From: a virus | Length of the DNA: 64,000 nucleotides | Virus record (IMG/VR): IMGVR_UViG_3300043446_005562 | Coordinates: 186,001 to 250,000 of that record | Strand: one strand, 5' to 3' | Part shown: positions 1-64,000 of the stretch, piece by piece | Layout: every line of letters starts with the position of its first letter | How positions within the stretch are numbered: the stretch's first letter is position 1 | Translations under genes and position numbers: made by a program | The notes under the pieces: generated by a model | Database searches by the model: none | What the model saw: only the letters and a program-made list of their open reading frames with translations | What the model was told of the DNA's origin: nothing

Positions 1-430
1 CCCATTTGTCAAGGGTCGCCTTGTCCTGAATGGTCTCTTTCATTTCGCCCTTATCATCAAGCACATGAATGTAGCTTAGGATAAGTCCATTTTTGGGCAA
101 TCGGTCGTAGGCAATGGTCTGGGCTTTTGGGCTGGTAAACCATTCCATGCCAAAATGATAGTTTTCTGGAATCTGGGCTATGGTATCAGCCCCAAGGTTC
201 TCAAAATGTCTAATAGCCGGTTCAAAGTAACGACTGAGTACTCGATCGATGTACGTAATTTCAGCGTTCCTTTTAAAGAAGCGGAACTTACTCGTATTAG
301 GATCTTTTTGGGCGCCAAAGAAGGCCCCATCCATTTTTTCATTTACAATTACAGTTTTGTTTAAAAGGCCATCTAAGAAGTCCTTTCCGCGTTTGTCATA
401 AACGTCTCTTAAGTGTGATAGTCCTGGCAT
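1..430 (-). CDS. Partial nucleic-acid ligase-like nucleotidyltransferase (3' end outside window)
   Basis: An open frame starts with ATG at 430 and runs without a stop to the window edge, so only about 143 N-terminal residues are seen. Residues 31-35 read EKMDG, the lysine-adenylation motif I (KxDG) of ATP-dependent DNA/RNA ligases; K32 would be the nucleotidyl acceptor. A later GMEWF resembles ligase motif III. Family knowledge: such enzymes seal DNA or RNA ends through an enzyme-AMP intermediate. With the two RNA ligases at 31698-36623 it would be the third ligase-like protein in the window. Whether it acts on DNA or RNA cannot be told from this fragment. Confidence 0.65.
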   Translation of the reverse strand, partial: MPGLSHLRDVYDKRGKDFLDGLLNKTVIVNEKMDGAFFGAQKDPNTSKFRFFKRNAEITYIDRVLSRYFEPAIRHFENLGADTIAQIPENYHFGMEWFTSPKAQTIAYDRLPKNGLILSYIHVLDDKGEMKETIQDKATLDKW

Positions 431-435
431 AGTAT

Positions 436-1023
436 TTAGTCTAGTGAACCGAAATCGCCTCTGCTCATAGCTGCGGCAAATTCTCTATCGGCTTTTGAAT
501 CTTTAGCGATATTAAGCCCGATAACGCGCTCGGCAATTTCCGGATTTTGTTTTAAAAATTTAATTAGGGCTCCTGTATCAATGTCCTGGTATTCTCCAGA
601 TCCACCAAATTCAACAAGCTCTTTTTCTAACCTAAACATTGGCGATCTATTAGTCAGCTCAAGGTGCCAAATGCTAAACGTTATGATTTGACCGTTGCGC
701 TCCATGTGATCGGCCATATCTGTCAAATCTTTGACTACGTCAGCTAACGCGTATTCCTTGTCCATTGCCCTGTCCCATTCGTTCCATTGCTTTCCATCAA
801 CCTTTATGTTGATTGGAGTAGATGCGTTGGAGAATCCGGGCACCAATACAGTTTCCAGATTTGGGCACAGTTCAAATATTTCAGCCAGATCCACTGCAAA
901 ATCCTCAATAGTTTCGCCCCTTAGACCGTGATCAGGTAGAAGACCCTTTGCTTTTAACCAGGCTCTGCGCTGTCTGTGAGCTGATTCGGCTATAAATTCG
1001 GTGAATCCTTTAAGATTTTTCAT
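436..1023 (-). CDS. Putative internal head protein with capsid-targeting leader
   Basis: 195 residues of unknown function from the ATG at 1023 (a GTG at 1032 would add three residues). The N-terminus MKNLKGFTEFIAES fits the T4 capsid-targeting pattern F-x-x-F-I-x-E, with predicted gp21-type cleavage after I-A-E. A late-promoter-like AATAAATAA lies at 1040-1048, 16 bases before the ATG, consistent with late expression. The rest is soluble and mixed alpha/beta, with no motif I recognise. The leader call is strong pattern matching; packaging into the head is inference. Confidence 0.6.
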   Translation of the reverse strand: MKNLKGFTEFIAESAHRQRRAWLKAKGLLPDHGLRGETIEDFAVDLAEIFELCPNLETVLVPGFSNASTPINIKVDGKQWNEWDRAMDKEYALADVVKDLTDMADHMERNGQIITFSIWHLELTNRSPMFRLEKELVEFGGSGEYQDIDTGALIKFLKQNPEIAERVIGLNIAKDSKADREFAAAMSRGDFGSLD

Positions 1024-1039
1024 GCAAGACACTTTCTTG

Positions 1040-1048
1040 TTATTTATT
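1040..1048 (-). promoter_or_regulatory. T4-like late promoter motif
   Basis: AATAAATAA on the minus strand, 16 bases before the ATG at 1023; one of a recurrent set that precedes virion-type genes here. It lies inside the 3' end of the upstream kinase gene. Confidence 0.5.
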
Positions 1049-1648
1049 AGGCTCGATGCCTAAAAGTCTGTAACACTCAGCATTAAAGCTCTGGGCTGAT
1101 GCTGAATCAAAATGATTGAATGAAATGCTTAGGCCGTTATTTGAGCTTGAATTTGCAAGCCAGGTATTGCCAATATCCAATAGATGTGCCATGGTCGACT
1201 GTTCTTCTTGGGTTGAATGAGCTCCATCCCAAGTGTCCTTGGCTCTAGCTGAATCGCCGGTTTGGCCTGCAACCGATACGACCAGAGTTTTGCAATTTTT
1301 AAATAGATCAGAACTTAAGAGCGAAAAGTACTCTAACTCGGCTTTAGTTTTAGACAATCTGCCTCTAAGAATTGCCCATGTGTATGCTGAAACAATCGCT
1401 CGATCAAATATCCAAATCTTATCTTTGTATTCGGGCCGCTGATTCATTTCCATAATGGTCATGATGTTGCCAAGGCTAAAGTAGTGTAGGCTCGGACTCT
1501 TTTCATCGGAGACCATATCAAGAGTCTTGATGTGATTTGCGAAATAGAACTTGTAATACTCTAACCTTGGATCAGAGCACTCTTTTAAAAAGTTATTGAT
1601 TAAAAATGTTTTGCCCGAGTGTCTTGGGCCCTCAATGAATAATATCAT
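1040..1648 (-). CDS. P-loop kinase, deoxynucleotide/thymidylate kinase-like
   Basis: 202 residues. Walker A is GPRHSGKT at residues 7-14, and FDRAIVSAY around residue 81 resembles the DR(S/T) motif of deoxynucleoside and thymidylate kinases, where the Arg contacts the phosphate or base. Likely role is phosphorylation of a nucleoside, nucleotide or nucleic-acid 5' end. Its start overlaps the 3' end of the HAD phosphatase gene by 4 bases, suggesting translational coupling and a joint kinase/phosphatase function. The substrate is not determinable; a polynucleotide kinase role is an alternative. Confidence 0.55.
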   Translation of the reverse strand: MILFIEGPRHSGKTFLINNFLKECSDPRLEYYKFYFANHIKTLDMVSDEKSPSLHYFSLGNIMTIMEMNQRPEYKDKIWIFDRAIVSAYTWAILRGRLSKTKAELEYFSLLSSDLFKNCKTLVVSVAGQTGDSARAKDTWDGAHSTQEEQSTMAHLLDIGNTWLANSSSNNGLSISFNHFDSASAQSFNAECYRLLGIEPNK

Positions 1649-2175
1649 ACAATTCTAAGACGATCGGTCTCAGCAAATTCTTCAAGTGAACGCGCTGTAT
1701 CCCAATCAATTTTAATTATTTTACTCTTATCTACGAAAATAAAGTCGATATCGATGTTCAAGCCGGCGTCTAGGAACCAGGCTGTGTACTTTATGATCTC
1801 ATACAGGGAATCCTCAAAGATTGTAATTGAGGTGGCTTCATTTTGCCGAATCAAATCAATCGCTAATTCAGCCTTTTCGCCTTCCCGGCCCAAAAAGAAG
1901 GTTTTTTCAAATCTAATCTTGTGCTCGGCCAACAGCTCAATCACCCTTGGCTGACAAGCTTTCACTCGATGGGTTATCAAGTAGTTTAGGGCGTCATCTT
2001 GGGTTCTTTCAATTGTATTTTGAATGCCTCGAATGTTGAACTTTTGGTCTAGCGACTCCGGTGAGTCAAACCATTCGTAAGGCAACTTGCCCTTGGCCTC
2101 ACTGCATGTGTAGCCGGGTACCCTGAATAGGGTTTCATCAAAATCAAATACGTTAATGTGCACTTTAGTTTCCAT
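1645..2175 (-). CDS. HAD-superfamily phosphatase
   Basis: 176 residues. FDFDET at residues 11-16 is the HAD motif I (DxDxT); the first Asp would be the nucleophile. IFEDSLYE near residue 120 is the expected motif IV acidic pair. The N-terminal layout (FDFDETLFR...YEWFDSPESL) resembles the HAD domain seen in 'Swiss-army-knife' RNA-repair proteins, so removal of 3' or cyclic phosphates is possible, but that assignment is inference. It is the first gene of a minus-strand operon with the P-loop kinase. Divergent from the gene at 2234. Confidence 0.7.
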   Translation of the reverse strand: METKVHINVFDFDETLFRVPGYTCSEAKGKLPYEWFDSPESLDQKFNIRGIQNTIERTQDDALNYLITHRVKACQPRVIELLAEHKIRFEKTFFLGREGEKAELAIDLIRQNEATSITIFEDSLYEIIKYTAWFLDAGLNIDIDFIFVDKSKIIKIDWDTARSLEEFAETDRLRIV

Positions 2176-2189
2176 GCAGTTCTTTTACT

Positions 2190-2198
2190 GATAAATAA
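2190..2198 (+). promoter_or_regulatory. Late-promoter-like motif in divergent intergenic region
   Basis: GATAAATAA on the plus strand, 35 bases before the gene at 2234. The same 58-base divergent spacer also holds ATTATAAT-like sequence readable on both strands near 2211-2219, so it probably serves both genes. Spacing to the ATG is longer than at the other sites. Confidence 0.3.
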
Positions 2199-2233
2199 AC
2201 TTGTAGTTTTAATTATAATGTACCAAATCTAGT

Positions 2234-2704
2234 ATGTCAAGAATCCTAAGAACAACCCGCGAATACAACGGCAACCGGTATCATCTGGTTAGGGACTGCG
2301 TGCAGCATCAGAAGCCATTCGCGATCTATAATTTCACTTCTTCCAAGCAGTACGATCAGTTCTTGAGCGATCTGGACTCATTTGGCAAGCTTAATTACTG
2401 CGTGCAGACCATTACTTCACTGGCAGAGGTTCACAAACAGATTAGAATGGTGTATCCCAGCATTTTTGTGACCAATGAGGGCACTGATGTTAAGATCGAT
2501 GACTTCAAAAAGATCATAAAGGGCTCAATCTCCCACTATAAACTGGATTCCATTGTGTGTCTGTACGACGGCACAGTATCAGTCTTCTACAAGAACGGTC
2601 AACATCACTCAATCGGCAATACCATCTACTCAAGCAATCAAATCAATGAATTTAACAGCGATTTCTATCAAATCGAGAGCACGTATTATACCTTCATAAT
2701 GTAA
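2234..2704 (+). CDS. Hypothetical protein
   Basis: 156 residues, not recognised. No signal peptide or membrane segment. It has an N-terminal basic stretch (RTTREYNGNRYH) and a C-terminal half rich in Tyr, Ser and beta-type sequence. First gene of the plus-strand run leading to the UvsY-like and UvsW genes 33 bases downstream, so it may belong to the recombination operon. Confidence 0.6.
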   Translation: MSRILRTTREYNGNRYHLVRDCVQHQKPFAIYNFTSSKQYDQFLSDLDSFGKLNYCVQTITSLAEVHKQIRMVYPSIFVTNEGTDVKIDDFKKIIKGSISHYKLDSIVCLYDGTVSVFYKNGQHHSIGNTIYSSNQINEFNSDFYQIESTYYTFIM

Positions 2705-2737
2705 AACTTAAAGGGTTTTTTAGGTAAAATACTTGTA

Positions 2738-3184
2738 ATGGAAGAACTTACACCCCAACCAAAAAGAACGATCGCCGAGGTCTTTCGTAGCAAACGAGAG
2801 GATTATTCCGGCGAAATTTATACTGGCATTAAGTTATTGGAAAACGTTCGCAAGATTCCAGAGGCCCAAGTGACATTTTTAAGTCTCAGACAGCGAATCT
2901 TAGAAGAAAATCACACTCTGATTGAGCACTTTACCAATTTAAAAAAGAGCTATCGTGAAAAAAAGGGTGAGGAATGGATTGAGGCCTCAAAGAGCAGCCA
3001 GCTACGATTTAATTCCAACGAAAAGACCACAATCGTGGACGGTAAAACCGCAACGATTAAGGAAAAATTAGAACAGATTGAAAATCAAATCGGCTTCTAT
3101 TCAGAATCCATAAAAACAATAGACGCCGTCCTATTTGGGATAAAAACGCGTATTGATGTTCAAAAACTATTGGATGGACATTAA
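2738..3184 (+). CDS. uvsY: UvsY-like recombination mediator
   Basis: 148 residues, strongly helical and charged, close to the 137 of T4 UvsY. The C-terminal part (IKTIDAVLFGIKTRIDVQKL) has the same pattern as the T4 UvsY C-terminus, where a helix precedes a DAIKSR-like segment. Known role: hexamer that loads UvsX recombinase onto gp32-covered ssDNA. It lies 15 bases before UvsW, matching the T4 uvsY-uvsW neighbourhood. No UvsX is in the window. Sequence identity is low, so the call rests on length, pattern and position. Confidence 0.65.
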   Translation: MEELTPQPKRTIAEVFRSKREDYSGEIYTGIKLLENVRKIPEAQVTFLSLRQRILEENHTLIEHFTNLKKSYREKKGEEWIEASKSSQLRFNSNEKTTIVDGKTATIKEKLEQIENQIGFYSESIKTIDAVLFGIKTRIDVQKLLDGH

Positions 3185-3199
3185 AATTATCCAACATGA

Positions 3200-4729
3200 T
3201 TGTTAACTTTTAAACTTGCTTCAGATAAACAGCATTTACAGCTAATAAGCCACGATACCAAAGGCGAATTAAAGGATTTGCAACTCTATTTTAGAAAGAG
3301 ACAAAAAGGCTATCACTTTAATAAACTATATCAACGTAAGCTGTGGGACGGTTACGATAAATTCATTGATAAGGACCTAAAAATCGGCGTGGGTCTTTGG
3401 AAAGAGATCTTGAATTTCGGTAAGAAATACGAATACGAAATTAATATTGACGGTCTCGACAATCTCTTAAATCTATCATTTACCAAGGATCAATTGGACA
3501 AGTTTGCGTCAGTTTTACTTGATGGGACTGGCATTGACGTTCGCGATTATCAATTGGAAGCGGCTCATCGTGCCCTAAAATACAAGTTCTGTTCTCAAGA
3601 GCTTGCAACCTCAGCCGGAAAGACCTTAATCCTATTTCTATATCTCTCCTTTCTTAAGCGTAAGGGCGTAATTTCCAGAGAAAAAAAGGCGCTAATCGTT
3701 GTTCCCAATATTTCGCTGGTTGGCCAAACCGCTGAGAAATTTGAGAAAGATTACAAAACTGGCCTGCTTGATTGGACCGTTCTGCAAATCGGCGGCTCCA
3801 ATAAATATTCAGATAAATTATTCGAGGACTCGGACCTAGTTATCTCAACCTATCAGAGTCTAAAGAACCGAGACGCTTCATTTTTTGAGAAATTTAGTTG
3901 TCTCTGTATTGATGAGGCTCACACAAGTCGAGGCAATTCAATCCGGGATATTCTGCTTGCCTGTAAGAACGTCGAATACAAATTGGGTCTCTCGGGTACA
4001 ATTAAAATCGAGGAAGAGTACTCTGACTTTTTTAAGATTCAGGAATTCTTGGGTCCATTGAGTATGGTGCTCAAGTCTAATTTTCTGATTGAACAGCAAC
4101 ACTCGCCAAATGTCTACATCAAGATGCTTTCGCTTCAGTATCCGGAGTCTGAACCGTTCGTTAAGAAGTATCTGGAATTACGTGAGCGTGGCCAAGCTGG
4201 TAAGGAACTCTTTACTGCCGAGCGGGAATTTATTGTATCGTACGAACCTAGAATCAATTTTATTGCGAGCCTATGCAAAAAATTAGAAGGCAATAAGCTC
4301 ATCCTATTCATTAATGTCAAGGACCAATACGGTCAGCGAATTTGCGATAAGATCCGGGAAGAGAATCCCAATGCCTACTACATTGATGGAGGCGTTGGCG
4401 ATAAGGATCGAAGCGATTACAAGGAGAACATGGAAAGGGGTCAAGGAGTTGTGCTCATTGCCTCATACGGAACCTTCTCAACTGGTATTGACCTTAAGAA
4501 CGTGAATCACATTATTTTTGCGGAGAGCTACAAATCCGAAATCACAATTCGTCAGTCAATTGGTCGAGGCATGCGTAAACTCGCTGGCAAACATCAAGTC
4601 GTTGTTTACGATCTCATTGACGATCTTGATGGCTATATTGTAAAACACGGTCAAGCTAGAGAAAAGATCTACAAGAAGGAACAGTTCATTCTTTCAAAAC
4701 ATTCATTTGATTTGGGCAAGTTCCTATAA
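3200..4729 (+). CDS. uvsW: UvsW-type RNA/DNA helicase
   Basis: 509 residues. An N-terminal substrate-binding domain (GYHFNKLYQRKLWDGY, residues 37-52) matches T4 UvsW. The SF2 core follows: RDYQ at 115-118, Walker A ATSAGKT at 136-142, DEAH at 238-241, SGT at 265-267 and motif VI QSIGRGMRK near 450. Known role: unwinds R-loops, reverses stalled forks and switches T4 from origin- to recombination-dependent replication. The start is TTG at 3200; an ATG at 3196 is in another frame and closes after five codons, and TGA lies in frame just upstream. A hairpin terminator follows at 4734. Confidence 0.93.
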   Translation: MLTFKLASDKQHLQLISHDTKGELKDLQLYFRKRQKGYHFNKLYQRKLWDGYDKFIDKDLKIGVGLWKEILNFGKKYEYEINIDGLDNLLNLSFTKDQLDKFASVLLDGTGIDVRDYQLEAAHRALKYKFCSQELATSAGKTLILFLYLSFLKRKGVISREKKALIVVPNISLVGQTAEKFEKDYKTGLLDWTVLQIGGSNKYSDKLFEDSDLVISTYQSLKNRDASFFEKFSCLCIDEAHTSRGNSIRDILLACKNVEYKLGLSGTIKIEEEYSDFFKIQEFLGPLSMVLKSNFLIEQQHSPNVYIKMLSLQYPESEPFVKKYLELRERGQAGKELFTAEREFIVSYEPRINFIASLCKKLEGNKLILFINVKDQYGQRICDKIREENPNAYYIDGGVGDKDRSDYKENMERGQGVVLIASYGTFSTGIDLKNVNHIIFAESYKSEITIRQSIGRGMRKLAGKHQVVVYDLIDDLDGYIVKHGQAREKIYKKEQFILSKHSFDLGKFL

Positions 4730-4733
4730 AAGC

Positions 4734-4768
4734 GAAAACCTCCCGGATAGCGATATCGAGAGGTTTTC
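4734..4768. terminator. Bidirectional hairpin terminator between convergent genes
   Basis: Perfect 9-bp inverted repeat GAAAACCTC (4734-4742) / GAGGTTTTC (4760-4768), with A/T-rich outer ends on both strands, between the convergent uvsW gene and the minus-strand gene ending at 4802. A second short hairpin, AATAGCC/GGCTATT, follows at 4769-4784. Confidence 0.7.
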
Positions 4769-4801
4769 AATAGCCGAGGCTATTACGGCCCTAAGTCCGT
4801 A

Positions 4802-5587
4802 TTATCTTTCTTGAATTTGTTCTATTGCCCATTCGGTGAACCACTTTTGGGCGCTCTGGGCAAATTTCCTAGGTCGTTCGCTAATTTCTCTTAGATCATT
4901 CCAAATCTGTTCAGCTCTAGCCTTTTCTTTTGTCAGCGCTTCGCGTATATGATCCGCGTCCTTTTTAAAGTACTCTAGTTGATCAGGAGTCTCAGCTAGA
5001 CCGAGTTTAACAAGTCTCAAGAATTTTGGATCATGCGCAAGCTTAATTAGTTCGGCCCACCAATCTTCATCCTCCTTTGCTTCAGTCTTAGTATCATGAT
5101 AAGTCATTAGATCATCTTCAATTGAATTAATAAACGCTTCGCCGCTTACATCGGGCACAATGATCAACCAGCCGCCGCTGTTGCCGCCCCAACCAGTATT
5201 TTCAATCCACGAATAGTACTCCTGAATATCCTCCTGAAAGAATTCACGCTGATCCTCAATCCAACTCCACCACATGCTGTCCAATTCATCATCACTTAGT
5301 TCTTCTTCAGTCATTCCAACTCCATGTCGGATTGCATCAAAATCCGGCCATGTATGAATTTTTGCGTCTATTGCAAAGTGATCCTCTCTAAAATTACGGC
5401 CTTCCCTATTCCACCAATACTCGTTTTCAAGTTCTCCCCACATGCGCTGAACTTCGTCCATTAGCTCAGGAATTCCTTCTTCAAAATAAAAGTCCTGATA
5501 GTCTTGACCGTAATCTCTAGCCAGAGACATGTCTTGTTCTTGCCATCGACGTATTTCAGTAATAAATTGTGTGAACGTCTTTACCAT
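4802..5587 (-). CDS. Putative internal head protein, Trp-rich and acidic, with capsid-targeting leader
   Basis: 261 residues. It starts MVKTFTQFITEIRRW, a clear F-x-x-F-I-x-E leader with predicted cleavage after I-T-E. The body is very acidic and rich in Trp (for example MWGELENEYWW near residue 49 and SMWWSWIED near 104). No catalytic motif is recognised. It overlaps the upstream 121-residue gene by one base, so the two are co-transcribed. Internal T4 head proteins are released with DNA and can inhibit host enzymes; whether this one does is unknown. Confidence 0.6.
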   Translation of the reverse strand: MVKTFTQFITEIRRWQEQDMSLARDYGQDYQDFYFEEGIPELMDEVQRMWGELENEYWWNREGRNFREDHFAIDAKIHTWPDFDAIRHGVGMTEEELSDDELDSMWWSWIEDQREFFQEDIQEYYSWIENTGWGGNSGGWLIIVPDVSGEAFINSIEDDLMTYHDTKTEAKEDEDWWAELIKLAHDPKFLRLVKLGLAETPDQLEYFKKDADHIREALTKEKARAEQIWNDLREISERPRKFAQSAQKWFTEWAIEQIQER

Positions 5588-5952
5588 TATCTACCCATTT
5601 TGCTTATTTCTATTGCCTGTAGTTGTTTGATTGCCTTTTCTCGACTGGGATGAGTTCCCAATACCTTTTTACCACTCTTATCAGTTACGACCCATTTGTT
5701 ACCGCGCTTAAGCACCTTTTCATTTAGTGCTTGATATTCAGAAAAACGAATAACTCGATTTTCGGATAGGGCGGGTTCCATTATAGCTTGTGGTTTTGGC
5801 TGTTGTATTGAGATGGACTCAACCTTATTCACAAGTTCACTAACCTTATCCCTAATCAATTCTAATTTTTGAATTTGATCTTGCGTCAACGATTCATTAG
5901 ACTCTTCAACAACAAAGAGATATTCAATAAAAGAATCGAGCTGATTTTCCAT
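5587..5952 (-). CDS. Small phage protein with C-terminal basic repeat-type domain
   Basis: 121 residues. The N-terminal half is helical and acidic. The C-terminal 45 residues (KRGNKWVVTDKSGKKVLGTH, then REKAIKQL) form a small basic domain that recurs in many phage proteins, often after a capsid-targeting stretch; here FSEYQALNEK just precedes it. Function unknown; nucleic-acid binding is plausible from the charge. Sits between two genes of the same late-type operon. Confidence 0.6.
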   Translation of the reverse strand: MENQLDSFIEYLFVVEESNESLTQDQIQKLELIRDKVSELVNKVESISIQQPKPQAIMEPALSENRVIRFSEYQALNEKVLKRGNKWVVTDKSGKKVLGTHPSREKAIKQLQAIEISKMGR

Positions 5953-5954
5953 GG

Positions 5955-6563
5955 TTAAATTGATATTTTTGAAGCAATTACCAAGCCAAGTATAAGCTTA
6001 GTATAAATTAATTGAAAATGATAATAGGTCAAAATGATGGAGTACTCTTCCTTGCTCAGGCTCACCAGACCCTTTTTTAAATTTAGATGACCTAGGTGAT
6101 TTAGGACGCGAATCATCTGATTCTTGTCACGAATTAGACTTGCTAAAATCTCGCCCATCGTTGAGTAACTCAAGCTTGTTCGATTGTCCTGAATAAGCCC
6201 GCACCAGTCCTCTGCTGCCTCAACTGCGTCTCGTTTAGCCAGAATGTCCTTTGATTTAAGACCTCGATTTATGGTTTTAAGAATTCGGTCAAGATCCTTG
6301 ATTTTTGAGGCAACCTCGCTAATCCAGTAGAGTTCCTGTTCAAAAATAACGATTGCAATATTACTCTTTTCCCGTGTATAGCTAAATTTAATCAGCTTTG
6401 GGTCTATTGGTCTAATCAGAGCAACTTCATCCTCTTCAAATAAAAAGCTAGGAGACTTTGGCATTTCGCCAATCTCTATCTCAAATTCACCAAACGGGAA
6501 GTTCTGCAGAAACGGATACTTCTTTGTGAGTATCCTAGATTGCTTACTGGGTGAAATTATCAT
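5955..6563 (-). CDS. Hypothetical protein, first gene of late-type operon
   Basis: 202 residues, not recognised. The N-terminus is Pro/Phe/Glu-rich (FPFGEFEIEIGEMP) and the C-terminal third is helical and hydrophobic (ILTYYHFQLIYTKLILGLVI), possibly a buried helix rather than a true membrane span. A late-type motif AATAAATAA sits 16 bases upstream (6580-6588). It leads an operon whose last gene has a capsid-targeting leader, so a role in head or virion assembly is likely but unproven. Confidence 0.55.
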   Translation of the reverse strand: MIISPSKQSRILTKKYPFLQNFPFGEFEIEIGEMPKSPSFLFEEDEVALIRPIDPKLIKFSYTREKSNIAIVIFEQELYWISEVASKIKDLDRILKTINRGLKSKDILAKRDAVEAAEDWCGLIQDNRTSLSYSTMGEILASLIRDKNQMIRVLNHLGHLNLKKGLVSLSKEEYSIILTYYHFQLIYTKLILGLVIASKISI

Positions 6564-6578
6564 CCTTGTACTTTTTGG

Positions 6579-6588
6579 TTATTTATTT
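6579..6588 (-). promoter_or_regulatory. T4-like late promoter motif
   Basis: AAATAAATAA on the minus strand, 15 bases before the ATG at 6563, in the divergent spacer with the polymerase fragment. Confidence 0.5.
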
Positions 6589-6629
6589 GGTACATTAAAC
6601 CAAAATACTCTTTATTAATACAAGACTGC

Positions 6630-8087
6630 ATGCAGAATAATCTCGAACATCAAATCAAGTCACTAGATCTTAAACAGAATGCCATTAAGATCTTGATTAA
6701 CTCATTTTACGGAGCCTTCGGTAACCGATATTTCTATTTTCATAACAATGATATTGCGCAGTCAATCACGCTGCAAGGCCAAGACCTAATCAAATTTTCA
6801 ATTCGTGCGGTGAATCACTATTTCACCAATAAGTGGCATCTTGATACCGAATTACACCAAAAATTAGGTATTGCCGGTCGAAGAATAACTCCAATCACAA
6901 AAGAGGCCGCAATCTACACAGATACTGATTCTGTCTATTTGTGTTTTGACTATGCAATCCAATCGGTTGAGGGTCTGTCCATGACCAATCAAGAGTCCCT
7001 AGAATTCTGCTTGGCAATCAATCGCCATCGGCTTAAGGAGTATTTTGAACAAGCCTTTGAAAAGTATTCAACTCATTTCAATACGGATAATCGTCAAAAT
7101 TTCGAGCTTGAGAATCTCTCCAAGTCTGGCATTTGGCTTGCAAAAAAGAAGTATATCTTAAAGGTATCTTACAAGGACAACAAGCATGAAAAGCTATTAG
7201 ACAAAGAGTCACTAATCATCAAAGGTCTAGAGGCAATTCAGGCATCATATCCAATCTGGGCTAGAAATCACCTGCAGTCTCTCTATTCATATCTATTGGA
7301 TATTGGATATGCGCTTGACCTTGAGAAAGATCTTATTCCAAAACTCTCTGATCTTCGTAAAGAGTGCGATGCTCTCTCAGTCGAAGAGGCATCATTCAAC
7401 TTTTCAGTACGAGTATACGAAGACTACCTAAAAAGTCTGGTTCCATTGGTTATGGAAAAGGGTATGCCGATCTACGGCCGTGCTGCAGCGTATCACAATC
7501 ACCTAATTAAAAAGAATAATAGTCAAAAGTACGCTTTGATTAGAAGTGGTTCAAAGATTAAATTCTATTACGCAGCTCCAAACGAGCATGATTTTGATAT
7601 CTTTGCCTACGCGCCAGGCGCCTTTCCCGAAGAGTTGGCTGTGCCGCTTGATCGTGAACAACAGTTCTTTAGATTAATCGTTGAGCCAATCAATAAATTA
7701 CTTGTTGCAATGGGCTATCCTGAATTAACGCCAGGTTTAACTCGTAAGATTGAAATCATTAAGTCAAGAAGTCGTAAGGCTGAGTTCACCGCTGAAGAGA
7801 CATATCCTCTCTACTCGGTCAATGCTGAGACCCTTGAATACGCCGAGATTCCAGCAAGCTGTCAAGAATACGTGAGTAATCCTGACCTAAAGGTTCCAGC
7901 CGAACTCTTTACCGTTTATATTTCAGCAATCTCTAAATTTGGACTAAATACAGTAATTGTGCCAAATCATGAATTGCATAAGTATCGAGAAAGAGTTGCA
8001 AAGAAGAAAGGGCTTGAGATTGAATTGCCAAAGCCCGAACCCAAACCCAAAAAGACCAAAGCGGTAAAAGAAGTAAATGAAGCGTGA
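6630..8087 (+). CDS. Family B DNA polymerase, C-terminal fragment (split gp43-like)
   Basis: 485 residues. It begins about 20 residues before motif B: KILINSFYGAFGN (residues 20-32) matches the T4 gp43 KILLNSLYGALGN region. Motif C YTDTDS (96-101) carries the two catalytic aspartates, followed by thumb-like sequence and a basic C-terminal tail (EPKPKKTKA). The exonuclease domain and palm motif A are missing and are not encoded upstream: the frame closes at TGA 6552 and the neighbouring region codes on the other strand. The N-terminal half must therefore be a separate gene outside the window, as in the split gene 43 of some Aeromonas T4-like phages. No intein motif is seen at the N-terminus. 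Confidence 0.9.
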   Translation: MQNNLEHQIKSLDLKQNAIKILINSFYGAFGNRYFYFHNNDIAQSITLQGQDLIKFSIRAVNHYFTNKWHLDTELHQKLGIAGRRITPITKEAAIYTDTDSVYLCFDYAIQSVEGLSMTNQESLEFCLAINRHRLKEYFEQAFEKYSTHFNTDNRQNFELENLSKSGIWLAKKKYILKVSYKDNKHEKLLDKESLIIKGLEAIQASYPIWARNHLQSLYSYLLDIGYALDLEKDLIPKLSDLRKECDALSVEEASFNFSVRVYEDYLKSLVPLVMEKGMPIYGRAAAYHNHLIKKNNSQKYALIRSGSKIKFYYAAPNEHDFDIFAYAPGAFPEELAVPLDREQQFFRLIVEPINKLLVAMGYPELTPGLTRKIEIIKSRSRKAEFTAEETYPLYSVNAETLEYAEIPASCQEYVSNPDLKVPAELFTVYISAISKFGLNTVIVPNHELHKYRERVAKKKGLEIELPKPEPKPKKTKAVKEVNEA

Positions 8088-9198
8088 AGAAGTAGTCTAT
8101 TTTATTGAAACTCTGCTCAGAAAGAGATTTCACGATAATCTTGAAAAACAAAAGATCGAGGACGATTCGGATCGCAAGCTTAATTTTGCTTGCCCAATCT
8201 GCGGAGACTCTGAGAAAAAATCTTCAAAGAAGCGTGGTAATCTCTATCTAGACACAGGCGCCTACAAGTGTTTTAACGACGGTTGTATGGCATACATGAC
8301 GCTTGGCGAGTTTGTTGCAAAGATGAGTCGCGAGCACGGCATCATGTTGCCAAGCTTTGTGATGGACATTGAGTACAAACCTGCCAGGGTAAAAAGAGAT
8401 GACAATCAGCTCATCAGATTCTTGACATCAGACACTGGCGAATTGGTTAAGATCACCGATATCATAAACAGATTTAGCCTTAGACGACTTGATCAGATTG
8501 AGGGCGAGTCTCGTGCGCTTGACTATATTAAGGGTCGAGACCTCAATCTTATTGAGGATTTTGGCGATTGCCTCTATACGGATCCATCAGACAGTCGAGT
8601 CTATATTTTCAACTTTGATAAAAAATCCGGTCGAGTGTTGGGATTTTCAATGAGAAGTCTCAATCCAAACGCTGAACGAAAATACATAATCAAATCGTAT
8701 ACCGACCTGGCGACAGTATTCATTCAAAAGAACATTTCTAAACAGCTGGTTGAGGATGCCAATTTTTTAAACAACTACTTTAATATCTTGAACGTTGATT
8801 TCTCCAAGCCAATTCTAATGGCGGAGGGTCAATTTGACTCCCTGCTACTCTCTAACTGTATTGCAACTTCCGGCGTTAGTAAAGCTCGCAGCATTCTTTC
8901 AAATCTTGGCGCAAAGAGCGGAGTTCGAATCATATTCGATAGGGATAAGGCAGGCCGTACTCAAATGATGCAGTTCATTAAGCAGGGTTACTCAATATTT
9001 TTGTGGAATAAAGCGCTTAACGAAATTAAATCAATGTGCGAGAGCGCATCCGAATACATCAGCCTAGCTCACATAAAGGACATAAATGATCTTTTTTCGT
9101 TTATTCGTAAAAAGAAGCCCGATTACACTCTTGAAAAATTTAACTCTTGGATCAATGGTAATTTTAGCGAGACCGTCTACGACATGGTCTACCTATAA
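8077..9198 (+). CDS. DNA primase, T4 gp61-like
   Basis: 373 residues, near the 342 of T4 gp61. It has an N-terminal zinc-binding domain with C39/C42 and C65/C70 (CPICGDS ... CFNDGC). The TOPRIM catalytic core shows AEGQFDS with E250 and the metal-binding DRD at 288-290. Role: synthesises RNA primers for lagging-strand replication with the replicative helicase (not in window). The start overlaps the polymerase fragment by 11 bases, suggesting coupled translation of replisome parts. Confidence 0.9.
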   Translation: MKREEVVYFIETLLRKRFHDNLEKQKIEDDSDRKLNFACPICGDSEKKSSKKRGNLYLDTGAYKCFNDGCMAYMTLGEFVAKMSREHGIMLPSFVMDIEYKPARVKRDDNQLIRFLTSDTGELVKITDIINRFSLRRLDQIEGESRALDYIKGRDLNLIEDFGDCLYTDPSDSRVYIFNFDKKSGRVLGFSMRSLNPNAERKYIIKSYTDLATVFIQKNISKQLVEDANFLNNYFNILNVDFSKPILMAEGQFDSLLLSNCIATSGVSKARSILSNLGAKSGVRIIFDRDKAGRTQMMQFIKQGYSIFLWNKALNEIKSMCESASEYISLAHIKDINDLFSFIRKKKPDYTLEKFNSWINGNFSETVYDMVYL

Positions 9199-9206
9199 AT
9201 AACCTT

Positions 9207-9713
9207 ATGAAACCTAAAGAGACCAAGAGCATTAAGACATTTTTAAAGCCCAGAGCGGGTGCAATTAGACAAGGCTATTTCAAACCGGCAAATCCTAACA
9301 AGTATTTAGGGGACCCTAACCAGATCATTTTTAGATCAAGCTGGGAATTCAAGTTTTTAAAATGGTGCGATTCAAGCCCAACGATTATTGCCTATTCCTC
9401 TGAACCTGTCGGTATTGTCTACTACAGCCCACTGGACAAGCGTGGTCATACCTATTACGTTGATTTTTACATTGTGACAAAGGACAGTGAAGGTAACGAA
9501 CAAAAATGGCTTATTGAGGTCAAGCCCAATAAGTACGTCAAGCCACCGACCGCTCCTGAGCGCATGACCAACAAACAGACTGCAAATTACGTTTATGCAG
9601 CCAAGCAGTACATCATAAATCAGGCCAAATTTGAAGCGGCCAAGGATTTTGCAGCCCAACGGGGTCTTAAATTCGGCATAATAACCGAAAACTTTCTGTT
9701 CAAATCAATATAA
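9207..9713 (+). CDS. 4: Head completion protein gp4 (nuclease-fold)
   Basis: 168 residues. It closely follows T4 gp4: NPNKYLGDPNQIIFRSSWE (residues 29-47), an acidic DFYI segment after a beta strand, IEVKP near residue 109, and KPP/ERMTN before the C-terminal RGLKFGIITE. The E-xK / D pattern is that of a restriction-endonuclease-like fold. In T4 gp4 is required to finish DNA-filled heads so that tails can join. The primase stop codon is part of a TATAAATA sequence just upstream, too close to the ATG to be an obvious promoter. Confidence 0.92.
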   Translation: MKPKETKSIKTFLKPRAGAIRQGYFKPANPNKYLGDPNQIIFRSSWEFKFLKWCDSSPTIIAYSSEPVGIVYYSPLDKRGHTYYVDFYIVTKDSEGNEQKWLIEVKPNKYVKPPTAPERMTNKQTANYVYAAKQYIINQAKFEAAKDFAAQRGLKFGIITENFLFKSI

Positions 9714-9722
9714 AAGACTATT

Positions 9723-10373
9723 ATGGCAATTAAACTCCTACAAGACTATGTACAGGATGGCATCGTCAAAGATTTTGAACAGCCCGTTCCAAATTACAGA
9801 TTTGACACGGAAGGAATTGCCTATAATTTTAGAGCCCTAGCCCCAGGTCATATTTACACCTTTGTTTCGCTTAGGGAGCGCGGAGCAGACGGTCTACCGA
9901 GCCTTGACGAATATCAAATAAGCCCGACCAAGAGTAAAAAGCCCTATGCTGACAATCGTCCAATCTTTCTTTCGCTTGGTCAGGAAGGTCCAATGGAAAT
10001 TGGTCTAAACTTGAAACTGATGCCCATTCAATTAAGAAAAAATTTTATTCGAGTGTACTTAAAGAACACGGTACTACCGGTAATTGAAAATATGGTTGAC
10101 TCGAAAGACAATTTACCCGAATTAACTCAAAGACTTAGATCACCAGAAATTAAAAAATTACTCCTGGTGGACAGGCAGTACATTAAGCTGGCTAGCGATC
10201 TATCAAGCTTTAATTTTGAGTTCCTGGTTGATAAATATAACAGAGAAGAGATGAGATTCTTGAAAATGATAGATTGGCCAGCCGTTCCAAAACTTGGAGA
10301 ATCCGAGTATGTGCAGGACAAGACAATTGTTTCCAAGACTCCAATCTCATATTTCTTGACAAAATTTACATAA
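9723..10373 (+). CDS. Conserved phage structural-type protein, unassigned
   Basis: 216 residues between gp4 and the portal. A central segment (ADNRPIFLSLGQ, then IGLNLKLMPIQLRKNF) has the layout of proteins often encoded next to T4-like head or neck genes: a short beta strand, a Gly-x-Asn-Leu turn, then a Pro-x-x-Leu-Arg helix. In T4 the gp4 neighbours are gp2 (DNA-end protector) and gp53 (baseplate wedge); I cannot match it securely to either. No membrane segment. Same operon, 9 bases after gp4. Confidence 0.55.
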   Translation: MAIKLLQDYVQDGIVKDFEQPVPNYRFDTEGIAYNFRALAPGHIYTFVSLRERGADGLPSLDEYQISPTKSKKPYADNRPIFLSLGQEGPMEIGLNLKLMPIQLRKNFIRVYLKNTVLPVIENMVDSKDNLPELTQRLRSPEIKKLLLVDRQYIKLASDLSSFNFEFLVDKYNREEMRFLKMIDWPAVPKLGESEYVQDKTIVSKTPISYFLTKFT

Positions 10374-10380
10374 CATATAA

Positions 10381-12072
10381 ATGGCAGGATTCCTAGACAG
10401 TAACCCAATGAGATCTTTAAGATCTAGACTCACAGAGCTGAGTAAGTTTGGTATGAAATACGACGACCTACTGGTTAAAAATTCACAGGCAATAGGCTTT
10501 ATTGAAGGCCAAATGCGTTCATCTGGCACATCGTTGGGCGATGATTTAATGAGAGCCACACTAGCTCTATCCGATACAACATCTGCACTAAAGACAAAAT
10601 CAATTGCCTTTTTTCAAATGGACTATATTTCAAAGCGCGAAAGGCTTAGAGATATTGCCTCAAACGGCGAGATTGAATTTGTATTAGAGACAATCACCGA
10701 CGACTGTATTGTATTCGATGATGATAACCGTTTCTGTTATGCAAACGACCTAGTCGGCGAAATCCAGTACATGGGTGCAAACAAAAAGCAACGCCTTGAA
10801 TTTCAAGAAAAGGTTTTGACCAAATACCAAGATACATTTCAAAACATTTACAGCAAATGGGGTTTTGATCAAGGAATCTCGGCTTGGCAGTATTTTTATC
10901 AATGGCTGATTGAAGGTCATTTGGCATTTGAAATTATCTATGATGATCTGCTAAAACCCACTCAAATTATAGGTTTCAAAGAACTGGATCCAGCATCTCT
11001 CTATCCGGAAATGAAAAAGGATGCTAAGGGATCGCTGATTTTGCAATGGCAACAAAAGGATCCGGTTTCAAAAACCAACCGGACTCTATCTGATTCGCAA
11101 ATCATCTATATTTCCTACTCAAATCACATGCGAACCAAACGAGTTAGTTTTGTTGAGAGACTTGTTCGTTCGTTCAATATGTTACGTATCATTGAGCATT
11201 CAAAGGTTATTTGGCATACAATGCACGCCCCAATTCGTTTGGTAACAACTGTGCCGATTGGCACCAAATCAATGCAAAAAGCCAAGGAAGACGTTCGCGA
11301 ATTCACAAATACTCTCAAGGAGGATATTTACTTCGACGGCGACTCTGGCGAATTAAAGGTTGACGGTAAACCCAATATCCTATTCTATAAAAACTATGTG
11401 GTTCCAGTAAATGATCAGCAACAGCAGGTTAAGATTGAACCGCTAGAATACACCGGTCCAAACCTAGCCGGTTCCGAACTACTGAAGTACTTTCATGAAA
11501 AATTAAAAATGGATTCTAAAATTCCGGGTACTCGATTCGCAGAAGGCGGTGGAGCATTCACCTTGAATTCAGAAGGCATTTCACGAGAAGAAATTCGCTA
11601 TAATAAATTCATTCAGCGCTTGCGGTCAGCCTTTAAGGAGCTGATCACAAAGCCTCTCTATCTGCAAATGTGTTTGGACATGAAGGAGTTACAGAATGAT
11701 CCAAAGTTTGCAAACGCGGTTGGTGTTAGCTGGTACAATGATAATGTATTTGAAGAGATCAAGACTCAAGATCTTATCAACAAACGTCTTGCAACAGTCA
11801 ATGCCCTTAAGGCCGTGGTTGACGATGAAAACAAGCCTTACTTCTCTACCGAATTCTTGATTCGCGAATACTTAAAAATGAGCGATGAAGATATTCAAAA
11901 GAACAAGGACTATCAATCAGTTCAGGCCGGCGAAGCTGAAGAGGCGAAGGGCGGCGGAGCGGGTGGACCTGGAGGAGCGGGAGGCGGCGGCGGTGCAGCA
12001 GCAGCTGGTGCAGCGGCAGCAGAAGGTGGCGGAGAGTTCAAAACTGAGCTTGGAGCTAAGGGCCAATTATAA
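10381..12072 (+). CDS. 20: Portal vertex protein gp20
   Basis: 563 residues (T4 gp20 has 524). Hallmarks: FVERLVRSFNMLRIIEHSKV followed by the APIRLVTTVPIG stem-type region, then GPNLAGSELLKYFHEKLKMD and SREEIRYNKFIQRLRSAF, the conserved gp20 C-terminal block. It forms the dodecameric ring at the head vertex through which DNA is packaged and ejected. The last ~45 residues are an unusual Gly/Ala-rich tail. Co-directional with gp4, 7 bases after the preceding gene. Confidence 0.95.
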   Translation: MAGFLDSNPMRSLRSRLTELSKFGMKYDDLLVKNSQAIGFIEGQMRSSGTSLGDDLMRATLALSDTTSALKTKSIAFFQMDYISKRERLRDIASNGEIEFVLETITDDCIVFDDDNRFCYANDLVGEIQYMGANKKQRLEFQEKVLTKYQDTFQNIYSKWGFDQGISAWQYFYQWLIEGHLAFEIIYDDLLKPTQIIGFKELDPASLYPEMKKDAKGSLILQWQQKDPVSKTNRTLSDSQIIYISYSNHMRTKRVSFVERLVRSFNMLRIIEHSKVIWHTMHAPIRLVTTVPIGTKSMQKAKEDVREFTNTLKEDIYFDGDSGELKVDGKPNILFYKNYVVPVNDQQQQVKIEPLEYTGPNLAGSELLKYFHEKLKMDSKIPGTRFAEGGGAFTLNSEGISREEIRYNKFIQRLRSAFKELITKPLYLQMCLDMKELQNDPKFANAVGVSWYNDNVFEEIKTQDLINKRLATVNALKAVVDDENKPYFSTEFLIREYLKMSDEDIQKNKDYQSVQAGEAEEAKGGGAGGPGGAGGGGGAAAAGAAAAEGGGEFKTELGAKGQL

Positions 12073-12090
12073 AGCTAATCTAATTTTTTA

Positions 12091-13002
12091 ATGAAATCTA
12101 AAGTAACTGTAATAGGTGGGGCAGGCTTCATCGGGTCTCACCTGGTATCACTCCTGTTAAAGAATAACTATAGGGTAATAGTAATAGATGACTTTTCAAC
12201 GGGATCACCTGACAATCTTAAAAATGATCTGGCAAATCCAGATCTTTTTTGTTTTAAATTCGATATTCTAACGGATTCACGGGTCAAATTGGCAACCCTA
12301 ATCGGCGGCTCAACTCACGTGTTCCATCTAGCCGCAAAGACCTCCGTTGAAGAGTCCTTACAGAATCCTCCAAGCTATCTTAAAGCCAATCTTTTGGGAA
12401 CAGTTGCGGTGGTTGAGGCAATGAAGCGAGCTAGAATCAAGCACATTATCTTTAGCTCAACCAGTGCAGTATACGGAGAGACCAACTCCTTTCCAACTCA
12501 TGAAGACTGCACGCCAAATCCAATATCACCGTATGCCATGAGTAAACTTATGGCTGAAAATTTCCTAAAGGATCAATCCGATATTTCAAGCGTAAGTTTA
12601 AGATATTTTAACGTGTATGGAGATCGCCCAAATTTACGTGGGTCGTATCGACCAGTGATGTCAGTTTTCTTGGAAAAATTTGCAAATGGGGAACCTCTAC
12701 CTATTATAAATGGAGGTTCGCAAAGTAGAGATTTCATTAACGTTGAGGATGTTGCCCTAGCAAATCTAGCCGCAATGAAAGTTCAGCAAGGTCATGCTCT
12801 ATTCAATGTTGGGTCGGGCACAGACTTGAGCATCAAGCTCATAGCCGATTCAATCTCAGCCAATCAAATAGAGGCAGCTCCTCGAGTAGAACCAACTCGT
12901 TCACTTGCAGATATTAGTAAAATTAAAAAAGAATTGGATTGGACTCCAAGAGTAAAATTTGATGAGTGGATTAGTCCTCGTATAGCGCGGCAAACGATCT
13001 AA
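12091..13002 (+). CDS. NAD-dependent epimerase/dehydratase (SDR, UDP-sugar epimerase-like)
   Basis: 303 residues. Rossmann motif GGAGFIGS at 9-16, catalytic SSTSAVYG near 122-129 and YAMSK with Y148/K152. Typical extended SDR acting on nucleotide sugars; closest in style to UDP-glucose 4-epimerases. Likely provides a sugar for glycan decoration of virion or host surface, along with the PfkB kinase (17013) and glycan island (42824-48544). Its last 32 bases overlap the convergent gp25-like gene. Exact substrate unknown. Confidence 0.88.
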   Translation: MKSKVTVIGGAGFIGSHLVSLLLKNNYRVIVIDDFSTGSPDNLKNDLANPDLFCFKFDILTDSRVKLATLIGGSTHVFHLAAKTSVEESLQNPPSYLKANLLGTVAVVEAMKRARIKHIIFSSTSAVYGETNSFPTHEDCTPNPISPYAMSKLMAENFLKDQSDISSVSLRYFNVYGDRPNLRGSYRPVMSVFLEKFANGEPLPIINGGSQSRDFINVEDVALANLAAMKVQQGHALFNVGSGTDLSIKLIADSISANQIEAAPRVEPTRSLADISKIKKELDWTPRVKFDEWISPRIARQTI

Positions 13003-13345
13003 CGCCGTCTATTGTTATGTCCAGGCCCAGTGAGGTTTTGTAAATATCGGATATATCGTCTAGCGTAAATGCCCTTGCACCGATTGCGTACTTCTTAGAC
13101 ATCATTACGTAATTTTGAATTTGAGTATGAGCCTCTTTTTCAAGCGAATCCAATGGATAGCCTTCAAATTCAAATAGGTATTTTGTAGTATCCAGACCAA
13201 AATCAGGTTCACCAAGCACTTCGCCCTTTTTGGTCAATAGGGTCATTCTAATCTGCTCAATGGTATTTTCAATATCATTTTCGCAAGAAAACAATCCTTC
13301 TCGATAATTTGGGTCACCCGGCGCTCTAAAATAAAAGTCTATCAT
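12971..13345 (-). CDS. 25: Baseplate wedge protein gp25-like
   Basis: 124 residues, close to T4 gp25 (132). Pattern of the gpW/gp25 family: ENDIENTIEQIRMTLLTKKG followed by E-P-D-FG-L-D near residue 46, the conserved core loop, then a helix and a C-terminal beta pair. gp25 nucleates sheath assembly on the baseplate and is shared by contractile injection systems. Starts the minus-strand structural operon in order of chromosome position; 5 bases from the neck-like gene. Confidence 0.75.
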   Translation of the reverse strand: MIDFYFRAPGDPNYREGLFSCENDIENTIEQIRMTLLTKKGEVLGEPDFGLDTTKYLFEFEGYPLDSLEKEAHTQIQNYVMMSKKYAIGARAFTLDDISDIYKTSLGLDITIDGVRSFAALYED

Positions 13346-13350
13346 AGTTC

Positions 13351-14085
13351 TTAAAAATTAACTAGGAACATCCAGTCTGCTGAATTTTCGCCCTTCATCA
13401 TGTCCATTACTGCAGTAAGTTCAGCTTCAGCTTTTGTAACTAGAGTTGCGTAATTGGGTTTTACTCCGCCTGGTAAACTATAGTCAAATGCGGTTAACAG
13501 GTCGCCCAATCTGATTTTGGACTTTGCTCTGACGTATCGTTGAAATACTTCATCTTCGTATAGATCCTCGGCGTCTATTTTTTTAGCAACTTGAACAACT
13601 GTTTCAGCCAATGGAGTTCTTCCCATTATTGTTAGCTTTTTAGTGTTTTTATTGTAATCGTAAGCTAGGGTATCAATTGTAAAATTCTTTGCAATATCTA
13701 GGAATGAAAATAGAACTGTCCTGTACATTAAAGATTCACCAATGAACGGTGTCAAGAATATCTCCGAGCCAATGAACTTATTGTCCGCGAAATCTTTATC
13801 AAGAGTTCCAAAAATACTACCGCCCTTTGCTTCGCGAACCTGGTGCACAAACTGTACGCAGTCTGGCATTTGAATAGCTCTCTCCTTTTTGAAAAGAGGA
13901 TTTGTAAAAACGTCTTTCGGTAATAGTAAGTATCTGGGCTCAATTGCATGTCGCCAATTATCATAAAAATAGCGCTCAGCGTTGGTAATAACACGCACTA
14001 TTTCCGCTTCTGGAATTGAATAAGGTAGAGCCTTTGCAAAGGTCATCTCATTTTGAATATCAAGTATTAGTTCGGCTTGAGTCAT
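13351..14085 (-). CDS. Neck/virion structural protein-like
   Basis: 244 residues. The N-terminus is helical (MTQAELILDIQNEMTFAKAL). The C-terminal block EDLYEDEVFQRYVRAKSKIR then LPGGVKPNY resembles a pattern in neck proteins of T4-like cyanophages and pelagiphages: an acidic-aromatic helix, R-Y-x-x-A-x-x-K, and LPGGV. It lies next to the gp25-like gene, fitting a virion role. Which T4 neck protein it matches is uncertain. Confidence 0.5.
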   Translation of the reverse strand: MTQAELILDIQNEMTFAKALPYSIPEAEIVRVITNAERYFYDNWRHAIEPRYLLLPKDVFTNPLFKKERAIQMPDCVQFVHQVREAKGGSIFGTLDKDFADNKFIGSEIFLTPFIGESLMYRTVLFSFLDIAKNFTIDTLAYDYNKNTKKLTIMGRTPLAETVVQVAKKIDAEDLYEDEVFQRYVRAKSKIRLGDLLTAFDYSLPGGVKPNYATLVTKAEAELTAVMDMMKGENSADWMFLVNF

Positions 14086-14098
14086 TTAATTAGATAAT

Positions 14099-14473
14099 TT
14101 AGGCCTTTGGCTGTTGCGCATCGGCTGTTTTTTGAGCATCCATTCTTTTAGACGCATCTAACAATTTGGCGTCAAGATCACGTTTTTTAGTTTCATAATC
14201 TGCTGCCTTTGGATCAAGTTTCTTGAGTTCAATATTAATATTATCAATCTCAACCTGAATTTCTAACGCCTTGGTCGACTCATCAATCTTTTGGGTTTTA
14301 GAGTAGTCAGGCTCAGTTGTGTCTAATGGGGTCAAATTTGCGCGTTTTACCTGGTTAATGGTCTTTTCCTTTTTAACTGGATCAGCCGGTTTAACGTCAA
14401 GCGCGTGTTTCTTGGGATCAACTAGCTCGTTGCCCTTTTTGAAATCGTCAAATTTTAAGATTCTATTCTTCAT
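14099..14473 (-). CDS. Coiled-coil protein with capsid-targeting-like leader
   Basis: 124 residues, highly charged Lys/Asp-rich. It begins MKNRILKFDDFKKGNE, a looser version of the F-x-x-F leader with a possible cleavage Glu at 16. Residues ~65-120 are heptad-like (IQVEIDNINIELKKLD). Preceded by GATAAATAA 19 bases upstream. Could be a scaffold or internal head component; unassigned. Confidence 0.5.
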   Translation of the reverse strand: MKNRILKFDDFKKGNELVDPKKHALDVKPADPVKKEKTINQVKRANLTPLDTTEPDYSKTQKIDESTKALEIQVEIDNINIELKKLDPKAADYETKKRDLDAKLLDASKRMDAQKTADAQQPKA

Positions 14474-14492
14474 TTAAGTCTTATTCTTTTTA

Positions 14493-14501
14493 TTATTTAT
14501 C
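14493..14501 (-). promoter_or_regulatory. T4-like late promoter motif
   Basis: GATAAATAA on the minus strand, 19 bases before the ATG at 14473, overlapping the stop codon of the upstream HAD-nucleotidyltransferase gene. Confidence 0.5.
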
Positions 14502-15914
14502 AAGCCCGCTATTCAGCGTTGATTTGTGGAATTTAGCATTATCGGGTTCATCTTTACAAAAATCGTTAAAGGTTTTAACCTTTCTTTCTTCAGGATTGGC
14601 GCCGTATCGATTAGACAACGGATTGGTCTTGAGATCAAATCTAGAATAGGGCTGAGTTGTTACCCAATGAGACGGTAGACCGCCGACTGGCACATTCACA
14701 TCGTTAGGCATCACATTTGGATCAATTTGCTGATCAAATGAGTCTGCTGGAATATCATAGGTGCCGACCTCTTCCTTAAGTTCAATTTGACCTGTAACTA
14801 TTTGCCAAATGAGCTCCTTATCCGAGCCTTCAGGTAATCCCTTAAAGAAATTTTGTTTGTCTTTTGCCCGAATGAACCCTCTCATTAGGGTACCCGAAAC
14901 TCCATCTGAGTCCTTTTTATTAGGATCCGCTGAGTTTGCCATAGCCTGACTTATCTCAGGTCTCTCGGTTTCAATTCTTTCAAGCTGTCTGATTCCGCCC
15001 AACCATTTTTCCATTGCTGCAAATCTACCCATATCTTCAGGTAGAGCATAGAGATTTATTTTATTATTGGGAGCGTCTTGTGTTTTGCCAAGGGCTTCAA
15101 CCCATTCGTATGATGATCTAACTGGTGTTACCTCAGCCGGATGAATCTTAATAGCTGAGTTCTTTTTGAAATAGAGTTTAAGTATCTCAACCGCCATTTT
15201 ACCTGTAATACCATCCTCAGGCTTTGGCGAAACAAACACGTGAAATTCATCGTTTTGAGCCGCGTACTTCTCAATCATTTTATAGTGACCAAGATGGGGC
15301 GGTTTGAATTTACCGGTAAAGATTCCAATTCTCTTAATTTCAAGTTTTGGTAGGTGTTTTGCCTTTACTCGATAGGTATTCACTGTGATTGGCAGCTCAG
15401 CTTCAAGCTCCTTAGCCAATTTTAAATTATTGACATCATCATCGAAAAATTTAAAATCTCGATAGCCCATTTCATAGAGTCTTCTAAATGCCTGCTGTTT
15501 CTTTTCAGCAACCGACCCGTGAAAACCTTCAGCCGGATCGTTAACTGCAATAACAAATTTTGGATGAATATCAATACCGTTTTCCAAAAAGAATTCACGA
15601 ATCATTGAACCCTTGTTGCGAGCGGTGATGATTCCAACCGCAGTTGAGTTTTCGTAAGTTTCTTTTAATATGCCAAGTATCTTCTCAACAAGCCGACCAG
15701 CCTTTAAAATTTGAGGATCTTCAAATTGGCTGTAATTAACCTCATGATGAGGCTGATGCTCGTATTCATTAAATTCCTGTGGAGTTAAATGAAAAATTTC
15801 ACCGGTTTTAGAGTCCTTCACAGCGATTCTTGCATTAGTAACAACTAATGTATCATCAAGATCAAATATGGTAATAGATTCTCCGCTAAAAGCCATTTCA
15901 TTTACTGATTTCAC
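14493..15914 (-). CDS. HAD phosphatase - nucleotidyltransferase fusion
   Basis: 473 residues, two domains. Residues ~13-185: HAD domain with FDLDDT at 17-22 (D18/D20), ITARN at 96-100 and FFDDD at 156-160 as motif IV. Residues ~195-360: cytidylyltransferase-like domain with GKFKPPHLGHY at 201-211 (HxGH ATP motif) and SGTLMR at 340-345, matching the ISTxxR-type motif of NMN or pantetheine adenylyltransferases. The C-terminal ~110 residues are Pro/Asn-rich and include a VKTFNDF stretch like a capsid-targeting leader. Roles could be NAD salvage or activation of a phosphorylated sugar; the domain order is unusual. Confidence 0.8.
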   Translation of the reverse strand: MKSVNEMAFSGESITIFDLDDTLVVTNARIAVKDSKTGEIFHLTPQEFNEYEHQPHHEVNYSQFEDPQILKAGRLVEKILGILKETYENSTAVGIITARNKGSMIREFFLENGIDIHPKFVIAVNDPAEGFHGSVAEKKQQAFRRLYEMGYRDFKFFDDDVNNLKLAKELEAELPITVNTYRVKAKHLPKLEIKRIGIFTGKFKPPHLGHYKMIEKYAAQNDEFHVFVSPKPEDGITGKMAVEILKLYFKKNSAIKIHPAEVTPVRSSYEWVEALGKTQDAPNNKINLYALPEDMGRFAAMEKWLGGIRQLERIETERPEISQAMANSADPNKKDSDGVSGTLMRGFIRAKDKQNFFKGLPEGSDKELIWQIVTGQIELKEEVGTYDIPADSFDQQIDPNVMPNDVNVPVGGLPSHWVTTQPYSRFDLKTNPLSNRYGANPEERKVKTFNDFCKDEPDNAKFHKSTLNSGLDK

Positions 15915-15919
15915 TTAAA

Positions 15920-16984
15920 TTAAACCTTTAATTTTTGAGCAGCTGTCATCATGCACTCCATTAGGTATTCATGACACTCATTAAGATAAGATTCATAATT
16001 TTGAGACTCATCGTCTGTCATATCATGTTTATGAGCTTCATGAATAAGCACCTCTTCACAAATTCTCTTGATTGCCTGCTTTGCGCTGTCCGATAGACCT
16101 GGAACGTAACCTTCTGGCATGGCTGACCAACACTCATTCACGAACTGGTCAAACGTATTTGACACCCTACCCTCTGCTAATTTATTGCCATAGGCATGAA
16201 ATGGAACTGACGATCCGGGGTGCATTACGTTCCCTGAAATGCCGTGTTCTCGACTGGTGTACTGTGAAAAGCTAATACCTGTAACATCATCCAATGGAAT
16301 AACTTCACCGTTGTCTGCTGTGATTTCACCAGTCCTTAGGTCTAATTGAGAAGTTGGATCAGATACTGTGTACTGCTCCCGATAGGCATGAAATTTGATG
16401 GGTTGTTTGGGACCATCTTCCCATTCTTTAATTAAATGTGAAAATACTTTATGATAGTAATTTGGATCATTGCGCTTTTCGCGGTCGGTCTGCATTGCTG
16501 TTTTATTATAGACTGCTTGGCTTGGAACACCACCGGTTGTATCAACTTCCTCTGCTTCAATCGAATCATTGTCAATATGCTCAATCTCCTCATCCCCGGC
16601 CCATCTAGTAACCTCCGCTTCAATTCTGTACTCAATTCCCTCATGCTCACCAACCAGGACAGCATAGCCTAGTCCATCTTCCCAGGTGGTGTATTGGGTA
16701 TCAAGATCAAAATCAACGATTGCCTCTTCTCCCCAAACCGTTCTAATTTTTATGAAAGTCTCGCTACCAATAATTCTTCTAACCTTATAACCTGCTGCTT
16801 GAATTTCAGCCAGATCCTCCGGTTTATTACTCATGATTTTAATAACCGCAGGTTTACCGGGTTGGGCTAAACCCAAACCCTTAAGTCTTCTGTAATTATC
16901 TTGATGCGATTTTGGATTTGCACCGTACTGTGAAACTTCGTCTTCTGCGAATTTTGGAATTCTTCTTTTGCCAAATTTGCCCAT
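15920..16984 (-). CDS. Hypothetical protein with RLKxLGLA motif
   Basis: 354 residues, acidic, unrecognised. Residues ~30-40 contain NYRRLKGLGLA, also found (NYNRLKALGLA) in the 402-residue protein at 25669. An internal SNTFDQFVNECW resembles a capsid-targeting leader placed mid-protein. The C-terminal ~60 residues are His/Glu/Cys-rich and helical (LIHEAHKHDMTDDESQNYES). Start ATG 16984 lies 25 bases after a TATAAATA late motif, so it is probably a late virion-associated protein. Confidence 0.55.
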   Translation of the reverse strand: MGKFGKRRIPKFAEDEVSQYGANPKSHQDNYRRLKGLGLAQPGKPAVIKIMSNKPEDLAEIQAAGYKVRRIIGSETFIKIRTVWGEEAIVDFDLDTQYTTWEDGLGYAVLVGEHEGIEYRIEAEVTRWAGDEEIEHIDNDSIEAEEVDTTGGVPSQAVYNKTAMQTDREKRNDPNYYHKVFSHLIKEWEDGPKQPIKFHAYREQYTVSDPTSQLDLRTGEITADNGEVIPLDDVTGISFSQYTSREHGISGNVMHPGSSVPFHAYGNKLAEGRVSNTFDQFVNECWSAMPEGYVPGLSDSAKQAIKRICEEVLIHEAHKHDMTDDESQNYESYLNECHEYLMECMMTAAQKLKV

Positions 16985-17017
16985 AAATAAAACCCTTTTT
17001 TTGTAGGGTTATTTATA
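16985..17017 (-). promoter_or_regulatory. Late promoter overlapping a hairpin terminator
   Basis: Minus-strand TATAAATA (17010-17017) is followed by CCCT, a short loop and AGGG then TTTTATTT. The hairpin (AACCCT 16991-16996 / AGGGTT 17005-17010) plus T-run can end transcription from the PfkB gene, while the same DNA carries the late motif for the gene at 16984. Confidence 0.5.
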
Positions 17018-17777
17018 TGGAACTGTTGATATCGGAAACGACCCCTCGTTTAGACACTGCGACCCCGGCGCAGTGGTTTGCATACCGAATAGCCGCATCC
17101 AGATCACGAGTTTGTGCGTATTTGGCGACCAGACCCGCCAGGAAAGAATCGCCCGCTCCGGACACGTCCTTTACCTCAACCCGTTTTTCGGGTTCAATCT
17201 CAACCTTGCCGATTCTTGCGCCCCGATCGCCAAGCGTAACAATTACTTTGAATCCAAAATCCTTTAAGAAGGCCGGATCGTGATTTGGATTGGCCCATTC
17301 CTTTGAGTTAATTTTAATCCAGGAGAAGCCTCTGGCCCAATAGCCAAGCGGTTTTTTAGTGTCAATAAAGCTCACCTTTGCAATTGTAGCAATATGGCTA
17401 AGGGTTTCGGTGTCTAAAAAACCTTTGCAGTAATCGGACACAACGACAATATCGGCCGCCATGATTCGGTCGGTCAATCGATCGTCGAGCTTTAGCGGCT
17501 CAACTGGGCCATCGTGATCCACTCTCAATAGAATATAGTTAGAGGCCAGATCAACATAACGATGTTTAATGATATCGCCGCTCTCCTGTTTTAAAAATTT
17601 GACCTCGGCCCCAGGTAAAAGGTCTTTGATATTGGCATAGACATTTGCAGCCATGCCGCCATTGGTCACCTTTTGCCCGCTAACAAACACTGGGGTTGGA
17701 GCCTCAGGATTAAGCCGGGTACAAGTTCCGTATTCAAACACATCGAGGCAATCCTCGCCAATCACTAAAATCTTCAT
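17013..17777 (-). CDS. PfkB-family sugar kinase, HldE kinase-domain-like
   Basis: 254 residues. N-terminal VIGEDCLDVFEYG then RLNPEAPTPVF (21-31) and NGGMAANV are the signature of the heptose-7-phosphate kinase domain of HldE/RfaE. The C-terminal SGAGDSF (206-212) has the catalytic base D210 and anion hole. The separate adenylyltransferase half of HldE is absent, though a nucleotidyltransferase-HAD fusion lies at 14493. Shorter than the usual ~310 residues. Likely phosphorylates a sugar for ADP-heptose or a related nucleotide sugar; substrate inferred. Confidence 0.8.
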   Translation of the reverse strand: MKILVIGEDCLDVFEYGTCTRLNPEAPTPVFVSGQKVTNGGMAANVYANIKDLLPGAEVKFLKQESGDIIKHRYVDLASNYILLRVDHDGPVEPLKLDDRLTDRIMAADIVVVSDYCKGFLDTETLSHIATIAKVSFIDTKKPLGYWARGFSWIKINSKEWANPNHDPAFLKDFGFKVIVTLGDRGARIGKVEIEPEKRVEVKDVSGAGDSFLAGLVAKYAQTRDLDAAIRYANHCAGVAVSKRGVVSDINSSI

Positions 17778-17789
17778 GCAAATATGGTT

Positions 17790-19763
17790 TTATTTTATAC
17801 AGAGCTTATCGCTCTTCGCCTTATGGGTGATCACCAGATGATCCCCTTCCTTGATCTTATTGTCTATATAGGCTTCAGCAATGAGGTCCTCTATGTGTGA
17901 CTGGATCACTCTCTTTAGGGGTCTGGCTCCAAACTTTGGATCATAGCCCTTTTCAATTAAAAAGTCCTTTGCTGCCTTGGTAACCTCAATCGTGTAGCCG
18001 TTCTCTTTGACCCTTTTTTCAAGGTCAATAATATCAATCTCAATGATTTTACGAACGTCTTCTTTTTCCAAAGAGTTGAAAATTATAATATCGTCAATTC
18101 GATTTATGAATTCTGGCGCAAACTGCTTGCTCACAGCTTTTTGTAATACCTGATTCGCAAGATCCTTTTGCATTTCAATGCTCGATGCGGTTGCAAAACC
18201 AATGCCTGCACCAAAGTCCTGTAGACCCTTGACACCAACGTTTGAGGTCATGATGATCACCGTGTTCTTGAAATCGATTTTACGACCCAAACCGTCCGTC
18301 ATGTGGCCTTCATCCAACACCTGCAATAGCGTATTGAAGATGTCCGGGTGAGCCTTTTCAATTTCATCCAATAGAATCACCGAATAGGGTTTGCGCTTAA
18401 CCTTTTCGGTCAATTGCCCGCCATTTTCGTAACCCACATAGCCCGGAGGCGCGCCCAGCATTTTGCTTGACGTAAATTTCTCGCCGTATTCGCTCATGTC
18501 GATTCTAATCAACGCATCCTCAGATGAGAACATGAATTTTGCGAGCTGCTTAGCCAATTCAGTTTTACCGACGCCAGTTGGGCCCAAGAACATGAAAGTA
18601 CCGATTGGTTTCTTTTTGGACTTTAAACCTGCCCTCGCTCTTTGAATTGCTCTAGTTAATTTTTTAACAGCATCAGACTGGCCAATCACGCTTTTAGAGA
18701 GGGTCTCTTCCATGCGGGCAATCTTTTCCAATTCCGAACCTTGTAAGCGACTCACTGGAATGCCAGTCATAGTTGCAACAACTGCTGCAATGTCGGACTC
18801 ATTAACGGTAAGTCGATTGATCTTGAGAGAGTCCTCCCATTTCTTTTTTTCTTCCGCAATTTCGTCCATTACCTTTAGAGCCTCGTCCCTAAGCTTGGCC
18901 GCAGCTTCGTACTGTTGAGACTTGACAGCTTTGTCCTTTTTCTCGGTGACTGCTGCCAATTTTTCCTCAAGTTTTTTAATTGAATCTGGTACAACCACTC
19001 CGTTGATGTGAACGTTTGAACCCGCTTCATCCATTAAATCAATCGCCTTATCCGGTAAAAATCTGTCCTGAATGTATCGATCGCTGTAGTTAACGCATGC
19101 GTCCAATGCCTCATCCGTATAGTGTACTGAATGATGATCCTCGTATTTGGACCTAATGTTTTCCATGATTTGGCGAGTCTCTTCTGGACTTGAAGGATTC
19201 ACGACGATCTGTTGAAAACGACGATTAAGAGCCCCGTCCTTTTCGAATGATCCCCTAAATTCGTCCACAGTAGTTGCGCCAATGCACTGAATCTCTCCAC
19301 GACTCAGAGCCGGTTTAAGAATGTTAGCCGCGTCCAACGAACCGCTTGCTGAACCAGCTCCGACCAGAGTATGAATCTCATCTATGAAAAGAATGATGTT
19401 GGCATTCTGTTGCACCTCTTGAATGATTTGCTCCATGCGCTCTTCGAACTGACCTCGATATTTTGTGCCGGCGACCAGGTTCGCAAGTTCAAGCGAAATT
19501 ATCTTTTTATCAAATAGAACTCGTGGACATGTGCGATTAACAATCATCTCAGCTAGACCTTCCACGATTGCGGTTTTACCAACGCCCGGCTCTCCAATCA
19601 AGATGGGATTATTTTTCTTTCTGCGTGCCAGGATTTGGCTGCATCTCTTTATCTCTTGCGCACGACCGACTACTGGATCCAATTTGCCTTCAAATGCTAA
19701 TTGAGTTAGGTCCTTACCGAAGGAGTCCAACATTGGAGTTTTACTCTGTGATTGTTTTGCCAT
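17790..19763 (-). CDS. ClpC/ClpA-type AAA+ unfoldase without N-domain
   Basis: 657 residues. Two AAA+ modules: Walker A GEPGVGKT 57-64 and Walker B FIDEIH 126-131; second Walker A GPTGVGKT 394-401 and LLDEIE near 465. Between them lies a short UVR-type middle segment (~265-300, YEAAAKLRDEA), typical of ClpC rather than ClpB. It lacks the usual ~140-residue N-terminal substrate/adaptor domain. Residues 521-523 are IGF, matching the ClpP-docking loop, so it could feed the host ClpP protease or redirect it. No ClpP gene is seen nearby. Confidence 0.9.
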   Translation of the reverse strand: MAKQSQSKTPMLDSFGKDLTQLAFEGKLDPVVGRAQEIKRCSQILARRKKNNPILIGEPGVGKTAIVEGLAEMIVNRTCPRVLFDKKIISLELANLVAGTKYRGQFEERMEQIIQEVQQNANIILFIDEIHTLVGAGSASGSLDAANILKPALSRGEIQCIGATTVDEFRGSFEKDGALNRRFQQIVVNPSSPEETRQIMENIRSKYEDHHSVHYTDEALDACVNYSDRYIQDRFLPDKAIDLMDEAGSNVHINGVVVPDSIKKLEEKLAAVTEKKDKAVKSQQYEAAAKLRDEALKVMDEIAEEKKKWEDSLKINRLTVNESDIAAVVATMTGIPVSRLQGSELEKIARMEETLSKSVIGQSDAVKKLTRAIQRARAGLKSKKKPIGTFMFLGPTGVGKTELAKQLAKFMFSSEDALIRIDMSEYGEKFTSSKMLGAPPGYVGYENGGQLTEKVKRKPYSVILLDEIEKAHPDIFNTLLQVLDEGHMTDGLGRKIDFKNTVIIMTSNVGVKGLQDFGAGIGFATASSIEMQKDLANQVLQKAVSKQFAPEFINRIDDIIIFNSLEKEDVRKIIEIDIIDLEKRVKENGYTIEVTKAAKDFLIEKGYDPKFGARPLKRVIQSHIEDLIAEAYIDNKIKEGDHLVITHKAKSDKLCIK

Positions 19764-19783
19764 TTATGTTTATTTCTTTTTTA

Positions 19784-20413
19784 TTAGTCCCACCAGCCGC
19801 GTAGACCGCTGCCGTCAAACTGTTTTTCCCAATTTTCCCAACTCTTTCTGTGTTCAATATTGTCAGTCGTATTTTCAAATTTTGAATAGTCCTGGCCCTT
19901 TATTAGGTGCCATAACTCATTCCATGAAGACTCTTCGATTTCCCTAGCCCTTGCAAATACTCGTGAATTGTGTTCCTTTTCGGCGGGCGTATCCTGATCC
20001 TTAAGCTGTACATAACCCTCTTTCTCAGCAGGTTCAAACTCCCATGGGTGATGTATGATCTCGCCCAGCTCATCCTCAGCCAATTCAATGAAGTCATCAT
20101 CAATGAAGTGTTGCATGAGCTCAGCCGCACGTCTCATTGCCCAAATCTTTTTTGAACTTGTGCTCTCTATCTCATGCCCACGCTCTTCAATTTTTGAGGC
20201 CATGTCCACTAGCGCGGTTTGCATTAGCGGTAGGACCGCATAGGTTCCGCTCCACCATCTGTAATTCCAGACGGCTTTACGAAATCGCCAAATATTCTTG
20301 ATGCCAGCTGGCAAATCATATCTAAAGAAGTCCCAAGTCTTCCAATACCATTTTTCTCGATCAATCATTGCCTTGAAACTTTCAAAGAATGAGTCAGCTA
20401 ATTTTACTTTCAT
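19784..20413 (-). CDS. Conserved phage hypothetical, aromatic-rich
   Basis: 209 residues. The N-terminal half is rich in Trp/Tyr/Arg (REKWYWKTWDFFRYDLPAGI, then IWRFRKAVWNYRWW), a layout recurring in uncharacterised phage proteins. The second half is acidic and helical and ends in a Trp-rich tail. No membrane span or catalytic motif is evident. Located 20 bases upstream of the Clp gene and probably co-transcribed. Confidence 0.55.
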   Translation of the reverse strand: MKVKLADSFFESFKAMIDREKWYWKTWDFFRYDLPAGIKNIWRFRKAVWNYRWWSGTYAVLPLMQTALVDMASKIEERGHEIESTSSKKIWAMRRAAELMQHFIDDDFIELAEDELGEIIHHPWEFEPAEKEGYVQLKDQDTPAEKEHNSRVFARAREIEESSWNELWHLIKGQDYSKFENTTDNIEHRKSWENWEKQFDGSGLRGWWD

Positions 20414-20414
20414 T

Positions 20415-20696
20415 TTAATTTGTTGATTGATTAATTATTGTACTATCCGATTGAGATTTCGGCTTTGGCTCCTCGCAGTGTTTCTTTCTACACTGGGCCG
20501 GGATCCTTACCGTATCAGGCTTGGAATAAACTATCTTTTGAACAACGATCGTGTCCTTTTTGATTGTTTTGGGTTCGGGTTTAGCCGGGTCAGCCAGGCT
20601 ATTGTGAGCTAATGCAACAAGTACCATGAGTATCATGATGAAGGCTATGGCAATAATACTTGAACCCAGTATGGTCAATTTTGTGTACTTAGTCAT
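20415..20696 (-). CDS. Small single-span membrane protein
   Basis: 93 residues. One N-terminal transmembrane helix (residues ~9-31, ILGSSIIAIAFIMILMVLVA), then a Pro/Lys/Thr-rich tail likely in the periplasm with a CRKKHCEE pair of cysteines. Could be a spanin-like or envelope-modifying protein; unassigned. Its start overlaps the stop of the 148-residue gene. Confidence 0.55.
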   Translation of the reverse strand: MTKYTKLTILGSSIIAIAFIMILMVLVALAHNSLADPAKPEPKTIKKDTIVVQKIVYSKPDTVRIPAQCRKKHCEEPKPKSQSDSTIINQSTN

Positions 20697-21135
20697 TGAT
20701 GTGAGATATTATTGATTGTAGTGAGTGCTTTACGTTTTTTCTAAATGCCATTTCCATCTCAGTACGTCGATGTTCAACTTCGTTGACGAAGGCTTGATAT
20801 AGTGATCTATGAGTCTTTTGAGAAATCTTAATGGTGTAACCAAACACGTGATTAATAACAATCATTTCATAATCGGTTAGAATTATCAAAAGCTCCTTGT
20901 GATCGTTCTTTAAAAAGTATTTACCGCTGATTGGACTAATGAGCAATTCACTATCCTGCTTCATCAGCATCTTTTTGAAGAGTAGGGCAGCATCTTTTTC
21001 TGAGCTTGTTACGTCAAATGGTAATTTCTCAACTGGATTAAAAGATTTCAACATTTTTATTGAAAGTCTCTGTGAAATTCTACGGAACCTGTGAATTATT
21101 GGCTTGGCTCGTTGCAGTAATTGATCGGAATTCAT
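20689..21135 (-). CDS. Hypothetical protein
   Basis: 148 residues, basic N-terminus (AKPIIHRFRRISQRLSIK), mixed alpha/beta. Not recognised. A TACAAT sequence 10-15 bases before the ATG (AGTACAATTAAATC) resembles the early-type promoter set. Confidence 0.5.
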   Translation of the reverse strand: MNSDQLLQRAKPIIHRFRRISQRLSIKMLKSFNPVEKLPFDVTSSEKDAALLFKKMLMKQDSELLISPISGKYFLKNDHKELLIILTDYEMIVINHVFGYTIKISQKTHRSLYQAFVNEVEHRRTEMEMAFRKNVKHSLQSIISHIND

Positions 21136-21148
21136 GATTTAATTGTAC

Positions 21149-21535
21149 TCAAAATTTAAACAAATTTCCTATTATTTTATCAAAATCAATTGACTCGTTT
21201 GTGGGTCTCTTTGGCAGCTCGTATTCTTTGAAATCTTCACTAACTCTACACTCCTCAACAGTTTTCCATAGGCTCTGAATATCATAGCAGATAGGTGAGC
21301 CGTCCTTGTCCCAGGCCTGATTGATCTCGCCACTTAGAGAATCTCTTTCGTATAGGTACCAGTCAATCCAGTCTCGGCCAACCTCGCCGTAATACGCGCT
21401 TAATAAAAGGTGTATTACCTCAGAGTATTCCTCCTCATACGTAATTAGATCAATCCCTAATTTATTAGCAGCAAAGCTGCGTTCGTGTTGATTTTTGAGT
21501 TGAGTGATAATTCTTTCAAATACTTCAAGCTTCAT
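21149..21535 (-). CDS. Hypothetical protein
   Basis: 128 residues, acidic and aromatic (WIDWYLYERDS), no recognisable family. Part of the compact minus-strand run of small genes from 23437 to 20415, separated from its upstream neighbour by 1 base. Confidence 0.5.
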   Translation of the reverse strand: MKLEVFERIITQLKNQHERSFAANKLGIDLITYEEEYSEVIHLLLSAYYGEVGRDWIDWYLYERDSLSGEINQAWDKDGSPICYDIQSLWKTVEECRVSEDFKEYELPKRPTNESIDFDKIIGNLFKF

Positions 21536-21536
21536 A

Positions 21537-21740
21537 TTAGTCCTTTGTTTCGGTTTCTTTTAACAATATTAAAAAGTCTTCAAGCGCGGTCTCGATGCCC
21601 GCTGCAATTAAATTGGTTAGATCCTCTTCGGTTGAGACCAAATTCATGCTTTGAGCCAGGGCTAGTGATTTAACGGTCATTGTTGCATGATCCTTTGCAA
21701 TTTCCGGAATGCTCACTTTATTACTTTCCATTCGATTCAC
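21537..21740 (-). CDS. Small hypothetical protein
   Basis: 67 residues, helical, acidic C-terminus. A second ATG at 21731 would reduce the 20-base overlap with the upstream gene to 11 bases and may be the true start. Function unknown. Confidence 0.45.
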   Translation of the reverse strand: MNRMESNKVSIPEIAKDHATMTVKSLALAQSMNLVSTEEDLTNLIAAGIETALEDFLILLKETETKD

Positions 21741-22089
21741 CGATTTTAAATAATTCGTAATTACTATTTCTGGTCTTGAATTTAATGTATCCTTCCCTTT
21801 CTTCCACGATTTCAGTAACTCCCGTTGTCTGCCAAGTGAATGAAAATGTAAATGGAGACATCATTAAACTTCTGCCCAGCCCAATTTCATTGTGCTTAGC
21901 TTTAAAACGACCGTCGTCCTCATTAAATTCAAGCCAAATTATCTCTTTAGACTTTTTAGTCAATCCGTCGCGTTCGCGAACCAGTTTCCAATTGAATTCA
22001 TTTTCAATTACTCCTTGTTCAATAGCAACCTTCAAGACATTATCTTCCGTTAATGTCATTGGTATTGAGTCTCGTTTAATCTTACTCAT
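21721..22089 (-). CDS. Hypothetical protein
   Basis: 122 residues, beta-rich in the C-terminal half (FTFSFTWQTTGVTEIVEE). Not recognised. Overlaps the genes on both sides (8 bases upstream), indicating one transcript and coupled translation. Confidence 0.5.
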   Translation of the reverse strand: MSKIKRDSIPMTLTEDNVLKVAIEQGVIENEFNWKLVRERDGLTKKSKEIIWLEFNEDDGRFKAKHNEIGLGRSLMMSPFTFSFTWQTTGVTEIVEEREGYIKFKTRNSNYELFKIGESNGK

Positions 22090-22318
22090 GTTGTTTTATG
22101 TTTTTTTCTAATCTACCAAATGTTTTATCATCAAGTCGATGATTGAGTCGCCTAGATATTTCAAGGTACACTGGCATCTCCAACTCGGCAGCATAGTTCT
22201 TTTCAAAAAGCCGAATCAATTTTCGAGCAGCTGACTCTTGAAGCGGATGTTCGCACGAGTCAATTACCTTTTCTATCCAATTTGCGACGTCGCCGTAGTG
22301 TTTACTTATTGCTGCCAT
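22082..22318 (-). CDS. Small hypothetical protein
   Basis: 78 residues, helical and charged; no motif recognised. Overlaps the 3' end of the two-span membrane protein gene by 17 bases. Confidence 0.5.
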   Translation of the reverse strand: MAAISKHYGDVANWIEKVIDSCEHPLQESAARKLIRLFEKNYAAELEMPVYLEISRRLNHRLDDKTFGRLEKNIKQHE

Positions 22319-22505
22319 TTATAAAATCATTAAATTCTTTTTGAATCTTGTTAACTCTAAGTTCTGCCAGGATGGCGACTCCCACCCACAGAGTGCAGTT
22401 AACTTTCCAGAGATCAATGGGTCGATCGAATACAAAGTCAGTTGTGTAACTTACGATTAGAGTAACAAGCATGAATGCGTACAAAATTTTTGAGAATGTG
22501 TTCAT
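22302..22505 (-). CDS. Small two-span membrane protein
   Basis: 67 residues. Hydrophobic segments at ~6-22 (ILYAFMLVTLIVSY) and ~36-50 (CTLWVGVAILAEL) with a short loop; both ends would lie on the cytoplasmic side with a charged C-terminus. Size and topology would fit a holin or membrane inhibitor, but there is no sequence match to support either. Confidence 0.5.
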   Translation of the reverse strand: MNTFSKILYAFMLVTLIVSYTTDFVFDRPIDLWKVNCTLWVGVAILAELRVNKIQKEFNDFINGSNK

Positions 22506-22517
22506 ATTTATACTATA

Positions 22518-22733
22518 CTATTTTAATTCTTCGTTTATCCTATTTTGAATGTCTTGCGCAATTTTAATCGCGCCAAATTTTGAAATCCAGGTACCAAGCA
22601 GAGGTCCGCCATTGAATTCTATGTACTCTATCAGATTTTGATGTTGGCAATTTTTAAGCCAATTCAGCGCGTGCACGCTAATAGTTTCCGCATAGAATTG
22701 CTCATCAGTTTCAATTAGTCGATTCTCTTCCAT
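22518..22733 (-). CDS. Small hypothetical protein
   Basis: 71 residues, soluble, acidic, helical. Not recognised. One base from the upstream lipoprotein gene. Confidence 0.45.
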   Translation of the reverse strand: MEENRLIETDEQFYAETISVHALNWLKNCQHQNLIEYIEFNGGPLLGTWISKFGAIKIAQDIQNRINEELK

Positions 22734-22734
22734 G

Positions 22735-22974
22735 CTATTTAATGAATTTATAGGTTATTGAATCGCCGACTTGAGTGTAACTACTGCAAGGCACTGTGTC
22801 TCCATTTGAGAGCACCGCGTTCCAACTGGGATTAATTTCGTCGTGTACTGAAATAGGTCTTTTCTTGTAAACCTCAATTACCTTGAATCTCTCAATGGCA
22901 ACGCATTCAGGTTCTTTTATCTCGCATGCTGCAAGTCCAATTGCGCAAACGATCAATAGTGTCAAGTTTTTCAT
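22735..22974 (-). CDS. Small lipoprotein
   Basis: 79 residues. The N-terminal signal LIVCAIGLAAC is a lipobox with lipidation at C17, so the mature protein should be anchored in a membrane facing the periplasm. The mature part has two further Cys and is beta-rich. Start overlaps the previous gene by 4 bases (ATGA). Possible o-spanin, exclusion lipoprotein or unknown. Confidence 0.65.
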   Translation of the reverse strand: MKNLTLLIVCAIGLAACEIKEPECVAIERFKVIEVYKKRPISVHDEINPSWNAVLSNGDTVPCSSYTQVGDSITYKFIK

Positions 22975-23243
22975 TTTTCTATAAAGGATTCTCTGGTGAT
23001 AGCAATAATTCGTTCACGTTGACTCTTTGTGAGCATGAAACGGTCTTGCCAAATTTGATTTAGTGCAGCGCCAAGCTCTTGCTCGGTATAGGTTGCTCCC
23101 GAAAAAGAGGTGGATTCTGAGGAGTCTTCGCCAAACTCTTCTTTTAATTCTTCGTACAGGTCCTTACGCTCATGGTAGCTAAGTTCGGACAAGACGTCAT
23201 CGATGTCAACATCGACGTCAGTAGTAACAGTAATGTAGCTCAT
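22971..23243 (-). CDS. Acidic hypothetical protein
   Basis: 90 residues with a very acidic N-terminal half (DVDVDIDDVLSELSYHERKD) and a basic C-terminal helix. Unrecognised. First gene downstream of a TATAAT-type promoter at 23265-23270, so probably the head of an early transcript running to 20415. Confidence 0.5.
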   Translation of the reverse strand: MSYITVTTDVDVDIDDVLSELSYHERKDLYEELKEEFGEDSSESTSFSGATYTEQELGAALNQIWQDRFMLTKSQRERIIAITRESFIEK

Positions 23244-23264
23244 AATTAAGATTTTGTCTTAATT

Positions 23265-23270
23265 ATTATA
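23265..23270 (-). promoter_or_regulatory. Early-type -10 promoter motif
   Basis: Minus-strand GTAGTATAATAAT, 21 bases before the ATG at 23243. The same AGTATAATA core precedes several tRNA clusters and small-gene operons in the window. Confidence 0.45.
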
Positions 23271-23278
23271 CTACAGTT

Positions 23279-23437
23279 TTAGTACTTTAGTTTTTTGGTT
23301 TTGGATTTTTTGCTCTTTTTGGGGTTAAGGCCAAACCAATATGGATTGCCGCTTTGTGCAACTTGAGCCTGTTGCAGGAATCTCTGATAACTTTGAGACT
23401 CTTCAATGAAATTTGTGAATGATTTGATGTGTTGCAT
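23279..23437 (-). CDS. Very small capsid-targeted protein
   Basis: 52 residues from ATG 23437 to TAA 23279-23281. It begins MQHIKSFTNFIEESQSYQRF, a textbook F-x-x-F-I-x-E leader with predicted cleavage after I-E-E. The remainder is Gln-rich, then strongly basic (NPKKSKKSKTKKLKY), as expected of a DNA-bound internal head peptide. It starts directly after the stop codon of the gene at 23438. Confidence 0.6.
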   Translation of the reverse strand: MQHIKSFTNFIEESQSYQRFLQQAQVAQSGNPYWFGLNPKKSKKSKTKKLKY

Positions 23438-23839
23438 TTATCCAAATTTACCAAACATCATGGTAACAATAATACCTGCAATTGACGTGACAATGATCCA
23501 TAAAAATTTGGTCACGGTGTCCTTCCAATTCATGAGCTCTTTGTGTTCGTCAATGATTTTGGAATAGTCACGTTCTGCATCCTCCTTCTTCTTTCTGAAT
23601 TCGGTGTTCTTATTGACCCTAACCACAAGGCCATCCTCTGGATCGAGTAGCTGCTTTTTGATTAGTCTTAAATCGTCGTGCATGTCTTCCTGAGAAGACT
23701 CTATTGAGGCAATTTTTTCCTGAATTACCTTTATTTCGCCATTAGGCATTTTGGACTTGATTAAATCAAGCGCATCAAGTATTTCATTCATCATGCCATC
23801 AACATTACCTTCATGGGATCTAGGAGTACGTCCGCTCAT
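23438..23839 (-). CDS. Coiled-coil protein with C-terminal membrane anchor
   Basis: 133 residues. Helical, heptad-like middle (~25-105) and a C-terminal hydrophobic helix (WIIVTSIAGIIVTMMFG), i.e. tail-anchored topology. Resembles small phage coiled-coil membrane proteins (some holin-associated), but no family can be named. Sits between two genes with capsid-targeting-like leaders. Confidence 0.5.
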   Translation of the reverse strand: MSGRTPRSHEGNVDGMMNEILDALDLIKSKMPNGEIKVIQEKIASIESSQEDMHDDLRLIKKQLLDPEDGLVVRVNKNTEFRKKKEDAERDYSKIIDEHKELMNWKDTVTKFLWIIVTSIAGIIVTMMFGKFG

Positions 23840-23863
23840 GGTATTATCGAAATAGTAATTTTA

Positions 23864-24184
23864 TTACATTAGGTCAGGATTCTGACCGTCATTGTCTTGA
23901 ACATCGTTTGCATCAGTAGCTTCTTCGCCAGTCTCTGCTTGATCATCTTGGGCACCGGTTTCTACCTCAGTTTCAGTATTAACTGGCTCGTCCATCATCA
24001 TTAGATTAGGTTCCATTGGTTGTTGTTCATGACCCATTGGCTCTTGCGCAGGTGCAGGCAATTCCATGTGACCGTGTGGTTGATCCATGTGAATGTTTGC
24101 ATCAGCTGAAGGTTGATTATCTAATCCTTGAGACACGAAATCTTCAAAGCTAAGAATTCTACTTTTTGGTTGTGAATTTTCCAT
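23864..24184 (-). CDS. Acidic Met-rich protein with capsid-targeting-like leader
   Basis: 106 residues. RILSFEDFVSQG at residues 9-20 is a variant F-x-x-F-V leader. The rest is disordered, Glu/Asp/Met/Gln-rich (for example EPNLMMMDEPVNTETEVE), with no fold expected. Late motif GATAAATAA lies 21 bases upstream. A scaffold or internal-protein role is plausible. Confidence 0.5.
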   Translation of the reverse strand: MENSQPKSRILSFEDFVSQGLDNQPSADANIHMDQPHGHMELPAPAQEPMGHEQQPMEPNLMMMDEPVNTETEVETGAQDDQAETGEEATDANDVQDNDGQNPDLM

Positions 24185-24205
24185 TATTGGATGGGTAATT
24201 TTTGT

Positions 24206-24214
24206 TTATTTATC
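24206..24214 (-). promoter_or_regulatory. T4-like late promoter motif
   Basis: GATAAATAA on the minus strand, 21 bases before the ATG at 24184. Confidence 0.5.
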
Positions 24215-24226
24215 TGTAAGGGTCGG

Positions 24227-24258
24227 AACAATTTGAGCCTCGCTCTTGTCAAATTGTT
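24227..24258 (-). terminator. Hairpin at end of zinc-ribbon gene
   Basis: Perfect 10-bp stem AACAATTTGA (24227-24236) / TCAAATTGTT (24249-24258) with a 12-base loop, beginning at the stop codon of the gene at 24257. No T-run follows, so it may stabilise the mRNA 3' end or slow the polymerase rather than terminate fully. Confidence 0.4.
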
Positions 24259-25033
24259 AAGAATTAAGTTCGGTTCCGCAACTTGGGCAGAACTTCCAAT
24301 TACTCTTTTTTATTCTGGCGCCGCAACCTGTGCAATAGCTACGGATTTCACCAACTTCTACCGGTTTTTGGCTCTGCGGTAGAATCTTATAATGATACAC
24401 CGAGCATGCCCATGAATTAAATGAACCGTATCCGTTGATAAAACTTTGATCGGATTTTGCGCCCTTTTCAACACGGCCAGTTTCAATAGATCCAGCCGGC
24501 GGTACTGTCGCACTGCTAGTTAAAGATAAGGTTCCGATTGAACCGGAATTCATTGAACAGTACACGGTGTTTACTGTTGAGCCAGCGTAAGACAAATTGG
24601 TGGTCCAGCTTGGATTTGCGTATTGCGCGTACAGGTTAGGTGAGTCTACTTCAGAATAGAAATCAACCTTTACGTTGCCGTTGTTTGCGATTGCCATCTT
24701 GACCTCAGCCGATTCCTCAACATCATAGGTTGAAAATTTAAACTTACGATCTTCATCGATGAATCTTTCCAGATAGACTCTTTGGCCGGGATTCACAATG
24801 ATTCCTCCGCTGGATATGAGTCGGCCGTTAATGCTAATCTTGGCTAGAACCTTTACGTTTTTTGGATTGAATAATTCTATCTCAAAATGAGATTCGTCCT
24901 TTAGGTACACGGTTGATCCGCTGTACACCTTTAGACGATTTTTGCTCTTTGTAATGTGAGCTTCAGGTTTTGGGTCATAGTTCGAATAGGTAAGTGAACT
25001 GCCCAAATTTAGGGTGTTTGTTTGTTGGTACAT
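24257..25033 (-). CDS. Virion-type protein with C-terminal zinc ribbon
   Basis: 258 residues. An N-terminal beta-rich domain (KVYSGSTVYLKDESHFEIEL, then INGRLISSGGIIVNPGQRVY) resembles a jelly-roll-like domain common to large phages. The C-terminal zinc ribbon has CTGCG and CPSCG (two CxxC knuckles). Preceded by TATAAATA at 25135-25142, about 100 bases upstream of the start. Likely a late surface or decoration protein; precise role unknown. Confidence 0.6.
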   Translation of the reverse strand: MYQQTNTLNLGSSLTYSNYDPKPEAHITKSKNRLKVYSGSTVYLKDESHFEIELFNPKNVKVLAKISINGRLISSGGIIVNPGQRVYLERFIDEDRKFKFSTYDVEESAEVKMAIANNGNVKVDFYSEVDSPNLYAQYANPSWTTNLSYAGSTVNTVYCSMNSGSIGTLSLTSSATVPPAGSIETGRVEKGAKSDQSFINGYGSFNSWACSVYHYKILPQSQKPVEVGEIRSYCTGCGARIKKSNWKFCPSCGTELNS

Positions 25034-25134
25034 AGTAGTTATGTTATTTTTTGCTCATCTCTTTGTAACCCTTATTGATTACTCAAAGGCCCGCGGACCC
25101 GAGACGAACAGAGCGAGGCTCTATGTTCCAATAA

Positions 25135-25142
25135 TATTTATA
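25135..25142 (-). promoter_or_regulatory. T4-like late promoter motif
   Basis: Exact TATAAATA on the minus strand (within AGTATAAATATTATTGG), between the tRNA-Arg gene and the zinc-ribbon virion protein gene. Confidence 0.5.
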
Positions 25143-25146
25143 CTAA

Positions 25147-25168
25147 AATCCAAAAAAGGTTTTGGATT
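25147..25168 (-). terminator. Hairpin following tRNA-Arg
   Basis: 9-bp perfect stem AATCCAAAA/TTTTGGATT with a 4-base loop touching the CCA end of tRNA-Arg, followed on the minus strand by TTTTAG. Likely ends the four-tRNA transcript. Confidence 0.5.
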
Positions 25169-25244
25169 GGCGATCCCGACAGGATTCGAACCTGTGGCCC
25201 ACAGATTAGAAATCTGTTGCTCTATCCAACTGAGCTACGGGACC
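25168..25244 (-). tRNA. tRNA-Arg (UCU)
   Basis: Full cloverleaf; acceptor GGTCCCG/CGGGATC, anticodon loop TTTCTAA gives TCT. CCA encoded. Confidence 0.93.
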
Positions 25245-25268
25245 ATTGTTTAATTAATATACTATTTG

Positions 25269-25349
25269 TACCTCGGGTGGGACTCGAACCCACAAGCATT
25301 TCGCACTCGATCTTAAGCCGAGCGTGTTTACCAATTTCACCACCGAGGC
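25269..25349 (-). tRNA. tRNA-Leu (UAA)
   Basis: Type II cloverleaf with long variable arm; acceptor GCCTCGG/CCGAGGT, anticodon loop CTTAAGA. CCA not encoded. Confidence 0.92.
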
Positions 25350-25350
25350 A

Positions 25351-25427
25351 TGGGGTGACGGAGGGGAATCGAACCCCCGACCTTCTGAACCACAATCAGA
25401 CGCTCTAACCTGCTGAGCTACCGCCAC
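25351..25427 (-). tRNA. tRNA-His (GUG)
   Basis: Acceptor GTGGCGG/CCGTCAC, C73 and encoded CCA; anticodon loop TTGTGGT. Confidence 0.93.
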
Positions 25428-25428
25428 A

Positions 25429-25500
25429 GAGGTCAATGTTGGAATCGAACCAACTCCGTGGGATTTGCAGTCCCATTGGCCTCCACGACCGAACTGACCT
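25429..25500 (-). tRNA. tRNA-Cys (GCA)
   Basis: Acceptor AGGTCAG/TTGACCT, anticodon loop CTGCAAA. CCA not encoded. Its 5' end abuts the T-run of a strong hairpin. Confidence 0.88.
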
Positions 25501-25501
25501 A

Positions 25502-25538
25502 ATAAAAAATGGGGCTTAAACTTGCGCTTAAGCCCCAT
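25502..25538 (-). terminator. Rho-independent terminator directly before tRNA cluster
   Basis: Perfect 11-bp stem (ATGGGGCTTAA 25509-25519 / TTAAGCCCCAT 25528-25538) with 8-base loop and minus-strand TTTTTTATT ending 2 bases before tRNA-Cys. Expected to stop transcripts coming from the gene at 25669. Confidence 0.75.
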
Positions 25539-25668
25539 GTAAGGTTTTAGTTTTCCATCACATCACGACTTAAGTCCCTCAGATCTAGATCTGTGAGTAC
25601 ATAAACTTAATCGATGTAATGATAAGGTTTTCATGTTAATAATATACTATAAAATTGCTTTTCGGTTT
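25539..25668. other. Non-coding spacer upstream of tRNA cluster
   Basis: 130 bases between the terminator and the gene at 25669. It holds a minus-strand TATAGTATATTA promoter-like stretch near 25640, a perfect palindrome CAGATCTAGATCTG near 25579-25592, and a possible 17-codon minus-strand ORF (MKTLSLHRLSL...). Possibly a promoter/leader region; nothing larger is seen. Confidence 0.35.
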
Positions 25669-26877
25669 TTATTTATTATCGGACCTGCCTAATTTACGTT
25701 TCACAGCTTCTCTGGTTTTTTCCATCTTTGCTGCGTAACTTGGATTCTTCTTTTTATTAAAATTAATCTGTTGATTTAGTGAACCTGATATTTTTTGTAG
25801 GTTCCTGCCTCTAGTTTTAATTAACCAATTAGCTAATGCATTTACTCCAAGTTCTTTAAATTTGCCGTTTGCGTCTGGTGCGTTAGAATCATGCCATTCA
25901 AGTCGCTTCTTTTCGGATACTGCATAATTATCTTCAATTGCTTGATCTACGATTTGTTCAATTTGAGCATCCGTAAATCCTAGATTTAACATAGGCTGTC
26001 TGAAAGACCATTTTAATTTATGAGTGAGTCTCTGTTTAATTTGTTCGGGAGTGGTTGCATAGTATCTAGTATCTCTGTGATTCACAAATACTTTACATAC
26101 GGCTTTAACTCGACGAACCATCTTCATTGGCTCTTTAATCAACTGTGCCATTCTTGAGGCTTTACCCTCATCGAATCCATAGCTGTTGAATAGACCATTC
26201 GCTCTCATCATGTCCTTTTCTTCAGGCTGAACTGCTTCAACGTCGATAAAATTGTTACTAGCTAAACCTAGTGCTTTTAATCTATTGTAATTACGTTGCT
26301 GATTTTCACGAATCTCTGACATTCTTTGAAATTCTGAGAGTATTCGTTGACTGCGATCGTATTCTTCTCCTCCGTATTTTCCCGAATAGTAGGCAAGAAC
26401 TGAAACTCCATTCATTAGATCAGAATATGCAGATACTCTTGTTGTATCAGGATCCTTCTTCTGTAGAGAAATAATATCTAACAGAATATCTTCTAGGAAA
26501 TCTAGCGCCGAGTTTGCATTAATTTGAGCTGGCTCGCTTTCAAGATCATCGTCCTCAATAATATTAACGTAATTTGTAACTTGATCCGCCAATTGTTTTA
26601 CTTCAGCCTCTGTGTTAGGCATCTCGGTGTTAACTGAAGATTTTTTAATCTTCTTTAGCGAAAATACTGGAACCTTTGCAATGGTTCCGTTGCTGCCTGT
26701 AAATTTGATTTTTGCGAACTCTCCATCAATTGATAATAATTGACCGTGACCACGATAAGTATCAACCCAATCCCCAGGTTCTAATTCTGGATTGTCCTCG
26801 TTCTTTGCAAACTCTGAGTCAGGGTCTTGTAAAAATTTATCAAGATCGAAATCTTCGAATAGTTTAACGTGTTTCAT
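25669..26877 (-). CDS. Capsid-targeted-type protein with KOW-like segment
   Basis: 402 residues. It begins MKHVKLFEDFDLDKFLQD, an F-x-x-F leader variant. Residues ~33-75 (PGDWVDTYRGHGQLLSIDGE) look like a small KOW/SH3-like barrel. NYNRLKALGLA in the middle is shared with the protein at 15920. The C-terminal 100 residues are strongly basic. Overlaps the upstream gene by 14 bases. Probable DNA-associated virion protein; unassigned. Confidence 0.55.
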   Translation of the reverse strand: MKHVKLFEDFDLDKFLQDPDSEFAKNEDNPELEPGDWVDTYRGHGQLLSIDGEFAKIKFTGSNGTIAKVPVFSLKKIKKSSVNTEMPNTEAEVKQLADQVTNYVNIIEDDDLESEPAQINANSALDFLEDILLDIISLQKKDPDTTRVSAYSDLMNGVSVLAYYSGKYGGEEYDRSQRILSEFQRMSEIRENQQRNYNRLKALGLASNNFIDVEAVQPEEKDMMRANGLFNSYGFDEGKASRMAQLIKEPMKMVRRVKAVCKVFVNHRDTRYYATTPEQIKQRLTHKLKWSFRQPMLNLGFTDAQIEQIVDQAIEDNYAVSEKKRLEWHDSNAPDANGKFKELGVNALANWLIKTRGRNLQKISGSLNQQINFNKKKNPSYAAKMEKTREAVKRKLGRSDNK

Positions 26878-27271
26878 TGTACTTAATGATCAGTTCTCCT
26901 AAAACTTCAATTTTTCCAACGATTCTTTGAAAGTCCATCTGCTTTAGCGCAATGGCTTTAGTTGAACCGTCAATTGATGTTAGATGCTCCGATAATTCTT
27001 TTTTGGCCTCAGCTAGATTGAATTTTCCAGCTGCAGCTTTTTGATAGTATGGAAGTTTAACTTTAAAATGCTGATACGTCAAGAGGGCATCGCCGCCCTT
27101 TTCCTTGGCATTCTGAGCAATCTTTGAGGCTCCGCCCAAACGATTCTTTGCGAACTGTTCAAGAGTTTCAACCTGTTTGGCTTCATGCAGAGCATTGAAA
27201 TCCATGAATGTTGTAGCAATCTTGGTCTTCGGTAAGGTCTTTTGGTGTAATTCCCAGTTAATAATTGACAT
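26864..27271 (-). CDS. Putative internal head protein
   Basis: 135 residues, basic and helical. FMDFNALHEAK at 22-32 fits the capsid-targeting pattern with cleavage after L-H-E; the ATG at Met23 could be an alternative start. An exact TATAAATA lies 19 bases before the first ATG. First gene of a late operon with the 402-residue protein. Confidence 0.55.
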   Translation of the reverse strand: MSIINWELHQKTLPKTKIATTFMDFNALHEAKQVETLEQFAKNRLGGASKIAQNAKEKGGDALLTYQHFKVKLPYYQKAAAGKFNLAEAKKELSEHLTSIDGSTKAIALKQMDFQRIVGKIEVLGELIIKYNETR

Positions 27272-27289
27272 CAGCTTGACTAGTTTAGG

Positions 27290-29026
27290 TTATTTATACT
27301 CAACCTTGACTCTAGACCTGAACTCCGGTGGAAATTGGGTGCCGGCGTTCTTGAAAAGATCAGAAAAACAGCCGTCTATTAGATAGGTTACTGCCCAGTC
27401 TTCTGGGGTTCTGATTGATCGTCCAACTCCCTGTAAAACCGAGACTGACGTCTTCCAGTTATACCATTTTTGAGAATAGTTTAGCTTGGCAGCAACGTAC
27501 TTGTCACCAAGATGAGGATACGGCACCTTTAAGAAGATTTGAAATCTGGACAGGTCGTCTACTAGATTTAGACCCTCAAGTAGAGATGGACCCATTGCAA
27601 CGAGTCCACGAGTCTTCTTCATCTTCTTGAGCATCTTCTCCTTTTCATCAGAGCCTTTGTAGAGCAGCACTCTTTTTCTAAGCTCCTTAGGCAGATTCTT
27701 CCAAACCTTTTGACCAAGCTCATAGGAGCCGGTGTGAATGATGCCGGACTCGGTCGAATGAGTCTTTAGAATTTCCGAAACTCGATTGACTGCCCATTCT
27801 AAATTATCGGCCAGAAATCTGGCTGACAATTTTTTACCCGGATAGAAAAAGATCGGCGACTTATCCCATTTAAAATGAGTCTCAATCTTGAAGTACTTTG
27901 CGGCCTTGATACCGTGATTTCGCATAAAGTCTTGGGTGTTTCCCATCGTAGCGGTCATCAGCAGTTTAAAGCCGAATTTATTAAAGAAGTGCTTGTGTAG
28001 TAGGTAGTATTCGTCAATGCAATTGAACGTGATTGAGGTTTCGCCCGGGTTCTTAACCATTTTTTCAAGACCGGTCTTCTCGATTATTTCGCAATAGTCT
28101 TCAAGCTTACAGTGAACGTCCTTTAACCAATCTGTTAAGTTAAAAGTTGCCAACCAATCCTGTGGAACATCGTTCTCTCCAAACTCCTTACCTGCAACCT
28201 CCCGAATGTCGGCAGTTGCCTTAACAAGTCCACCCAAGATTTTTGTTATCTCTTTTAGGTGAGCTAGGATAACGGCGGGTGCCTCCTCTAAATAGATCTC
28301 CTCAATGTTCTTTTTGAGTCCAATTAGATTAACACTGGGCACCTTAAGTCCCAAGTCACCAATGTTCTCAAGAGTCTTCTCAACCTTTTTGTAAATGTCA
28401 TGGGAAACGATTGGGCTAAAATGACTCTGTACAATGTCTAGTAGCTTATGAGCCTCATCACAGACCACAAAGTCTCTTTGTGGAAATGGGGAGCCTTTGC
28501 CCTTGCCCTGCTGCTGTTGCTCAACGTAGTTTCTCTGAATTAGTGCGTACGGATAGGTGAGTAGCGCAACTGGCGATTTTATTGCCTTTTTTCTGGCAGT
28601 TAAGTATCCGCACTGTTTAAAACAAGGTAGCGATTCTGCAGCTTCGTATGATATGCCCTTGCTCTTACAGTCGCCGACCGAAAAACGTTCTCCGTTAACC
28701 GCGCATTCATAGTTATCAACTCCCTTAATATTACCCCAATTCCAGAGCTGCATGCCTCGAAAGTCTTTGACGTACTGCTCATGTAGAGCCAGATCGGATG
28801 CAAGAATATAGCCGCGGTTGCCTTTGAAGGCCAGAAAATCAGCAAAAAGCATTGCAATGACGGATTTACCCGAACCAGTCGGTGCGTCTAACAGAAAGAT
28901 TCCATTTGGATCTTCGTCGTATGCTTCAATTATTGAGAGAATTGCCTCTTTCTGCTGGGGTCTAAACTCAAACATTGGATGTTTACCCTTGACAAATTGT
29001 TCAAATTCAGCCTTTAAATTACTCAT
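27290..29026 (-). CDS. XPD/DinG-family DNA helicase with Fe-S cysteines
   Basis: 578 residues. Walker A DAPTGSGKS at 47-55, DEAH at 190-193 and a C-terminal QGVGRSIR motif VI. Between Walker A and DEAH are four cysteines (108, 120, 135, 139) spaced as in the 4Fe-4S domain of XPD/DinG helicases. Family role: 5'-3' unwinding of DNA, R-loops and other structures in repair. Overlaps the upstream glycosyltransferase gene by 1 base. Confidence 0.9.
   Translation of the reverse strand: MSNLKAEFEQFVKGKHPMFEFRPQQKEAILSIIEAYDEDPNGIFLLDAPTGSGKSVIAMLFADFLAFKGNRGYILASDLALHEQYVKDFRGMQLWNWGNIKGVDNYECAVNGERFSVGDCKSKGISYEAAESLPCFKQCGYLTARKKAIKSPVALLTYPYALIQRNYVEQQQQGKGKGSPFPQRDFVVCDEAHKLLDIVQSHFSPIVSHDIYKKVEKTLENIGDLGLKVPSVNLIGLKKNIEEIYLEEAPAVILAHLKEITKILGGLVKATADIREVAGKEFGENDVPQDWLATFNLTDWLKDVHCKLEDYCEIIEKTGLEKMVKNPGETSITFNCIDEYYLLHKHFFNKFGFKLLMTATMGNTQDFMRNHGIKAAKYFKIETHFKWDKSPIFFYPGKKLSARFLADNLEWAVNRVSEILKTHSTESGIIHTGSYELGQKVWKNLPKELRKRVLLYKGSDEKEKMLKKMKKTRGLVAMGPSLLEGLNLVDDLSRFQIFLKVPYPHLGDKYVAAKLNYSQKWYNWKTSVSVLQGVGRSIRTPEDWAVTYLIDGCFSDLFKNAGTQFPPEFRSRVKVEYK
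27291..27298 (-). promoter_or_regulatory. T4-like late promoter motif
   Basis: Exact TATAAATA on the minus strand, 19 bases before the ATG at 27271, overlapping the 3' end of the helicase gene. Confidence 0.6.
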
Positions 29027-29739
29027 TATTTCCAGTAGTTTTGGTCCTTGTAAAAATAGGATTCGTTATTGCGATTAAGCCAATTTCTAAAAACCAGGCC
29101 TATCATTTTAAAGTACCCGTATCTTTTAAACCTTCGATTATCCTGCGTAATTAAATCCGGTACGAGCTTGAATTTTTTTGGCTTGATCTTTCGACTTAGC
29201 AGCCAATCTTCGCTTTGATGAGCGGCTTCGTCAAATCCTCCAAGTTCTAAAAATATGAGTCGCCTAACGAGTATAAAACCGCCTATTGCAAACGGTTTCG
29301 TTTTGGAAAGGTACCATGTGACTAGTCGATTAATGCTAAATATTAATTTAGCTCGAATGTCAAACTCACCACGATATTTTGGACAAGTTCCAATCATTGC
29401 CAAATTTTCATTCATTAAGCAGGTTAGCGCTCGTGAGACGACCGTTTTATCAGTAAATGTAATATCCGCATCAATGAACAGCAGATATGGTGTGGTAGCG
29501 AGGTCCGCGCCGGCATTACGGCCAACCGCCGGTAATCCTCCCTTAACTATCTCAACTCTTAGATCAAGTTGCTTCTTTAACTTTTCAATGATGCTGAGGG
29601 TTGAGTCAACTGAGCCAGCGTCCGCAATTATTATTCTCACGCCTTCCGTACCAAGCTGTCTTTTAATATGTCGAAGAGTTCTGCCAATATAGAGCTCTTC
29701 GTTGTAGCATGGAATGACGATTGTGAGCAGATCCTGCAT
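29026..29739 (-). CDS. Family 2 glycosyltransferase
   Basis: 237 residues. GT-A fold: LTIVIPCYNEELYIGRTL at 5-22, IIADAGSVDST, NAGADLATTPYLLFIDAD with the metal-binding DAD, and a later ED in QSEDWLLSRK. Transfers a sugar from a nucleotide donor; target (virion, host envelope or lipid) unknown. Directly coupled to the LpxH-like gene (1-base overlap). Confidence 0.88.
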   Translation of the reverse strand: MQDLLTIVIPCYNEELYIGRTLRHIKRQLGTEGVRIIIADAGSVDSTLSIIEKLKKQLDLRVEIVKGGLPAVGRNAGADLATTPYLLFIDADITFTDKTVVSRALTCLMNENLAMIGTCPKYRGEFDIRAKLIFSINRLVTWYLSKTKPFAIGGFILVRRLIFLELGGFDEAAHQSEDWLLSRKIKPKKFKLVPDLITQDNRRFKRYGYFKMIGLVFRNWLNRNNESYFYKDQNYWK

Positions 29740-30434
29740 TAGATGAATAGGGTTAATTTTTGAGAATTTAGATTAAATCCAGAAGTTTCGTATATTACGT
29801 ACGAAGTATTTTCAATCCAGTCACCGGTATTTAGATAGCGAACTCCATCGATCTGTTTGTCGGCCGGCGTATGAATGTGACCGCAGATAACCGTATGACA
29901 ATTTCTCTTTTTTGCTTGCCTTACCATTTCATTTTCAAAGTCGGTCATGAAAGAGATAGCCGCTTTGACATTATCCTTTAGGTATTTGGATAGGCTTGTC
30001 TTTTTATTAAACTTCTTTAGTAGTCTATCGATTACTATTGCTAAATCGTAACCGATTGAGCCAAGCATGCCTAACCAGTGCATCTTTACAATACCATCAT
30101 AGCGATCACCATGACAAAACCAGATACCGGCCTCACAAAATTCGTCAACTACCTTTATTCCACCTATCGTAACTGGTAAATATTCTCTAAGAAATTCATC
30201 GTGATTGCCAGCGATCCAGATAACCTCATGCTCCTTTGAGACCTTTAATAACTTTCTAATGAGGCGAGTGTGTTCAACCGAAAATTTCTTGTACTTTTTA
30301 AACAACCAACCGTCAATTATATCGCCGACCAGAATCAATCGGTCGAATTCGGTATTTTTTAGTAGTGCTATTACACCCTCGGTATTACAACCTTTAGAGC
30401 CAATGTGAACGTCCGATATTACTAGAGTTTTCAT
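29739..30434 (-). CDS. LpxH-like metallophosphoesterase
   Basis: 231 residues. Complete calcineurin-type motif set: SDVHIG 7-12, GDIID, GNHDE, a mid-protein CHGD and GHIHTP. FCHGDRYD plus the helical insert of ~60 residues is typical of UDP-2,3-diacylglucosamine pyrophosphatase (LpxH), a lipid A enzyme. Coupled to a glycosyltransferase, so envelope or glycan modification is a reasonable inference; a generic phosphodiesterase is the alternative. Confidence 0.75.
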   Translation of the reverse strand: MKTLVISDVHIGSKGCNTEGVIALLKNTEFDRLILVGDIIDGWLFKKYKKFSVEHTRLIRKLLKVSKEHEVIWIAGNHDEFLREYLPVTIGGIKVVDEFCEAGIWFCHGDRYDGIVKMHWLGMLGSIGYDLAIVIDRLLKKFNKKTSLSKYLKDNVKAAISFMTDFENEMVRQAKKRNCHTVICGHIHTPADKQIDGVRYLNTGDWIENTSYVIYETSGFNLNSQKLTLFI

Positions 30435-30436
30435 AA

Positions 30437-30748
30437 TTAATCCTTTTCCCAGCCTTCCTCGGCATGGTCATATTCACAGCAGGGAAACTGTCGACCCTTA
30501 TCGTCAACGTGAGTCCAAACCTTGCCTTCCTTAATCCATACCCAAGGTTCATCCGATTTTCCCGGAAGTTCAGGTCTTTCTAAAGGCGGATGATAGGCAT
30601 TTACGTCAGTGTGTCTGTGATTACATTCACAACCTCTTGGAACGCAATCATCACAAGAATAGTCGTTCTCTTTGCTTGAATATCCGGGCAAGTAAACCCA
30701 GGTTGCGATCTTACCGCAATCGCATAATTCTTTACCAGCTATCAACAT
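30437..30748 (-). CDS. Small Cys-rich zinc-binding-type protein
   Basis: 103 residues with C-D-C-G, CDDC and CECNH motifs in the first 45 residues and a Trp-rich second half (EPWVWIKEGKVWTH). The CDCGKxATWxYLPGYS pattern recurs in uncharacterised Bacteroidota and phage proteins. Probably binds zinc; function unknown. Confidence 0.6.
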   Translation of the reverse strand: MLIAGKELCDCGKIATWVYLPGYSSKENDYSCDDCVPRGCECNHRHTDVNAYHPPLERPELPGKSDEPWVWIKEGKVWTHVDDKGRQFPCCEYDHAEEGWEKD

Positions 30749-30935
30749 CAGTTAAATCTATTTCAGTTCCAGTTAAATGACTAAAGAGACGTAATTCACT
30801 ACCAATTCCATTCGGTGTACATTTCCAAGTAAGTAGCCCAACCTCACCATATATAGCCTTAATATGACTAATCCATTTATCAAACTTCTTCTGCTGCTTG
30901 TCATTTAATTCTATAATTATTTGTTTATTTGCCAT
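30732..30935 (-). CDS. Small hypothetical protein
   Basis: 67 residues, no motif recognised; overlaps the Cys-rich gene by 17 bases. First gene downstream of the 30953-31224 tRNA group on the minus strand. Confidence 0.45.
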   Translation of the reverse strand: MANKQIIIELNDKQQKKFDKWISHIKAIYGEVGLLTWKCTPNGIGSELRLFSHLTGTEIDLTDVDSW

Positions 30936-30952
30936 TGCATGTATTTAAAAAG

Positions 30953-31059
30953 TAGTCGGTCCGGGACTCGAACCCGTATGCTGTTGCCAGCGGGGACTTG
31001 TACAATCCCTGTGTCTGTCCATCGGCAGTTGTACACCTGCTCGCTTTCACCACCCGACT
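30953..31059 (-). tRNA. Anomalous type II tRNA, anticodon uncertain (possibly GUA)
   Basis: Acceptor AGTCGG/CCGACT, T-arm CGGG-TTCGAGT-CCCG and a variable-arm hairpin GCTG-GCAA-CAGC are clear. GGGAT-TGTACAA-GTCCC can form the anticodon arm but lacks the usual U33 in register, and the D region carries about 20 extra bases containing a second TGTACAA. At 107 bases it is too long for a normal tRNA; it could hold an insertion or be non-functional. Confidence 0.5.
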
Positions 31060-31065
31060 GAAAAA

Positions 31066-31142
31066 TGGAAGAGGGGGGAATCCAACCCACCGTCACGGCC
31101 GTTAGGGCTTGCTCTCATGTAGTGTCACTGAGCTACTCTTCC
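31066..31142 (-). tRNA. Degenerate tRNA-like element, no valid anticodon arm
   Basis: A perfect acceptor GGAAGAG/CTCTTCC, D stem GCTC/GAGC and T loop TTGGATT are present and length is 77. The middle (AAGCCCTAACGGCCGTGACG) forms only a 3-bp GCC/GGC stem and no standard 7-base anticodon loop. Possible tRNA mimic, pseudogene or sequence-diverged tRNA. Confidence 0.4.
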
Positions 31143-31146
31143 CTTG

Positions 31147-31224
31147 TACCCTCTGAGAGACTCGAACTCTCACCCGAAGACTAGATCCTAAGTCTAGCGC
31201 GTCTACCAATTCCGCCAAGAGGGC
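31147..31224 (-). tRNA. tRNA-Leu (UAG)
   Basis: Type II; acceptor GCCCTCT/AGAGGGT, anticodon loop CTTAGGA. CCA not encoded. Confidence 0.92.
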
Positions 31225-31235
31225 ATTCTATGAAA

Positions 31236-31661
31236 TTAATCGATTAGTGTTTCCATTTTAAAAGTTACAATCCACCTAGCGCAATCTTGAGGTAGTCGAT
31301 TAATGTGTTTGTAATTATTGATGTATCCCATCATGTTTGCAGACCCAATCGCATTTGCTGAATGTACCATCACTTTACAAACTGGGGCTCCATTCATCCA
31401 TTGCTCTACTAACCACTTTGTACAATCCATTCCTGTTTTTTCAGTAATGTTGTCGTAGTTAAGAGTGTAGTTATGATACACGTTGGTGTGCCATTCTTTC
31501 ATGGCTGAGTCACCTAAGTCGTGATCTAAGCTAATAAGAGCAATGTTCTCTAATCCAATTTCAGTTACCTTAGCTACAAACTCTTCGTAGTTACGTACTA
31601 CTGTCCAATCTTCTTTATTGATTGGAGTTCTTACGTCGTCTAGGTAAATATTGTATTTCAT
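31236..31661 (-). CDS. Cyclic-phosphate-processing receiver-like (cREC) protein
   Basis: 141 residues. YLDDVRTP (6-13), SLDHDLGD (44-51), TGMDCTKWLVE and VHSANAIGSANM match the phage/bacterial receiver-like domain linked to RNA 2',3'-cyclic-phosphate processing. It sits between tRNA genes and the Rnl5-like ligase, supporting a part in tRNA end repair. A TATAAT motif lies so close (31668-31673) that its transcript would start at or next to the ATG. Confidence 0.75.
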   Translation of the reverse strand: MKYNIYLDDVRTPINKEDWTVVRNYEEFVAKVTEIGLENIALISLDHDLGDSAMKEWHTNVYHNYTLNYDNITEKTGMDCTKWLVEQWMNGAPVCKVMVHSANAIGSANMMGYINNYKHINRLPQDCARWIVTFKMETLID

Positions 31662-31667
31662 GTAGCT

Positions 31668-31673
31668 ATTATA
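31668..31673 (-). promoter_or_regulatory. Early-type -10 promoter, possibly leaderless
   Basis: Minus-strand CTTAGTATAATAGCTACATG: the TATAAT is only 6 bases from the start codon at 31661, predicting a leaderless or nearly leaderless mRNA. Confidence 0.4.
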
Positions 31674-31697
31674 CTAAGTTAAATCAGCTAGGGTTTA

Positions 31698-32777
31698 CTA
31701 GTCTCCGCCTTTTAGCAAAAATTTATTTGAGATTACCTTAAACGAAATTGATCTAACCATATTTCGGATTACCAAACCTTCACGCTCCGTACTTTCACAC
31801 AGGGCAGATTTGCCCTCGGCGAACTGCAACAGCTCTTCAATTGTATTGGGCAGTAGAAAATGATTATGAAGCATGGGTACCGTTTCAAGGCCCAATTCAT
31901 TGATCGTTTTTTCCAATTGGGCTTTAATGTAGTACTGATGTTCGTCGATATCGAAGATATTAAAGAACTTCAGAGTTTGACCCTTCAGCCTGTATGGATT
32001 GCCCTGAATTCCTTCACCGATAATCTCTCCTTGAAAGGAAACATTTTTACCAAGACTACGCATCTTTGTCTCAAGATCCAATTCTCTGGCAACCTTCCAC
32101 ATTGTGTTGTCTTCAGTCTCAAGCAGCTCAAGATTTCTAGAACAGATGCCAAATTCGCCATCCTTTACGTAGGCTGTGAAAGAGGATCCATCTAGCTTTT
32201 CAGTAACATAGAAGGAGGTTTTTGTGTAGCCCTCATACTCGTTGGTCAAGTTCTGCACTCGCTCTTCATCTGTTTTTGGAATGAACGATGGAAAAAGACC
32301 CTTGGCCACACCAGCTAATGAAGCCGGTACCGGCGGTTCATACTTAATGATTCCCAAGTGTTTACTTACATCCAATCCTTCTTCAATCACCAGCGCATCA
32401 TCGTAAGGCCCCAGTTGTAGCTGCTCTCCCCATGGCTGTTCACTGACTCCAACGACCATTTCCTCAGCACAGTTTAGAGTTTCAAGCGGTAGGACTAGAC
32501 CTTGCGATACTTGGCCTCTGAGCTTAATCGTCTTTAATCGAAAGCCTTCAGAGCCGTCCGCTAATTTTCGATAGGAACTCTTACGTAAGAACTCAAACTC
32601 CTCCTTTATTGGCAGGAACGAGTCAATTTCGCAATAGATGCACAGATCTCCCGGTTTGTACTCGCCCTTTTTGCAAACGACGTTCCAGTTATTGATCTGT
32701 ACGACTTCAATCACGTCAGCTCCTTCGATCGGTCTAACGTCTCTGACTCTTTGAATACTTGCTAATTTTCTTTCCAT
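31698..32777 (-). CDS. RNA ligase, Rnl5/DRB0094-like
   Basis: 359 residues. An N-terminal OB-like module (~1-130) precedes the nucleotidyltransferase domain: motif I TEKLDGSS with K194, motif III-like FQGEIIGEGIQGN, motif IV EGLVIR and motif V FKVISNKFLLK near the C-terminus. Domain order (N-terminal OB) is that of the Deinococcus-type RNA ligase that seals 3'-OH/5'-PO4 breaks in RNA. Likely repairs tRNAs cut by host defence nucleases. Confidence 0.88.
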   Translation of the reverse strand: MERKLASIQRVRDVRPIEGADVIEVVQINNWNVVCKKGEYKPGDLCIYCEIDSFLPIKEEFEFLRKSSYRKLADGSEGFRLKTIKLRGQVSQGLVLPLETLNCAEEMVVGVSEQPWGEQLQLGPYDDALVIEEGLDVSKHLGIIKYEPPVPASLAGVAKGLFPSFIPKTDEERVQNLTNEYEGYTKTSFYVTEKLDGSSFTAYVKDGEFGICSRNLELLETEDNTMWKVARELDLETKMRSLGKNVSFQGEIIGEGIQGNPYRLKGQTLKFFNIFDIDEHQYYIKAQLEKTINELGLETVPMLHNHFLLPNTIEELLQFAEGKSALCESTEREGLVIRNMVRSISFKVISNKFLLKGGD

Positions 32778-32779
32778 TT

Positions 32780-33037
32780 TTATTCTTTGTATATTTCGGC
32801 AAGTTTGCGTTCTATTTCATAACACTTTTCGGATGGAACTCCATCTGCGTAAAATCTAAATGAATTGAACTTGCTCTTGATTTGACTGAACTTAAAATCC
32901 GGTAATTTGCTTAGGCTCTCAAACTCCGCGTCTAAATACTCAATTACTTCCGGTTTATCTAGTGCAAGCCCATAGTGGCCCTTTTTTAAAAAGGCACCCC
33001 ACTTTTTGTTAAACTCATCAGAGGTTGTAGGTTTCAT
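32780..33037 (-). CDS. Small hypothetical protein
   Basis: 85 residues, basic, helical; not recognised. Two bases upstream of the RNA ligase gene, so co-expressed with it. A TACAAT motif ~20 bases before its ATG may be its promoter. Confidence 0.5.
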   Translation of the reverse strand: MKPTTSDEFNKKWGAFLKKGHYGLALDKPEVIEYLDAEFESLSKLPDFKFSQIKSKFNSFRFYADGVPSEKCYEIERKLAEIYKE

Positions 33038-33063
33038 ATATCGTTTTTAATAATTTAATTGTA

Positions 33064-33324
33064 CTAAAAAGGCAGTGGTCGGGTTTCCCAATCCGAGTAA
33101 GAGGTCCATTCGACAAGATCGTCAACTTGACCCTCTTCGATCACATGAGCGACCATAATCTCCTGCTTCTCATTCTTTCCGACTGCGACCATTCTGCAGC
33201 CTTCACATAGAACAGGCATGTAAGTATTTGGTTCAAGGGACTCAGCTATTTTCTGAACGTCTATTTCCGGTTCAAAATCTTCGCCCCACATTTCGGTTGC
33301 GCATCGATTACAAAAGTCTGCCAT
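33064..33324 (-). CDS. Small zinc-finger-type protein
   Basis: 86 residues with CNRC (5-8) and CEGC (near 40) knuckles, consistent with one zinc ribbon; acidic remainder. Function unknown. One base from the transglycosylase gene. Confidence 0.5.
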   Translation of the reverse strand: MADFCNRCATEMWGEDFEPEIDVQKIAESLEPNTYMPVLCEGCRMVAVGKNEKQEIMVAHVIEEGQVDDLVEWTSYSDWETRPLPF

Positions 33325-33325
33325 A

Positions 33326-33829
33326 TTATTGTCTGTTTAAAATTTTAAGAGCGTAGCCGTTGATCATAGGTCTGCCTGTGTTATAACAGCCCAGCACCAG
33401 ACCCCAATCGCCGTACTTTTTATAGAGGTTTGAGAGCAGCTTCATTGAGATCTTTACATTTAATTCCAAGTCGTTTAATAGCTGCTTTGAAGTAATTTGT
33501 TTGCCCCAAGTTGCGGTTGCGGTCGGCACCTGAATCTGCATTGCACCGTAGGCATGAGCTGAAGACACAAGTTTTGGATTGTATCCCCAGTCGAATGGGC
33601 CGTGATAGCCGCTTTCAGTTTCAGCAACGCCCATCGCAATGTTGAAGGGTACGTTGTACTGCTTTGAGTAGGTCTGCAGATAATCGTACAGCCTAATACA
33701 AGGTGGCGCTTTTTTTAGTGAAACTTTGGAGAGATCTAGGGTTCTATCCCCGTGCTTAGCTGTTTCGTAAGACCAGGCTGCGCCAAATAATAACAGCACT
33801 CCAAAGATTAGAGTTGATCTTAGTGACAT
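33326..33829 (-). CDS. Lytic transglycosylase (SLT domain), exported
   Basis: 167 residues. N-terminal hydrophobic signal/anchor (~5-20, STLIFGVLLLFGAAWS). SLT signatures: VAETESGY with the likely catalytic Glu at 72, AYGAMQIQVPTA and a late CYNTG. Cleaves peptidoglycan glycan strands, for entry or lysis. Start overlaps the upstream membrane-protein gene by 1 base. Second murein hydrolase in the window besides GH19 at 50827. Confidence 0.88.
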   Translation of the reverse strand: MSLRSTLIFGVLLLFGAAWSYETAKHGDRTLDLSKVSLKKAPPCIRLYDYLQTYSKQYNVPFNIAMGVAETESGYHGPFDWGYNPKLVSSAHAYGAMQIQVPTATATWGKQITSKQLLNDLELNVKISMKLLSNLYKKYGDWGLVLGCYNTGRPMINGYALKILNRQ

Positions 33830-34152
33830 TACTTCGCGATTTGGTCATACTTCCTAGAAGCATAAAGGTTAAAAATCATTAGTCCTACCGAATCTTGATA
33901 CACGGTGTAGGTACCGTCCGCTCTATCGATTACAAGAAGTTCATTGCGCTCGTTGATCGCAACTGAGGTTGTGGATAGAGGTTTTGTATTCTTAAGTGGG
34001 GATTTCTTTGCGTGACTCATCATTACCCAATAGTAATAGCCAATAAAGAATCCAGTTATCATTGCGACCGCAACAATAAGCAGATTACCAAGTTTCTTTG
34101 CAAAGACGTTTAAACGAGCCAATGCATTCGTGATCATGAGTTTCTTGTCCAT
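33829..34152 (-). CDS. Single-span membrane protein
   Basis: 107 residues; one transmembrane helix at ~25-46 (LLIVAVAMITGFFIGYYYWV) with the larger C-terminal part outside the cytoplasm. Adjacent to the exported transglycosylase; may be a lysis or envelope accessory protein. TATAAT-type promoter 26 bases upstream. Confidence 0.55.
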   Translation of the reverse strand: MDKKLMITNALARLNVFAKKLGNLLIVAVAMITGFFIGYYYWVMMSHAKKSPLKNTKPLSTTSVAINERNELLVIDRADGTYTVYQDSVGLMIFNLYASRKYDQIAK

Positions 34153-34177
34153 AACTTTGTTTTATAGGTTTAAAACT

Positions 34178-34183
34178 ATTATA
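34178..34183 (-). promoter_or_regulatory. Early-type -10 promoter motif
   Basis: Minus-strand TTTAGTATAATAG, 26 bases before the ATG at 34152. Confidence 0.45.
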
Positions 34184-34208
34184 CTAAAAAATGGGGCGAG
34201 CGGTCTTT

Positions 34209-34589
34209 TTAGTATTCTTTTGGACTTTCGATGTCCTTTAAGTCTGGAAATTTAGTGTACAGTTTATGATAGATTCTGTCAAATCTGCGATCCTGATCCC
34301 GTTGAAATCGATCGCCCGCTTCAAATACATTGCGCTGAATGTTTGATTGTTCTTCTCGAATGGATCTAAATTCCCATTCAAGATTCTTTCGAATCTCTTC
34401 AGTGTTCTCTTCCAATCTTCGATAAAGATCTTCCCGAACTGAATGAAGTGTGTTAGCAAGACCTGTTAGATCATTACTTAATTGATTGTTGATTGCTTGT
34501 GCCTTACGTAACCCCAACCCAATCCATCCAAGATAGATTACGGCCAAAGTGCCTAGTACGCTCAACACGACAGTTGAAATTATTGTCAT
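34209..34589 (-). CDS. Membrane-anchored coiled-coil protein
   Basis: 126 residues: N-terminal transmembrane helix (~4-22, ISTVVLSVLGTLAVIYLGWI), then a long charged coiled coil (~30-110). Holin-linked or envelope-scaffolding proteins can look like this; no family match. Flanked by a 10-bp inverted repeat, TGGGGCGAGC (34192-34201) and GCTCGCCCCA (34610-34619). Confidence 0.5.
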   Translation of the reverse strand: MTIISTVVLSVLGTLAVIYLGWIGLGLRKAQAINNQLSNDLTGLANTLHSVREDLYRRLEENTEEIRKNLEWEFRSIREEQSNIQRNVFEAGDRFQRDQDRRFDRIYHKLYTKFPDLKDIESPKEY

Positions 34590-34651
34590 ATATTTAGGGT
34601 GTTTTTAGTGCTCGCCCCAAATATTTTACTCTATCGTAAACTTAGGTTTTG

Positions 34652-35506
34652 TTAAAAGCCGTTGGTTGAAGTGTTATAAAAAACTTTACCAGTCACGTCG
34701 GTCGTCTTGGTGATGGTCGGCGTTGAATAGTTAAAGGTTAATACATCACCGCCTGTGTTCTCTCCGAATTGAATTCTAATTGGATAATAAGTGCCGGACG
34801 TTAAAGCAACTGAGCCGGATCTTTCAACCGTTCCATGGAGTCCTCCATTATTCACAGTTGCATTGCCTGTGGTAAAGCCGCTAATTGCATTACTTCCAAC
34901 CCAAACATAGGAAGCATCATCGCTTGATGTGTAAAAGGTATAGGTTTCAGTCGTAGTTGGTTTAAAATAACCCAACCATTGACAACTAAATACTTCTCCA
35001 TCATTTGAGGATGGTTCGGAAATCACTGTAGTTTGAACTGATGTTGCCGGGTTAGCACCGAATGTCGTTGGCGTAGCGGTCGCAAAAAAGCTTACGTTAT
35101 CACTAAAATATCCAGAATAGGTTGTTTTGTAGAGACCCGCTGCATACGGTACAAATGTTGTAAAATAATTATTGGTATTCAACCAATCATACGCCAATTG
35201 AGCTGTTGCAAAGGGTCCACTTGCGCCAGCAACAGCATTTGCAATACTTAAAAAACTTGCATCTGTCAAGCTACTCGATCTCCAAAAACCAACGGTTCCG
35301 TTGTTCAGGCCGTTTGGTGTGGGCTGATTTGCTGCAGCAACGTCCTTTGCGATAATATAGCCCAGTGATTCGTCTGGACCCATCCACCAGGTAAGACCGG
35401 TCGCGCCAAAGCCGGCGCTTGGGGTACCGTATGCCAGGTTTCCAAGCTGGGTTGTTCCGCCGATTGCGGCGCCAGTATTACGAGTGAAGGGTCGTGATGT
35501 TGCCAT
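34652..35506 (-). CDS. Tail fibre/adhesin-type protein with PA14-like domain
   Basis: 284 residues. A Gly/Thr-rich N-terminus (GAAIGGTTQLGNLAYGTPS, then GLTWWMGPDESLGYI) is typical of phage virion proteins. Residues ~145-260 (SNDGEVFSCQWLGYFKPTTT, YTFYTSSDDASYVWVG) match a PA14/GLEYA carbohydrate-binding domain, where the DD pair is ligand-linked. Late motif AATAAATAA 21 bases upstream. Probably binds a host surface sugar. Confidence 0.7.
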   Translation of the reverse strand: MATSRPFTRNTGAAIGGTTQLGNLAYGTPSAGFGATGLTWWMGPDESLGYIIAKDVAAANQPTPNGLNNGTVGFWRSSSLTDASFLSIANAVAGASGPFATAQLAYDWLNTNNYFTTFVPYAAGLYKTTYSGYFSDNVSFFATATPTTFGANPATSVQTTVISEPSSNDGEVFSCQWLGYFKPTTTETYTFYTSSDDASYVWVGSNAISGFTTGNATVNNGGLHGTVERSGSVALTSGTYYPIRIQFGENTGGDVLTFNYSTPTITKTTDVTGKVFYNTSTNGF

Positions 35507-35527
35507 CCAGTAACTAGATCTTTCTAG

Positions 35528-35536
35528 TTATTTATT
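35528..35536 (-). promoter_or_regulatory. T4-like late promoter motif
   Basis: AATAAATAA on the minus strand, 21 bases before the ATG at 35506. Confidence 0.5.
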
Positions 35537-36623
35537 CTTCTTGATTCCAGAAAGGTTTTTGATAATCTGGTCGAATCTGCTTCCAGATCTGCTGACTGGG
35601 ATCCCGACCGTTCAGCAAGCAGAATAGGGTGCTCCAAGCGGTTTGCGGAACATTTTCTTGAATCCACAAGGCCTCGTCCTTTCTGGTCTTGAAACCCTGT
35701 TCAGATAATTGATTTAGATAATTTTGCGCAGACCTCATTCGCATGACATGTGCAACTTTTAGGGCAGCCTCCCACTGTCTAACCCATGCATCAAATTCAT
35801 CGGGCACCATCTCTAAAAATTGATCAAGTTCTTCGCCCCGGCTCAGGTGCTCCCAAATATCGACATTAGAAAAATTGGTCAAGAGCCGGTGCAATCGAAC
35901 GTATTCTTCGAATTTAATCTTCATTCTAAAATTTCCGGGCTGGAATCTTAGAACAAAACCTTCAGCCTTTCTAGTATTCATGGCCTTTAGGCTTTCATAG
36001 AGTTCAGGACTAAAATTAAAATGTTGCTCAGTTTTTACCAGATCAGATTTGCTAATTCCGTTTGACCTAAAAAAAGCGCACGCGGTTGTCCAGTGCAATT
36101 CAGTACCCTCAGAGATGGCGCTCAGAAAAACCACCCTGGGCTTGGAACCGTAATCAACAACTATACGATTCTTGGGATAGATGATTTCGCACAAGTAGGT
36201 TACTCGACGCTCAAATTGACGTAGTCCAAAATATTTCTCTTTTAGAATTTTTAAACCCTCAACTGCCTGATCCGAATGAAATGAACCTCGAGTGGCCATG
36301 TGCCAGGCGTCAGCATAATAGAATAGAATTCCCAATGAGCCGTCCATTTTTTGCTGCACATAAACGTAATCACCTTTGACTGGAATTTGACCAGTCTGCG
36401 CAGCCTCCTCGTAATTAAAGAATTTATTGAAACCCCTAGCCACAATCTCGCCTGAATCATCCATGATGAGACCTCGACACTGTAGAGTCACTTCATCCCA
36501 TGCCGAATCGTATTGGCATTTTCTAGAGTAATTGTAAATTGTCAACGGTAATTTGTTATGCCGATTGGCAACGACCAATCCACGGTTGACGTAATCCTTT
36601 AAGATAGTTTGAGTTAGGGTCAT
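35532..36623 (-). CDS. rnlA: RNA ligase, T4 Rnl1-like
   Basis: 363 residues (T4 Rnl1 has 374). QCRGLIMDDSGEIVARGFNK (49-68) is the conserved N-terminal block; motif I VQQKMDGSLG has K92; EGFVLRF near residue 226 is motif IV and MKIKFEEY motif V. Repairs tRNA anticodon-loop breaks made by host nucleases such as PrrC, with a kinase/phosphatase partner. That partner gene lies immediately upstream (stop and start adjacent). Confidence 0.9.
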   Translation of the reverse strand: MTLTQTILKDYVNRGLVVANRHNKLPLTIYNYSRKCQYDSAWDEVTLQCRGLIMDDSGEIVARGFNKFFNYEEAAQTGQIPVKGDYVYVQQKMDGSLGILFYYADAWHMATRGSFHSDQAVEGLKILKEKYFGLRQFERRVTYLCEIIYPKNRIVVDYGSKPRVVFLSAISEGTELHWTTACAFFRSNGISKSDLVKTEQHFNFSPELYESLKAMNTRKAEGFVLRFQPGNFRMKIKFEEYVRLHRLLTNFSNVDIWEHLSRGEELDQFLEMVPDEFDAWVRQWEAALKVAHVMRMRSAQNYLNQLSEQGFKTRKDEALWIQENVPQTAWSTLFCLLNGRDPSQQIWKQIRPDYQKPFWNQEE

Positions 36624-37028
36624 TTATAATTTAATTTCAAAACGAGCTCTCATCTGCTCTACTTTTTCAGCCGGCACTCCATGAGAATTAATGCCACCGT
36701 GCCTATTTTCAACAATGATTGAGAAAACTCGATAGTTCCATTCCTTTGCTAAATCGTAATAGGCTTGCATTTCCCACTCTTGAGTAAATGTATTCGAGAC
36801 CACAATCACGGAATTTTGACCGGTTGTGTGATTTAGTATCATGGCGGTTTCCACATCACCATAACACCACTGATGAGCCTCCTTTAATTTAGAGGCATCG
36901 AATCGATATTCGCTATTCTCATCCAAGAAAAATCTGTCTGTTTCAAAATGAGAACCTCCAAGCTCTTTAGCTAGTGTTGATTTGCCCGCACCCGGCAAAC
37001 CTCGTAAAAGAAATAGTGTCTTTGTCAT
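36624..37028 (-). CDS. Polynucleotide 5'-kinase-like P-loop protein
   Basis: 134 residues. Walker A GLPGAGKST at 9-17, FETDRFF with D31 as likely general base, VSNTF and a C-terminal R-A-R-F. This is the kinase-domain layout of T4 Pnkp, but the C-terminal phosphatase domain is missing. With the Rnl1-like ligase it would rebuild a 5' phosphate before sealing. The HAD phosphatase at 1645 or the cREC protein could supply 3' end healing (inference). Confidence 0.75.
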   Translation of the reverse strand: MTKTLFLLRGLPGAGKSTLAKELGGSHFETDRFFLDENSEYRFDASKLKEAHQWCYGDVETAMILNHTTGQNSVIVVSNTFTQEWEMQAYYDLAKEWNYRVFSIIVENRHGGINSHGVPAEKVEQMRARFEIKL

Positions 37029-37046
37029 GCTATTTTAGTTAATGAT

Positions 37047-37052
37047 ATTATA
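37047..37052 (-). promoter_or_regulatory. Early-type -10 promoter motif
   Basis: Minus-strand TTTAGTATAATATC, 18 bases before the ATG at 37028, between tRNA-Tyr and the kinase gene. Confidence 0.45.
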
Positions 37053-37059
37053 CTAAAAG

Positions 37060-37141
37060 TGGGAGTAGGTGGACTCGAACCACCGAACTCAGAAGAGGAG
37101 GGATTTACAGTCCCTTGCAATTGCCGCTATGCGATACTCCC
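37060..37141 (-). tRNA. tRNA-Tyr (GUA)
   Basis: Acceptor GGGAGTA/TACTCCC, anticodon loop CTGTAAA, long variable arm. CCA not encoded. Confidence 0.93.
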
Positions 37142-37281
37142 AAAATAAGGAAAGGGGAAGATGGTTGTGTGGACGACCCCTTTTACGATTGGCTTTACTC
37201 TGCTAATGATCTGCCAACTCCGATGCTGCCAGTCGACCATTAGTCTCAAACTATTGACAGCTCATTCCCCAATCAACCTTG
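37142..37281. other. Non-tRNA spacer in tRNA array
   Basis: 140 bases between tRNA-Tyr and tRNA-Pro with no cloverleaf or convincing ORF. Ends carry GGGGAA (37154-37159) and TTCCCC (37265-37270), which could pair on the transcript. May be a small RNA or processing spacer. Confidence 0.3.
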
Positions 37282-37356
37282 TCGGGGTGGCAGGATTCGA
37301 ACCTACGACCTCCTGCTCCCAAAGCAGGCGCGATAACCGGACTACGCTACACCCCG
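37282..37356 (-). tRNA. tRNA-Pro (UGG)
   Basis: Acceptor CGGGGTG/CACCCCG, anticodon loop TTTGGGA. CCA not encoded. Confidence 0.92.
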
Positions 37357-37438
37357 AAAATCAATACGCTTTCGCCCCCTGTATGGCGTATTACTGATGC
37401 TTAAGGTCGGCCTTAACCGTTAAGGGAGCCACCAGTTG

Positions 37439-37511
37439 AGCGGATGGCGAGAATCGAACTCGCATCTCCAGCTTGGAAGGCTGGAGTAATAAGCCATTAT
37501 ACGACATCCGC
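37439..37511 (-). tRNA. tRNA-Gly (UCC)
   Basis: Acceptor GCGGATG/CATCCGC, anticodon loop CTTCCAA. CCA not encoded. The 82-base spacer before it (37357-37438) holds two short hairpins (AATACGC/GCGTATT and TTAAGG/CCTTAA). Confidence 0.92.
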
Positions 37512-37518
37512 TTATTTG

Positions 37519-37591
37519 AGCGGGAGACCGGGTTCGAACCGGCGACCTCAACCTTGGCAAGGTTGCGCTCTACCAACTGAGCTACTCCCGC
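37519..37591 (-). tRNA. tRNA-Gly (GCC)
   Basis: Acceptor GCGGGAG/CTCCCGC, anticodon loop TTGCCAA. CCA not encoded. Confidence 0.93.
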
Positions 37592-37778
37592 AATTGGGTA
37601 GGATCAGACGTGTTCTGCCTACTAGGCAGGTCTGCCTACCGAGACCTCGTCGTTAACTTTCGTCAGAGCGTACCGAGACACCATTTGTTTTTCGACTTGA
37701 GGTAGTCACGGCCGCCTCTGGTCCTCTCAAGTCTATTTCGTATCGTGGCAAGATGCGGCTCGACCCTGATACGCTGTG
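37592..37778 (-). other. Structured non-tRNA spacer (candidate small RNA)
   Basis: 187 bases with serial hairpins: GTAGGCAG/CTGCCTAC-type repeats near 37615-37640, an 8-bp stem GACTTGAG/CTCAAGTC (37694-37701 / 37726-37733) and CGTATC/GATACG (37739-37744 / 37768-37773). No cloverleaf or ORF was found. Could be a non-coding RNA co-processed with the tRNAs. Confidence 0.35.
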
Positions 37779-37851
37779 AGCCTCCTGCCGGGATCGAACC
37801 AGCGACCTACTGATTACAAATCAGTTGCTCTACCAGCTGAGCTAAGGAGGC
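37779..37851 (-). tRNA. tRNA-Thr (UGU)
   Basis: Acceptor GCCTCCT/AGGAGGC, anticodon loop TTTGTAA. CCA not encoded. Confidence 0.93.
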
Positions 37852-37934
37852 AAGATGAACCGTCACAGTGGTTCAGTCTGGTCATTTTCTTCTTCAGTCA
37901 TCGGTAAACCGCGACCTTCTGACGGTGACATCCA

Positions 37935-38011
37935 TGGTGGACCGTGAGAGACTCGAACTCTCGACCCCCTGCGTGCAAGGCAGGTGCTCTAGCCAACTGA
38001 GCTAACAGCCC
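37935..38011 (-). tRNA. tRNA-Ala (UGC)
   Basis: Acceptor GGGCTGT/ACGGTCC, anticodon loop CTTGCAC. CCA encoded. Confidence 0.9.
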
Positions 38012-38017
38012 ATTTTG

Positions 38018-38089
38018 TAGCCCGTACGAGAATCGAACTCGTCTCTCATCCGTGAAAGGGATGCGTCCTAACCGATAGACTAACGGGCC
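38018..38089 (-). tRNA. tRNA-Glu (UUC)
   Basis: Acceptor GGCCCGT/ACGGGCT, anticodon loop CTTTCAC. CCA not encoded. Confidence 0.92.
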
Positions 38090-38093
38090 AAAT

Positions 38094-38210
38094 AAAAACA
38101 TAATACTACTTTAATAGCGCTTACCCAATTTTACAACAGAGCGCGTTACCTTGCTAGACCGTTATTGGGCAACGACTTCTAACAATCCTACCTACCCATA
38201 TTATGTTTTT
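38094..38210 (-). other. Structured spacer closed by a 12-bp inverted repeat
   Basis: AAAAACATAATA (38094-38105) is the exact reverse complement of TATTATGTTTTT (38199-38210). Inside, CCCAAT (38124-38129) can pair with ATTGGG (38164-38169). The element exactly fills the gap between tRNA-Glu and tRNA-Asp and has no tRNA fold or ORF; candidate small RNA. Confidence 0.45.
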
Positions 38211-38211
38211 G

Positions 38212-38283
38212 CGGTCCCACCGGGAATCGAACCCGGCACTTTGCCGTGACAGGGCAATATTATAGCCGATTAACTATGAGACC
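38212..38283 (-). tRNA. tRNA-Asp (GUC)
   Basis: Acceptor GGTCTCA/TGGGACC, anticodon loop CTGTCAC. CCA not encoded. Confidence 0.92.
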
Positions 38284-38482
38284 TTTTGCTCCTTATAAAT
38301 CCTTCCCGTGCACAGAACAAGAAACTGGGGAGACGTTGTTTCTACTTTTATGAAAGGCTTGGGTACCCTCTCCCACCGTTTCGCAGGTTGAAGCGTCCAT
38401 CTCCACGCCGTCCCTGTGGAACTACAGTGGCTGGTTGTTGCGGCATGCTGCGCTGTGATGGAACATTCGCACAAGCATTGAC
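38284..38482. other. Non-coding spacer in tRNA array
   Basis: 199 bases between tRNA-Asp and tRNA-fMet. GC-richer than the surroundings; no cloverleaf or supported ORF. Long open frames here only read through tRNA genes. Possible RNA element, nothing specific seen. Confidence 0.3.
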
Positions 38483-38557
38483 TGGTTGCGGGTGCTGGAA
38501 TCGAACCAGCGATCTTTGGGTTATGAGCCCAACGAGTTACCATTTCTCCGACCCGCG
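38483..38557 (-). tRNA. Initiator tRNA-fMet (CAU)
   Basis: Acceptor CGCGGGT/ACCCGCA has the C1:A72 mismatch that marks initiators, and the anticodon stem has three GC pairs (GGG/CCC) around loop CTCATAA. CCA encoded. Confidence 0.92.
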
Positions 38558-38562
38558 ATGTG

Positions 38563-38633
38563 TTGTCCCGCAAGGATTCGAACCTCAATTCTCTGGACCA
38601 AAACCAGATGTGCTGCCGTTACACCACAGGACA
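38563..38633 (-). tRNA. tRNA-Gln (UUG)
   Basis: Acceptor TGTCCTG/CGGGACA, anticodon loop TTTTGGT. CCA not encoded. Confidence 0.92.
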
Positions 38634-38682
38634 ATTTACTATCTCCAATACGTCAAAGAACCTAATTCTCTTTGTATAGAAT

Positions 38683-38688
38683 ATTATA
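38683..38688 (-). promoter_or_regulatory. Promoter for downstream tRNA cluster
   Basis: Minus-strand AATATAGTATAATATTC, 50 bases before tRNA-Gln, in the only sizeable gap between tRNA-Trp and tRNA-Gln. Confidence 0.45.
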
Positions 38689-38704
38689 CTATATTCCAGA
38701 GATC

Positions 38705-38778
38705 TGGCACGAGTGGAGAGATTCGAACTCCCATCAACGGTTTTGGAGACCGGTATGCTACCATTGCACCACACACGT
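38705..38778 (-). tRNA. tRNA-Trp (CCA)
   Basis: Acceptor ACGTGTG/CACTCGT (one mismatch), anticodon loop CTCCAAA. CCA encoded. Confidence 0.9.
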
Positions 38779-38782
38779 ATTT

Positions 38783-38859
38783 TGGTTGGAATAGTAGGAT
38801 TTGAACCTACGACCTCATGAGTATCAGTCATGCGCTCTAACCAACTGAGCTATATTCCA
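38783..38859 (-). tRNA. tRNA-Ile (GAU)
   Basis: Acceptor TGGAATA/TATTCCA, anticodon loop CTGATAC. CCA encoded. Confidence 0.93.
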
Positions 38860-38862
38860 ATT

Positions 38863-38938
38863 TGGTGGTGCGGGGCAGGATCGAACTGCCGACACCAGGA
38901 TTTTCAGTCCTGTGCTCTACCGTCTGAGCTACCGCACC
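38863..38938 (-). tRNA. tRNA-Phe (GAA)
   Basis: Acceptor GGTGCGG/CCGCACC, anticodon loop CTGAAAA. CCA encoded. Confidence 0.94.
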
Positions 38939-38942
38939 GGGT

Positions 38943-38978
38943 AAAACAAAAAACCTCGAATTTTTTAGGTTCGAGGTT
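38943..38978 (-). terminator. Rho-independent terminator before tRNA array
   Basis: Perfect 9-bp stem AACCTCGAA (38952-38960) / TTCGAGGTT (38970-38978), with minus-strand TTTTTTGTTTT after it, ending 5 bases before tRNA-Phe. Ends the small late gene at 39003; the same arrangement as at 25502. Confidence 0.75.
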
Positions 38979-39002
38979 CAGTGTTTCGTAGTTAATATTT
39001 CC

Positions 39003-39134
39003 TTAACTTAATCCGCTTGAACCTCGCAATGCCCCAAAATCTTTAATCGCTTCCGTTGCATTCACAGTAATTGTGCCTGCCGGATACTGATTCCAGTTTT
39101 GAGAAATTTTTGATGTGTTCGCGTAGTTTTGCAC
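39003..39134 (-). CDS. Small late gene
   Basis: 43 residues from GTG 39134 (a stop lies two codons upstream) to TAA 39003: NYANTSKISQNWNQYPAG, then TITVNATEAIKDFGAL. No signal peptide. Bounded by an exact TATAAATA 21 bases before the start and a strong terminator after it, so it forms its own late transcription unit. Possibly a small virion protein; not recognised. Confidence 0.55.
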   Translation of the reverse strand: MQNYANTSKISQNWNQYPAGTITVNATEAIKDFGALRGSSGLS

Positions 39135-39155
39135 GGTTTAAGTTTTTTGTCTAGT

Positions 39156-39163
39156 TATTTATA
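39156..39163 (-). promoter_or_regulatory. Late promoter with overlapping TATAAT motif
   Basis: Exact TATAAATA on the minus strand 21 bases before the GTG at 39134; an early-type GGTATAATAG lies just upstream at 39169-39174. Confidence 0.55.
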
Positions 39164-39196
39164 AAGCTATTATACCAACTTTTCGGAAAAAGGTTC

Positions 39197-40054
39197 TTAG
39201 TGTTGAATAATTTTCTTGGAGGTTCCGTCATCATACAGATAAATCATGATTTCATCTTTGCGGATATATTGAACCGGCCTGCCTAACATATCAACCACAC
39301 CAATTAATTTGGGTTCACGTTTAGTAAAAGTTTTAATTCCGCTTGTAGTGCAAGTTTCAATTGTAATACGTGTGAAGAAGAATGTATCTTGGTCCAAGCA
39401 TTTATTATACCATTGAGTTGCAATCAAGTAATGACCATCATGAGGGAATTTGTATTTGATAATGCGAGCATCATTACCCGGTCCTTTCTGCCAAACCAGA
39501 TCGCTATCATTAAAATCGTAATACATGTACAGCTGATCATCACTCATAGAATCCCAGTCGTGCTGATTTAGAGAATCTAGCATAGGTCCATTCCAAATAT
39601 AAGAATACCACTGCCAACAAGTATCGCCTTTCTTCCAAGGACCCAGAGTCATTTCACCAACCATACTATCATTACAGGTTCCGGTAGTACTCTTTAAATT
39701 ATAGACAAACTTAGAGTTGGGAAAATAAATCAATTCAATAGGACGATAAATCAGAGTATCGCATCCTTTACAACGGTTTTTCACTACGACACGCAAGTAA
39801 TACTTACCCTTTTTGTTGAATTGAACTTCGCAAATACCCCTATACGAATAGACAGTATCTAATTTTTTGGTTTGAAGATCAATTACTGTAAACATGTAAT
39901 CGACACAAGTATCATCCAATACTTGACCGCTTAAATACCATTTGTAAAGGTTACGCTGATTCCATTGTTGAAGTTTTAACGTGCTCCAATCACATTTTGC
40001 AGAGGCAGTAGCTGATGCAACGAAAAGCAGAACTGCTAATAGTAGTTTTTTCAC
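39197..40054 (-). CDS. Secreted Cys-rich protein with T9SS-like C-terminus
   Basis: 285 residues. A signal peptide (KKLLLAVLLFVASATASA) is followed by a Cys- and Trp-rich, Asp-rich beta domain. The C-terminal ~40 residues (LIGVVDMLGRPVQYI, then YLYDDGTSKKIIQ) match the pattern of Bacteroidota T9SS type A sorting tails: beta strand, x-D-x-x-GR, G/D-turn, final KKII. Suggests surface display or secretion through the host T9SS. Mature role unknown; superinfection exclusion or surface binding are options. Confidence 0.65.
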   Translation of the reverse strand: MKKLLLAVLLFVASATASAKCDWSTLKLQQWNQRNLYKWYLSGQVLDDTCVDYMFTVIDLQTKKLDTVYSYRGICEVQFNKKGKYYLRVVVKNRCKGCDTLIYRPIELIYFPNSKFVYNLKSTTGTCNDSMVGEMTLGPWKKGDTCWQWYSYIWNGPMLDSLNQHDWDSMSDDQLYMYYDFNDSDLVWQKGPGNDARIIKYKFPHDGHYLIATQWYNKCLDQDTFFFTRITIETCTTSGIKTFTKREPKLIGVVDMLGRPVQYIRKDEIMIYLYDDGTSKKIIQH

Positions 40055-40109
40055 GCCGATCTTATACTAATCAGCACGCAATAAGTTTTTAATGGAAATG
40101 TAAAAAAGA

Positions 40110-40742
40110 TTAGTCTTGAGTCTGGGCTTCCAGGAAAGAAACTACGTCAGAGTAAATTGTCTCTTTATCTGAATTGCTTACGTCCAGCTCATCAAGCAAA
40201 TATCCGCGTTCTGGCACCAGCCTGTTAAAATCGTAGTCCGGTCCGCTACGGCCAAAGAATTCGCCGTGAACTCTAATGTCCCCTGTGTGCGTGACCTCAA
40301 GGGAAGTTTTAGCATAAACGCTATCCCAATTGTATTCCATCTGACGGCGACATGCGTCTTCATACTCGTATTCGGTCATCTGCTTGTCTTCATCGTGAAC
40401 CAAATCCTCTTGGCCCAGCATTCGGATTGCATCTGCTTGAGAACCCGAAGACAATACGTATTCGTCAAACGCAGCCGAAAACCAATTCGCAAGATCATAG
40501 TCATAAAGTCTAATCCATTGGTATCGCGGTATTCTATCAAATCCAGAGTTTGATAGTAGCAGCATTTGAACATAATCCTCCTCATCAATAAAAATTGAAC
40601 TCTCGCCTGTCTCCCTAACCAGGCTTGCCGCTCTGTGCTCCAGTCTAGTCAATTCGTCAGTAAGACCCAATTGAGCAAGGCGGCCTAATCTGTCCTCGTT
40701 CTCGGTTATGAATTGATTAAATCTCTTAAGGGAATGATTCAC
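40110..40742 (-). CDS. Putative internal head protein with capsid-targeting leader
   Basis: 210 residues, acidic. Begins NHSLKRFNQFITENED, with predicted cleavage after I-T-E. RLAQLGL follows at ~20-26, like the RLKxLGL stretch in other virion-type proteins here. Tyr/Asp-rich body with no recognised fold. Directly after the gene at 40743 (no gap), hence one late transcript from 41415. Confidence 0.6.
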   Translation of the reverse strand: MNHSLKRFNQFITENEDRLGRLAQLGLTDELTRLEHRAASLVRETGESSIFIDEEDYVQMLLLSNSGFDRIPRYQWIRLYDYDLANWFSAAFDEYVLSSGSQADAIRMLGQEDLVHDEDKQMTEYEYEDACRRQMEYNWDSVYAKTSLEVTHTGDIRVHGEFFGRSGPDYDFNRLVPERGYLLDELDVSNSDKETIYSDVVSFLEAQTQD

Positions 40743-41396
40743 TTAGTATCTGCGTAATTTTGCTAGGGCTCTTTTAGCCGCTTCACCGCGCTCGCGAATG
40801 TTGTCCTTTTCCTCTTGTGACATGTGTTTGTACTGTGCATGCTCAGGATCGGAACCCCAACGCTCAAGGTGATCTAGCGCGCTAACGTCTTGTCGATAGC
40901 CGTGTACCAAATCATCATTGCTGTCGCCCTCTTCATTGCGGCCTCTACGGTAAGGATAATTACCAGCTCCCTTATGATAACGGCCGTATTCGTACACCTC
41001 ATCATTTGGATCGTACTCGTCCTCGTCGTACCAGGTCGCGGGATCAAACTCTTCAGCAACTGCTCTGGTAAATTTTGGATCGGTTTGCAAAAATTCAATG
41101 GCTGAGTCAATTTCAGCCGGATCAGAGGTTTCAACGTATTCGTCGCCTTGTGCAACAGCCAACTGTAGATTGGCAATATTGAAGTCTGAAATTCCATAGA
41201 AATCGCCAAGCTCATGAAAGCCATGGCCCTCTTCTCTCTGTGATGGCGTGTATTCGGTTTCGCCCTCTACCTCGGCTGTGCAAATATAATCACGGCCGTC
41301 CATTGTGAATTCAAAATCTTCAACGGTAATCATTTGGGGTCCGCCGTGATGAGATTCATTCACGAATTGGCCGAAATTTGCTACAAAATTCTTCAT
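40743..41396 (-). CDS. Putative internal head protein with capsid-targeting leader
   Basis: 217 residues, acidic and Tyr/His-rich. Starts MKNFVANFGQFVNESHHGG, predicted cleavage after V-N-E. The C-terminal third is charged and helical (YKHMSQEEKDNIRERGEAAK). Late motif GATAAATAA 18 bases upstream. Paired with the next gene, as internal proteins often are. Confidence 0.6.
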   Translation of the reverse strand: MKNFVANFGQFVNESHHGGPQMITVEDFEFTMDGRDYICTAEVEGETEYTPSQREEGHGFHELGDFYGISDFNIANLQLAVAQGDEYVETSDPAEIDSAIEFLQTDPKFTRAVAEEFDPATWYDEDEYDPNDEVYEYGRYHKGAGNYPYRRGRNEEGDSNDDLVHGYRQDVSALDHLERWGSDPEHAQYKHMSQEEKDNIRERGEAAKRALAKLRRY

Positions 41397-41414
41397 TAAG
41401 TAATATCTTTCTTG

Positions 41415-41423
41415 TTATTTATC
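41415..41423 (-). promoter_or_regulatory. T4-like late promoter motif
   Basis: GATAAATAA on the minus strand, 18 bases before the ATG at 41396, at the stop codon of the gene 41415-41672. Confidence 0.55.
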
Positions 41424-41672
41424 CAAGACTCTGTCTATTACTTCAATAGAAATGTATCCATCAGGAGAGTCCCGTTTGACCCGAATGGTCATTTCCGAAT
41501 GACCTCTAACAAAGAGCACATCGTCAACCGCTTCCGCCAGATCATCCGTACACAGGTTTGGGTGCACAATGCCCGGCTGATATGGATCCGTTTCAATCTT
41601 TTCGGTGAATTCCGCAACAAGCCGCTTAAGCTCTTCTTGCTCGGCCCGACTTCTAAATTCCGACCCTTTCAT
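41415..41672 (-). CDS. Small hypothetical protein
   Basis: 85 residues, charged helical N-terminal half (RAEQEELKRLVAEFTEKI) and beta C-terminus. Not recognised. Four bases from the 209-residue gene upstream. Confidence 0.5.
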   Translation of the reverse strand: MKGSEFRSRAEQEELKRLVAEFTEKIETDPYQPGIVHPNLCTDDLAEAVDDVLFVRGHSEMTIRVKRDSPDGYISIEVIDRVLDK

Positions 41673-41676
41673 TGGA

Positions 41677-42306
41677 TTAGCCTACGTATTTTGCAAAATT
41701 CGCTGCCGCAATCTGAGCCTCTTCATAGGTCTTGATTACCTTGGCCCCGCGTTGTCTAAAAGGAATGTGGCCGACTGCCCACTCGTTGAGAGTCTGACCT
41801 TCTGGAATTTCACCAAGGTGCTTTGCAAAGTATCTTTCGTACTGTAAAAGCTCATCATCGCCCGGCACCCAAGTTGCATCGAATAGGCGATCACCTTTGC
41901 CGAAGGCACAGGCCGCTCTATGCGAATAACCAACCCATTGTTTGGTCGATTTCTTCCACGCGGTGAATACGTGAGTTCCCTTTTTGGCAGTAAGACCGTT
42001 CTTGAGATACCAATAGCCTCTCTCCAAATCGCCAACGTATCCGCCGTCTGGGTGCATGCACGAGTTTTCTAGAGAGTGCTCGCCTTTCGGCCCAAAGGTA
42101 TGAGTTTCAATTCTTAAACCTGTTGTGTTCAGAATTGACGCGATTGCTTCCGGTCTGGGTTCACGAGTATCGATTCGACTTACCAACTTGGTAAAGCCCA
42201 AGTTTAGATGAACCTTGTTTAATTTGTTTGAACCGCTCGAATAGTGAGGGTGCTTTTCAAATTTTAGCCTGATTTTGCCCGAGTAGGGCGTTTGATTCTT
42301 TATCAT
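41677..42306 (-). CDS. Hypothetical protein
   Basis: 209 residues, basic, with an N-terminal beta region (GKIRLKFEKHPHYSSG) and His/Trp/Gly-rich middle (HPDGGYVGDLERGYWYLKNG). Not assigned; no signal peptide. In the same operon as the DUF2452 gene. Confidence 0.5.
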   Translation of the reverse strand: MIKNQTPYSGKIRLKFEKHPHYSSGSNKLNKVHLNLGFTKLVSRIDTREPRPEAIASILNTTGLRIETHTFGPKGEHSLENSCMHPDGGYVGDLERGYWYLKNGLTAKKGTHVFTAWKKSTKQWVGYSHRAACAFGKGDRLFDATWVPGDDELLQYERYFAKHLGEIPEGQTLNEWAVGHIPFRQRGAKVIKTYEEAQIAAANFAKYVG

Positions 42307-42317
42307 GTTATCTGTTT

Positions 42318-42689
42318 TTAAATTTTATTCCATTTGTTATTGGAGTCTAGCACAAAACTGCCGATCCATTCATAAGACCATTCGGTTGGATTTATCATCG
42401 ACAAAAATAGGTTAGAGTCCCGACCAACATAGAGATGATAGGCTTGACCTATGATGGGTTCAAATGCAAATTTAGCATTGTAGACCAATTCGTTCCATTT
42501 GTACTCTTCAACCAATTTTTGATACTCGGCCTTTAGCTCATTGAACTTTGTCTGCAAGCTGGCATTTGCCTTGACCGAGCTCCTGGCCTTCCATGCGCTG
42601 ATGTCTTCTATCTTGATTGCCGGCGCTCCAACATTACTTGCATAGGGTAAAAGCCCCGGATTATCAGCTACATTGTCTGGCTTTTTCAT
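42318..42689 (-). CDS. DUF2452 family protein
   Basis: 123 residues. Core features of the family are clear: NPGLLPYASNVGAPAI (9-24), a helical middle, YNAKFAFEPIIGQAYHLY and NPTEWSYEWIGSF. Found in Bacteroidota genomes and animals; biochemical role unknown. Immediately downstream of tRNA-Ser on the minus strand. Confidence 0.82.
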   Translation of the reverse strand: MKKPDNVADNPGLLPYASNVGAPAIKIEDISAWKARSSVKANASLQTKFNELKAEYQKLVEEYKWNELVYNAKFAFEPIIGQAYHLYVGRDSNLFLSMINPTEWSYEWIGSFVLDSNNKWNKI

Positions 42690-42699
42690 TGATACTATT

Positions 42700-42787
42700 T
42701 GGCGGAGAGGGAGGGATTCGAACCCCCGTTAGCTTTCACTAAAACGGTTTTCAAGACCGCCGCATTCGACCGCTCTGCCACCTCTCC
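42700..42787 (-). tRNA. tRNA-Ser (UGA)
   Basis: Type II; acceptor GGAGAGG/CCTCTCC, anticodon loop CTTGAAA, long variable arm. CCA encoded. A promoter-like AGTATAAT is at 42799-42804. Confidence 0.94.
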
Positions 42788-42798
42788 TGATTTATTAT

Positions 42799-42804
42799 AT
42801 TATA
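42799..42804 (-). promoter_or_regulatory. Promoter for tRNA-Ser
   Basis: Minus-strand GTAGTATAATATAATAAA, 12 bases before the 5' end of tRNA-Ser. Confidence 0.45.
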
Positions 42805-42823
42805 CTACCTTAGTCAAAAAAAT

Positions 42824-43819
42824 TTACGGATAGGGTTCAATATAATTTTCTATTTGATCTACCGATTTACTAAAGACTAAGAGATCATTATCGTAAACCT
42901 CAAATTTTGAAACTCCGCCCCTAATTTCGTTAAAGGTCCATTCACCGTCTATTGTAAAAGTATGCTCAAAAATTTCGTAATTTGAAAAATCGCCGTAGAC
43001 CTTTACCTTTCTGCGTAGAGTGGAATTTTTTCTATTCAAAGAGAATAATATGGTTTGGTCCCCGTATTTGTAAACATCGGTTGAACACTCATGCATTGAT
43101 TCCGGCAAATGAGAATTGGAAATAGACTGATTCCACACAGTATCGTTCAATACTTCAGCCAAATCATTCTCGATGTAAATTTGATCCTTGTCTAATTTAC
43201 TAATGTAATGATACATCAATTTTTCAACAGTAACAAAATCCTGATTACCGTATTCTCTGTTCAATAAATCTGAGTAATCCTGCTCATTTTTTATCTCTGG
43301 AAAGTTATCTAGAAAAAAGTCAATTTCGCTGAAAAAATATTGAAAAGTATTTACCTTAGCTGGCTCATTGATGTAAAATTTGGCCTTTTTACCCGCAGCT
43401 GCACACGCAAGTGGAGTGTCGATAAAATCTTGCAAAGTTCTTTCACCAATCAAAGTATCATATTCAATTCGTCTAAAATGGGTGTAACCTAGGTCCTTTG
43501 CCAGTTTTAAACTTCTGAATAGATTTATGAGCACCGACAGTCCATGCTTTTGAGTGTGAACTTGTAGAGTAAAAAATTTTAGGTCATTAACTACTCTCCA
43601 CAATAAAAATCTCTCATAATTCTCGTATTTGCCTTCAAATAGAGTATTACTCTTGTCGTAGAAAAGATAGTCAACTCGTTCGGCAATGCTTTTATCCAGC
43701 ACACTATTTGTAATCAACAGAACTGGATCAATTGGATTCACCCTATTCAAAAAATTAATCAGCAATTCGTGTTGTTGGTCCCGATCCACGAATGCATCTA
43801 TGATTGTTATTGTCTTCAT
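42824..43819 (-). CDS. Glycosyltransferase-like protein, paralogue A
   Basis: 331 residues. The N-terminal part ([20 protein letters not shown], then LFYDKSN) and the [11 protein letters not shown] segment share a layout with the protein at 46348 (LLIMSHCP...VDFVIYDRFN...VEYDLLPE). Together they resemble GT-A-like proteins in phage and bacterial glycan clusters, the EYD acting as DxD-like metal site. C-terminal beta domain ~230-331. First letters of a co-translated island; overlaps the FkbM gene by 4 bases. Confidence 0.55.
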
Positions 43820-44661
43820 TGTTTTATAGCTAATGTATCAATACCAAATTCAATGATTTTATAATTTAAACTCTGTAAATAGTCAATACACGGTTGATAA
43901 GTATTTATGAATTTAGCATGTTCATTTTCAAAAATAATGAATTTGGGCAAGTACTTTAAGCCCATAATCAATTCAGCATCATAACCTTCAATATCAGTAT
44001 GCAGCCAATCGTACTCTTGATAGTTATTGGACTCAATGAGTTCATTTATTGAAACGCTTTGCCTTTTTTCGGTCAAGATCTCTTCGTCTTTCAAGAATCG
44101 CTGATTTACCTGCTTCACGACCGAGTCTGTGTATCCCGCTCCGCCCGTGTGCCATTCAATTAATCCACCGTCTACTGTTACAATTTCGTTTACCAGGGTA
44201 CAGTTGGCTAGGCCATCATAATTTTTTTGTAACTCTTTAAATTGAGGCTCGGAACCCTCTATGATTATGCAATCTGTGTCTTGATCCCTTACCGATTGTA
44301 CCCAATGTCCCCAAACTCCATTGTGAGATCCTATAACAATGCCTTTGGTATTCTTGTTATATTTACAATAGAAATTAAAGAATTTGTCCAAATCTCCACC
44401 GTCGTATAGCGAATTGTATTCTCTGGTAAAAATAACATTTCTCTGTTGATCCATGACAGTTATGTTCCATCTACTATTGCCGCCGCCATTCCATTCTGAC
44501 CAGTGGCCTGGTAACAATTGAGTTTCCCAGCCCTCTCCAGCCAGATCATTGAAACTAACGATCAGGGGTTCTTTTATTATGAGAGCCAGCGCAGGATCTA
44601 ATTCTATTTTAAATGTAAAAAGCTCAGGATTCTGCTGATTGTGCAATTTAAAGTGTATCAT
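43816..44661 (-). CDS. FkbM-family methyltransferase
   Basis: 281 residues. SAM-binding region CIIIEGSEPQFKELQKNY, then SVSINELIE and DWLHTDIEGYDAELIMGL, the FkbM signature where IEG/EGYD follows the core strand. Likely O-methylates a sugar hydroxyl. ATGA overlap with the neighbouring gene. A TATACTATG-type promoter may lie just upstream. Confidence 0.8.
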   Translation of the reverse strand: MIHFKLHNQQNPELFTFKIELDPALALIIKEPLIVSFNDLAGEGWETQLLPGHWSEWNGGGNSRWNITVMDQQRNVIFTREYNSLYDGGDLDKFFNFYCKYNKNTKGIVIGSHNGVWGHWVQSVRDQDTDCIIIEGSEPQFKELQKNYDGLANCTLVNEIVTVDGGLIEWHTGGAGYTDSVVKQVNQRFLKDEEILTEKRQSVSINELIESNNYQEYDWLHTDIEGYDAELIMGLKYLPKFIIFENEHAKFINTYQPCIDYLQSLNYKIIEFGIDTLAIKQ

Positions 44662-44735
44662 AGTATATTGTTTGTTTTATTAGCGTTTGGTTCTTTATTT
44701 TACTATTAATAATGATAAGGATCTTATCCATTTTA

Positions 44736-45638
44736 TTAGAGTAATTTTTCTTCCCAGTACTGCACGAAACTGTTTATAGTTTTTTGATCTATTTTTTCCA
44801 ATTCCTGTAAATGATTTCTAACCAAGCCGACCGTATCATTAGCCCATTTTAAATCATCTAAGCCATAGGCTACTCCAAACATTTGAGTAGGATTGCTTAA
44901 TCTATATTCCAACGGAGTAGTGTTTTTGTCCGGATTCAATATTATTGATTTACAACCGCATAAAGCGGCCGCTGCAGTAATATATGATTTAGAATCAAAT
45001 GTGACCAAATACTCAAATTTATTAAATTCATCGGATAGTTCACTGAATTTACCATCAAGCATCAAACTAGTTAAATTTTTTGCATTGAATTTATCAACAA
45101 AATCTAAACCCCAGTCTGGAGTGTACTTATGATTGATAAAACAAAAACCATTTCTTTTAGCGTTTTTGCTAGTGTACGTTTCTAATTTATAGTCAGTTAC
45201 AATTAATTTTTGCTGTTTTATATTTTTTGGTACAAAAAAGGATCCATAATTGTATATTAGATCAGTTTCGTCATAACTTTTCCATTTTTCATGATCATCA
45301 TGTAAAATCCATCTACACGTATGTATTGTTCCAAATGGATTGTGCCACGTATTTTGGTTGTATATTGAAATGGTTTTATGTAGATCATACGCAAACGGCT
45401 CCCAACTAAACTCCGAATCCCAAGGATTACCTTTTTCTTCAGTCTTTGAAGTTGGAATCGTATTAATATTTTCATGGGGATAGCACGGTTCATCAAAAAC
45501 ATATACAATGTGTCCTCGATTTGCTAACTCATAGGCCAGTTTGTGAACTGCGATTGAACCTCCCCTATTTTCAAAACCAATAGAACATAGCGTATCAACG
45601 ATAAATGTTAGCTTTCCTTCCTCGTTTTTTAAAAGCAT
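44736..45638 (-). CDS. Glycosyltransferase-like (GT-B type)
   Basis: 300 residues. The N-terminus (ENRGGSIAVHKLAYELANRG) is typical of GT-B enzymes that gate a donor/acceptor cleft; the C-terminal part has KFEYLVTFDSKSYITAAAAL and a Cys-x-Ser/Thr-x-x-x-N-type donor site (GCKSIILNPD). Family not certain. In an AT-richer stretch than most of the window. Confidence 0.6.
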   Translation of the reverse strand: MLLKNEEGKLTFIVDTLCSIGFENRGGSIAVHKLAYELANRGHIVYVFDEPCYPHENINTIPTSKTEEKGNPWDSEFSWEPFAYDLHKTISIYNQNTWHNPFGTIHTCRWILHDDHEKWKSYDETDLIYNYGSFFVPKNIKQQKLIVTDYKLETYTSKNAKRNGFCFINHKYTPDWGLDFVDKFNAKNLTSLMLDGKFSELSDEFNKFEYLVTFDSKSYITAAAALCGCKSIILNPDKNTTPLEYRLSNPTQMFGVAYGLDDLKWANDTVGLVRNHLQELEKIDQKTINSFVQYWEEKLL

Positions 45639-45640
45639 AG

Positions 45641-46351
45641 TTATTTTTTCTTTAAGACTATTTTTAAGTTATCATAGTGATCGTAGTGATTACCAATTAA
45701 CTCCCATTCTATTCTGCCAGCCAGCGCCTCTTGATATAGATGTGCGCCCTTGCCGATCATTGGATATTGAATAGCTACATTACTCTCGGTTCCATTCTGA
45801 AACCATTGTAGCAAACTATTATTTCTCCAATTGTCATCAATTATTATGATACTGCCAGGTTTCATCAGCCTCTCGATTGCTGTGAATTCTTTCCATACAT
45901 GAAGCGCGCTCGGAAAAGGATCGAACAGCTGAAAATCATAACTATCTAGATGAATGATATTTGGGATGATTGGAGGAGTCTTCAAGAATTCTATTGAGTC
46001 TTGACAATAGGTTTTGTACTTTAGATTAGGTAGTTGAGTTTTAAAAATAATTTCACTATTTTCGCAGGCTGACTGATCTAGATCGACCGAATGCATTTGC
46101 CCACCGTATTGATCTATTGCGTGCGCAAAAAATAATCCAAATAGTCCATACTCCAGATGACCACTAACGCCAGTTTCTATTAAATTAATTTCGTCAAATT
46201 GAAAATTCTCGGAAAGACAATCGACTAGTGTGTTCATCTGACGTACTCTTAACTGATATCCCTTATGATTATAATAGTCTTCTACCTTATCCTCAAGATA
46301 TTGATTGTACTGTACAATTGAATTCAATAGGATCTGCTTCAAATTTTTCAT
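45641..46351 (-). CDS. SAM-dependent methyltransferase-like
   Basis: 236 residues. Motif I-like LIETGVSGHLEYGLFG, an acidic strand end MHSVDLDQSAC, QDSIEFLKT, and IIHLDSYDF then GSIIIIDDNW. The arrangement is that of class I methyltransferases acting on sugars. Coupled to the following gene by a 4-base overlap. Confidence 0.7.
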   Translation of the reverse strand: MKNLKQILLNSIVQYNQYLEDKVEDYYNHKGYQLRVRQMNTLVDCLSENFQFDEINLIETGVSGHLEYGLFGLFFAHAIDQYGGQMHSVDLDQSACENSEIIFKTQLPNLKYKTYCQDSIEFLKTPPIIPNIIHLDSYDFQLFDPFPSALHVWKEFTAIERLMKPGSIIIIDDNWRNNSLLQWFQNGTESNVAIQYPMIGKGAHLYQEALAGRIEWELIGNHYDHYDNLKIVLKKK

Positions 46352-47325
46352 GATGTAATTTGATTTTTTTGAATAAGGAAGTTTTTACTTTTGAACAACT
46401 CTAAATTAGTTTCATTTAATTCTACCGACTTGGTTAGAGTATCATCAATATAAATTTTTATCTTGATAGGCAAAGTCATTTCACAAAGTCTTGTCATTGT
46501 CCACGACGATGGCGGCGGACACGAGTATGTACGAATAGTATCGTTGACTGAAACTGCAATATTATAGTTTCCGCCATGCTCATTGTAGATGAACAGCTCT
46601 AAATGATCAGCTGTCGTATTGTATATTGGAATGACCCAATTCAGGCCTCTAGAATTATGAGAATCTATTAAATCTATTTTTCCAGAAATTTTGACCAGAT
46701 TCGAAACATCATAATGATACACACTTCGGTTGTTTGAGACTAGTCTTGAAAAAATATGCTCAGTATGTTTGGATTCAGATTCACGTAACTCATTGATGAT
46801 TTTTTCATTAGTCATTGGTGATTCAATTTCTAGATTGTCTACTCGAAAAGCCCAGTATGGGCCATGCGTCCAACCTATTTCAAAGTCTCTGACTAAAACC
46901 GTATCGTAATCTATTAATATTTTACTTGCATCAGTGATAGCTTTAAGATTCTCTGGCAGTAAATCGTACTCAACATAGTGTAAATTTCGATAGCCATTGA
47001 ATTTTGCAAAATTAATTGAATTATAGATCATTCCGTATACGGCCAAATGAGTGCTCTTTGAGAAGATCAATGTTGAATTTATAAAAAAATCAGGGTGATT
47101 AAATTCAAAAGAATTTGTAAGATCAAAGTCTTCAAGAATATTGTTGAATCTATCGTATATTACAAAATCAACAAGTTCACAAAAGGTTTCACCAATTGGG
47201 CAATGACTCATTATCAATAAATCGTAAGACTTTCGATAGTCCTGTAATTTTAATAATAACTCAAGTAAGATTTGCCTTTTTTCCGGAGTCGGACAGTGCG
47301 CCGAAATTGCTATTAGTTCTTTCAT
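46348..47325 (-). CDS. Glycosyltransferase-like protein, paralogue B
   Basis: 325 residues. SYDLLIMSHCPIGETF, VDFVIYDRFNNIL and HYVEYDLLPENL parallel the gene at 42824 and phage-type GT-A proteins. The middle (WTHGPYWAFRVDNLEI) could bind the acceptor. C-terminal beta domain. ATGA overlaps on both sides. Confidence 0.55.
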   Translation of the reverse strand: MKELIAISAHCPTPEKRQILLELLLKLQDYRKSYDLLIMSHCPIGETFCELVDFVIYDRFNNILEDFDLTNSFEFNHPDFFINSTLIFSKSTHLAVYGMIYNSINFAKFNGYRNLHYVEYDLLPENLKAITDASKILIDYDTVLVRDFEIGWTHGPYWAFRVDNLEIESPMTNEKIINELRESESKHTEHIFSRLVSNNRSVYHYDVSNLVKISGKIDLIDSHNSRGLNWVIPIYNTTADHLELFIYNEHGGNYNIAVSVNDTIRTYSCPPPSSWTMTRLCEMTLPIKIKIYIDDTLTKSVELNETNLELFKSKNFLIQKNQITS

Positions 47326-47918
47326 ACTTTAAGAGCGGGAGTTCCAATATAGGTTCCAGGTTGATCGATATTTTTAGTTACGCCAGCGTTCATTCCAATT
47401 ACAGCATCATCACATACTGATAATTTTTGTTTGATACATGATCGAGTACCGAAGTAAACTCGATTACCGATCGTTTCATTTCCTGAAATTTGTACACCTG
47501 GTGCAGTTGTAAAATAATCTCCGATTATGCAATCATGACCGATTGTAGTTATTAAATTTATGTGAGCGTGTTTACCTATTTTTACATTAGTTGTTATTAT
47601 AGAGCCAGCGCAAATAATGCTACCTTCCCCAATTTCAACGTCCGGCCCATGAATTTGAGCGGACGAATTGATGTGAGTAAAAAATTTAGTATTGGCTGGC
47701 AAACTTTCTACGATTCGCTGTCTGTGATTTGAGTCAGCTATTGCGACGACTAACGTATATTCAAGAGGATCAAATTTAGATAGAGGTAGAATCAGTGGAT
47801 CACTTCCATTAAAGTATGCATCATCTACGAAAAAAACCGTATTTTCTCGTTCACTCGGGTTTAGACTCCAGTATACTTCTCTACCAAATCCTCCTGCTCC
47901 AACTATTCCCTTTCTCAT
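47322..47918 (-). CDS. NeuD-family sugar O/N-acyltransferase
   Basis: 198 residues. N-terminal nucleotide-binding-like GAGGFGREVYW (7-17), then left-handed beta-helix hexapeptide repeats (IGEGSIICAGSIITTNVKIG, NLITTIGHDCIIGDY) with the catalytic His in IGHD. Acylates an amino sugar, the amino group being likely placed by the adjacent aminotransferase (4-base overlap). Confidence 0.9.
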   Translation of the reverse strand: MRKGIVGAGGFGREVYWSLNPSERENTVFFVDDAYFNGSDPLILPLSKFDPLEYTLVVAIADSNHRQRIVESLPANTKFFTHINSSAQIHGPDVEIGEGSIICAGSIITTNVKIGKHAHINLITTIGHDCIIGDYFTTAPGVQISGNETIGNRVYFGTRSCIKQKLSVCDDAVIGMNAGVTKNIDQPGTYIGTPALKV

Positions 47919-48544
47919 TGATTATAAATTTCAAATTTTGATAGATCCGGATATGGCAATTCTAGATCTGCCTGTTTTTTCTTGGAACCATCGAGATTGT
48001 AAAACTGATTCATTAATAAAAGACCTCGAGCCGCCAGTTCAGGCATCATGTAAAAATTCCAACCGAGCATGTCAAAGTGATCATCATGATACGAACACTC
48101 TCTACGACCAGAATATCTTGCACGTTTGAACCAATGATATGCTTCTAAGTTATCGGTTAAGATTGCACCGCCCTTACTTAATTTGAAGTGCTTGTACGGC
48201 CCAGTGAATGAAATACACATGTGAGTGCCGGGCTTGTACATGTCAGCAGTGAAGCTCAGTGCTGAATCCCAAACTCGGGTTGGTTCTAGTTGATACGCGC
48301 CTTTGATTGTTTTGCCCTCAACTGGTCTAAATTTAACCTTTGCACCAGCGTGAATGATTTCGCATGGGACTGAAGGATAGGTTCTGGCCGGAATGGTTAT
48401 CTCCTGACCAGTAACTTTTTCATAGTAGAGCGCAAGGAATAGAGCATTACTTTGATTATCCACAGTAATACAGTAAGGTGCACCAGTGTAGTCACATAAA
48501 GCTTTTTCAAAGTCTTCGGTTATTTTATAGACACCATTTGCCAT
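47915..48544 (-). CDS. Compact DegT/DnrJ/EryC1-type aminotransferase
   Basis: 209 residues, about half the usual ~370. The PLP domain is present: CITVDNQSNALFLALYY, TIPARTYPSVP, W-D-S-A-LSF and CISFTGPYKHFKLSKGGAIL with a candidate Schiff-base Lys in PYK/LSK. The C-terminal small domain is nearly absent. Would aminate a keto-sugar. Either a streamlined phage form or partly degenerate. Confidence 0.7.
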   Translation of the reverse strand: MANGVYKITEDFEKALCDYTGAPYCITVDNQSNALFLALYYEKVTGQEITIPARTYPSVPCEIIHAGAKVKFRPVEGKTIKGAYQLEPTRVWDSALSFTADMYKPGTHMCISFTGPYKHFKLSKGGAILTDNLEAYHWFKRARYSGRRECSYHDDHFDMLGWNFYMMPELAARGLLLMNQFYNLDGSKKKQADLELPYPDLSKFEIYNQ

Positions 48545-48589
48545 AATTAATTTGTTTTAGATATTTTACTCCAAAGACCTTGTCGGTTT

Positions 48590-48820
48590 TTAGAAAGGTC
48601 TCTCCCCAATTAGGGCTTCTCTGTGCCAGAGCGGAGTTCGATATTGAATCAGTTTGTCAACCATTTCTCGAATTGGCATGCCGAATTTTTGACACCGATC
48701 CGAGATGGGACGATCATCGTCTCCTTCCGGTTGTAACCACTCCTCGTAAAAGAAACCTAGTGCATGATCGTGACCATACACTAGGAGTTTGTCAGCTGCG
48801 CGTTTTGTGTATCTGCTCAT
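48590..48820 (-). CDS. Small hypothetical protein
   Basis: 76 residues, no recognised motif; Arg/His/Asp-rich. ATGA-coupled to the phosphoesterase gene at 48817. Confidence 0.5.
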   Translation of the reverse strand: MSRYTKRAADKLLVYGHDHALGFFYEEWLQPEGDDDRPISDRCQKFGMPIREMVDKLIQYRTPLWHREALIGERPF

Positions 48821-49473
48821 ACTTCTATTTGAATAGGATTTTGATAGTAAAGTTCATATCTTAAATCAACGACTGACGCATTCACAAAAGTTGTGCCGCC
48901 CTCTTCATGAACTCCTCTGGCCTCATGAATGTGGCCAAACACATGCACCTTGGGCTTGATCCGCTTGACCTTTTCAAGTAGATACGGACAGCCGACGTGC
49001 AATTGAGTGTGTTGAGTAAGATCAAGAATTCCATTCGGCGGACCGTGCGTAATGAGAACATCAATTCCATCCGGAATCATGTCCCAGTGCTTGCGAATCT
49101 CTGGTCCAGTTCGATTGAACGCCCAATTGTGGAACCACGGAGTTATTGGACTACCCCAAAATTTAATACCTTCAATCGTTACGCCGCTATCGTTTAGATA
49201 GGTGATGCCCGGATATTTGGCAAGCAGCTTGGCCGCTTCTTCGGGATCAGCCTCAAATAGGAAATCATGGTTGCCTGCAATTAGGATCTTGTGCGCGTAG
49301 GGTAGCTCGCTAAACCAGTCTAAAAACTGTTCAACCTCAAAGTAGGTACCTCGGCCTGAAACATCACCAGCGTGCACCAAGATAGGACCGCCTTCCAACA
49401 TTGACGTCATGTCATCGCGCTCAACATCGTTTTTAACAAGCCAATGAGTATCGCTAATAAACGTGATTTTCAT
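48817..49473 (-). CDS. Calcineurin-like metallophosphoesterase (MPPED-like)
   Basis: 218 residues. SDTHW 6-10, HAGDVSG, AGNHDF, THGPP and FGHIHEARG give a complete two-metal site; the F-WGSP-x-TPWF segment is typical of the MPPED1/2-like group. Acts on phosphodiesters; native substrate unknown. Could turn over cyclic nucleotide signals or RNA ends. Confidence 0.85.
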   Translation of the reverse strand: MKITFISDTHWLVKNDVERDDMTSMLEGGPILVHAGDVSGRGTYFEVEQFLDWFSELPYAHKILIAGNHDFLFEADPEEAAKLLAKYPGITYLNDSGVTIEGIKFWGSPITPWFHNWAFNRTGPEIRKHWDMIPDGIDVLITHGPPNGILDLTQHTQLHVGCPYLLEKVKRIKPKVHVFGHIHEARGVHEEGGTTFVNASVVDLRYELYYQNPIQIEV

Positions 49474-49479
49474 GATTCT

Positions 49480-49752
49480 CTATTTTAATTCAGTTATTAA
49501 TTCAATGATATCTGATTTTTGTCTGATGCCGGTAACAGTCTTTACTATTTTACCTTCTTTTTCAAAAACCATTTGCGGAATTGATTTTACGTTGTACTGC
49601 CTACAGAGCTCAGCCGATTCATCAGCATTCACCTTCACAATCTCAACTCCGCTTTCTGGTTTATTATACTCAACAATTAAACTTTCGATCGTGGGTGCCA
49701 TTGCTTTGCAGGGTCCGCACCATGGAGCCCAAAAATCAATTACTTTTAACAT
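49480..49752 (-). CDS. Thioredoxin
   Basis: 90 residues. Redox motif WCGPC at 11-15, conserved cis-Pro in VKSIPQMVF and GxR near the end. A slightly short thioredoxin that could supply electrons to ribonucleotide reductase or be a polymerase cofactor as in T7; no such partner is in the window. Confidence 0.92.
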   Translation of the reverse strand: MLKVIDFWAPWCGPCKAMAPTIESLIVEYNKPESGVEIVKVNADESAELCRQYNVKSIPQMVFEKEGKIVKTVTGIRQKSDIIELITELK

Positions 49753-49763
49753 TTGCCTTTTTA

Positions 49764-50000
49764 TTATTTTATGATTGTATCCGGTTTTTTAGGCTCTCTA
49801 ATCTGAAATTGCTCGTTGACATGGCCGCATGCCGTGCAAATGAAAGTTGGCACGGGCACAATCATGTCCTCGGCTGATCCAGTTAAAAGCCTTGAAATTT
49901 TCCTTAGGTAACTTGCCTCCTTGAAGGTTGAGTTTTCGCATTTTTCACAGACGATTGCGGTTGAATTTTCTAGACCGACCCTCACTTGTTGATTCTCCAT
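49764..50000 (-). CDS. Small zinc-ribbon protein
   Basis: 78 residues with CEKC (18-21) and CTAC (near 55), one predicted zinc ribbon, and a basic linker. Similar small proteins occur near thioredoxin genes in T4-like phages. Function unknown. Confidence 0.6.
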   Translation of the reverse strand: MENQQVRVGLENSTAIVCEKCENSTFKEASYLRKISRLLTGSAEDMIVPVPTFICTACGHVNEQFQIREPKKPDTIIK

Positions 50001-50057
50001 ATATGAATTTTGATTTGTATATTATTTTACTTCAATGCGGAATTTGGTTTACTGCTA

Positions 50058-50086
50058 AATAAAAAAAGGGAGCTTACAGGCTCCCT
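50058..50086 (-). terminator. Rho-independent terminator
   Basis: AGGGAGC (50067-50073) / GCTCCCT (50080-50086), 6-base loop, then minus-strand TTTTTTTATTTA. Ends the lipoprotein gene at 50110. Confidence 0.85.
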
Positions 50087-50109
50087 CAGCGTCAGTCTCA
50101 GTAATTTAA

Positions 50110-50298
50110 TTACTTTACTGTTGGAGTGCAGCATGCAGCAGTATCAGCTTTTGTTGCAGCTGAGTCTACTACGGTCGAGTCAACTTTAACTAGAGTTGAG
50201 TCGGTCGCATTGGCTGTTGCTTCGGTGGTTCCTGTGGTGCAGCTAACTGCGAACATTGTCGCGATAGCGATAGCAAAGATTGCTTTTTTCATAGTCAT
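50110..50298 (-). CDS. Small Thr/Ala-rich lipoprotein
   Basis: 62 residues (ATG at 50292 is an alternative start). Signal KKAIFAIAIATMFAVSC with lipidated Cys20; the mature part is Thr/Ala/Asp-rich with a final CC. A one-gene transcript with its own TATAAT promoter and strong terminator, as expected of an abundant early product such as an exclusion lipoprotein. Function unproven. Confidence 0.65.
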   Translation of the reverse strand: MTMKKAIFAIAIATMFAVSCTTGTTEATANATDSTLVKVDSTVVDSAATKADTAACCTPTVK

Positions 50299-50316
50299 TT
50301 GTTTTTTTGTAAAACT

Positions 50317-50322
50317 ATTATA
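50317..50322 (-). promoter_or_regulatory. Early-type -10 promoter (extended)
   Basis: Minus-strand GGTATGGTATAATAG, 19-25 bases before the lipoprotein start codons. Confidence 0.5.
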
Positions 50323-50334
50323 CCATACCTGGTG

Positions 50335-50739
50335 CTAAAGTTTCCCATTCTTTTTATTTAACTCCCTAATTTGCTGAAGCACCCAGCGCTGAGCCTCGTC
50401 CGCATGTTTGGTGGACTTGTTATTGGCTGTAATTTCATACGGATGATTATCGTAGTTACGGCCATACCTTTCAAAATAGTCATCGTACTTTTCAAAGATC
50501 GGCTGCCTGAAATGAGTGTACTCATGGATCACGGTCGTGACCCAATCCTTAAGCGTCTTGTGCCGCTTTGGATTAAGTAGAATTAGATTGTCTAATTCGT
50601 CGTAACTACCCAAGTAGTCAACTCGAGAATCCAACTTTATGCGTAGAGTTTCAAGATCCGCGAATCTGCTTGGGCCGTACTTTTCAATGCACCAGTCCAG
50701 GGCAAGAAGAGCACTTTTTCTGGAGATAAGCTTAACCAT
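50335..50739 (-). CDS. Zincin metalloprotease-like protein (HEYTH)
   Basis: 134 residues. TTVIHEYTHFRQP contains HExxH, and HPYEITANN about 25 residues on can give a third ligand. This layout recurs in short phage and Bacteroidota zincin-like proteins. Late motif AATAAATAA 24 bases upstream. Could process a virion or host protein; no target known. Confidence 0.6.
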   Translation of the reverse strand: MVKLISRKSALLALDWCIEKYGPSRFADLETLRIKLDSRVDYLGSYDELDNLILLNPKRHKTLKDWVTTVIHEYTHFRQPIFEKYDDYFERYGRNYDNHPYEITANNKSTKHADEAQRWVLQQIRELNKKNGKL

Positions 50740-50763
50740 TCGGTACTCTCAATGATTTCTTTA

Positions 50764-50772
50764 TTATTTATT
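50764..50772 (-). promoter_or_regulatory. T4-like late promoter motif (minus)
   Basis: AATAAATAA on the minus strand, 24 bases before the ATG at 50739, back to back with the plus-strand late motif at 50799. Confidence 0.5.
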
Positions 50773-50798
50773 TGGCCCGCTTAGTTGAGACCTCGCTT

Positions 50799-50806
50799 TA
50801 TAAATA
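50799..50806 (+). promoter_or_regulatory. T4-like late promoter of the export/lysis cassette
   Basis: Exact TATAAATA (TTTATAAATAAAC), 20 bases before the GH19 endolysin ATG at 50827; the only such exact match ahead of the ten following co-directional genes, although GATAAATAT occurs at 59502. Confidence 0.65.
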
Positions 50807-50826
50807 AACAAAAAACTTTTTAGTCG

Positions 50827-51657
50827 ATGGCACTTCTAAAAAACGGATCCTCTGGCCCAGAGGTTTCTAAGCTCCAGTCATTCCTGGGCATCCCAGCGGA
50901 CGGCCAATTTGGTCCAGGTACCGAAGCAAAGGTAAAGGAATGGCAGGCTGCACACGGGTTAAAGGCGGACGGTATTGTTGGAGAGGACACTCTTGCAAAA
51001 ATGCTTGGAACACCGGCCCCAGCGGCACAATCTCAAACGACGATTCCAGCGTCAAGTTTCAAACTGGAAAAATTAAAAGGGCATGTGCCCGATGCAGTCC
51101 TGGCTCAGATTCCTGACACGGCTGCAAAATTCGGAATTACTAATGTTTTAAGATTAGCTCATTTCTTGGCTCAATGCGGTCACGAATCCGGCGGATTTAA
51201 GGCGGTTAGTGAGAACCTAAATTACTCAGCGGACGGTCTAAAAAAGATCTTTCCAAAGTACTTTCCCGGCAATCTAAACGAGTCCTATGCCAGACAACCT
51301 GAAAAAATCGCTAACCGCGTCTATTCTTCAAGAATGGGTAACGGCGACGAGACCTCAGGCGATGGCTTTAAGTTTAGGGGCCGCGGCTACATTCAATTGA
51401 CTGGAAAGTCTAACTATTCAGCATTTGATAAGTTCGTGGACGACGATATCATCGGTAATCCAGATCTAGTATCCACAAAGTATCCATTGGCATCAGCTGC
51501 TTTCTTTTTTAACAATAACGGTCTATGGACGGTTTGCGATAAAGGAGCTGACGATGCAACGGTTACTGCAGTTACCAAACGAGTTAACGGTGGAACCATT
51601 GGATTAGAGGATCGTCTAAAGCACTTTAAGGAGTATTATTCTCTACTAACTACTTAA
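50827..51657 (+). CDS. GH19 chitinase-like endolysin with peptidoglycan-binding domain
   Basis: 276 residues. N-terminal peptidoglycan-binding repeat (~1-60: SGPEVSKLQSFLGI, DGQFGPGTEAKVKEWQ). GH19 domain from ~80: HFLAQCGHESGGF with catalytic Glu120, then FRGRGYIQLTGKSNY. No signal peptide, so it needs a holin or other release; a holin-like gene lies at 53963. First gene of the plus-strand cassette under an exact late motif. Confidence 0.93.
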   Translation: MALLKNGSSGPEVSKLQSFLGIPADGQFGPGTEAKVKEWQAAHGLKADGIVGEDTLAKMLGTPAPAAQSQTTIPASSFKLEKLKGHVPDAVLAQIPDTAAKFGITNVLRLAHFLAQCGHESGGFKAVSENLNYSADGLKKIFPKYFPGNLNESYARQPEKIANRVYSSRMGNGDETSGDGFKFRGRGYIQLTGKSNYSAFDKFVDDDIIGNPDLVSTKYPLASAAFFFNNNGLWTVCDKGADDATVTAVTKRVNGGTIGLEDRLKHFKEYYSLLTT

Positions 51658-51671
51658 AATAATTTTAAAAA

Positions 51672-53600
51672 ATGAAGAATTTCTTTGTCGGATTAATAAT
51701 TGTACTTGCCTCTCTGGTTGGGTCCAACCCAGCCTTTGCTCAATCCGGTCCACCCGCTCCAGGCTGGGGGATCTATGCTCTAATCGACACCACCTATCAA
51801 GTTGGAACCTATTCGCAGGGTGTATCCCATGCAAAGATCACTCTTAAGAACAGCGTTACCACAAAATACACAGGTGTTCAGTTTAGACTCTTTTACGATA
51901 AAAACGCGTTTGCCTCTGCCTCAGTTGCACTAATTGGTTCAGCAACGAACCTTGACCTGCAAGCGGTTGACAATAACGCAAACGGTTATGTTACCATTTC
52001 TTTGGTTTACACGGGTAACAGCGCAACCTACACAATACCGGACGGCGAAAGATTTGACGTGACGTTCACTCACGTTGCGCCCAATGCCTTTTTTGGCTTA
52101 GCTTCAATCTCTAACCTAACCTGGTCCGGTGCACAATCATACAGCCAATACGCATCATCTCAACCTGGTCTAGATACCGTGCTTACTCTACACAGCTACA
52201 ACGGGCAATGGTTAAGGGATACCCTAAAATTCCACGGCACATTCACCAACGTTACCGGCTCACCCGCTAAAAACCTAACACTTTCTCTTGAAAAGAAGGT
52301 AAAGGTTGGAGGTACCTGGTCCCAGCACGCTGCCTATACTACGAATCTACAGGGTAAATTTTCAATCGCTGAATTGATTGACACAACCTATTACGATGTT
52401 CGCTTGGCAATCAAGGGCGATACGATGGGAGTTGGTAATGTAATCTCAACCGCTGATGCTCAACTAATTAATCAGTGGATTCTAGGCAACGGTACTCCAC
52501 AGGCCTGGGATTTTTATACTGGAGATATTAACGGCTCAAACGGTTTGACCATCACCGATGCCTATGGAGTTTTTGGTAGAATCTCTGGCCGATTCAACTC
52601 TTGGCCCAATGGCGTAAAGGATCTTAAGTTCTTTACTCAAGCCGAGTACGCTGCAATCACAGGCTCGCCAAATACAAACTACACCGCAACCTATACCGGC
52701 ACAACCAACTTCTACTACAATATTTTACCAGGTCAGCCAGATTCGGTTAATTATTATGTGTTGGTACCGGGCGATGCAAACGGTACAGGCTATCACATGG
52801 CTCGTTTGACACCTATCACGATCCTGCCAACGCCCAATCCCAATTATCCATCTCAATTGGAAAACATAATTGACATGACCGCTGAATACGACTTTCCAAC
52901 CGATCATGTTGAGATCAACATGCCTTCAATTAAGGTTACAGCCGGCAATCTGGTTGAAATTCCAGTAACCGTTAAAACCTTTGGTAAGCAGATCTCATCT
53001 CTACAATTGGGAATGTTATACGATTCAAGCGCTCTTGACTTTAAAGAATTAAGCAATTCGGACAAATCAATGCTGTGGCTCTCTTCAATCAATCCAATGG
53101 ACGGTATGGTTGAATGGTCGGGTTACGATCCATCTGCAAACAAGGACTACATGATTCCGGACGGCTACAATATCTTTACTCTTAAATTCATAGCTAAACA
53201 GCCACAATCAAACTGGTCTCAATCACCACTATGGACAACTCGTAAATTTACGGGCGATGCTAATTCCAAGGACATGAGCGTGACACCAACTAATGGAATC
53301 TTGATTGTTGCAAAGATGGCCGCTCCAATCGGTCCAAACGAGGCCGAGGAGTCAATGATCGTCTATCCTAATCCAACGACCGGCGATTTCAGCGTTAACT
53401 TCACAGTTAAGAACAGCGGTCACGTTACCCTCTACATTCTAAATAACCGCGGTATAGTTGAACACCTAATCTTAGACAAGGACATGCCAGAAGGAAACTA
53501 CGTTTACTCTTCAAACATTTCTAATCTAGCTTCAGGTCTTTACATTGCAACTCTACAGCAAAAAGGAGAGGTGAAGACCTCAAAAATTATTAAAGAATAA
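51672..53600 (+). CDS. Large exported protein with cohesin/dockerin-like parts and T9SS sorting domain
   Basis: 642 residues. Signal peptide 1-23 (cleavage A23|Q24). Beta domain ~30-165 of cohesin type; dockerin-like repeats ~240-300 (ISTADAQLINQWIL, DINGSNGLTITDAY); a second cohesin-like domain ~400-510 (VTAGNLVEIPVTVKTF). The C-terminal ~80 residues (ESMIVYPNPTTGDFSV, then SNLASGLYIATL and KTSKIIKE) are a T9SS type A sorting domain. The protein should be exported and attached to or shed from the host surface. Role in the phage cycle unknown. Confidence 0.85.
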   Translation: MKNFFVGLIIVLASLVGSNPAFAQSGPPAPGWGIYALIDTTYQVGTYSQGVSHAKITLKNSVTTKYTGVQFRLFYDKNAFASASVALIGSATNLDLQAVDNNANGYVTISLVYTGNSATYTIPDGERFDVTFTHVAPNAFFGLASISNLTWSGAQSYSQYASSQPGLDTVLTLHSYNGQWLRDTLKFHGTFTNVTGSPAKNLTLSLEKKVKVGGTWSQHAAYTTNLQGKFSIAELIDTTYYDVRLAIKGDTMGVGNVISTADAQLINQWILGNGTPQAWDFYTGDINGSNGLTITDAYGVFGRISGRFNSWPNGVKDLKFFTQAEYAAITGSPNTNYTATYTGTTNFYYNILPGQPDSVNYYVLVPGDANGTGYHMARLTPITILPTPNPNYPSQLENIIDMTAEYDFPTDHVEINMPSIKVTAGNLVEIPVTVKTFGKQISSLQLGMLYDSSALDFKELSNSDKSMLWLSSINPMDGMVEWSGYDPSANKDYMIPDGYNIFTLKFIAKQPQSNWSQSPLWTTRKFTGDANSKDMSVTPTNGILIVAKMAAPIGPNEAEESMIVYPNPTTGDFSVNFTVKNSGHVTLYILNNRGIVEHLILDKDMPEGNYVYSSNISNLASGLYIATLQQKGEVKTSKIIKE

Positions 53601-53616
53601 AAAAACCAATAAAACC

Positions 53617-53946
53617 ATGTCAGAAGAAACAAACGTACAGGATCAAAATGACGGCACCTGGTCAGGTCTCAAGAAAACCTTGATCGCCACTTTAACTACC
53701 GTAATTACGGGAGGCGGTGTCTGGTTGGGAACCTTCCTTTATGGGGGGCATGAAGAACCCAAGGCCGAGCCAAAAACTGAACAGGCAGCACCAGCTCCTG
53801 CACCAGTTATTGTTAATGTTCAGCAAACTCAAGAGAACACTCAACAACAAAAAGCGGGTGGAACAACAACAATCATCAAGGAAAAGATTGTTGAGAAGCC
53901 AGCAAAGAAAGAAAAAAAGAGCGAGACTGAAGACTCTCCTTGGTAA
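53617..53946 (+). CDS. Membrane protein with Pro/Ala/Gln-rich tail
   Basis: 109 residues. One hydrophobic helix (~19-42, TLIATLTTVITGGGVWLGTF) and a disordered, finally basic tail. Gene context between exported protein and holin-like gene suggests an envelope role; possibly a TonB-like or spanin-like linker across the periplasm. Confidence 0.5.
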   Translation: MSEETNVQDQNDGTWSGLKKTLIATLTTVITGGGVWLGTFLYGGHEEPKAEPKTEQAAPAPAPVIVNVQQTQENTQQQKAGGTTTIIKEKIVEKPAKKEKKSETEDSPW

Positions 53947-53962
53947 AAATACGTAATTTAAA

Positions 53963-54319
53963 ATGTCACTGAAAAAACTCTTAATTGGCGAAAACGCCTA
54001 CGTTAAGGTGGAAGACAAGAATCGCTTCTACTATATGTTACAACAAATGCAGGCCAATCGTTGGAAGATTACAGCGATCGTGTTGGGCCTGTTCTTCTTT
54101 ATTATTTTAGGTATCAATTCAGCCGTTTTCTTTGGAGTTACAATCCAAGAATCATGGAAGGAAATGTTACTAATTTTATTGGGAGCGTTTGTTGGTAATC
54201 TAAACAAGGTTGTTGATTACTGGTTTAATTCAGAAGATCGCGACAAGATGCTGATTCAAAAGGTAGATGAAGAGGACGGAACTTCGCTATCAAACGTAAC
54301 AACAAATAGCCCAGAATAA
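53963..54319 (+). CDS. Holin-like membrane protein
   Basis: 118 residues. Two transmembrane helices (~32-56 and ~62-80: ITAIVLGLFFFIILGINSAV; LLILLGAFVGNLNKVVDYW) with both ends charged and likely cytoplasmic. The G-A-F-V-G-x-x-x-x-V-x-x-Y-x-F sequence after the second helix is common in phage holin-type proteins. Located four genes' worth of sequence after the endolysin in the same transcript. Confidence 0.6.
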   Translation: MSLKKLLIGENAYVKVEDKNRFYYMLQQMQANRWKITAIVLGLFFFIILGINSAVFFGVTIQESWKEMLLILLGAFVGNLNKVVDYWFNSEDRDKMLIQKVDEEDGTSLSNVTTNSPE

Positions 54320-54320
54320 C

Positions 54321-55040
54321 ATGAAAAAGCTAGCAATACTCTTTGCGCTTTTCCTAAATTCAGCCATGTGTGTTGCTCAGATTGGTTCAATCAAGTCTGA
54401 GCAATACCAAGCTGACTTTGAAAAGAAAATGTCGCTTGACTCTGTGCCCGAATACAAGGACACAATCAAGATTCCCGTGCAGATTCTAAAAATTGGAATC
54501 AGCTCGGATCTTTACGAAATGTATCCAGAATTAAAGGACAAGCGTGTTGGACTTGGTGTTACCAATATTGTGTTGGAATACCTAGAGTACACCAACCGAT
54601 TCGTCTTTACTGAGGATAAGTTGGAGATTAAGGAGCGCATGATTAATCAGTTCAAAGCATCGGACAAGGGATTCACCGAGAACAAAATGGACGGTCGTGG
54701 TAAGATCAAACTTGCAAAATACTTTGTCTATATTGAAGTTTACGATTTTTCGGTGTCAGACGATGAGGTTGTGAAGGTGAACGGCCAATCGCAAACAACC
54801 CAAATTACGAGACTTGGCTTACAGGTTAAATTCGTTGATGCTGAGACCGGCGAAATCATAATGGGCTCAGGACTGGGCGAGGCCAAGACAGTAAAAACGG
54901 TTTCAATCTTGGAAGGTATTGACGATACTGAAATTAAATTTAATCAATCCCATATTGGTATAACCACCAAAAAAGCTTTGGAAACCGCTGCTGCTCGAAT
55001 AGTTAATCGCATGATAAAAAAGGGAATTTTTAAATCTTAA
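54321..55040 (+). CDS. CsgG-like outer-membrane secretion protein
   Basis: 239 residues. Signal peptide 1-19 (MCVAQ, cleavage before Gln20). The mature part has the CsgG family order: a N-terminal strand region, GLGVTNIVLEYLEYTNRF, FSVSDDEVV and VKFVDAETGEIIMGS, then a terminal helix (ALETAAARIVNRMI). In curli, CsgG forms a nonameric channel for amyloid export. The lipidated Cys seen in E. coli is not clear here. Stop and next start overlap by 1 base. Unusual in a phage. Confidence 0.65.
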   Translation: MKKLAILFALFLNSAMCVAQIGSIKSEQYQADFEKKMSLDSVPEYKDTIKIPVQILKIGISSDLYEMYPELKDKRVGLGVTNIVLEYLEYTNRFVFTEDKLEIKERMINQFKASDKGFTENKMDGRGKIKLAKYFVYIEVYDFSVSDDEVVKVNGQSQTTQITRLGLQVKFVDAETGEIIMGSGLGEAKTVKTVSILEGIDDTEIKFNQSHIGITTKKALETAAARIVNRMIKKGIFKS

Positions 55041-56623
55041 TGCATGTCAAGAAAATCATATTCATACTATTTTTAATTATCTCAAATGTTGCAATCGGTC
55101 AAATCAATTATTCATACATTGACCCTTGTACTGGGATAAAGAAAACAATTCAGGTGCCGTCTAACGGCGTGACCGTTACCTATTACGGTCAAATACACAC
55201 ATTTCAACCGACCGATTTTTACAGCGGAGTTTTTGAGAATTGGGCAAATGGCGTTTACGCATCATTCGGCTCCAATAATCCATGCGCAAGCATTGTCGGC
55301 ATGCCAACCGGTCTAACCGTTGCTCAGAGCAGCGCGTTGAATTTTCTAGGAATAATTAATTCGCTCGATGCGGTCAAGGATTTAGCGGGAGGAGGAACGA
55401 ATTTTCTTTCTGGTACAATTGAGAGTACTAAAAAATCTGAAAAAAAGGAAAAGAAAGATGATAATACTAACTCTACTTCTGTTAATGCTGGTGCCGCTAG
55501 CGGTCAAACTGGTAATTCGGCAACATCGCCGCAATCTGGGAATAAAGGCGAAGCTCAATCGGCTGGTGGATCTCAAGGCCAATCTGGAGGCGAGGCTCAA
55601 TCAAGCGGTGGGAGCCAACCGGCTAGCCAAAAGCCTGATCAAACGGGCGGATCTGGATCGGGCCAAGCTGGCGGAGGAAGCGGATCAAACGGCAGCGGCT
55701 CACCACAAAATCCAGGATCGGAAACCTCAGGTGGATCAGCCCAGGGATCAACAACCGGATCAGGTGGACAAACAACTGGCTCGAGTTCAAATAATAGTTC
55801 AACTTCTCAAAATGGGTCTTCCTCTGGAGGAGGCTCACAGGGAGGCGGACAAAATGATGCAACAAAAAAAGTAACCACAACACCCGCTGGGGAATCCAAA
55901 ACGGATCAGCCATCTGGCTCGGGTAAAACCGATCTGGTTGGATCGTCAGTTAATAATGTGCAGCGAGTTGATGCAAAAAACGGCAATCGACCCAATATCA
56001 TAGCCTCAAGCGATTTTGTTGGATTTAATTTTAAAAATTCAGATGTCTCATACGGCGGTAAATTTACCGGAGGCTATACCTCAGCCAGATGGGACGGCGC
56101 TCGAGCTCATGGACTACTCATTGACTACACGACCGCACTAAAGGGTCCAAACATTAGCGGCTTCTATGCATTCATTAAGCCCAAAAGAATTGACCTTATC
56201 TCAACCACGCTAACTCTTGGTCTTGACATAAAAAAATCAATTTACGGAACGATTGCGCTGGGTCAAATGTGGGATATCAACAAGAAGAAAAACGTTAAAG
56301 CTGTTTATCTTTTAACTGGCTCTTACGGTAGTGTCTATGATCAAGCATTCATTGGTACGGCAGCAATTGCGGGCGGCATGTGGGATCTTAAACTCGGTAA
56401 AAGAATTGATGCTAAAATAATGGGTCTCTATGTTTACGCACCGTATGTTAGCTATTACAACGATATTTTGCTAAAGTCGCCTCACGTTGTTTTACCAATT
56501 CTTGGGTGCAATATTAAAATCACAAATAAATTCAAGATAAACATTAACGGTGGTGGCGCTTGGGCTCTAAAAGAAAACACCCTAAATTACACAGTAATGA
56601 TGGGTACCAGATTATTGTTATGA
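55040..56623 (+). CDS. Exported protein with Gly/Ser/Gln linker and beta-rich C-terminal domain
   Basis: 527 residues. Signal peptide 1-20 (IG|Q). A small N-terminal domain (~21-120), then ~160 residues of Gly/Ser/Gln/Asn-rich repeats (~140-300), then a beta-rich domain of ~200 residues with alternating strands (GGKFTGGYTSARWDG, LISTTLTLGLDIKKSIYGT) that looks like an outer-membrane barrel and ends in MMGTRLLL. The linker may be extended at the cell surface. No family assigned. Confidence 0.6.
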   Translation: MHVKKIIFILFLIISNVAIGQINYSYIDPCTGIKKTIQVPSNGVTVTYYGQIHTFQPTDFYSGVFENWANGVYASFGSNNPCASIVGMPTGLTVAQSSALNFLGIINSLDAVKDLAGGGTNFLSGTIESTKKSEKKEKKDDNTNSTSVNAGAASGQTGNSATSPQSGNKGEAQSAGGSQGQSGGEAQSSGGSQPASQKPDQTGGSGSGQAGGGSGSNGSGSPQNPGSETSGGSAQGSTTGSGGQTTGSSSNNSSTSQNGSSSGGGSQGGGQNDATKKVTTTPAGESKTDQPSGSGKTDLVGSSVNNVQRVDAKNGNRPNIIASSDFVGFNFKNSDVSYGGKFTGGYTSARWDGARAHGLLIDYTTALKGPNISGFYAFIKPKRIDLISTTLTLGLDIKKSIYGTIALGQMWDINKKKNVKAVYLLTGSYGSVYDQAFIGTAAIAGGMWDLKLGKRIDAKIMGLYVYAPYVSYYNDILLKSPHVVLPILGCNIKITNKFKININGGGAWALKENTLNYTVMMGTRLLL

Positions 56624-57804
56624 GAAAACTTATATTACTGCTAGTTACGGCGATTGCGCTTTCAATTACACTCACGGCTCAGCCTTTTACCTATTCAGGT
56701 TACGTTTACGGCGCAAACGGCCAGGGTCTTCAAAACATTCCGGTCAAACTGTTTGGCAAACGAACTGACCCATACGAGATTAGCTTTCCAACCTACAGCC
56801 CAGCTGGTGCATTTAATTCCGGCACGGTGATTCCATCTTCCGACGACGCGACTCATGGACCCTTTAATATAGGCTTCACCTTTAGCTTCTTTGGTAATAA
56901 CTACACCCAATTCTATGTTGGGTCAAACGGCTGGATTGGTTTTTCTTCTGCTCAAACAACAGGTTATACTGCTCAATACATTCCAAATGCAGGTTCGCCA
57001 AAGAACGTTATCATGGCGGACTGGGAAGACCTCTATCCAGGTTCAGCCAATATCTACTACACAACGGTTGGCACTTCGCCCAATCGTAAATTAATAGTTT
57101 CATTCAATGCAGTGCCGCATTACGGCTGTCGTACTAATCTGCACACATTTCAATTTGTGCTGTACGAATCAAGCAATGTGATTGATGTCTATTATCAGGA
57201 CAAGCCCCTGTGCTCAGGCAATAACTCAACCGCAGGCTTGGTCAATATTGATAATACGAATGTCGTACCGGTTGGCGGCAAGAATGCCTCTGCCTGGTCG
57301 GCGACCAATTACGCAGTTCGATACACGCCAGCCGTGCCGGAAACTTCTTTTTCGCTAAAGGGTACCTATTCAACCAGTGCAACCGGTCAATACACAATAA
57401 ATCCAAATCTGGATGCACAGTCTTATCAATTTGAAATTCGACTAGAATCATTATCGGTTGCATTACCTACACCGACTGATGCGCAATATCCAACCGAGAT
57501 AAGTCTCTATAATATTACGCCAACCTCCAAGCTCTATTACACGATGGACGTCAACGGCGATGGCCGATTCACGGTCACGGATTCATACAATATCTATGCT
57601 CGCATAAATAACAGACCAGGTTTTTGGATCTCTCCAATTGCAGACTATCGAATATTCACACCAGCCCAGTGGACCACAATTAATTCAGGCACCACTGACA
57701 TGAGGGGTACGATTCCCGGTGTTCAGTCAATGATCATCTTCACTCCAACAAACGGTGGTTCAACCAATTTTTATCTGTTGAGAACTGGCATAAAAACACA
57801 ATAA
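56620..57804 (+). CDS. Exported nidogen-like protein with dockerin-type loop
   Basis: 394 residues from ATG 56620, chosen because it opens a signal peptide (MRKLILLLVTAIALSITLTA, then Q) and overlaps the previous stop as ATGA. Residues ~60-215 (GFTFSFFGNNYTQFYVGSNG, VIMADWEDL) match an extracellular nidogen-like domain; ~300-325 (YTMDVNGDGRFTVTDSYNIY) is a dockerin-like calcium loop. No T9SS tail. Could pair with the cohesin-like domains of the protein at 51672. Confidence 0.65.
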   Translation: MRKLILLLVTAIALSITLTAQPFTYSGYVYGANGQGLQNIPVKLFGKRTDPYEISFPTYSPAGAFNSGTVIPSSDDATHGPFNIGFTFSFFGNNYTQFYVGSNGWIGFSSAQTTGYTAQYIPNAGSPKNVIMADWEDLYPGSANIYYTTVGTSPNRKLIVSFNAVPHYGCRTNLHTFQFVLYESSNVIDVYYQDKPLCSGNNSTAGLVNIDNTNVVPVGGKNASAWSATNYAVRYTPAVPETSFSLKGTYSTSATGQYTINPNLDAQSYQFEIRLESLSVALPTPTDAQYPTEISLYNITPTSKLYYTMDVNGDGRFTVTDSYNIYARINNRPGFWISPIADYRIFTPAQWTTINSGTTDMRGTIPGVQSMIIFTPTNGGSTNFYLLRTGIKTQ

Positions 57805-57809
57805 CTAAC

Positions 57810-58271
57810 ATGAAAAAACTAATCTTTACCCTATTAATTTTTATCTCAACCCAAGTCACGGCCTTTTCCCAAACTGATCGATGTTTTAGCATTGATACTG
57901 TGTACTCAACTGCAAAGTTTAGAGAATTGGGCAAACGCGATATTAGGTTCGGTGTCAAGCAGATGACCGAGGAATTGATCTCTGAGAAGTTCTGTATTAA
58001 GCCAGGGTCGTCAAGTGTCAAGGTTGAAATATTCTATTTTGGCTTGCCGAGAAAGGAACTTAGGCTGCTTGGAGTTGGACGAGAAGAGGCAATCACGCAG
58101 GTCGGAATCAGGCTGCACATTGATGGTAAAGCATACGAGGGCTATGGCGAATCGGAAACTGAGATTAGAACAATAATGTTGGAGGTGGTGGAAGAGTCTG
58201 TACCTTTTTCCAAAATGACTCTGTCCAATTCCATTAAAAAAGCCCTGGTTCAATGCGTTTCGCAATTATAG
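57810..58271 (+). CDS. Small exported protein (CsgE-like position)
   Basis: 153 residues. Signal peptide 1-20 (AFS|Q). Mature part alpha/beta with VEIFYFGLPRKELRL and two cysteines. Its position after the CsgG-like gene would fit a periplasmic accessory, but no CsgE/CsgF sequence signature is visible. Overlaps the next gene by 19 bases. Confidence 0.5.
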   Translation: MKKLIFTLLIFISTQVTAFSQTDRCFSIDTVYSTAKFRELGKRDIRFGVKQMTEELISEKFCIKPGSSSVKVEIFYFGLPRKELRLLGVGREEAITQVGIRLHIDGKAYEGYGESETEIRTIMLEVVEESVPFSKMTLSNSIKKALVQCVSQL

Positions 58272-58714
58272 CTCTAATCGTTTGGCTGGCAGCTGGCTCA
58301 GCACAGGCTCAAATTCAAATACCCGATGTGGGAGACGGCTGGCGACCAAAGGTCGACTCGGCGATTGCTGTGATTAAGGCCCATGATCCAGTCGCTCACA
58401 AGCGCCTGCTTGAAAACTGTAAATCGATTCAATTCATTATCGCGGGAGAGTCAACCACTCAACCGCCCAGCGTAATTGCAATATCGGTAAACGACATGCG
58501 ATTAAACTCAATCAACAACATTGCTGCCATTCTGGTACACGAGTCGTATCATTTGTACATTGCAAATCAGGGCATAAAGCTTGATCCAAACGTTGAGGAG
58601 TATCAGGCCTACTCAATAGAATATGAATTTTTATTTAAAATTCCTGACCTTGAGGATTGGCTATTCGAGAATGCGCTCAACCGCATGCTCTATTATAAAT
58701 CCAAGATAAAATGA
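58253..58714 (+). CDS. Exported HExxH metalloprotease-like protein
   Basis: 153 residues. Signal peptide MRFAIIALIVWLAAGSAQA before Gln20. AAILVHESYHLYIA contains HExxH (HESYH), with EEYQAYSIEYE 20 residues on as a possible third ligand. Similar to small peptidase-like proteins; may cut a periplasmic or envelope target. Confidence 0.6.
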   Translation: MRFAIIALIVWLAAGSAQAQIQIPDVGDGWRPKVDSAIAVIKAHDPVAHKRLLENCKSIQFIIAGESTTQPPSVIAISVNDMRLNSINNIAAILVHESYHLYIANQGIKLDPNVEEYQAYSIEYEFLFKIPDLEDWLFENALNRMLYYKSKIK

Positions 58715-59496
58715 AAACCTTAATTACATTGGCTTTAATGCTAGCATCAATTGCAGCAGTCGGTCAGACAAGTCCACCTCCACCGCCCAAGGCGCCAGCT
58801 GAGGATTTTGGCAATACTCAAAATAATATTATGGGCGCGCAGGCCAGATCTTTTGGCGGCGGCTCAATAATTAGACCCAACCCAGTGCTGACCTCAGCCG
58901 ATTTTAGTTTCATACAGAATCCAACCTTTGAATCGGGTTGGCGCTATGGTACTGGCTTGGGATACAGTAATGTAAATTTGGGTAAGGGTTATGGTGTCAA
59001 CGTTATTTTGACATTTGACTTGACCCAACAAACCTATTCGGGTTTCTATCGCAATGGAGACTGGTACTTTCATCTCAACTTTGGAAAAATGGGTCTTGTC
59101 AGAAACATTGGCGCAAGCGCAACCAGAGTTTGGGAATTCGATAAAACAACTGTCGGTGTACAGCTTGGAGTATCCGATGTTGAGAGCATGGATTTAAAAA
59201 ATCAGTATTACGTTGCGGTGCCCTATCTTGTTTTTCTAGCGGATCGAGAGATTAGATTAAGCAAAAGACTTGAATGGAAGCCTGAGATTTTCATAACTAC
59301 TTGTTCGCCATACTATGACATTGGTAAAAAATTTAGCAGCACATCCACAACATTCAACGCGGTCGTTGGCAACAACATCTCAATCGCAGTTCACAAGAAA
59401 TTCAGGCTAAATGTTAATTGGCGTGCAAATATGAACACAACTCCAAACTGGGGTGTCATGCACAACATTCTAGTCGGAACAACTTTAAAATTTTAA
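58711..59496 (+). CDS. Outer-membrane beta-barrel-like protein
   Basis: 261 residues. Signal peptide 1-18 (AVG|Q), a Pro-rich linker (TSPPPPPKAPAED), then amphipathic strands (GWRYGTGLGYSNVNLGKGYG, FRLNVNWRANMN) ending in LVGTTLKF, the terminal aromatic expected of barrel proteins. 4-base overlap with the gene before. Role unknown. Confidence 0.6.
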   Translation: MKTLITLALMLASIAAVGQTSPPPPPKAPAEDFGNTQNNIMGAQARSFGGGSIIRPNPVLTSADFSFIQNPTFESGWRYGTGLGYSNVNLGKGYGVNVILTFDLTQQTYSGFYRNGDWYFHLNFGKMGLVRNIGASATRVWEFDKTTVGVQLGVSDVESMDLKNQYYVAVPYLVFLADREIRLSKRLEWKPEIFITTCSPYYDIGKKFSSTSTTFNAVVGNNISIAVHKKFRLNVNWRANMNTTPNWGVMHNILVGTTLKF

Positions 59497-59501
59497 ACCC
59501 A

Positions 59502-59510
59502 GATAAATAT
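59502..59510 (+). promoter_or_regulatory. Late-promoter-like motif inside the cassette
   Basis: GATAAATAT, 18 bases before the ATG at 59529; may give separate late expression of the last two genes. Confidence 0.4.
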
Positions 59511-59528
59511 TATTAAAAAATAAAGAAT

Positions 59529-60119
59529 ATGAATTACACAAGAGAACAAATTGAAAAGGCGGTCAAGGCCAAGGGTTATGCATGGTTTGAGGGCGCAAAG
59601 GACTATGATGTCAATATTGTTGGTATTAGAAATTCTAGCACCGGCCAAAAGGTCACTAACGTGTTTGATGATCTGTTGACCGTGTCCTATAAATTAAACG
59701 GTGAATGGCACTTTCATGCCTGGGCCGCAACAACCGATCCCGGTAAAAAGGGGGTTATGGAGTATCATAATGCAGCTGGCGTTGCTCGACTGGTTGAGGG
59801 TCAATATCGTGGATCGCATGCAATCGGTCTACACCAGGGTAAGTACGAAGCCCTAAAGCAGGCTAAAAACGTCAAGGTGTATCGCGATGCAAATCGTGAT
59901 CTAACTTACGATGAAACCAAAATTCAGGAAGGAATCTTTGGAATCAACATTCACAAAGCTGGAGCGGACTCAACCTATGTTGAAAACTGGTCAGAAGGTT
60001 GTCAAGTATTTAAAAAGTCAGCGGACTTTGATCAGTTCTTGGCCATCTGTAAAAAATCACAAGCAATTCACGGTAATTCCTTTACCTATACGCTAATTGA
60101 ATCTGCGGACATTGTATGA
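59529..60119 (+). CDS. Conserved phage protein with L,D-transpeptidase-like HxxG..SxGCQ motif
   Basis: 196 residues, no signal peptide. GINIHKAG then NWSEGCQVF near residues 140-165 matches the pattern of YkuD-type catalytic sites (His, then S-x-G-C). The remainder (TVSYKLNGEWHFHAWAATTD, GQYRGSHAIGLHQGKYEAL) is conserved in phage proteins of unknown role. Perhaps a murein-active enzyme complementing the GH19 endolysin. Only gene of the group, with the endolysin and the two membrane proteins, that lacks a signal peptide. Confidence 0.6.
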   Translation: MNYTREQIEKAVKAKGYAWFEGAKDYDVNIVGIRNSSTGQKVTNVFDDLLTVSYKLNGEWHFHAWAATTDPGKKGVMEYHNAAGVARLVEGQYRGSHAIGLHQGKYEALKQAKNVKVYRDANRDLTYDETKIQEGIFGINIHKAGADSTYVENWSEGCQVFKKSADFDQFLAICKKSQAIHGNSFTYTLIESADIV

Positions 60120-60859
60120 GATTAATATTTCTATTACTACTAATTATTCCTATTGAAGCCTTTAGTCAAACTAAGGGCTTCATTTCAATAGGTGGCGATT
60201 GGAATTCAGGTAACTTTCAGTCGATTGGCCTGACACTGCGGTCGGAGATTAAAAAGGACAGTGGCAACTATCAATGGGCGATTGCGCCCAACTTTAGATG
60301 GAGCGAACAGTCAAAGGTTGGTGGAGGAGACCTAAATCTCTATGAGAACGAGCTCTACTTGACAGGTAATTTGACACGATCATTGGTCAAGAGCTGGAAG
60401 GTGATAGGCTTTTCCGAAAACGAAAAATCCTATTTAAGAAAAATAGACTTGCGATCAGCTGCTGGTTTTGGAATTGGGGTTGATCTACTCAATCTAAAAG
60501 GAGTTCGGCTCTCAGTGTCTGAACTTATTCTACCTGAATACTATTGGTCAAGCCTGAACACTGAACTAAATAACTTTACGGTTAGGGGCTCGACCCGATT
60601 CAAGCTTGAGATCAGCGGTAAGATTTTAAAGTTCTCATCAGTCAATCTAATTCAACCGGCCATCTATTCAAGTCGACAGGTTAGCTTTGCGGATAATCTA
60701 AACATTCGCAGTAATTCTTCAATCTCTACCAAGTTAAAGGATCGCTATGAGGTTGGTGTGTTACATACCTTAACCTATCAGGGATATCCCTACTACATCA
60801 ATAAGACGATTGTGCCAATGCAACAGGGCGCATCCATCTTTGTTAAGTGTACTTTTTAA
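60116..60859 (+). CDS. Outer-membrane beta-barrel protein (DUF481-like)
   Basis: 247 residues. Signal peptide 1-17 (AFS|Q), then repeating amphipathic strands (FISIGGDWNSGNFQSIGLTL, NYQWAIAPNFRWSEQ) resembling DUF481-type barrels, ending FVKCTF. ATGA overlap with the previous gene. Ends 1 base from the convergent thioesterase gene. Confidence 0.65.
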   Translation: MRLIFLLLLIIPIEAFSQTKGFISIGGDWNSGNFQSIGLTLRSEIKKDSGNYQWAIAPNFRWSEQSKVGGGDLNLYENELYLTGNLTRSLVKSWKVIGFSENEKSYLRKIDLRSAAGFGIGVDLLNLKGVRLSVSELILPEYYWSSLNTELNNFTVRGSTRFKLEISGKILKFSSVNLIQPAIYSSRQVSFADNLNIRSNSSISTKLKDRYEVGVLHTLTYQGYPYYINKTIVPMQQGASIFVKCTF

Positions 60860-60860
60860 T

Positions 60861-61370
60861 TTAGAGATTTTCCAGACCGTCAGCAAGAGTGGAGTCCCAA
60901 TCCTTGGAGTCGTCAACTGGTTTCTTAGCCTTGCTGCGAGTCATCTCTTCAGGCGTCAATAGGGCTCTGCCGAATTTTTTGACACGATCTGCGTATCTGG
61001 TCTTGACGCGATCGCTGATTGCAAGCGGCTCGCCCTCATCGTCAATTCTGACAAATTTCATGTTAGTATGAGTCACGACCTTTTGGACTCCAGTATAGAC
61101 ATTGTGCTTTCTAACCTCAATGTAGAGAGTGACTGACGTTGTGCCAAATTCTTTAACGCTACCGTAGATCTTTAGGATATTACCTGACTTAACTGGCAAT
61201 TTAAAAACAAGCTCATCTATTTTTAGGGTGACCACGCGTTGAGTATCGCAGATTTGAGAAGCATAACTTGCGGCAGCATCATCAATGATCGATAGGATTA
61301 TTCCACCGAACATGTTATTGTGAACTCCAATATCTCCCTGCTTGCAGATGTAGGTACTAATTAATTCCAT
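60861..61370 (-). CDS. Hotdog-fold acyl-CoA thioesterase-like protein
   Basis: 169 residues. Residues ~17-35 (HNNMFGGIILSIIDDAAASY) are the hotdog helix with the catalytic Asp, as in YciA-type acyl-CoA thioesterases; KIDELVFKLPVKSGNILKI and TSVTLYIEVRKHN follow. C-terminal ~35 residues are charged extra sequence. Hydrolyses acyl-CoA; unusual in a T4-like phage. Overlaps the topoisomerase gene by 1 base. Confidence 0.8.
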   Translation of the reverse strand: MELISTYICKQGDIGVHNNMFGGIILSIIDDAAASYASQICDTQRVVTLKIDELVFKLPVKSGNILKIYGSVKEFGTTSVTLYIEVRKHNVYTGVQKVVTHTNMKFVRIDDEGEPLAISDRVKTRYADRVKKFGRALLTPEEMTRSKAKKPVDDSKDWDSTLADGLENL

Positions 61371-62731
61371 TACTTAACTGTTGCTTTTAAATTTTTCTTT
61401 AGTTCAGCCAGATCCTCACGATACATGTCAATTGGATCCTTCTTTTTAATCTCGGCCAAAAGAGCCTTTTTGTCAGCAACCTCTTTTAAAAGCTGTTCAT
61501 AGGTTTCCTTGGTCAAGGAATGAATTGGCATGTTAAGCAAATAGTTGTAAGAGCCGTTGACCTCATCAAAATCTGCCGTTTGCAAGTAGAGAATGATCTC
61601 CTTACGCGGAACGTTGTTGATCTTCAACTTGCCGTCGATTATCAACTTAACGAATCTTGCCCGATTGGAAAGGTACGTAAGTTCCTCATTGTACTTGTTG
61701 ATGAGATAGGCCTTGCGCTTTGCATAGAAGGTTGATCTAAACTTGACAAAGTATTCCACCAGTTGGGGCACCGTATCAAAGATGATAAGCTTGCCGCGCT
61801 CGTCCAAACAGGTTAGGTTCTCAGTCTCGGTCTCAACCATTTTTAGAGTCTGTTCAAGACGACCCTTTGCAATTAGGTCAGCAAGGGTTGCTCTTGAAAA
61901 TTTAAGAGTGTAGTTGATACCGTTTGCTGAGTTGTCCTCATACGAAAAGATGATACCTCTATCCTGTAGAGAATTAAGATGAGCTTCGTATTTTTGAAAG
62001 GTTATGGACGGCGGCAGTTCAGAGATCTCGACTGTTGTTGTGTTTGCAACTCGATACTCTCCACGCATCATGTACTGATTTGTACCCGCAACCTGTTCGA
62101 CAGGTCCACGATACTCATTCCACCAGGGCAGAAGCTTGCCAACCTTTTTACCGTCCAACACTTTAAGACAGGCATCAACTAGATCAAGTGGATTACGATT
62201 TAAGATGTTTGTTGCAAAACCAACCGCAATACCCGAACTACCGTTCAACAAGACAGTTGGAATGATTGGTAAAAAATACTTGGGCTCTATCAAATTACCC
62301 TCTTCAACCTGATTCTCAAGCAGTTCAAAGTCCTTGTACAGCAGCCTAAAGTTACCGGTTAATTTCGTTGAGATATATCGAGCCGCGCCCGCTTCTGGCG
62401 AACGTAGGGAACCGAACTGACCAATCTCTTCTAGGAGTGGCAGGGAATTCTTAAATGACTGCGCCATGCCAATGATTGCACCATTTAGTGAACCGTCACC
62501 GTGATGGTAGTGGGCCTCGGATGCGATGCGGCCACCTAATTGAAATATCTTTAGGGGTTTTTCGGAGCCATTACGCCAAACCTTATCTGCAATAAAGATA
62601 ATCTTACGTGCAGTAGGTTTAAAACCGTCTATCACTGACGGTATTGCTCGATTCTCTAGCGTGTACATGCCGTACATTGCGTAGTCCTGATCGAGATATT
62701 CGGTTATTGTTTTATTCTGTAATTGATTCAT
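61370..62731 (-). CDS. 52: Type II DNA topoisomerase, gp52-like subunit
   Basis: 453 residues (T4 gp52 has 442). VIDGFKPTARKIIF (34-47), HHGDGSLNGAIIGMAQ (76-91) and catalytic GAARYIS with Y119; then PIIPTVLLNGSSGIAVGFAT. This is the DNA-cleaving subunit acting with the gp39-type ATPase/TOPRIM subunit at 63212. TATAAT motif 8 bases before the start. Relaxes DNA and supports replication starts in T4. Confidence 0.95.
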   Translation of the reverse strand: MNQLQNKTITEYLDQDYAMYGMYTLENRAIPSVIDGFKPTARKIIFIADKVWRNGSEKPLKIFQLGGRIASEAHYHHGDGSLNGAIIGMAQSFKNSLPLLEEIGQFGSLRSPEAGAARYISTKLTGNFRLLYKDFELLENQVEEGNLIEPKYFLPIIPTVLLNGSSGIAVGFATNILNRNPLDLVDACLKVLDGKKVGKLLPWWNEYRGPVEQVAGTNQYMMRGEYRVANTTTVEISELPPSITFQKYEAHLNSLQDRGIIFSYEDNSANGINYTLKFSRATLADLIAKGRLEQTLKMVETETENLTCLDERGKLIIFDTVPQLVEYFVKFRSTFYAKRKAYLINKYNEELTYLSNRARFVKLIIDGKLKINNVPRKEIILYLQTADFDEVNGSYNYLLNMPIHSLTKETYEQLLKEVADKKALLAEIKKKDPIDMYREDLAELKKNLKATVK

Positions 62732-62739
62732 CCGGTATT

Positions 62740-62745
62740 ATTATA
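62740..62745 (-). promoter_or_regulatory. Early-type -10 promoter motif
   Basis: Minus-strand TAAGTATAATAATACC, 8 bases from the gp52-like start at 62731, predicting a very short leader. Confidence 0.4.
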
Positions 62746-62746
62746 C

Positions 62747-63127
62747 TTAAATTATGTCTAAACAGACTGGTGTCAAGAATTTATGATCTTCAGGTAGAGC
62801 AAATAACTCGGCAATATGGTTTTGAACAAAGAGTTCGCTTTCCTCAGTAAGTTTATTTCCCCAAAGAGTTGCCTGATCAAAATGATTCAGTTTAGCAAGT
62901 CTCACGAACTCATTGTAATCCTTGTCGAGTATGTATCCCTTTAATGGAACAATTCGGCCAACGCATGTATTCCAAGTAAACTTACGACCATTGTAAGTTA
63001 TCCAATAGTAATCCATTTCATCTTCACCGACCGCCACAAGTCTTTCAATTTTCCACGAATCTGTTATAACGAATTGCCCCTTAAGATTTTCAAATTCTGT
63101 TTTTATTGAGCTTAAATTATCTTCCAT
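62747..63127 (-). CDS. Hypothetical protein between topoisomerase genes
   Basis: 126 residues, acidic, with beta-rich middle (WYWITYNGRKF-type: DYYWITYNGRKFTWN) and helical C-terminus. Not recognised. Separates the two topoisomerase subunit genes, which are functionally linked. Confidence 0.5.
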   Translation of the reverse strand: MEDNLSSIKTEFENLKGQFVITDSWKIERLVAVGEDEMDYYWITYNGRKFTWNTCVGRIVPLKGYILDKDYNEFVRLAKLNHFDQATLWGNKLTEESELFVQNHIAELFALPEDHKFLTPVCLDII

Positions 63128-63211
63128 TTTAGAATTTTTGAATTGTTGAAAATGATCTGGCCTGATCCAGGTGGTTCTGTAACAGGTTTAGAAAGTTGAC
63201 AAAGCGACGGA
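63128..63211. other. Intergenic spacer
   Basis: 84 bases between the gp39-like gene and the 126-residue gene; contains CCTGATCCAGG-like short repeats, no clear promoter or terminator. Confidence 0.3.
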
Positions 63212-64000
63212 TCATAACGACAGTTTTAAAAGTTTCTCCTTACGCATTGCTGAGTCTGTGCCGAACCAGTCATTGAGACTCTCCTTGTACTTCTTATCGT
63301 TCTGCATTTTGACCAATACTGGATTGTGAATGATATCTCGATACTCAATGTCTTCTAGGGCAGCAAGTCCCTTTTTGTACTCAACGTCCCAGCCCTTGGC
63401 ACCAGTTTTCTTTTCCCAGGCCTGATACTCCTCGTTAGAATAGAACGGCTTGACCTCCTTGCCCTTTTTTGCAACAACCAATGGAGTCATTACCTTGAAG
63501 ACTCGGCCCTGATCAAAGAGCTCTGGCCAATACTTATTAAAGAAGTTCATTAGCAGACCTGCGATGGAGTCGCCGTCCGGATCCGCGTCAGTATAGATAT
63601 ACACGCTGCCATATCTCAGGTCACTCGGTTCCTCTCCTAATTTGATTCCTAATGATGCCATAAGCTGGACAGCTTCATCATTCTGGATGACCCCAGAGTT
63701 TGTCATTTCACTAACGTTTAGGAACTTACCCTTTAGTGGAAAGGCTCCAAATGTCTGGGGATCTCTGAATTTCCGAACGGCTGACAGCGCTGACATTCCT
63801 TCGAATATTCCAAGCACGCATTTCTTACGGTCCTTGCCCTTTGCATCAATCAGCTTAAGTACTTTAGTTGAGGCTAGCGACTTATTTAATTTTCTGAGTT
63901 CAGCGCGCTCTTCGGCCGCTTTCTTCTGTTCAATCCAGTCAAGTAACGAAGAGACCACCTCAGACGCAAAGACCGACTTCACGAATTTTTCAGAAACTTG
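63212..64000 (-). CDS. 39: Type II DNA topoisomerase large subunit (gp39-like), C-terminal part
   Basis: The frame is open to the window edge (no stop between 63982 and 64000), so the 5' part is missing. The visible ~263 residues carry the TOPRIM domain: GIFEGMSA with the catalytic Glu, and YTDADPDGDSI with the DxD metal ligands, then the MNFFNKYWPELF segment. The ATPase domain lies outside. Partner of the gp52-like subunit. An apparent start at 63982 is only a GTG inside the gene. Confidence 0.92.
   Translation of the reverse strand, partial: QVSEKFVKSVFASEVVSSLLDWIEQKKAAEERAELRKLNKSLASTKVLKLIDAKGKDRKKCVLGIFEGMSALSAVRKFRDPQTFGAFPLKGKFLNVSEMTNSGVIQNDEAVQLMASLGIKLGEEPSDLRYGSVYIYTDADPDGDSIAGLLMNFFNKYWPELFDQGRVFKVMTPLVVAKKGKEVKPFYSNEEYQAWEKKTGAKGWDVEYKKGLAALEDIEYRDIIHNPVLVKMQNDKKYKESLNDWFGTDSAMRKEKLLKLSL

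Follow-up and report, generated by a model that had tools for sequence, protein, structure and literature searches.

Little is understood of the means by which Bacteroidota phages open or remodel the outer membrane of their hosts, and what phage-encoded CsgG does has been under debate since 2020. Phage CsgGF is present in pelagiphages (PMC7029224), and both of the kinds of role weighed below have been assigned to phage CsgGF modules in the literature, in each case without experiment (PMC7029224, PMC9004378, PMC9599517). FapF, the Pseudomonas amyloid exporter, is arranged in the order helix, linker, and 12-stranded barrel (PMC5557850). Phage-encoded cargo of the T9SS has been reported once, in Cryophage, with type A sorting tails on variable proteins that include a PA14 domain (PMC7468147). 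Cellulosome scaffolds and holin-endolysin-spanin cassettes are further points of comparison.

The locus described here shares something with each of these, and bears on outer-membrane opening and remodeling in Bacteroidota phages. In common with CsgG/curli type VIII secretion, including the csgGF genes of pelagiphages and Melnitz, it has an exported protein of the CsgG superfamily, encoded in a phage operon alongside small partners and of debated role, but it is without a Pfam CsgG match, a lipobox, or CsgE, CsgF, and curlin; hairpin 1 is shorter and charged, and a second CsgG-like paralogue, a separate barrel, and a cohesin/dockerin scaffold are added. The barrel protein, like FapF, is predicted to have a periplasmic helical part, a disordered linker, and a 12-stranded outer-membrane barrel, but the two are about 10% identical, the linker is about 200 aa rather than the 42 aa of FapF, many other 12-strand barrels are among the structural matches, and Pfam scans of the cassette matched no Fap family. 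Type A sorting tails occur as in Cryophage, but here there is one cargo in a fixed multigene module, and its tail can be swapped for a lipoprotein. Cohesin and X-dockerin modules lie on separate exported proteins as in cellulosome scaffolds, but with lectin, PA14, or nidogen-like heads and no enzymes attached. Finally, endolysin and holin-like genes are adjacent in many loci and there is a putative single-TM periplasmic tether, as in a holin-endolysin-spanin cassette, but there is no recognizable spanin and most of the proteins are predicted to be at the surface or in the outer membrane. We found no paper in the open-license literature describing this combination of parts.

Organization of the locus

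The window, a stretch of 64,000 nucleotides, covers positions 186001-250000 of a virus record 252,618 bp long, in which family scans find a portal protein of T4 type and a polymerase of family B; there are also 19 tRNA genes. Among isolates, the Flavobacterium phages immuto come closest in the cassette, and immuto gp017 shares 60% identity with the CsgG-like protein; the host is therefore probably a member of the Bacteroidota, in line with the host proposed in the first-pass annotation. The cassette was described there as eleven co-directional, tightly packed genes; the orientation and packing hold, and we count 12 open reading frames, all on the plus strand, between 50827 and 60859. Gene coordinates in the window, by which the proteins are named below, are as follows:

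50799-50814, plus strand: TATAAATAAACAAAAA box, candidate T4-type late promoter (sequence)
50827-51657, plus strand: endolysin, PG_binding_1 and GH19 (family scans; in the CsgG directon in 18/78 distinct loci)
51672-53600, plus strand: CARGO, with a cohesin-like N-terminal part, CnaB/X-dockerin, cohesin, and a T9SS C-terminal sorting domain
53617-53946, plus strand: MP1, one TM helix (alignment)
53963-54319, plus strand: MP2, two-TM holin-like membrane protein (sequence)
54321-55040, plus strand: CsgG-like exported protein (AlphaFold model, PDB matches, profile comparison)
55040-56623, plus strand: BB, predicted linker-tethered 12-stranded outer-membrane barrel (model, alignment, Foldseek)
56620-57804, plus strand: head protein, variable recognition domain and X-dockerin-like C-terminus (family scans, reading by eye)
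57810-58271, plus strand: smaller second CsgG-superfamily exported protein (profile comparison)
58253-58714, plus strand: exported HExxH (HESYH) protein, putative zinc peptidase (sequence; 18/78 loci)
58711-59496, plus strand: second exported barrel-like protein, accessory (clusters with BB by sequence)
59529-60119, plus strand: endolysin-like protein with an S-x-G-C motif and no signal peptide, accessory (9/78 loci)
60116-60859, plus strand: DUF481 outer-membrane barrel, accessory (family scan)

The intergenic distances are, in order, 14, 16, 16, 1, -1, -4, 5, -19, -4, 32, and -4 bp, so that neighbors do overlap or nearly abut, as had been stated, with gaps spanning -19 to +32 bp. N-terminal Sec-type signal peptides without another long hydrophobic stretch are present in 8 of the 12 proteins (51672, 54321, 55040, 56620, 57810, 58253, 58711, and 60116), in agreement with the count of eight given earlier.

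The TATAAATAA box lies 20 nt 5' of the first cassette gene, and at 50799 it includes TATAAATA, the core of late promoters in T4. What had been described earlier as an exact late motif is the TATAAATAAACAAAAA box; the exact 15-mer ATAAATAAACAAAAA is found at exactly two places in the 252,618-bp record and at none in the reversed control. Across loci, an ATAAATA core falls in the -36 to -13 zone of 9/62 genes that are first in a module, compared with 15/647 other first genes (P=8e-5). Late expression of the module is likely, by analogy, because the box carries this core sequence.

Conservation and distribution of the module

In IMG/VR, a scan with the CsgG-like protein as query returned 79 loci, and a second, from a distant member, added further locus ids, some of them repeats of the same contigs; once near-copies are removed, there are 78 distinct phage loci. 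Partners were counted as genes in the same-strand run (directon) that holds the CsgG-like gene. CARGO is present in 70/78, MP1 in 68/78, a 57810 homologue in 59/78, and the barrel in 60/78, adjacent to the CsgG-like gene in 52 loci, where the two lie a median of 1 bp apart; MP2 (37/78), f8 (28/78; a two-TM protein described below), and the endolysin family (18/78) are less frequent. Most module gene pairs overlap or are separated by 1 to 8 bp. The CsgG-like protein is the most conserved of the module, and the loci sharing the core are diverse, with its identity falling to about 53% and flanking genes that differ.

The conserved core spans 51672-58271, and its order recurs in the 78 distinct loci, so the cassette is not a chance assembly. 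The gene-order search in relatives thus confirms that the genes are conserved together, and the view of all eleven genes as one system holds for this core but not for 58711, 59529, and 60116, which come and go. The core is a unit, and lysis genes are frequent, not obligatory, neighbors.

Relatives of the CsgG-like family were found in 2 of 84,980 GTDB genomes, a count to be read with the limited sensitivity of the pattern pre-filter, and one of these two matches is a 254-kb contig with phage gene order. Among 295 Bacteroidia genomes, one has a relative, in the same genome as in the GTDB scan. Within the limits of that pre-filter the family is practically viral, and recent capture from a host is not supported, given its near-absence from cellular genomes. 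The module is widespread in environmental phages; the only isolated phages carrying it are the immuto phages, and Flavobacterium phage immuto, on strain LMO8, is its cultured representative.

The CsgG-like pair and the adjacent barrel

An AlphaFold model of the 54321 protein, built from a 26-row alignment, is of moderate confidence (pLDDT 68, pTM 0.59). Its nine best PDB matches are all Escherichia coli CsgG, including 4uv2 (E from 1.3e-7, probability 1.00); TM-scores to solved folds are 0.26 to 0.44, with CsgG at about 0.42. The next structural matches, HpaA, GNA1162, FlgT, and LptE, belong to the wider superfamily, and the best viral match is a phage CsgG. An unrelated fold, the outcome that would have told against the first-pass annotation, was therefore not what the structure prediction returned. 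By sequence, the 54321 profile matches a small CsgG set (E 2.6e-6), with nothing from unrelated module families as controls. When the comparison is limited to two bona fide Bacteroidia CsgG sequences, no signal is left, and the profile matches nothing among the sequences of solved structures even at E 10. Pfam CsgG (PF03783) has no match in the cassette or record, with search controls matching in four genomes. As modeled, the relation to CsgG is a fold-level link, because the two bona fide Bacteroidia sequences give no signal.

The 57810 family is predicted to be a second member of the CsgG superfamily, homologous to the 54321 family: profile comparison of the two gives a probability of 97.6 (E 3e-12; controls under 28%), and a search of the whole record with the 57810 profile recovers the 54321 gene (E 7e-6).

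Several features weaken the earlier tentative suggestion that the 54321 protein is itself a channel. Its signal peptide ends ...AMCVAQ with no lipobox Cys, and relatives end AQ without a conserved Cys. Hairpin 1 is about nine residues shorter than in E. coli and has acidic residues at 147-149 in 100% of sequences; hairpin 2 is similar in length to that of E. coli, in a part of the model where confidence is low. We set aside the CsgG-like protein as a pore on account of the invariant charges in hairpin 1, and, CsgG-like though its predicted fold is, we would not class it among curli channels.

A better candidate for a pore is the 12-stranded barrel protein encoded by the next gene. The model of the 55040 protein has a small N-terminal beta domain, a helix at 81-116, a disordered linker of 196 aa, and a confident 12-stranded barrel, and the alignment shows an invariant cysteine pair (DPC...PC) in the N-terminal domain. 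Foldseek returns 12-strand barrels, many FapF chains among them, and the modeled resemblance to FapF appears to be one of layout.

CARGO and its surface anchor

The 51672 protein matches Cohesin (1.8e-11) and Por_Secre_tail (7.5e-10), both over the curated cut-off, which for the latter is 27 bits compared with a score of 39.4; its annotation as T9SS cargo is upheld by this match, and its tail is the only T9SS tail in the whole record. CARGO is thus a predicted T9SS cargo, with the appearance of a dockerin/cohesin scaffold carrying a T9SS tail. Cohesin is detected in 9/15 CARGO members, and the CARGO profile matches solved cohesins and T9SS-tail structures, and weakly X-dockerin structures. Dockerin_1 is matched at E<0.01 by one member only in the CARGO set and one only in the head set. 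In immuto, CARGO comes as two proteins, one the dockerin half and the other the cohesin-plus-tail half, each with a signal peptide, as would suit parts that join outside the cell; the products of immuto gp013-gp015 comprise a lectin and these CARGO halves, gp014 and gp015. CARGO is also found as two open reading frames, broken at the same dockerin-cohesin junction, in loci L040 (7014-8906), L044, and L045, where the second lacks a signal peptide; a frameshift would explain this, as would a genuine split.

Of 76 distinct CARGO loci, the T9SS tail is present in 48, none of which has a lipoprotein adjacent, and absent from 28. A lipoprotein is adjacent by a strict pattern in 24 of these 28 and on reading in three more (L058, L071, and L074); the remaining locus, L065, has a lipoprotein homologue after an inserted open reading frame. 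Tail and lipoprotein occur together in none of the 76. The anchor lipoproteins are about 120 aa, are encoded after CARGO, and are found in loci L053-L110. Their family aligns with that of the T9SS tail at a probability of 95 (E 4.7e-8), with negative controls, and the anchor lipoprotein is thus predicted to have a fold like the T9SS C-terminal domain. On the CsgG-like tree there are at least two, probably three, switches between tail and lipoprotein. Because the tail and a lipoprotein of the same fold are mutually exclusive and repeatedly swapped, surface anchoring of CARGO appears to be kept under selection by two routes, and this repeated exchange offers a new handle on the evolution of surface anchoring. 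The insertion in L065 is a 199-aa open reading frame, read by eye as a GIY-YIG homing endonuclease. In L093 and L085, large cohesin-ended or PA14 surface proteins follow the barrel gene, each then followed by its own second lipoprotein of the CARGO-anchor type.

The head position

The gene after the barrel encodes a protein whose head domain, in ten members, is a C-type lectin in six and PA14 in one (Pfam). The 56620 protein in the window, and that of locus L004, look nidogen-like by eye; the nidogen feature previously assigned to 56620 comes from reading the sequence and is not supported by Pfam, in which the protein has no nidogen match at E<0.01. The head is the least conserved core-associated gene, with a median identity of 35% compared with 80% for the CsgG-like protein, as would be expected of a recognition module. 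Its C-terminal part resembles the dockerin region of CARGO, and we would guess that the head dockerin binds the CARGO cohesin within the module; we put this as a guess because the dockerin domains are weak in Pfam. An adhesive head is not universal, since in one clade a lipase and no lectin gene follows the barrel.

The class-3 lipase after the barrel is without a signal peptide (L055, L057, L062, L068, L070, and L074), and its gene is directly before the endolysin gene in L055 and L068. By analogy with LysB, which attacks outer-membrane lipids in mycobacteriophages, it might act on the same target.

Membrane proteins, lysis genes, and accessory genes

MP1 has one TM helix followed by a tail of about 65 residues that runs from charged to Pro/Asn/Gln-rich, and its C-terminal residue is Trp in 98/98 homologues; in Flavobacterium phage immuto 2-6A, MP1 is gp016. 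The charge pattern, Lys-Lys before the TM helix and acidic residues after it, suggests that the tail is periplasmic, where it could reach the outer membrane if extended; MP1 is a candidate inner-membrane tether. In other loci MP2 is replaced or accompanied, in the same place, by the unrelated two-TM protein f8, which in several loci immediately precedes the endolysin gene and in others the CsgG-like gene. Neither MP2 nor f8 matched a named family in the libraries scanned.

The annotation of 50827 as an endolysin is borne out by PG_binding_1 (1e-14) and GH19 (1.6e-7), and among 42 distinct loci with full flanks, 20 have a member of this family no more than 10 kb away, 14 of these on the same strand. 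For the 59529 protein, the earlier reading as L,D-transpeptidase-like comes only from its S-x-G-C motif, and the family matches are phrog_3000 (5e-39) and the endolysin family phrog_33083 (6e-16). A further beta-barrel is corroborated, 60116 belonging to DUF481, an outer-membrane barrel family. An exported DNA/RNA nuclease of the NUC1 type (f18) is encoded inside the module in 13/78 loci (L001:9935-10513 and 12 others), and could degrade incoming or released DNA.

Possible roles of the module

From the gene set, its conservation, the folds and domains, the restriction to viruses, and the exclusivity of tail and lipoprotein, all of which were computed, we infer the assembly of the complex, its topology, timing, and purpose. 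The reading we favor, which we hold to be plausible while falling short of probable, is of a late phage envelope module, often linked to lysis, that reshapes the outside of its infected Bacteroidota host by export and surface display. MP1 and MP2 (or f8) would sit in the inner membrane, with the extended MP1 tail and its invariant final Trp spanning the periplasm; the two CsgG-like proteins would assemble into a ring in the periplasm or outer membrane, with the linker-tethered 12-stranded barrel as a conduit or anchor in the outer membrane. CARGO would be exported and fixed outside through the host T9SS and its C-terminal domain, or in other phages through the lipoprotein of the same fold, and head proteins (lectin, PA14, or nidogen-like) would dock by their dockerins on the CARGO cohesin to make an adhesive coat, for which the likely uses are superinfection exclusion or the holding of sibling cells or progeny. 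Fold, domain, and conservation evidence supports the putative export or surface-remodeling role first suggested for the cassette.

In many loci the module has endolysin and holin-like genes next to it, an arrangement that suits lysis no less than display. The module could therefore be a breach device that replaces or assists spanins and opens the envelope at lysis together with the endolysin, lipase, and nuclease, with MP2 or f8 as the holin, MP1 as the inner-membrane half of a link, and the CsgG-like protein and barrel as its outer-membrane half. We regard this as somewhat unlikely, and keep it alive because endolysin, lipase, exported nuclease, and holin-like genes are nearby: the endolysin frequencies and f8 positions given above, the two loci in which the lipase gene directly precedes that of the endolysin, the nuclease in 13 loci, and a second endolysin-like gene in 9 all point this way. 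A lysis role has been proposed for phage CsgG (PMC9004378), and a 2025 survey gives Bacteroidetes phages unimolecular spanins only (PMC12596118). Nonetheless, the evidence for outer-membrane breach, also raised in the first-pass annotation, comes from the neighborhood; this endolysin family is absent nearby in more than half of the full loci, and a weak Rz-like spanin candidate lies elsewhere in the record. Surface display is judged likelier than pure breach because lectin and PA14 heads, cohesins and dockerins, and T9SS anchoring lack an obvious use in rupture and are left unexplained by it.

The CsgG-like fold and FapF-like barrel might instead indicate a true curli-type (T8SS) amyloid secretion system, as claimed for pelagiphages, which we consider very unlikely: there is no match to CsgG, CsgE, CsgF, or curlin in the cassette (E<=1) and none to CsgG or CsgF in the record, and with CsgE, CsgF, curlin, and the lipobox all lacking, we rejected it. 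An uptake channel, in which the barrel and CsgG-like ring let nutrients in during infection while surface proteins catch glycans, has also been raised for pelagiphages; lectin heads, a barrel, and an inner-membrane tether superficially like TonB speak for it, but no ExbB/D, SusD, or transporter partner was recognized, the promoter is of late type and the neighborhood one of lysis genes, and we think this very unlikely indeed. Hardly credible is that these are unrelated late accessory genes under a common promoter; 58253, 58711, 59529, and 60116 do vary between loci, but the core co-occurs in diverse loci whose flanks differ.

A bolder form of the favored surface-display reading, which we put forward as doubtful, is of a virus-specific envelope-spanning machine with no recent cellular ancestor, in which a doubled CsgG-type ring and tethered barrel plant a self-assembling dockerin/cohesin lectin coat; if true, the phage would control what its dying host sticks to. 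The module splits into separable parts, and the lysis, adhesion, and superinfection models are thus distinguishable.

Spanin candidates and small lipoproteins

The cassette genes encode no lipoprotein and neither an i-spanin/o-spanin pair nor a unimolecular spanin, and searching with heuristics for lipobox and TM helices turned up spanin candidates that are all weak and lie outside the cassette. A 274-aa protein encoded at 56121-56945 of the record (minus strand) has an N-terminal TM helix and a coiled coil and is weakly Rz-like (E 0.1), and is a possible inner-membrane spanin far from the cassette. Two tiny lipoproteins are encoded on the minus strand of the window, one of 62 aa at 50110-50298 and one of 79 aa at 22735-22974, the latter weakly resembling the Cor superinfection exclusion family (E 0.06).

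Follow-up and report, generated by a model that had tools for sequence, protein, structure and literature searches.

Does a phage protein that ends in the sorting domain of the type IX secretion system (T9SS) use the secretion machinery of its host, or was its gene recently captured from one? Both possibilities had been raised in a preliminary description, made from the sequence alone, of an open reading frame in a 64,000-nucleotide stretch of viral DNA (hereafter the window), which corresponds to positions 186001–250000 of a 252,618-base phage record. The phage origin assumed there is borne out by genes for DNA polymerase, portal, topoisomerase II, two RNA ligases, an endolysin and 19 tRNAs in the window; 13 of the tRNA genes form a cluster on the minus strand (37059–38938). 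The reading frame itself (51672–53600, plus strand) runs from ATG to stop and encodes a 642-aa protein, here called T9; its coordinates and the motifs VYPNPTTGDFSV, SGLYI and the terminal SKIIKE had been quoted correctly.

Sorting tail and domain architecture of T9

We searched T9 with profile HMMs, the check suggested in the preliminary description, and recovered the proposed type A sorting domain in full. TIGR04183 matched aa 564–642 over profile positions 1–72 of 72 (40.1 bits against a cut-off of 23 bits; E = 2.7e-10), which removes the lack of an HMM hit as an objection, and PF18962 matched the tail at 39.4 bits (cut-off, 27 bits); these scores are far past chance level. Across the 252,618-base record, T9 is the sole TIGR04183 match. 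The modelled tail (aa 561–642) aligned over 75/75 residues (Z 10.4, rmsd 2.4) with 8glk_D, the tail of the substrate NucA bound in a Flavobacterium T9SS complex, and phmmer matched the T9 tail to the T9SS substrate tail 8glj_D (E = 6e-4), which the family profile also recovered. T9 combines three features that mark T9SS type A cargo, namely a C-terminal sorting domain, an N-terminal Sec signal peptide and a substrate-like tail fold. The type B tail profile TIGR04131 (cut-off, 35 bits) gave no match in the genome of the window, but the controls likewise gave none anywhere. Type B cargo does accompany the type A scaffold in some relatives (L001:7740–9926 and L121:16033–18225; TIGR04131 54.2 and 47.8 bits).

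The first reading had overlooked the N-terminal signal peptide as well as two domains of cohesin fold and one dockerin-like module, which emerged from profile comparisons and an AlphaFold2 model built from 58 phage homologs (mean pLDDT, 86.3). The order of the domains is cohesin, dockerin-like module, second cohesin and sorting tail:

51672..53600, plus strand: T9, a phage scaffoldin with a T9SS type A sorting domain (open reading frame; TIGR04183, PF18962 and PF00963 all above cut-off; AlphaFold2 model)
51672..51740, plus strand: Sec signal peptide, with the cleavage site before Gln24 (sequence MKNFFVGLIIVLASLVGSNPAFA/Q); this signal-peptidase +1 residue is invariant in 58/58 homologs
51759..52229, plus strand: cohesin-fold domain 1 (aa 30–186; VIA match to cohesin 6kgd_A)
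52230..52421, plus strand: beta-sandwich X-like module (aa 187–250; strands in the AlphaFold2 model)
52422..52601, plus strand: dockerin-like module (aa 251–310) with a second Ca-loop of the type DxNxS...TISD (D285, N287 and D296 invariant)
52884..53297, plus strand: cohesin domain 2 (aa 405–542; PF00963, and 2xdh by VIA)
53361..53600, plus strand: T9SS type A sorting domain (aa 564–642) and stop codon (TIGR04183, PF18962, 8glk_D, 8glj_D)

Cohesin 2 was recognized by sequence as well as by fold: PF00963 matched aa 414–542 at 44.8 bits, above its cut-off, and was found in 51/58 family members, the family profile matched cohesins at aa 405–542, and VIA aligned the model with 2xdh at Z 11.9 (model range, 411–572). 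T9 is the sole PF00963 protein in the whole genome. For cohesin 1 the sequence score fell under Pfam's cut-off, and VIA aligned it with 6kgd_A over 140 residues (Z 14.4, rmsd 2.7 Å). The likeness between the two T9 cohesins rests on structure, since their sequence comparison was not significant. The dockerin-like module was matched by the family profile to the ScaB dockerin 4uyp_B (E = 7e-4, aa 244–308) and Dockerin_1 was detected in 20/58 family members; its second calcium loop is canonical and its first degenerate, and the dockerin-like modules of window proteins score below Pfam's cut-off. Taken as a whole, aa 30–306 aligned with the cohesin–X–dockerin structure 4fl4_I at Z 14.2, but with an rmsd of 10.3.

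Conservation and distribution of the family

T9 relatives were found at 70 IMG/VR loci and in four records of the cultured Flavobacterium phage immuto. A protein of the same family from an uncultured Caudovirales phage (UniProt A0A6J5M064; 636 aa, 55% identical to T9) already bears the name 'Secretion system C-terminal sorting domain', and we found no description of its function in the literature searched. Among the aligned homologs, whose identity to the window protein goes down to 42% (divergence up to 58%), PF18962 was matched in 58/58 and TIGR04183 in 57/58. Conservation of the tail is low overall (mean, 0.51) while Pro566, Pro568, Gly594, Gly608, Gly622 and Tyr624 are invariant, a pattern expected of a sorting signal. 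Across 23 independent close pairs, dN/dS was ~0.13 in the tail versus 0.08–0.10 in the cohesins and other domains, so the tail is under purifying selection. With a simple rule, not SignalP, signal-peptide-like N-termini were called in 88/94 unique homologs. The suggestion in the preliminary description that the phage uses host secretion during infection therefore stands at the level of sequence, where it is well supported, every aligned homolog carrying the Sec signal peptide and the type A tail together.

We then looked for T9 in cellular genomes. Scanning 84,980 species genomes with short peptide patterns, which diverged relatives could escape, recovered a single full-length relative. It lies on a MAG contig of 16.5 kb that also carries p11 and, from the cassette described below, p9 and the holin-like, CsgG-like and barrel genes; the contig therefore comes from a phage and was binned with a bacterium. 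The contig RFPL01000028.1 (L149), labelled as a Sphingomonadaceae MAG, belongs to a phage of the T9 lineage, and this MAG is therefore contaminated. A profile search of 395 Bacteroidota genomes with the first 400 residues of T9 gave no full-length match and one match limited to the dockerin region.

The T9 cassette and the modular dock2 protein

T9 is followed by a series of small and exported proteins on the same strand, and an endolysin gene lies upstream:

50827..51657, plus strand: endolysin with peptidoglycan-binding and GH19-like domains (PHROG 181, E = 2.5e-68; PF01471, PF00182)
53617..53946, plus strand: small protein with one transmembrane segment, starting MSEET (138/148 loci, nearly always adjoining T9)
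53963..54319, plus strand: optional holin-like protein with two transmembrane segments (hydrophobic segments; 73/148 loci; weak family matches)
54321..55040, plus strand: secreted outer-membrane protein of CsgG fold (signal peptide; model pLDDT 73.6)
55040..56623, plus strand: exported protein with a signal peptide, a Ser/Gly/Asn-rich linker and a probable C-terminal beta-barrel, as judged from its sequence
56620..57804, plus strand: dock2, an exchangeable binding domain joined to a constant C-terminal X-dockerin-like module (hhalign, domain exchange)
57810..58271, plus strand: small exported protein p8 (116/148 loci; signal-peptide-like in 65/65 unique homologs)
58253..58714, plus strand: small exported protein p9 with an HESYH motif (94/148 loci; signal-peptide-like in 52/52)

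The order from T9 through the MSEET protein, the optional two-segment protein, the CsgG-like protein, the linker-barrel protein, dock2 and p8 to p9 is kept in most of the 148 fetched loci, a number that includes some contigs fetched twice. By the same simple rule, predicted export signals are common in the cassette: a signal-peptide-like start with Gln at +1 was found in 87/94 unique proteins for T9, 82/83 for the CsgG-like protein, 70/72 for the barrel, 61/69 for dock2, 58/65 for p8 and 49/52 for p9, compared with 47/765 background ORFs of ≥150 aa. Family searches gave no convincing match for the MSEET protein and no match for the linker-barrel protein, which is kept in the cassette and has a signal-peptide-like start in 72/72 unique homologs. 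A scan for Bacteroidota-type promoters (TTTG-N17-23-TAnnTTTG) returned 5 matches versus 3.06 expected and was uninformative. Beside the cassette, a DUF481 outer-membrane protein with a signal peptide (60116–60859, plus strand) is a further exported phage protein, and close to the endolysin lies a 62-aa candidate lipoprotein (50110–50298, minus strand; lipobox AVSC), possibly an outer-membrane lysis protein.

The CsgG-like protein was found by fold comparison only: the 22 best PDB matches to its model were all CsgG (best E = 5.4e-6; VIA Z 10.4), while Pfam's CsgG gave no match at E up to 1 and the profile of the CsgG-like protein itself none in a PDB sequence search. The protein works at most like CsgG, because it has no lipobox Cys and its predicted mature N-terminus is Gln. 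It is 60–90% identical across the lineage (60% in immuto) and more conserved than its neighbours.

dock2 links the cassette to T9 itself, since its last 190 aa are homologous to aa 185–395 of T9 (hhalign, 99.9%). The remainder is modular: in two loci (L135 and L132) that share 93% of T9, the dock2 proteins (569 versus 359 aa) can be aligned over the final 179 aa only, and the parts swapped across otherwise close phages include C-type lectin, laminin-G-like, GEVED and Ig_7 domains. dock2 is also the best dockerin candidate outside T9 in the genome, with a score below the cut-off. With one Pfam cohesin protein and dock2 as the best other dockerin candidate, a predicted cohesin–dockerin pairing of T9 with dock2 is attractive but unproven, given the sub-threshold score and degenerate first calcium loop of the dockerin-like module.

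The cassette is also present in immuto, a cultured T4-like myovirus (gp20, gp23 and sheath annotated) with Flavobacterium sp. LMO8 as host. Here the T9 counterpart is split into two ORFs (L004:11598–13422) that both have a signal peptide; the second consists of a cohesin and a T9SS tail (44.8 bits). The cassette lies at 10.5–16.4 kb beside replication genes, and the head and tail structural genes lie at 119–160 kb. Its occurrence in a cultured phage, away from structural genes, excludes an assembly artefact for the T9 family and disfavours a role in the virion.

Proposed function, alternatives and known systems

We propose, with a probability of about 0.62, that T9 is a phage cell-surface scaffold that passes through the host Sec and T9SS pathways, holds dockerin-type partners and remodels the surface of the infected cell. 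In an infected Bacteroidota cell, Sec would take T9 across the inner membrane and the host type IX system, which would read the type A tail, across the outer one; T9 would then stay attached on the cell surface, where its cohesins may hold dockerin-type partners such as dock2 and possibly other T9 copies. dock2 would thereby display a variable lectin-like or other binding domain on the infected cell, to which the same cassette would add the CsgG-fold outer-membrane protein and the probable barrel. The likeliest purpose, which is speculative, would be remodelling of the infected-cell surface by masking receptors against competing phages or by sticking to neighbours; we infer superinfection exclusion or clumping, and favour these over lysis because exchangeable lectin-like domains imply ligand choice. 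More generally, a protein of this type, built for T9SS export, is a standard gene of a large group of Bacteroidota-infecting viruses and probably serves as a scaffold for their other surface proteins.

T9SS tails are a feature of Bacteroidota, where cohesin or lectin cargo also exists, and this would suit a host cargo gene captured recently and without a function in the phage. Such an origin, the second one offered in the preliminary description, does not hold up and is highly improbable: the full-length relatives found were phage-borne only and sat in the conserved phage cassette, and the body of T9 was not found in the 395 Bacteroidota genomes. Given the many deeply diverged relatives in conserved gene order across phage contigs, and the strong purifying selection on T9, the gene is not a host gene in transit and not a recent host capture. 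A decoration or fibre protein of the virion, its tail merely an Ig-like domain serving the particle, is also unlikely. Phage surface proteins often have such an all-beta, multi-domain build, distant Ig-like matches are many, and in one locus (L002) the T9 gene directly follows those for the major capsid protein and PhoH; however, the family-wide signal peptide would take the protein out of the cytoplasm, where virions assemble, the immuto cassette sits among replication genes far from those for head and tail, and the T9 tail keeps the T9SS consensus, beyond a mere Ig fold. We found no virion proteome of immuto in the literature searched. Capture and virion function were both ranked low once tested against the signal peptide, the position of the gene, its conservation and the genomes of hosts.

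Two further explanations were considered. The scaffold and the CsgG-like pore might form a late set that weakens or plugs the outer membrane and so times lysis, in keeping with the endolysin and holin-like genes that adjoin T9 in the window and with the proposal that the CsgG of phage Melnitz times lysis in the manner of a pinholin or secretin (PMC9004378). We consider this improbable, to about the same degree as a virion role, as the endolysin varies in position and strand among relatives while the T9–CsgG–dock2 core is fixed, and lectin-like modules and T9SS export are a poor fit. T9 might instead bind to itself, cohesin to dockerin-like module, and the resulting polymer would coat the cell surface with phage-encoded protein; the presence of both modules in one chain and the lack of a second PF00963 protein in the genome would suit such a polymer, but dock2 is an equally good partner, and we rate its chances as low, if anything marginally lower than those of a lysis set.

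Phage-encoded T9SS cargo is not unprecedented, as it has already been published (PMC7468147, PMC6949934). In Cryophage, T9SS type A sorting domains occur on the products of variable genes (endoglucanase, GH39 and PA14), for which hijacking of the host system was proposed and superinfection exclusion suggested (PMC7468147); unlike these, T9 is a single cohesin/dockerin protein that belongs to the conserved core and has its place in a fixed cassette. A crAss-like phage likewise combines a T9SS sorting domain with beta domains, but in a single ORF of BACON repeats without cohesin or dockerin (PMC6949934). Cellulosomal scaffoldins (CipA, ScaA/ScaB) have the order of cohesin, X-like and dockerin modules and the folds in common with T9, which in contrast is phage-borne and has a T9SS tail, with no enzymes or cellulose-binding module found. 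A CsgG-fold outer-membrane protein also occurs in a small conserved operon of other large phages, the pelagimyophages and Melnitz (PMC7029224, PMC9004378), where its purpose is unexplained and 'sibling capture' (aggregation) has been suggested (PMC7029224); no T9SS cargo or scaffoldin was reported there, and CsgF was not recognized in the window cassette. Within the literature searched, the scaffoldin architecture, the status as a conserved and selected core gene and the linked cassette of CsgG-fold protein and dock2 appear to be new.

If the proposed surface scaffold is correct, export through a host-specific secretion system would be a standard, selected step of a phage lineage and not an accident of gene capture. 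A broader reading, which we advance tentatively and regard as doubtful, is that infection by these large, T4-like phages of Bacteroidota gives the cell, throughout the lineage, a second surface specified by the phage. A T9SS-exported cohesin/dockerin scaffold would carry an exchangeable lectin and, together with a CsgG-type pore, act as a modular shield or glue, determining which phages and cells an infected cell encounters. immuto on Flavobacterium sp. LMO8 offers a testable cultured model for the rebuilding of infected-cell surfaces by lytic phages, and the T9 cassette may be relevant to the CsgG operons of marine myophages, which are still unexplained.

Apart from the cassette, the window contains a sugar- or surface-modification-like island on the minus strand (42824–48544) with an FkbM methyltransferase, a PglD-like hexapeptide acyltransferase and a partial DegT aminotransferase of 209 aa, which is possibly broken or trimmed.
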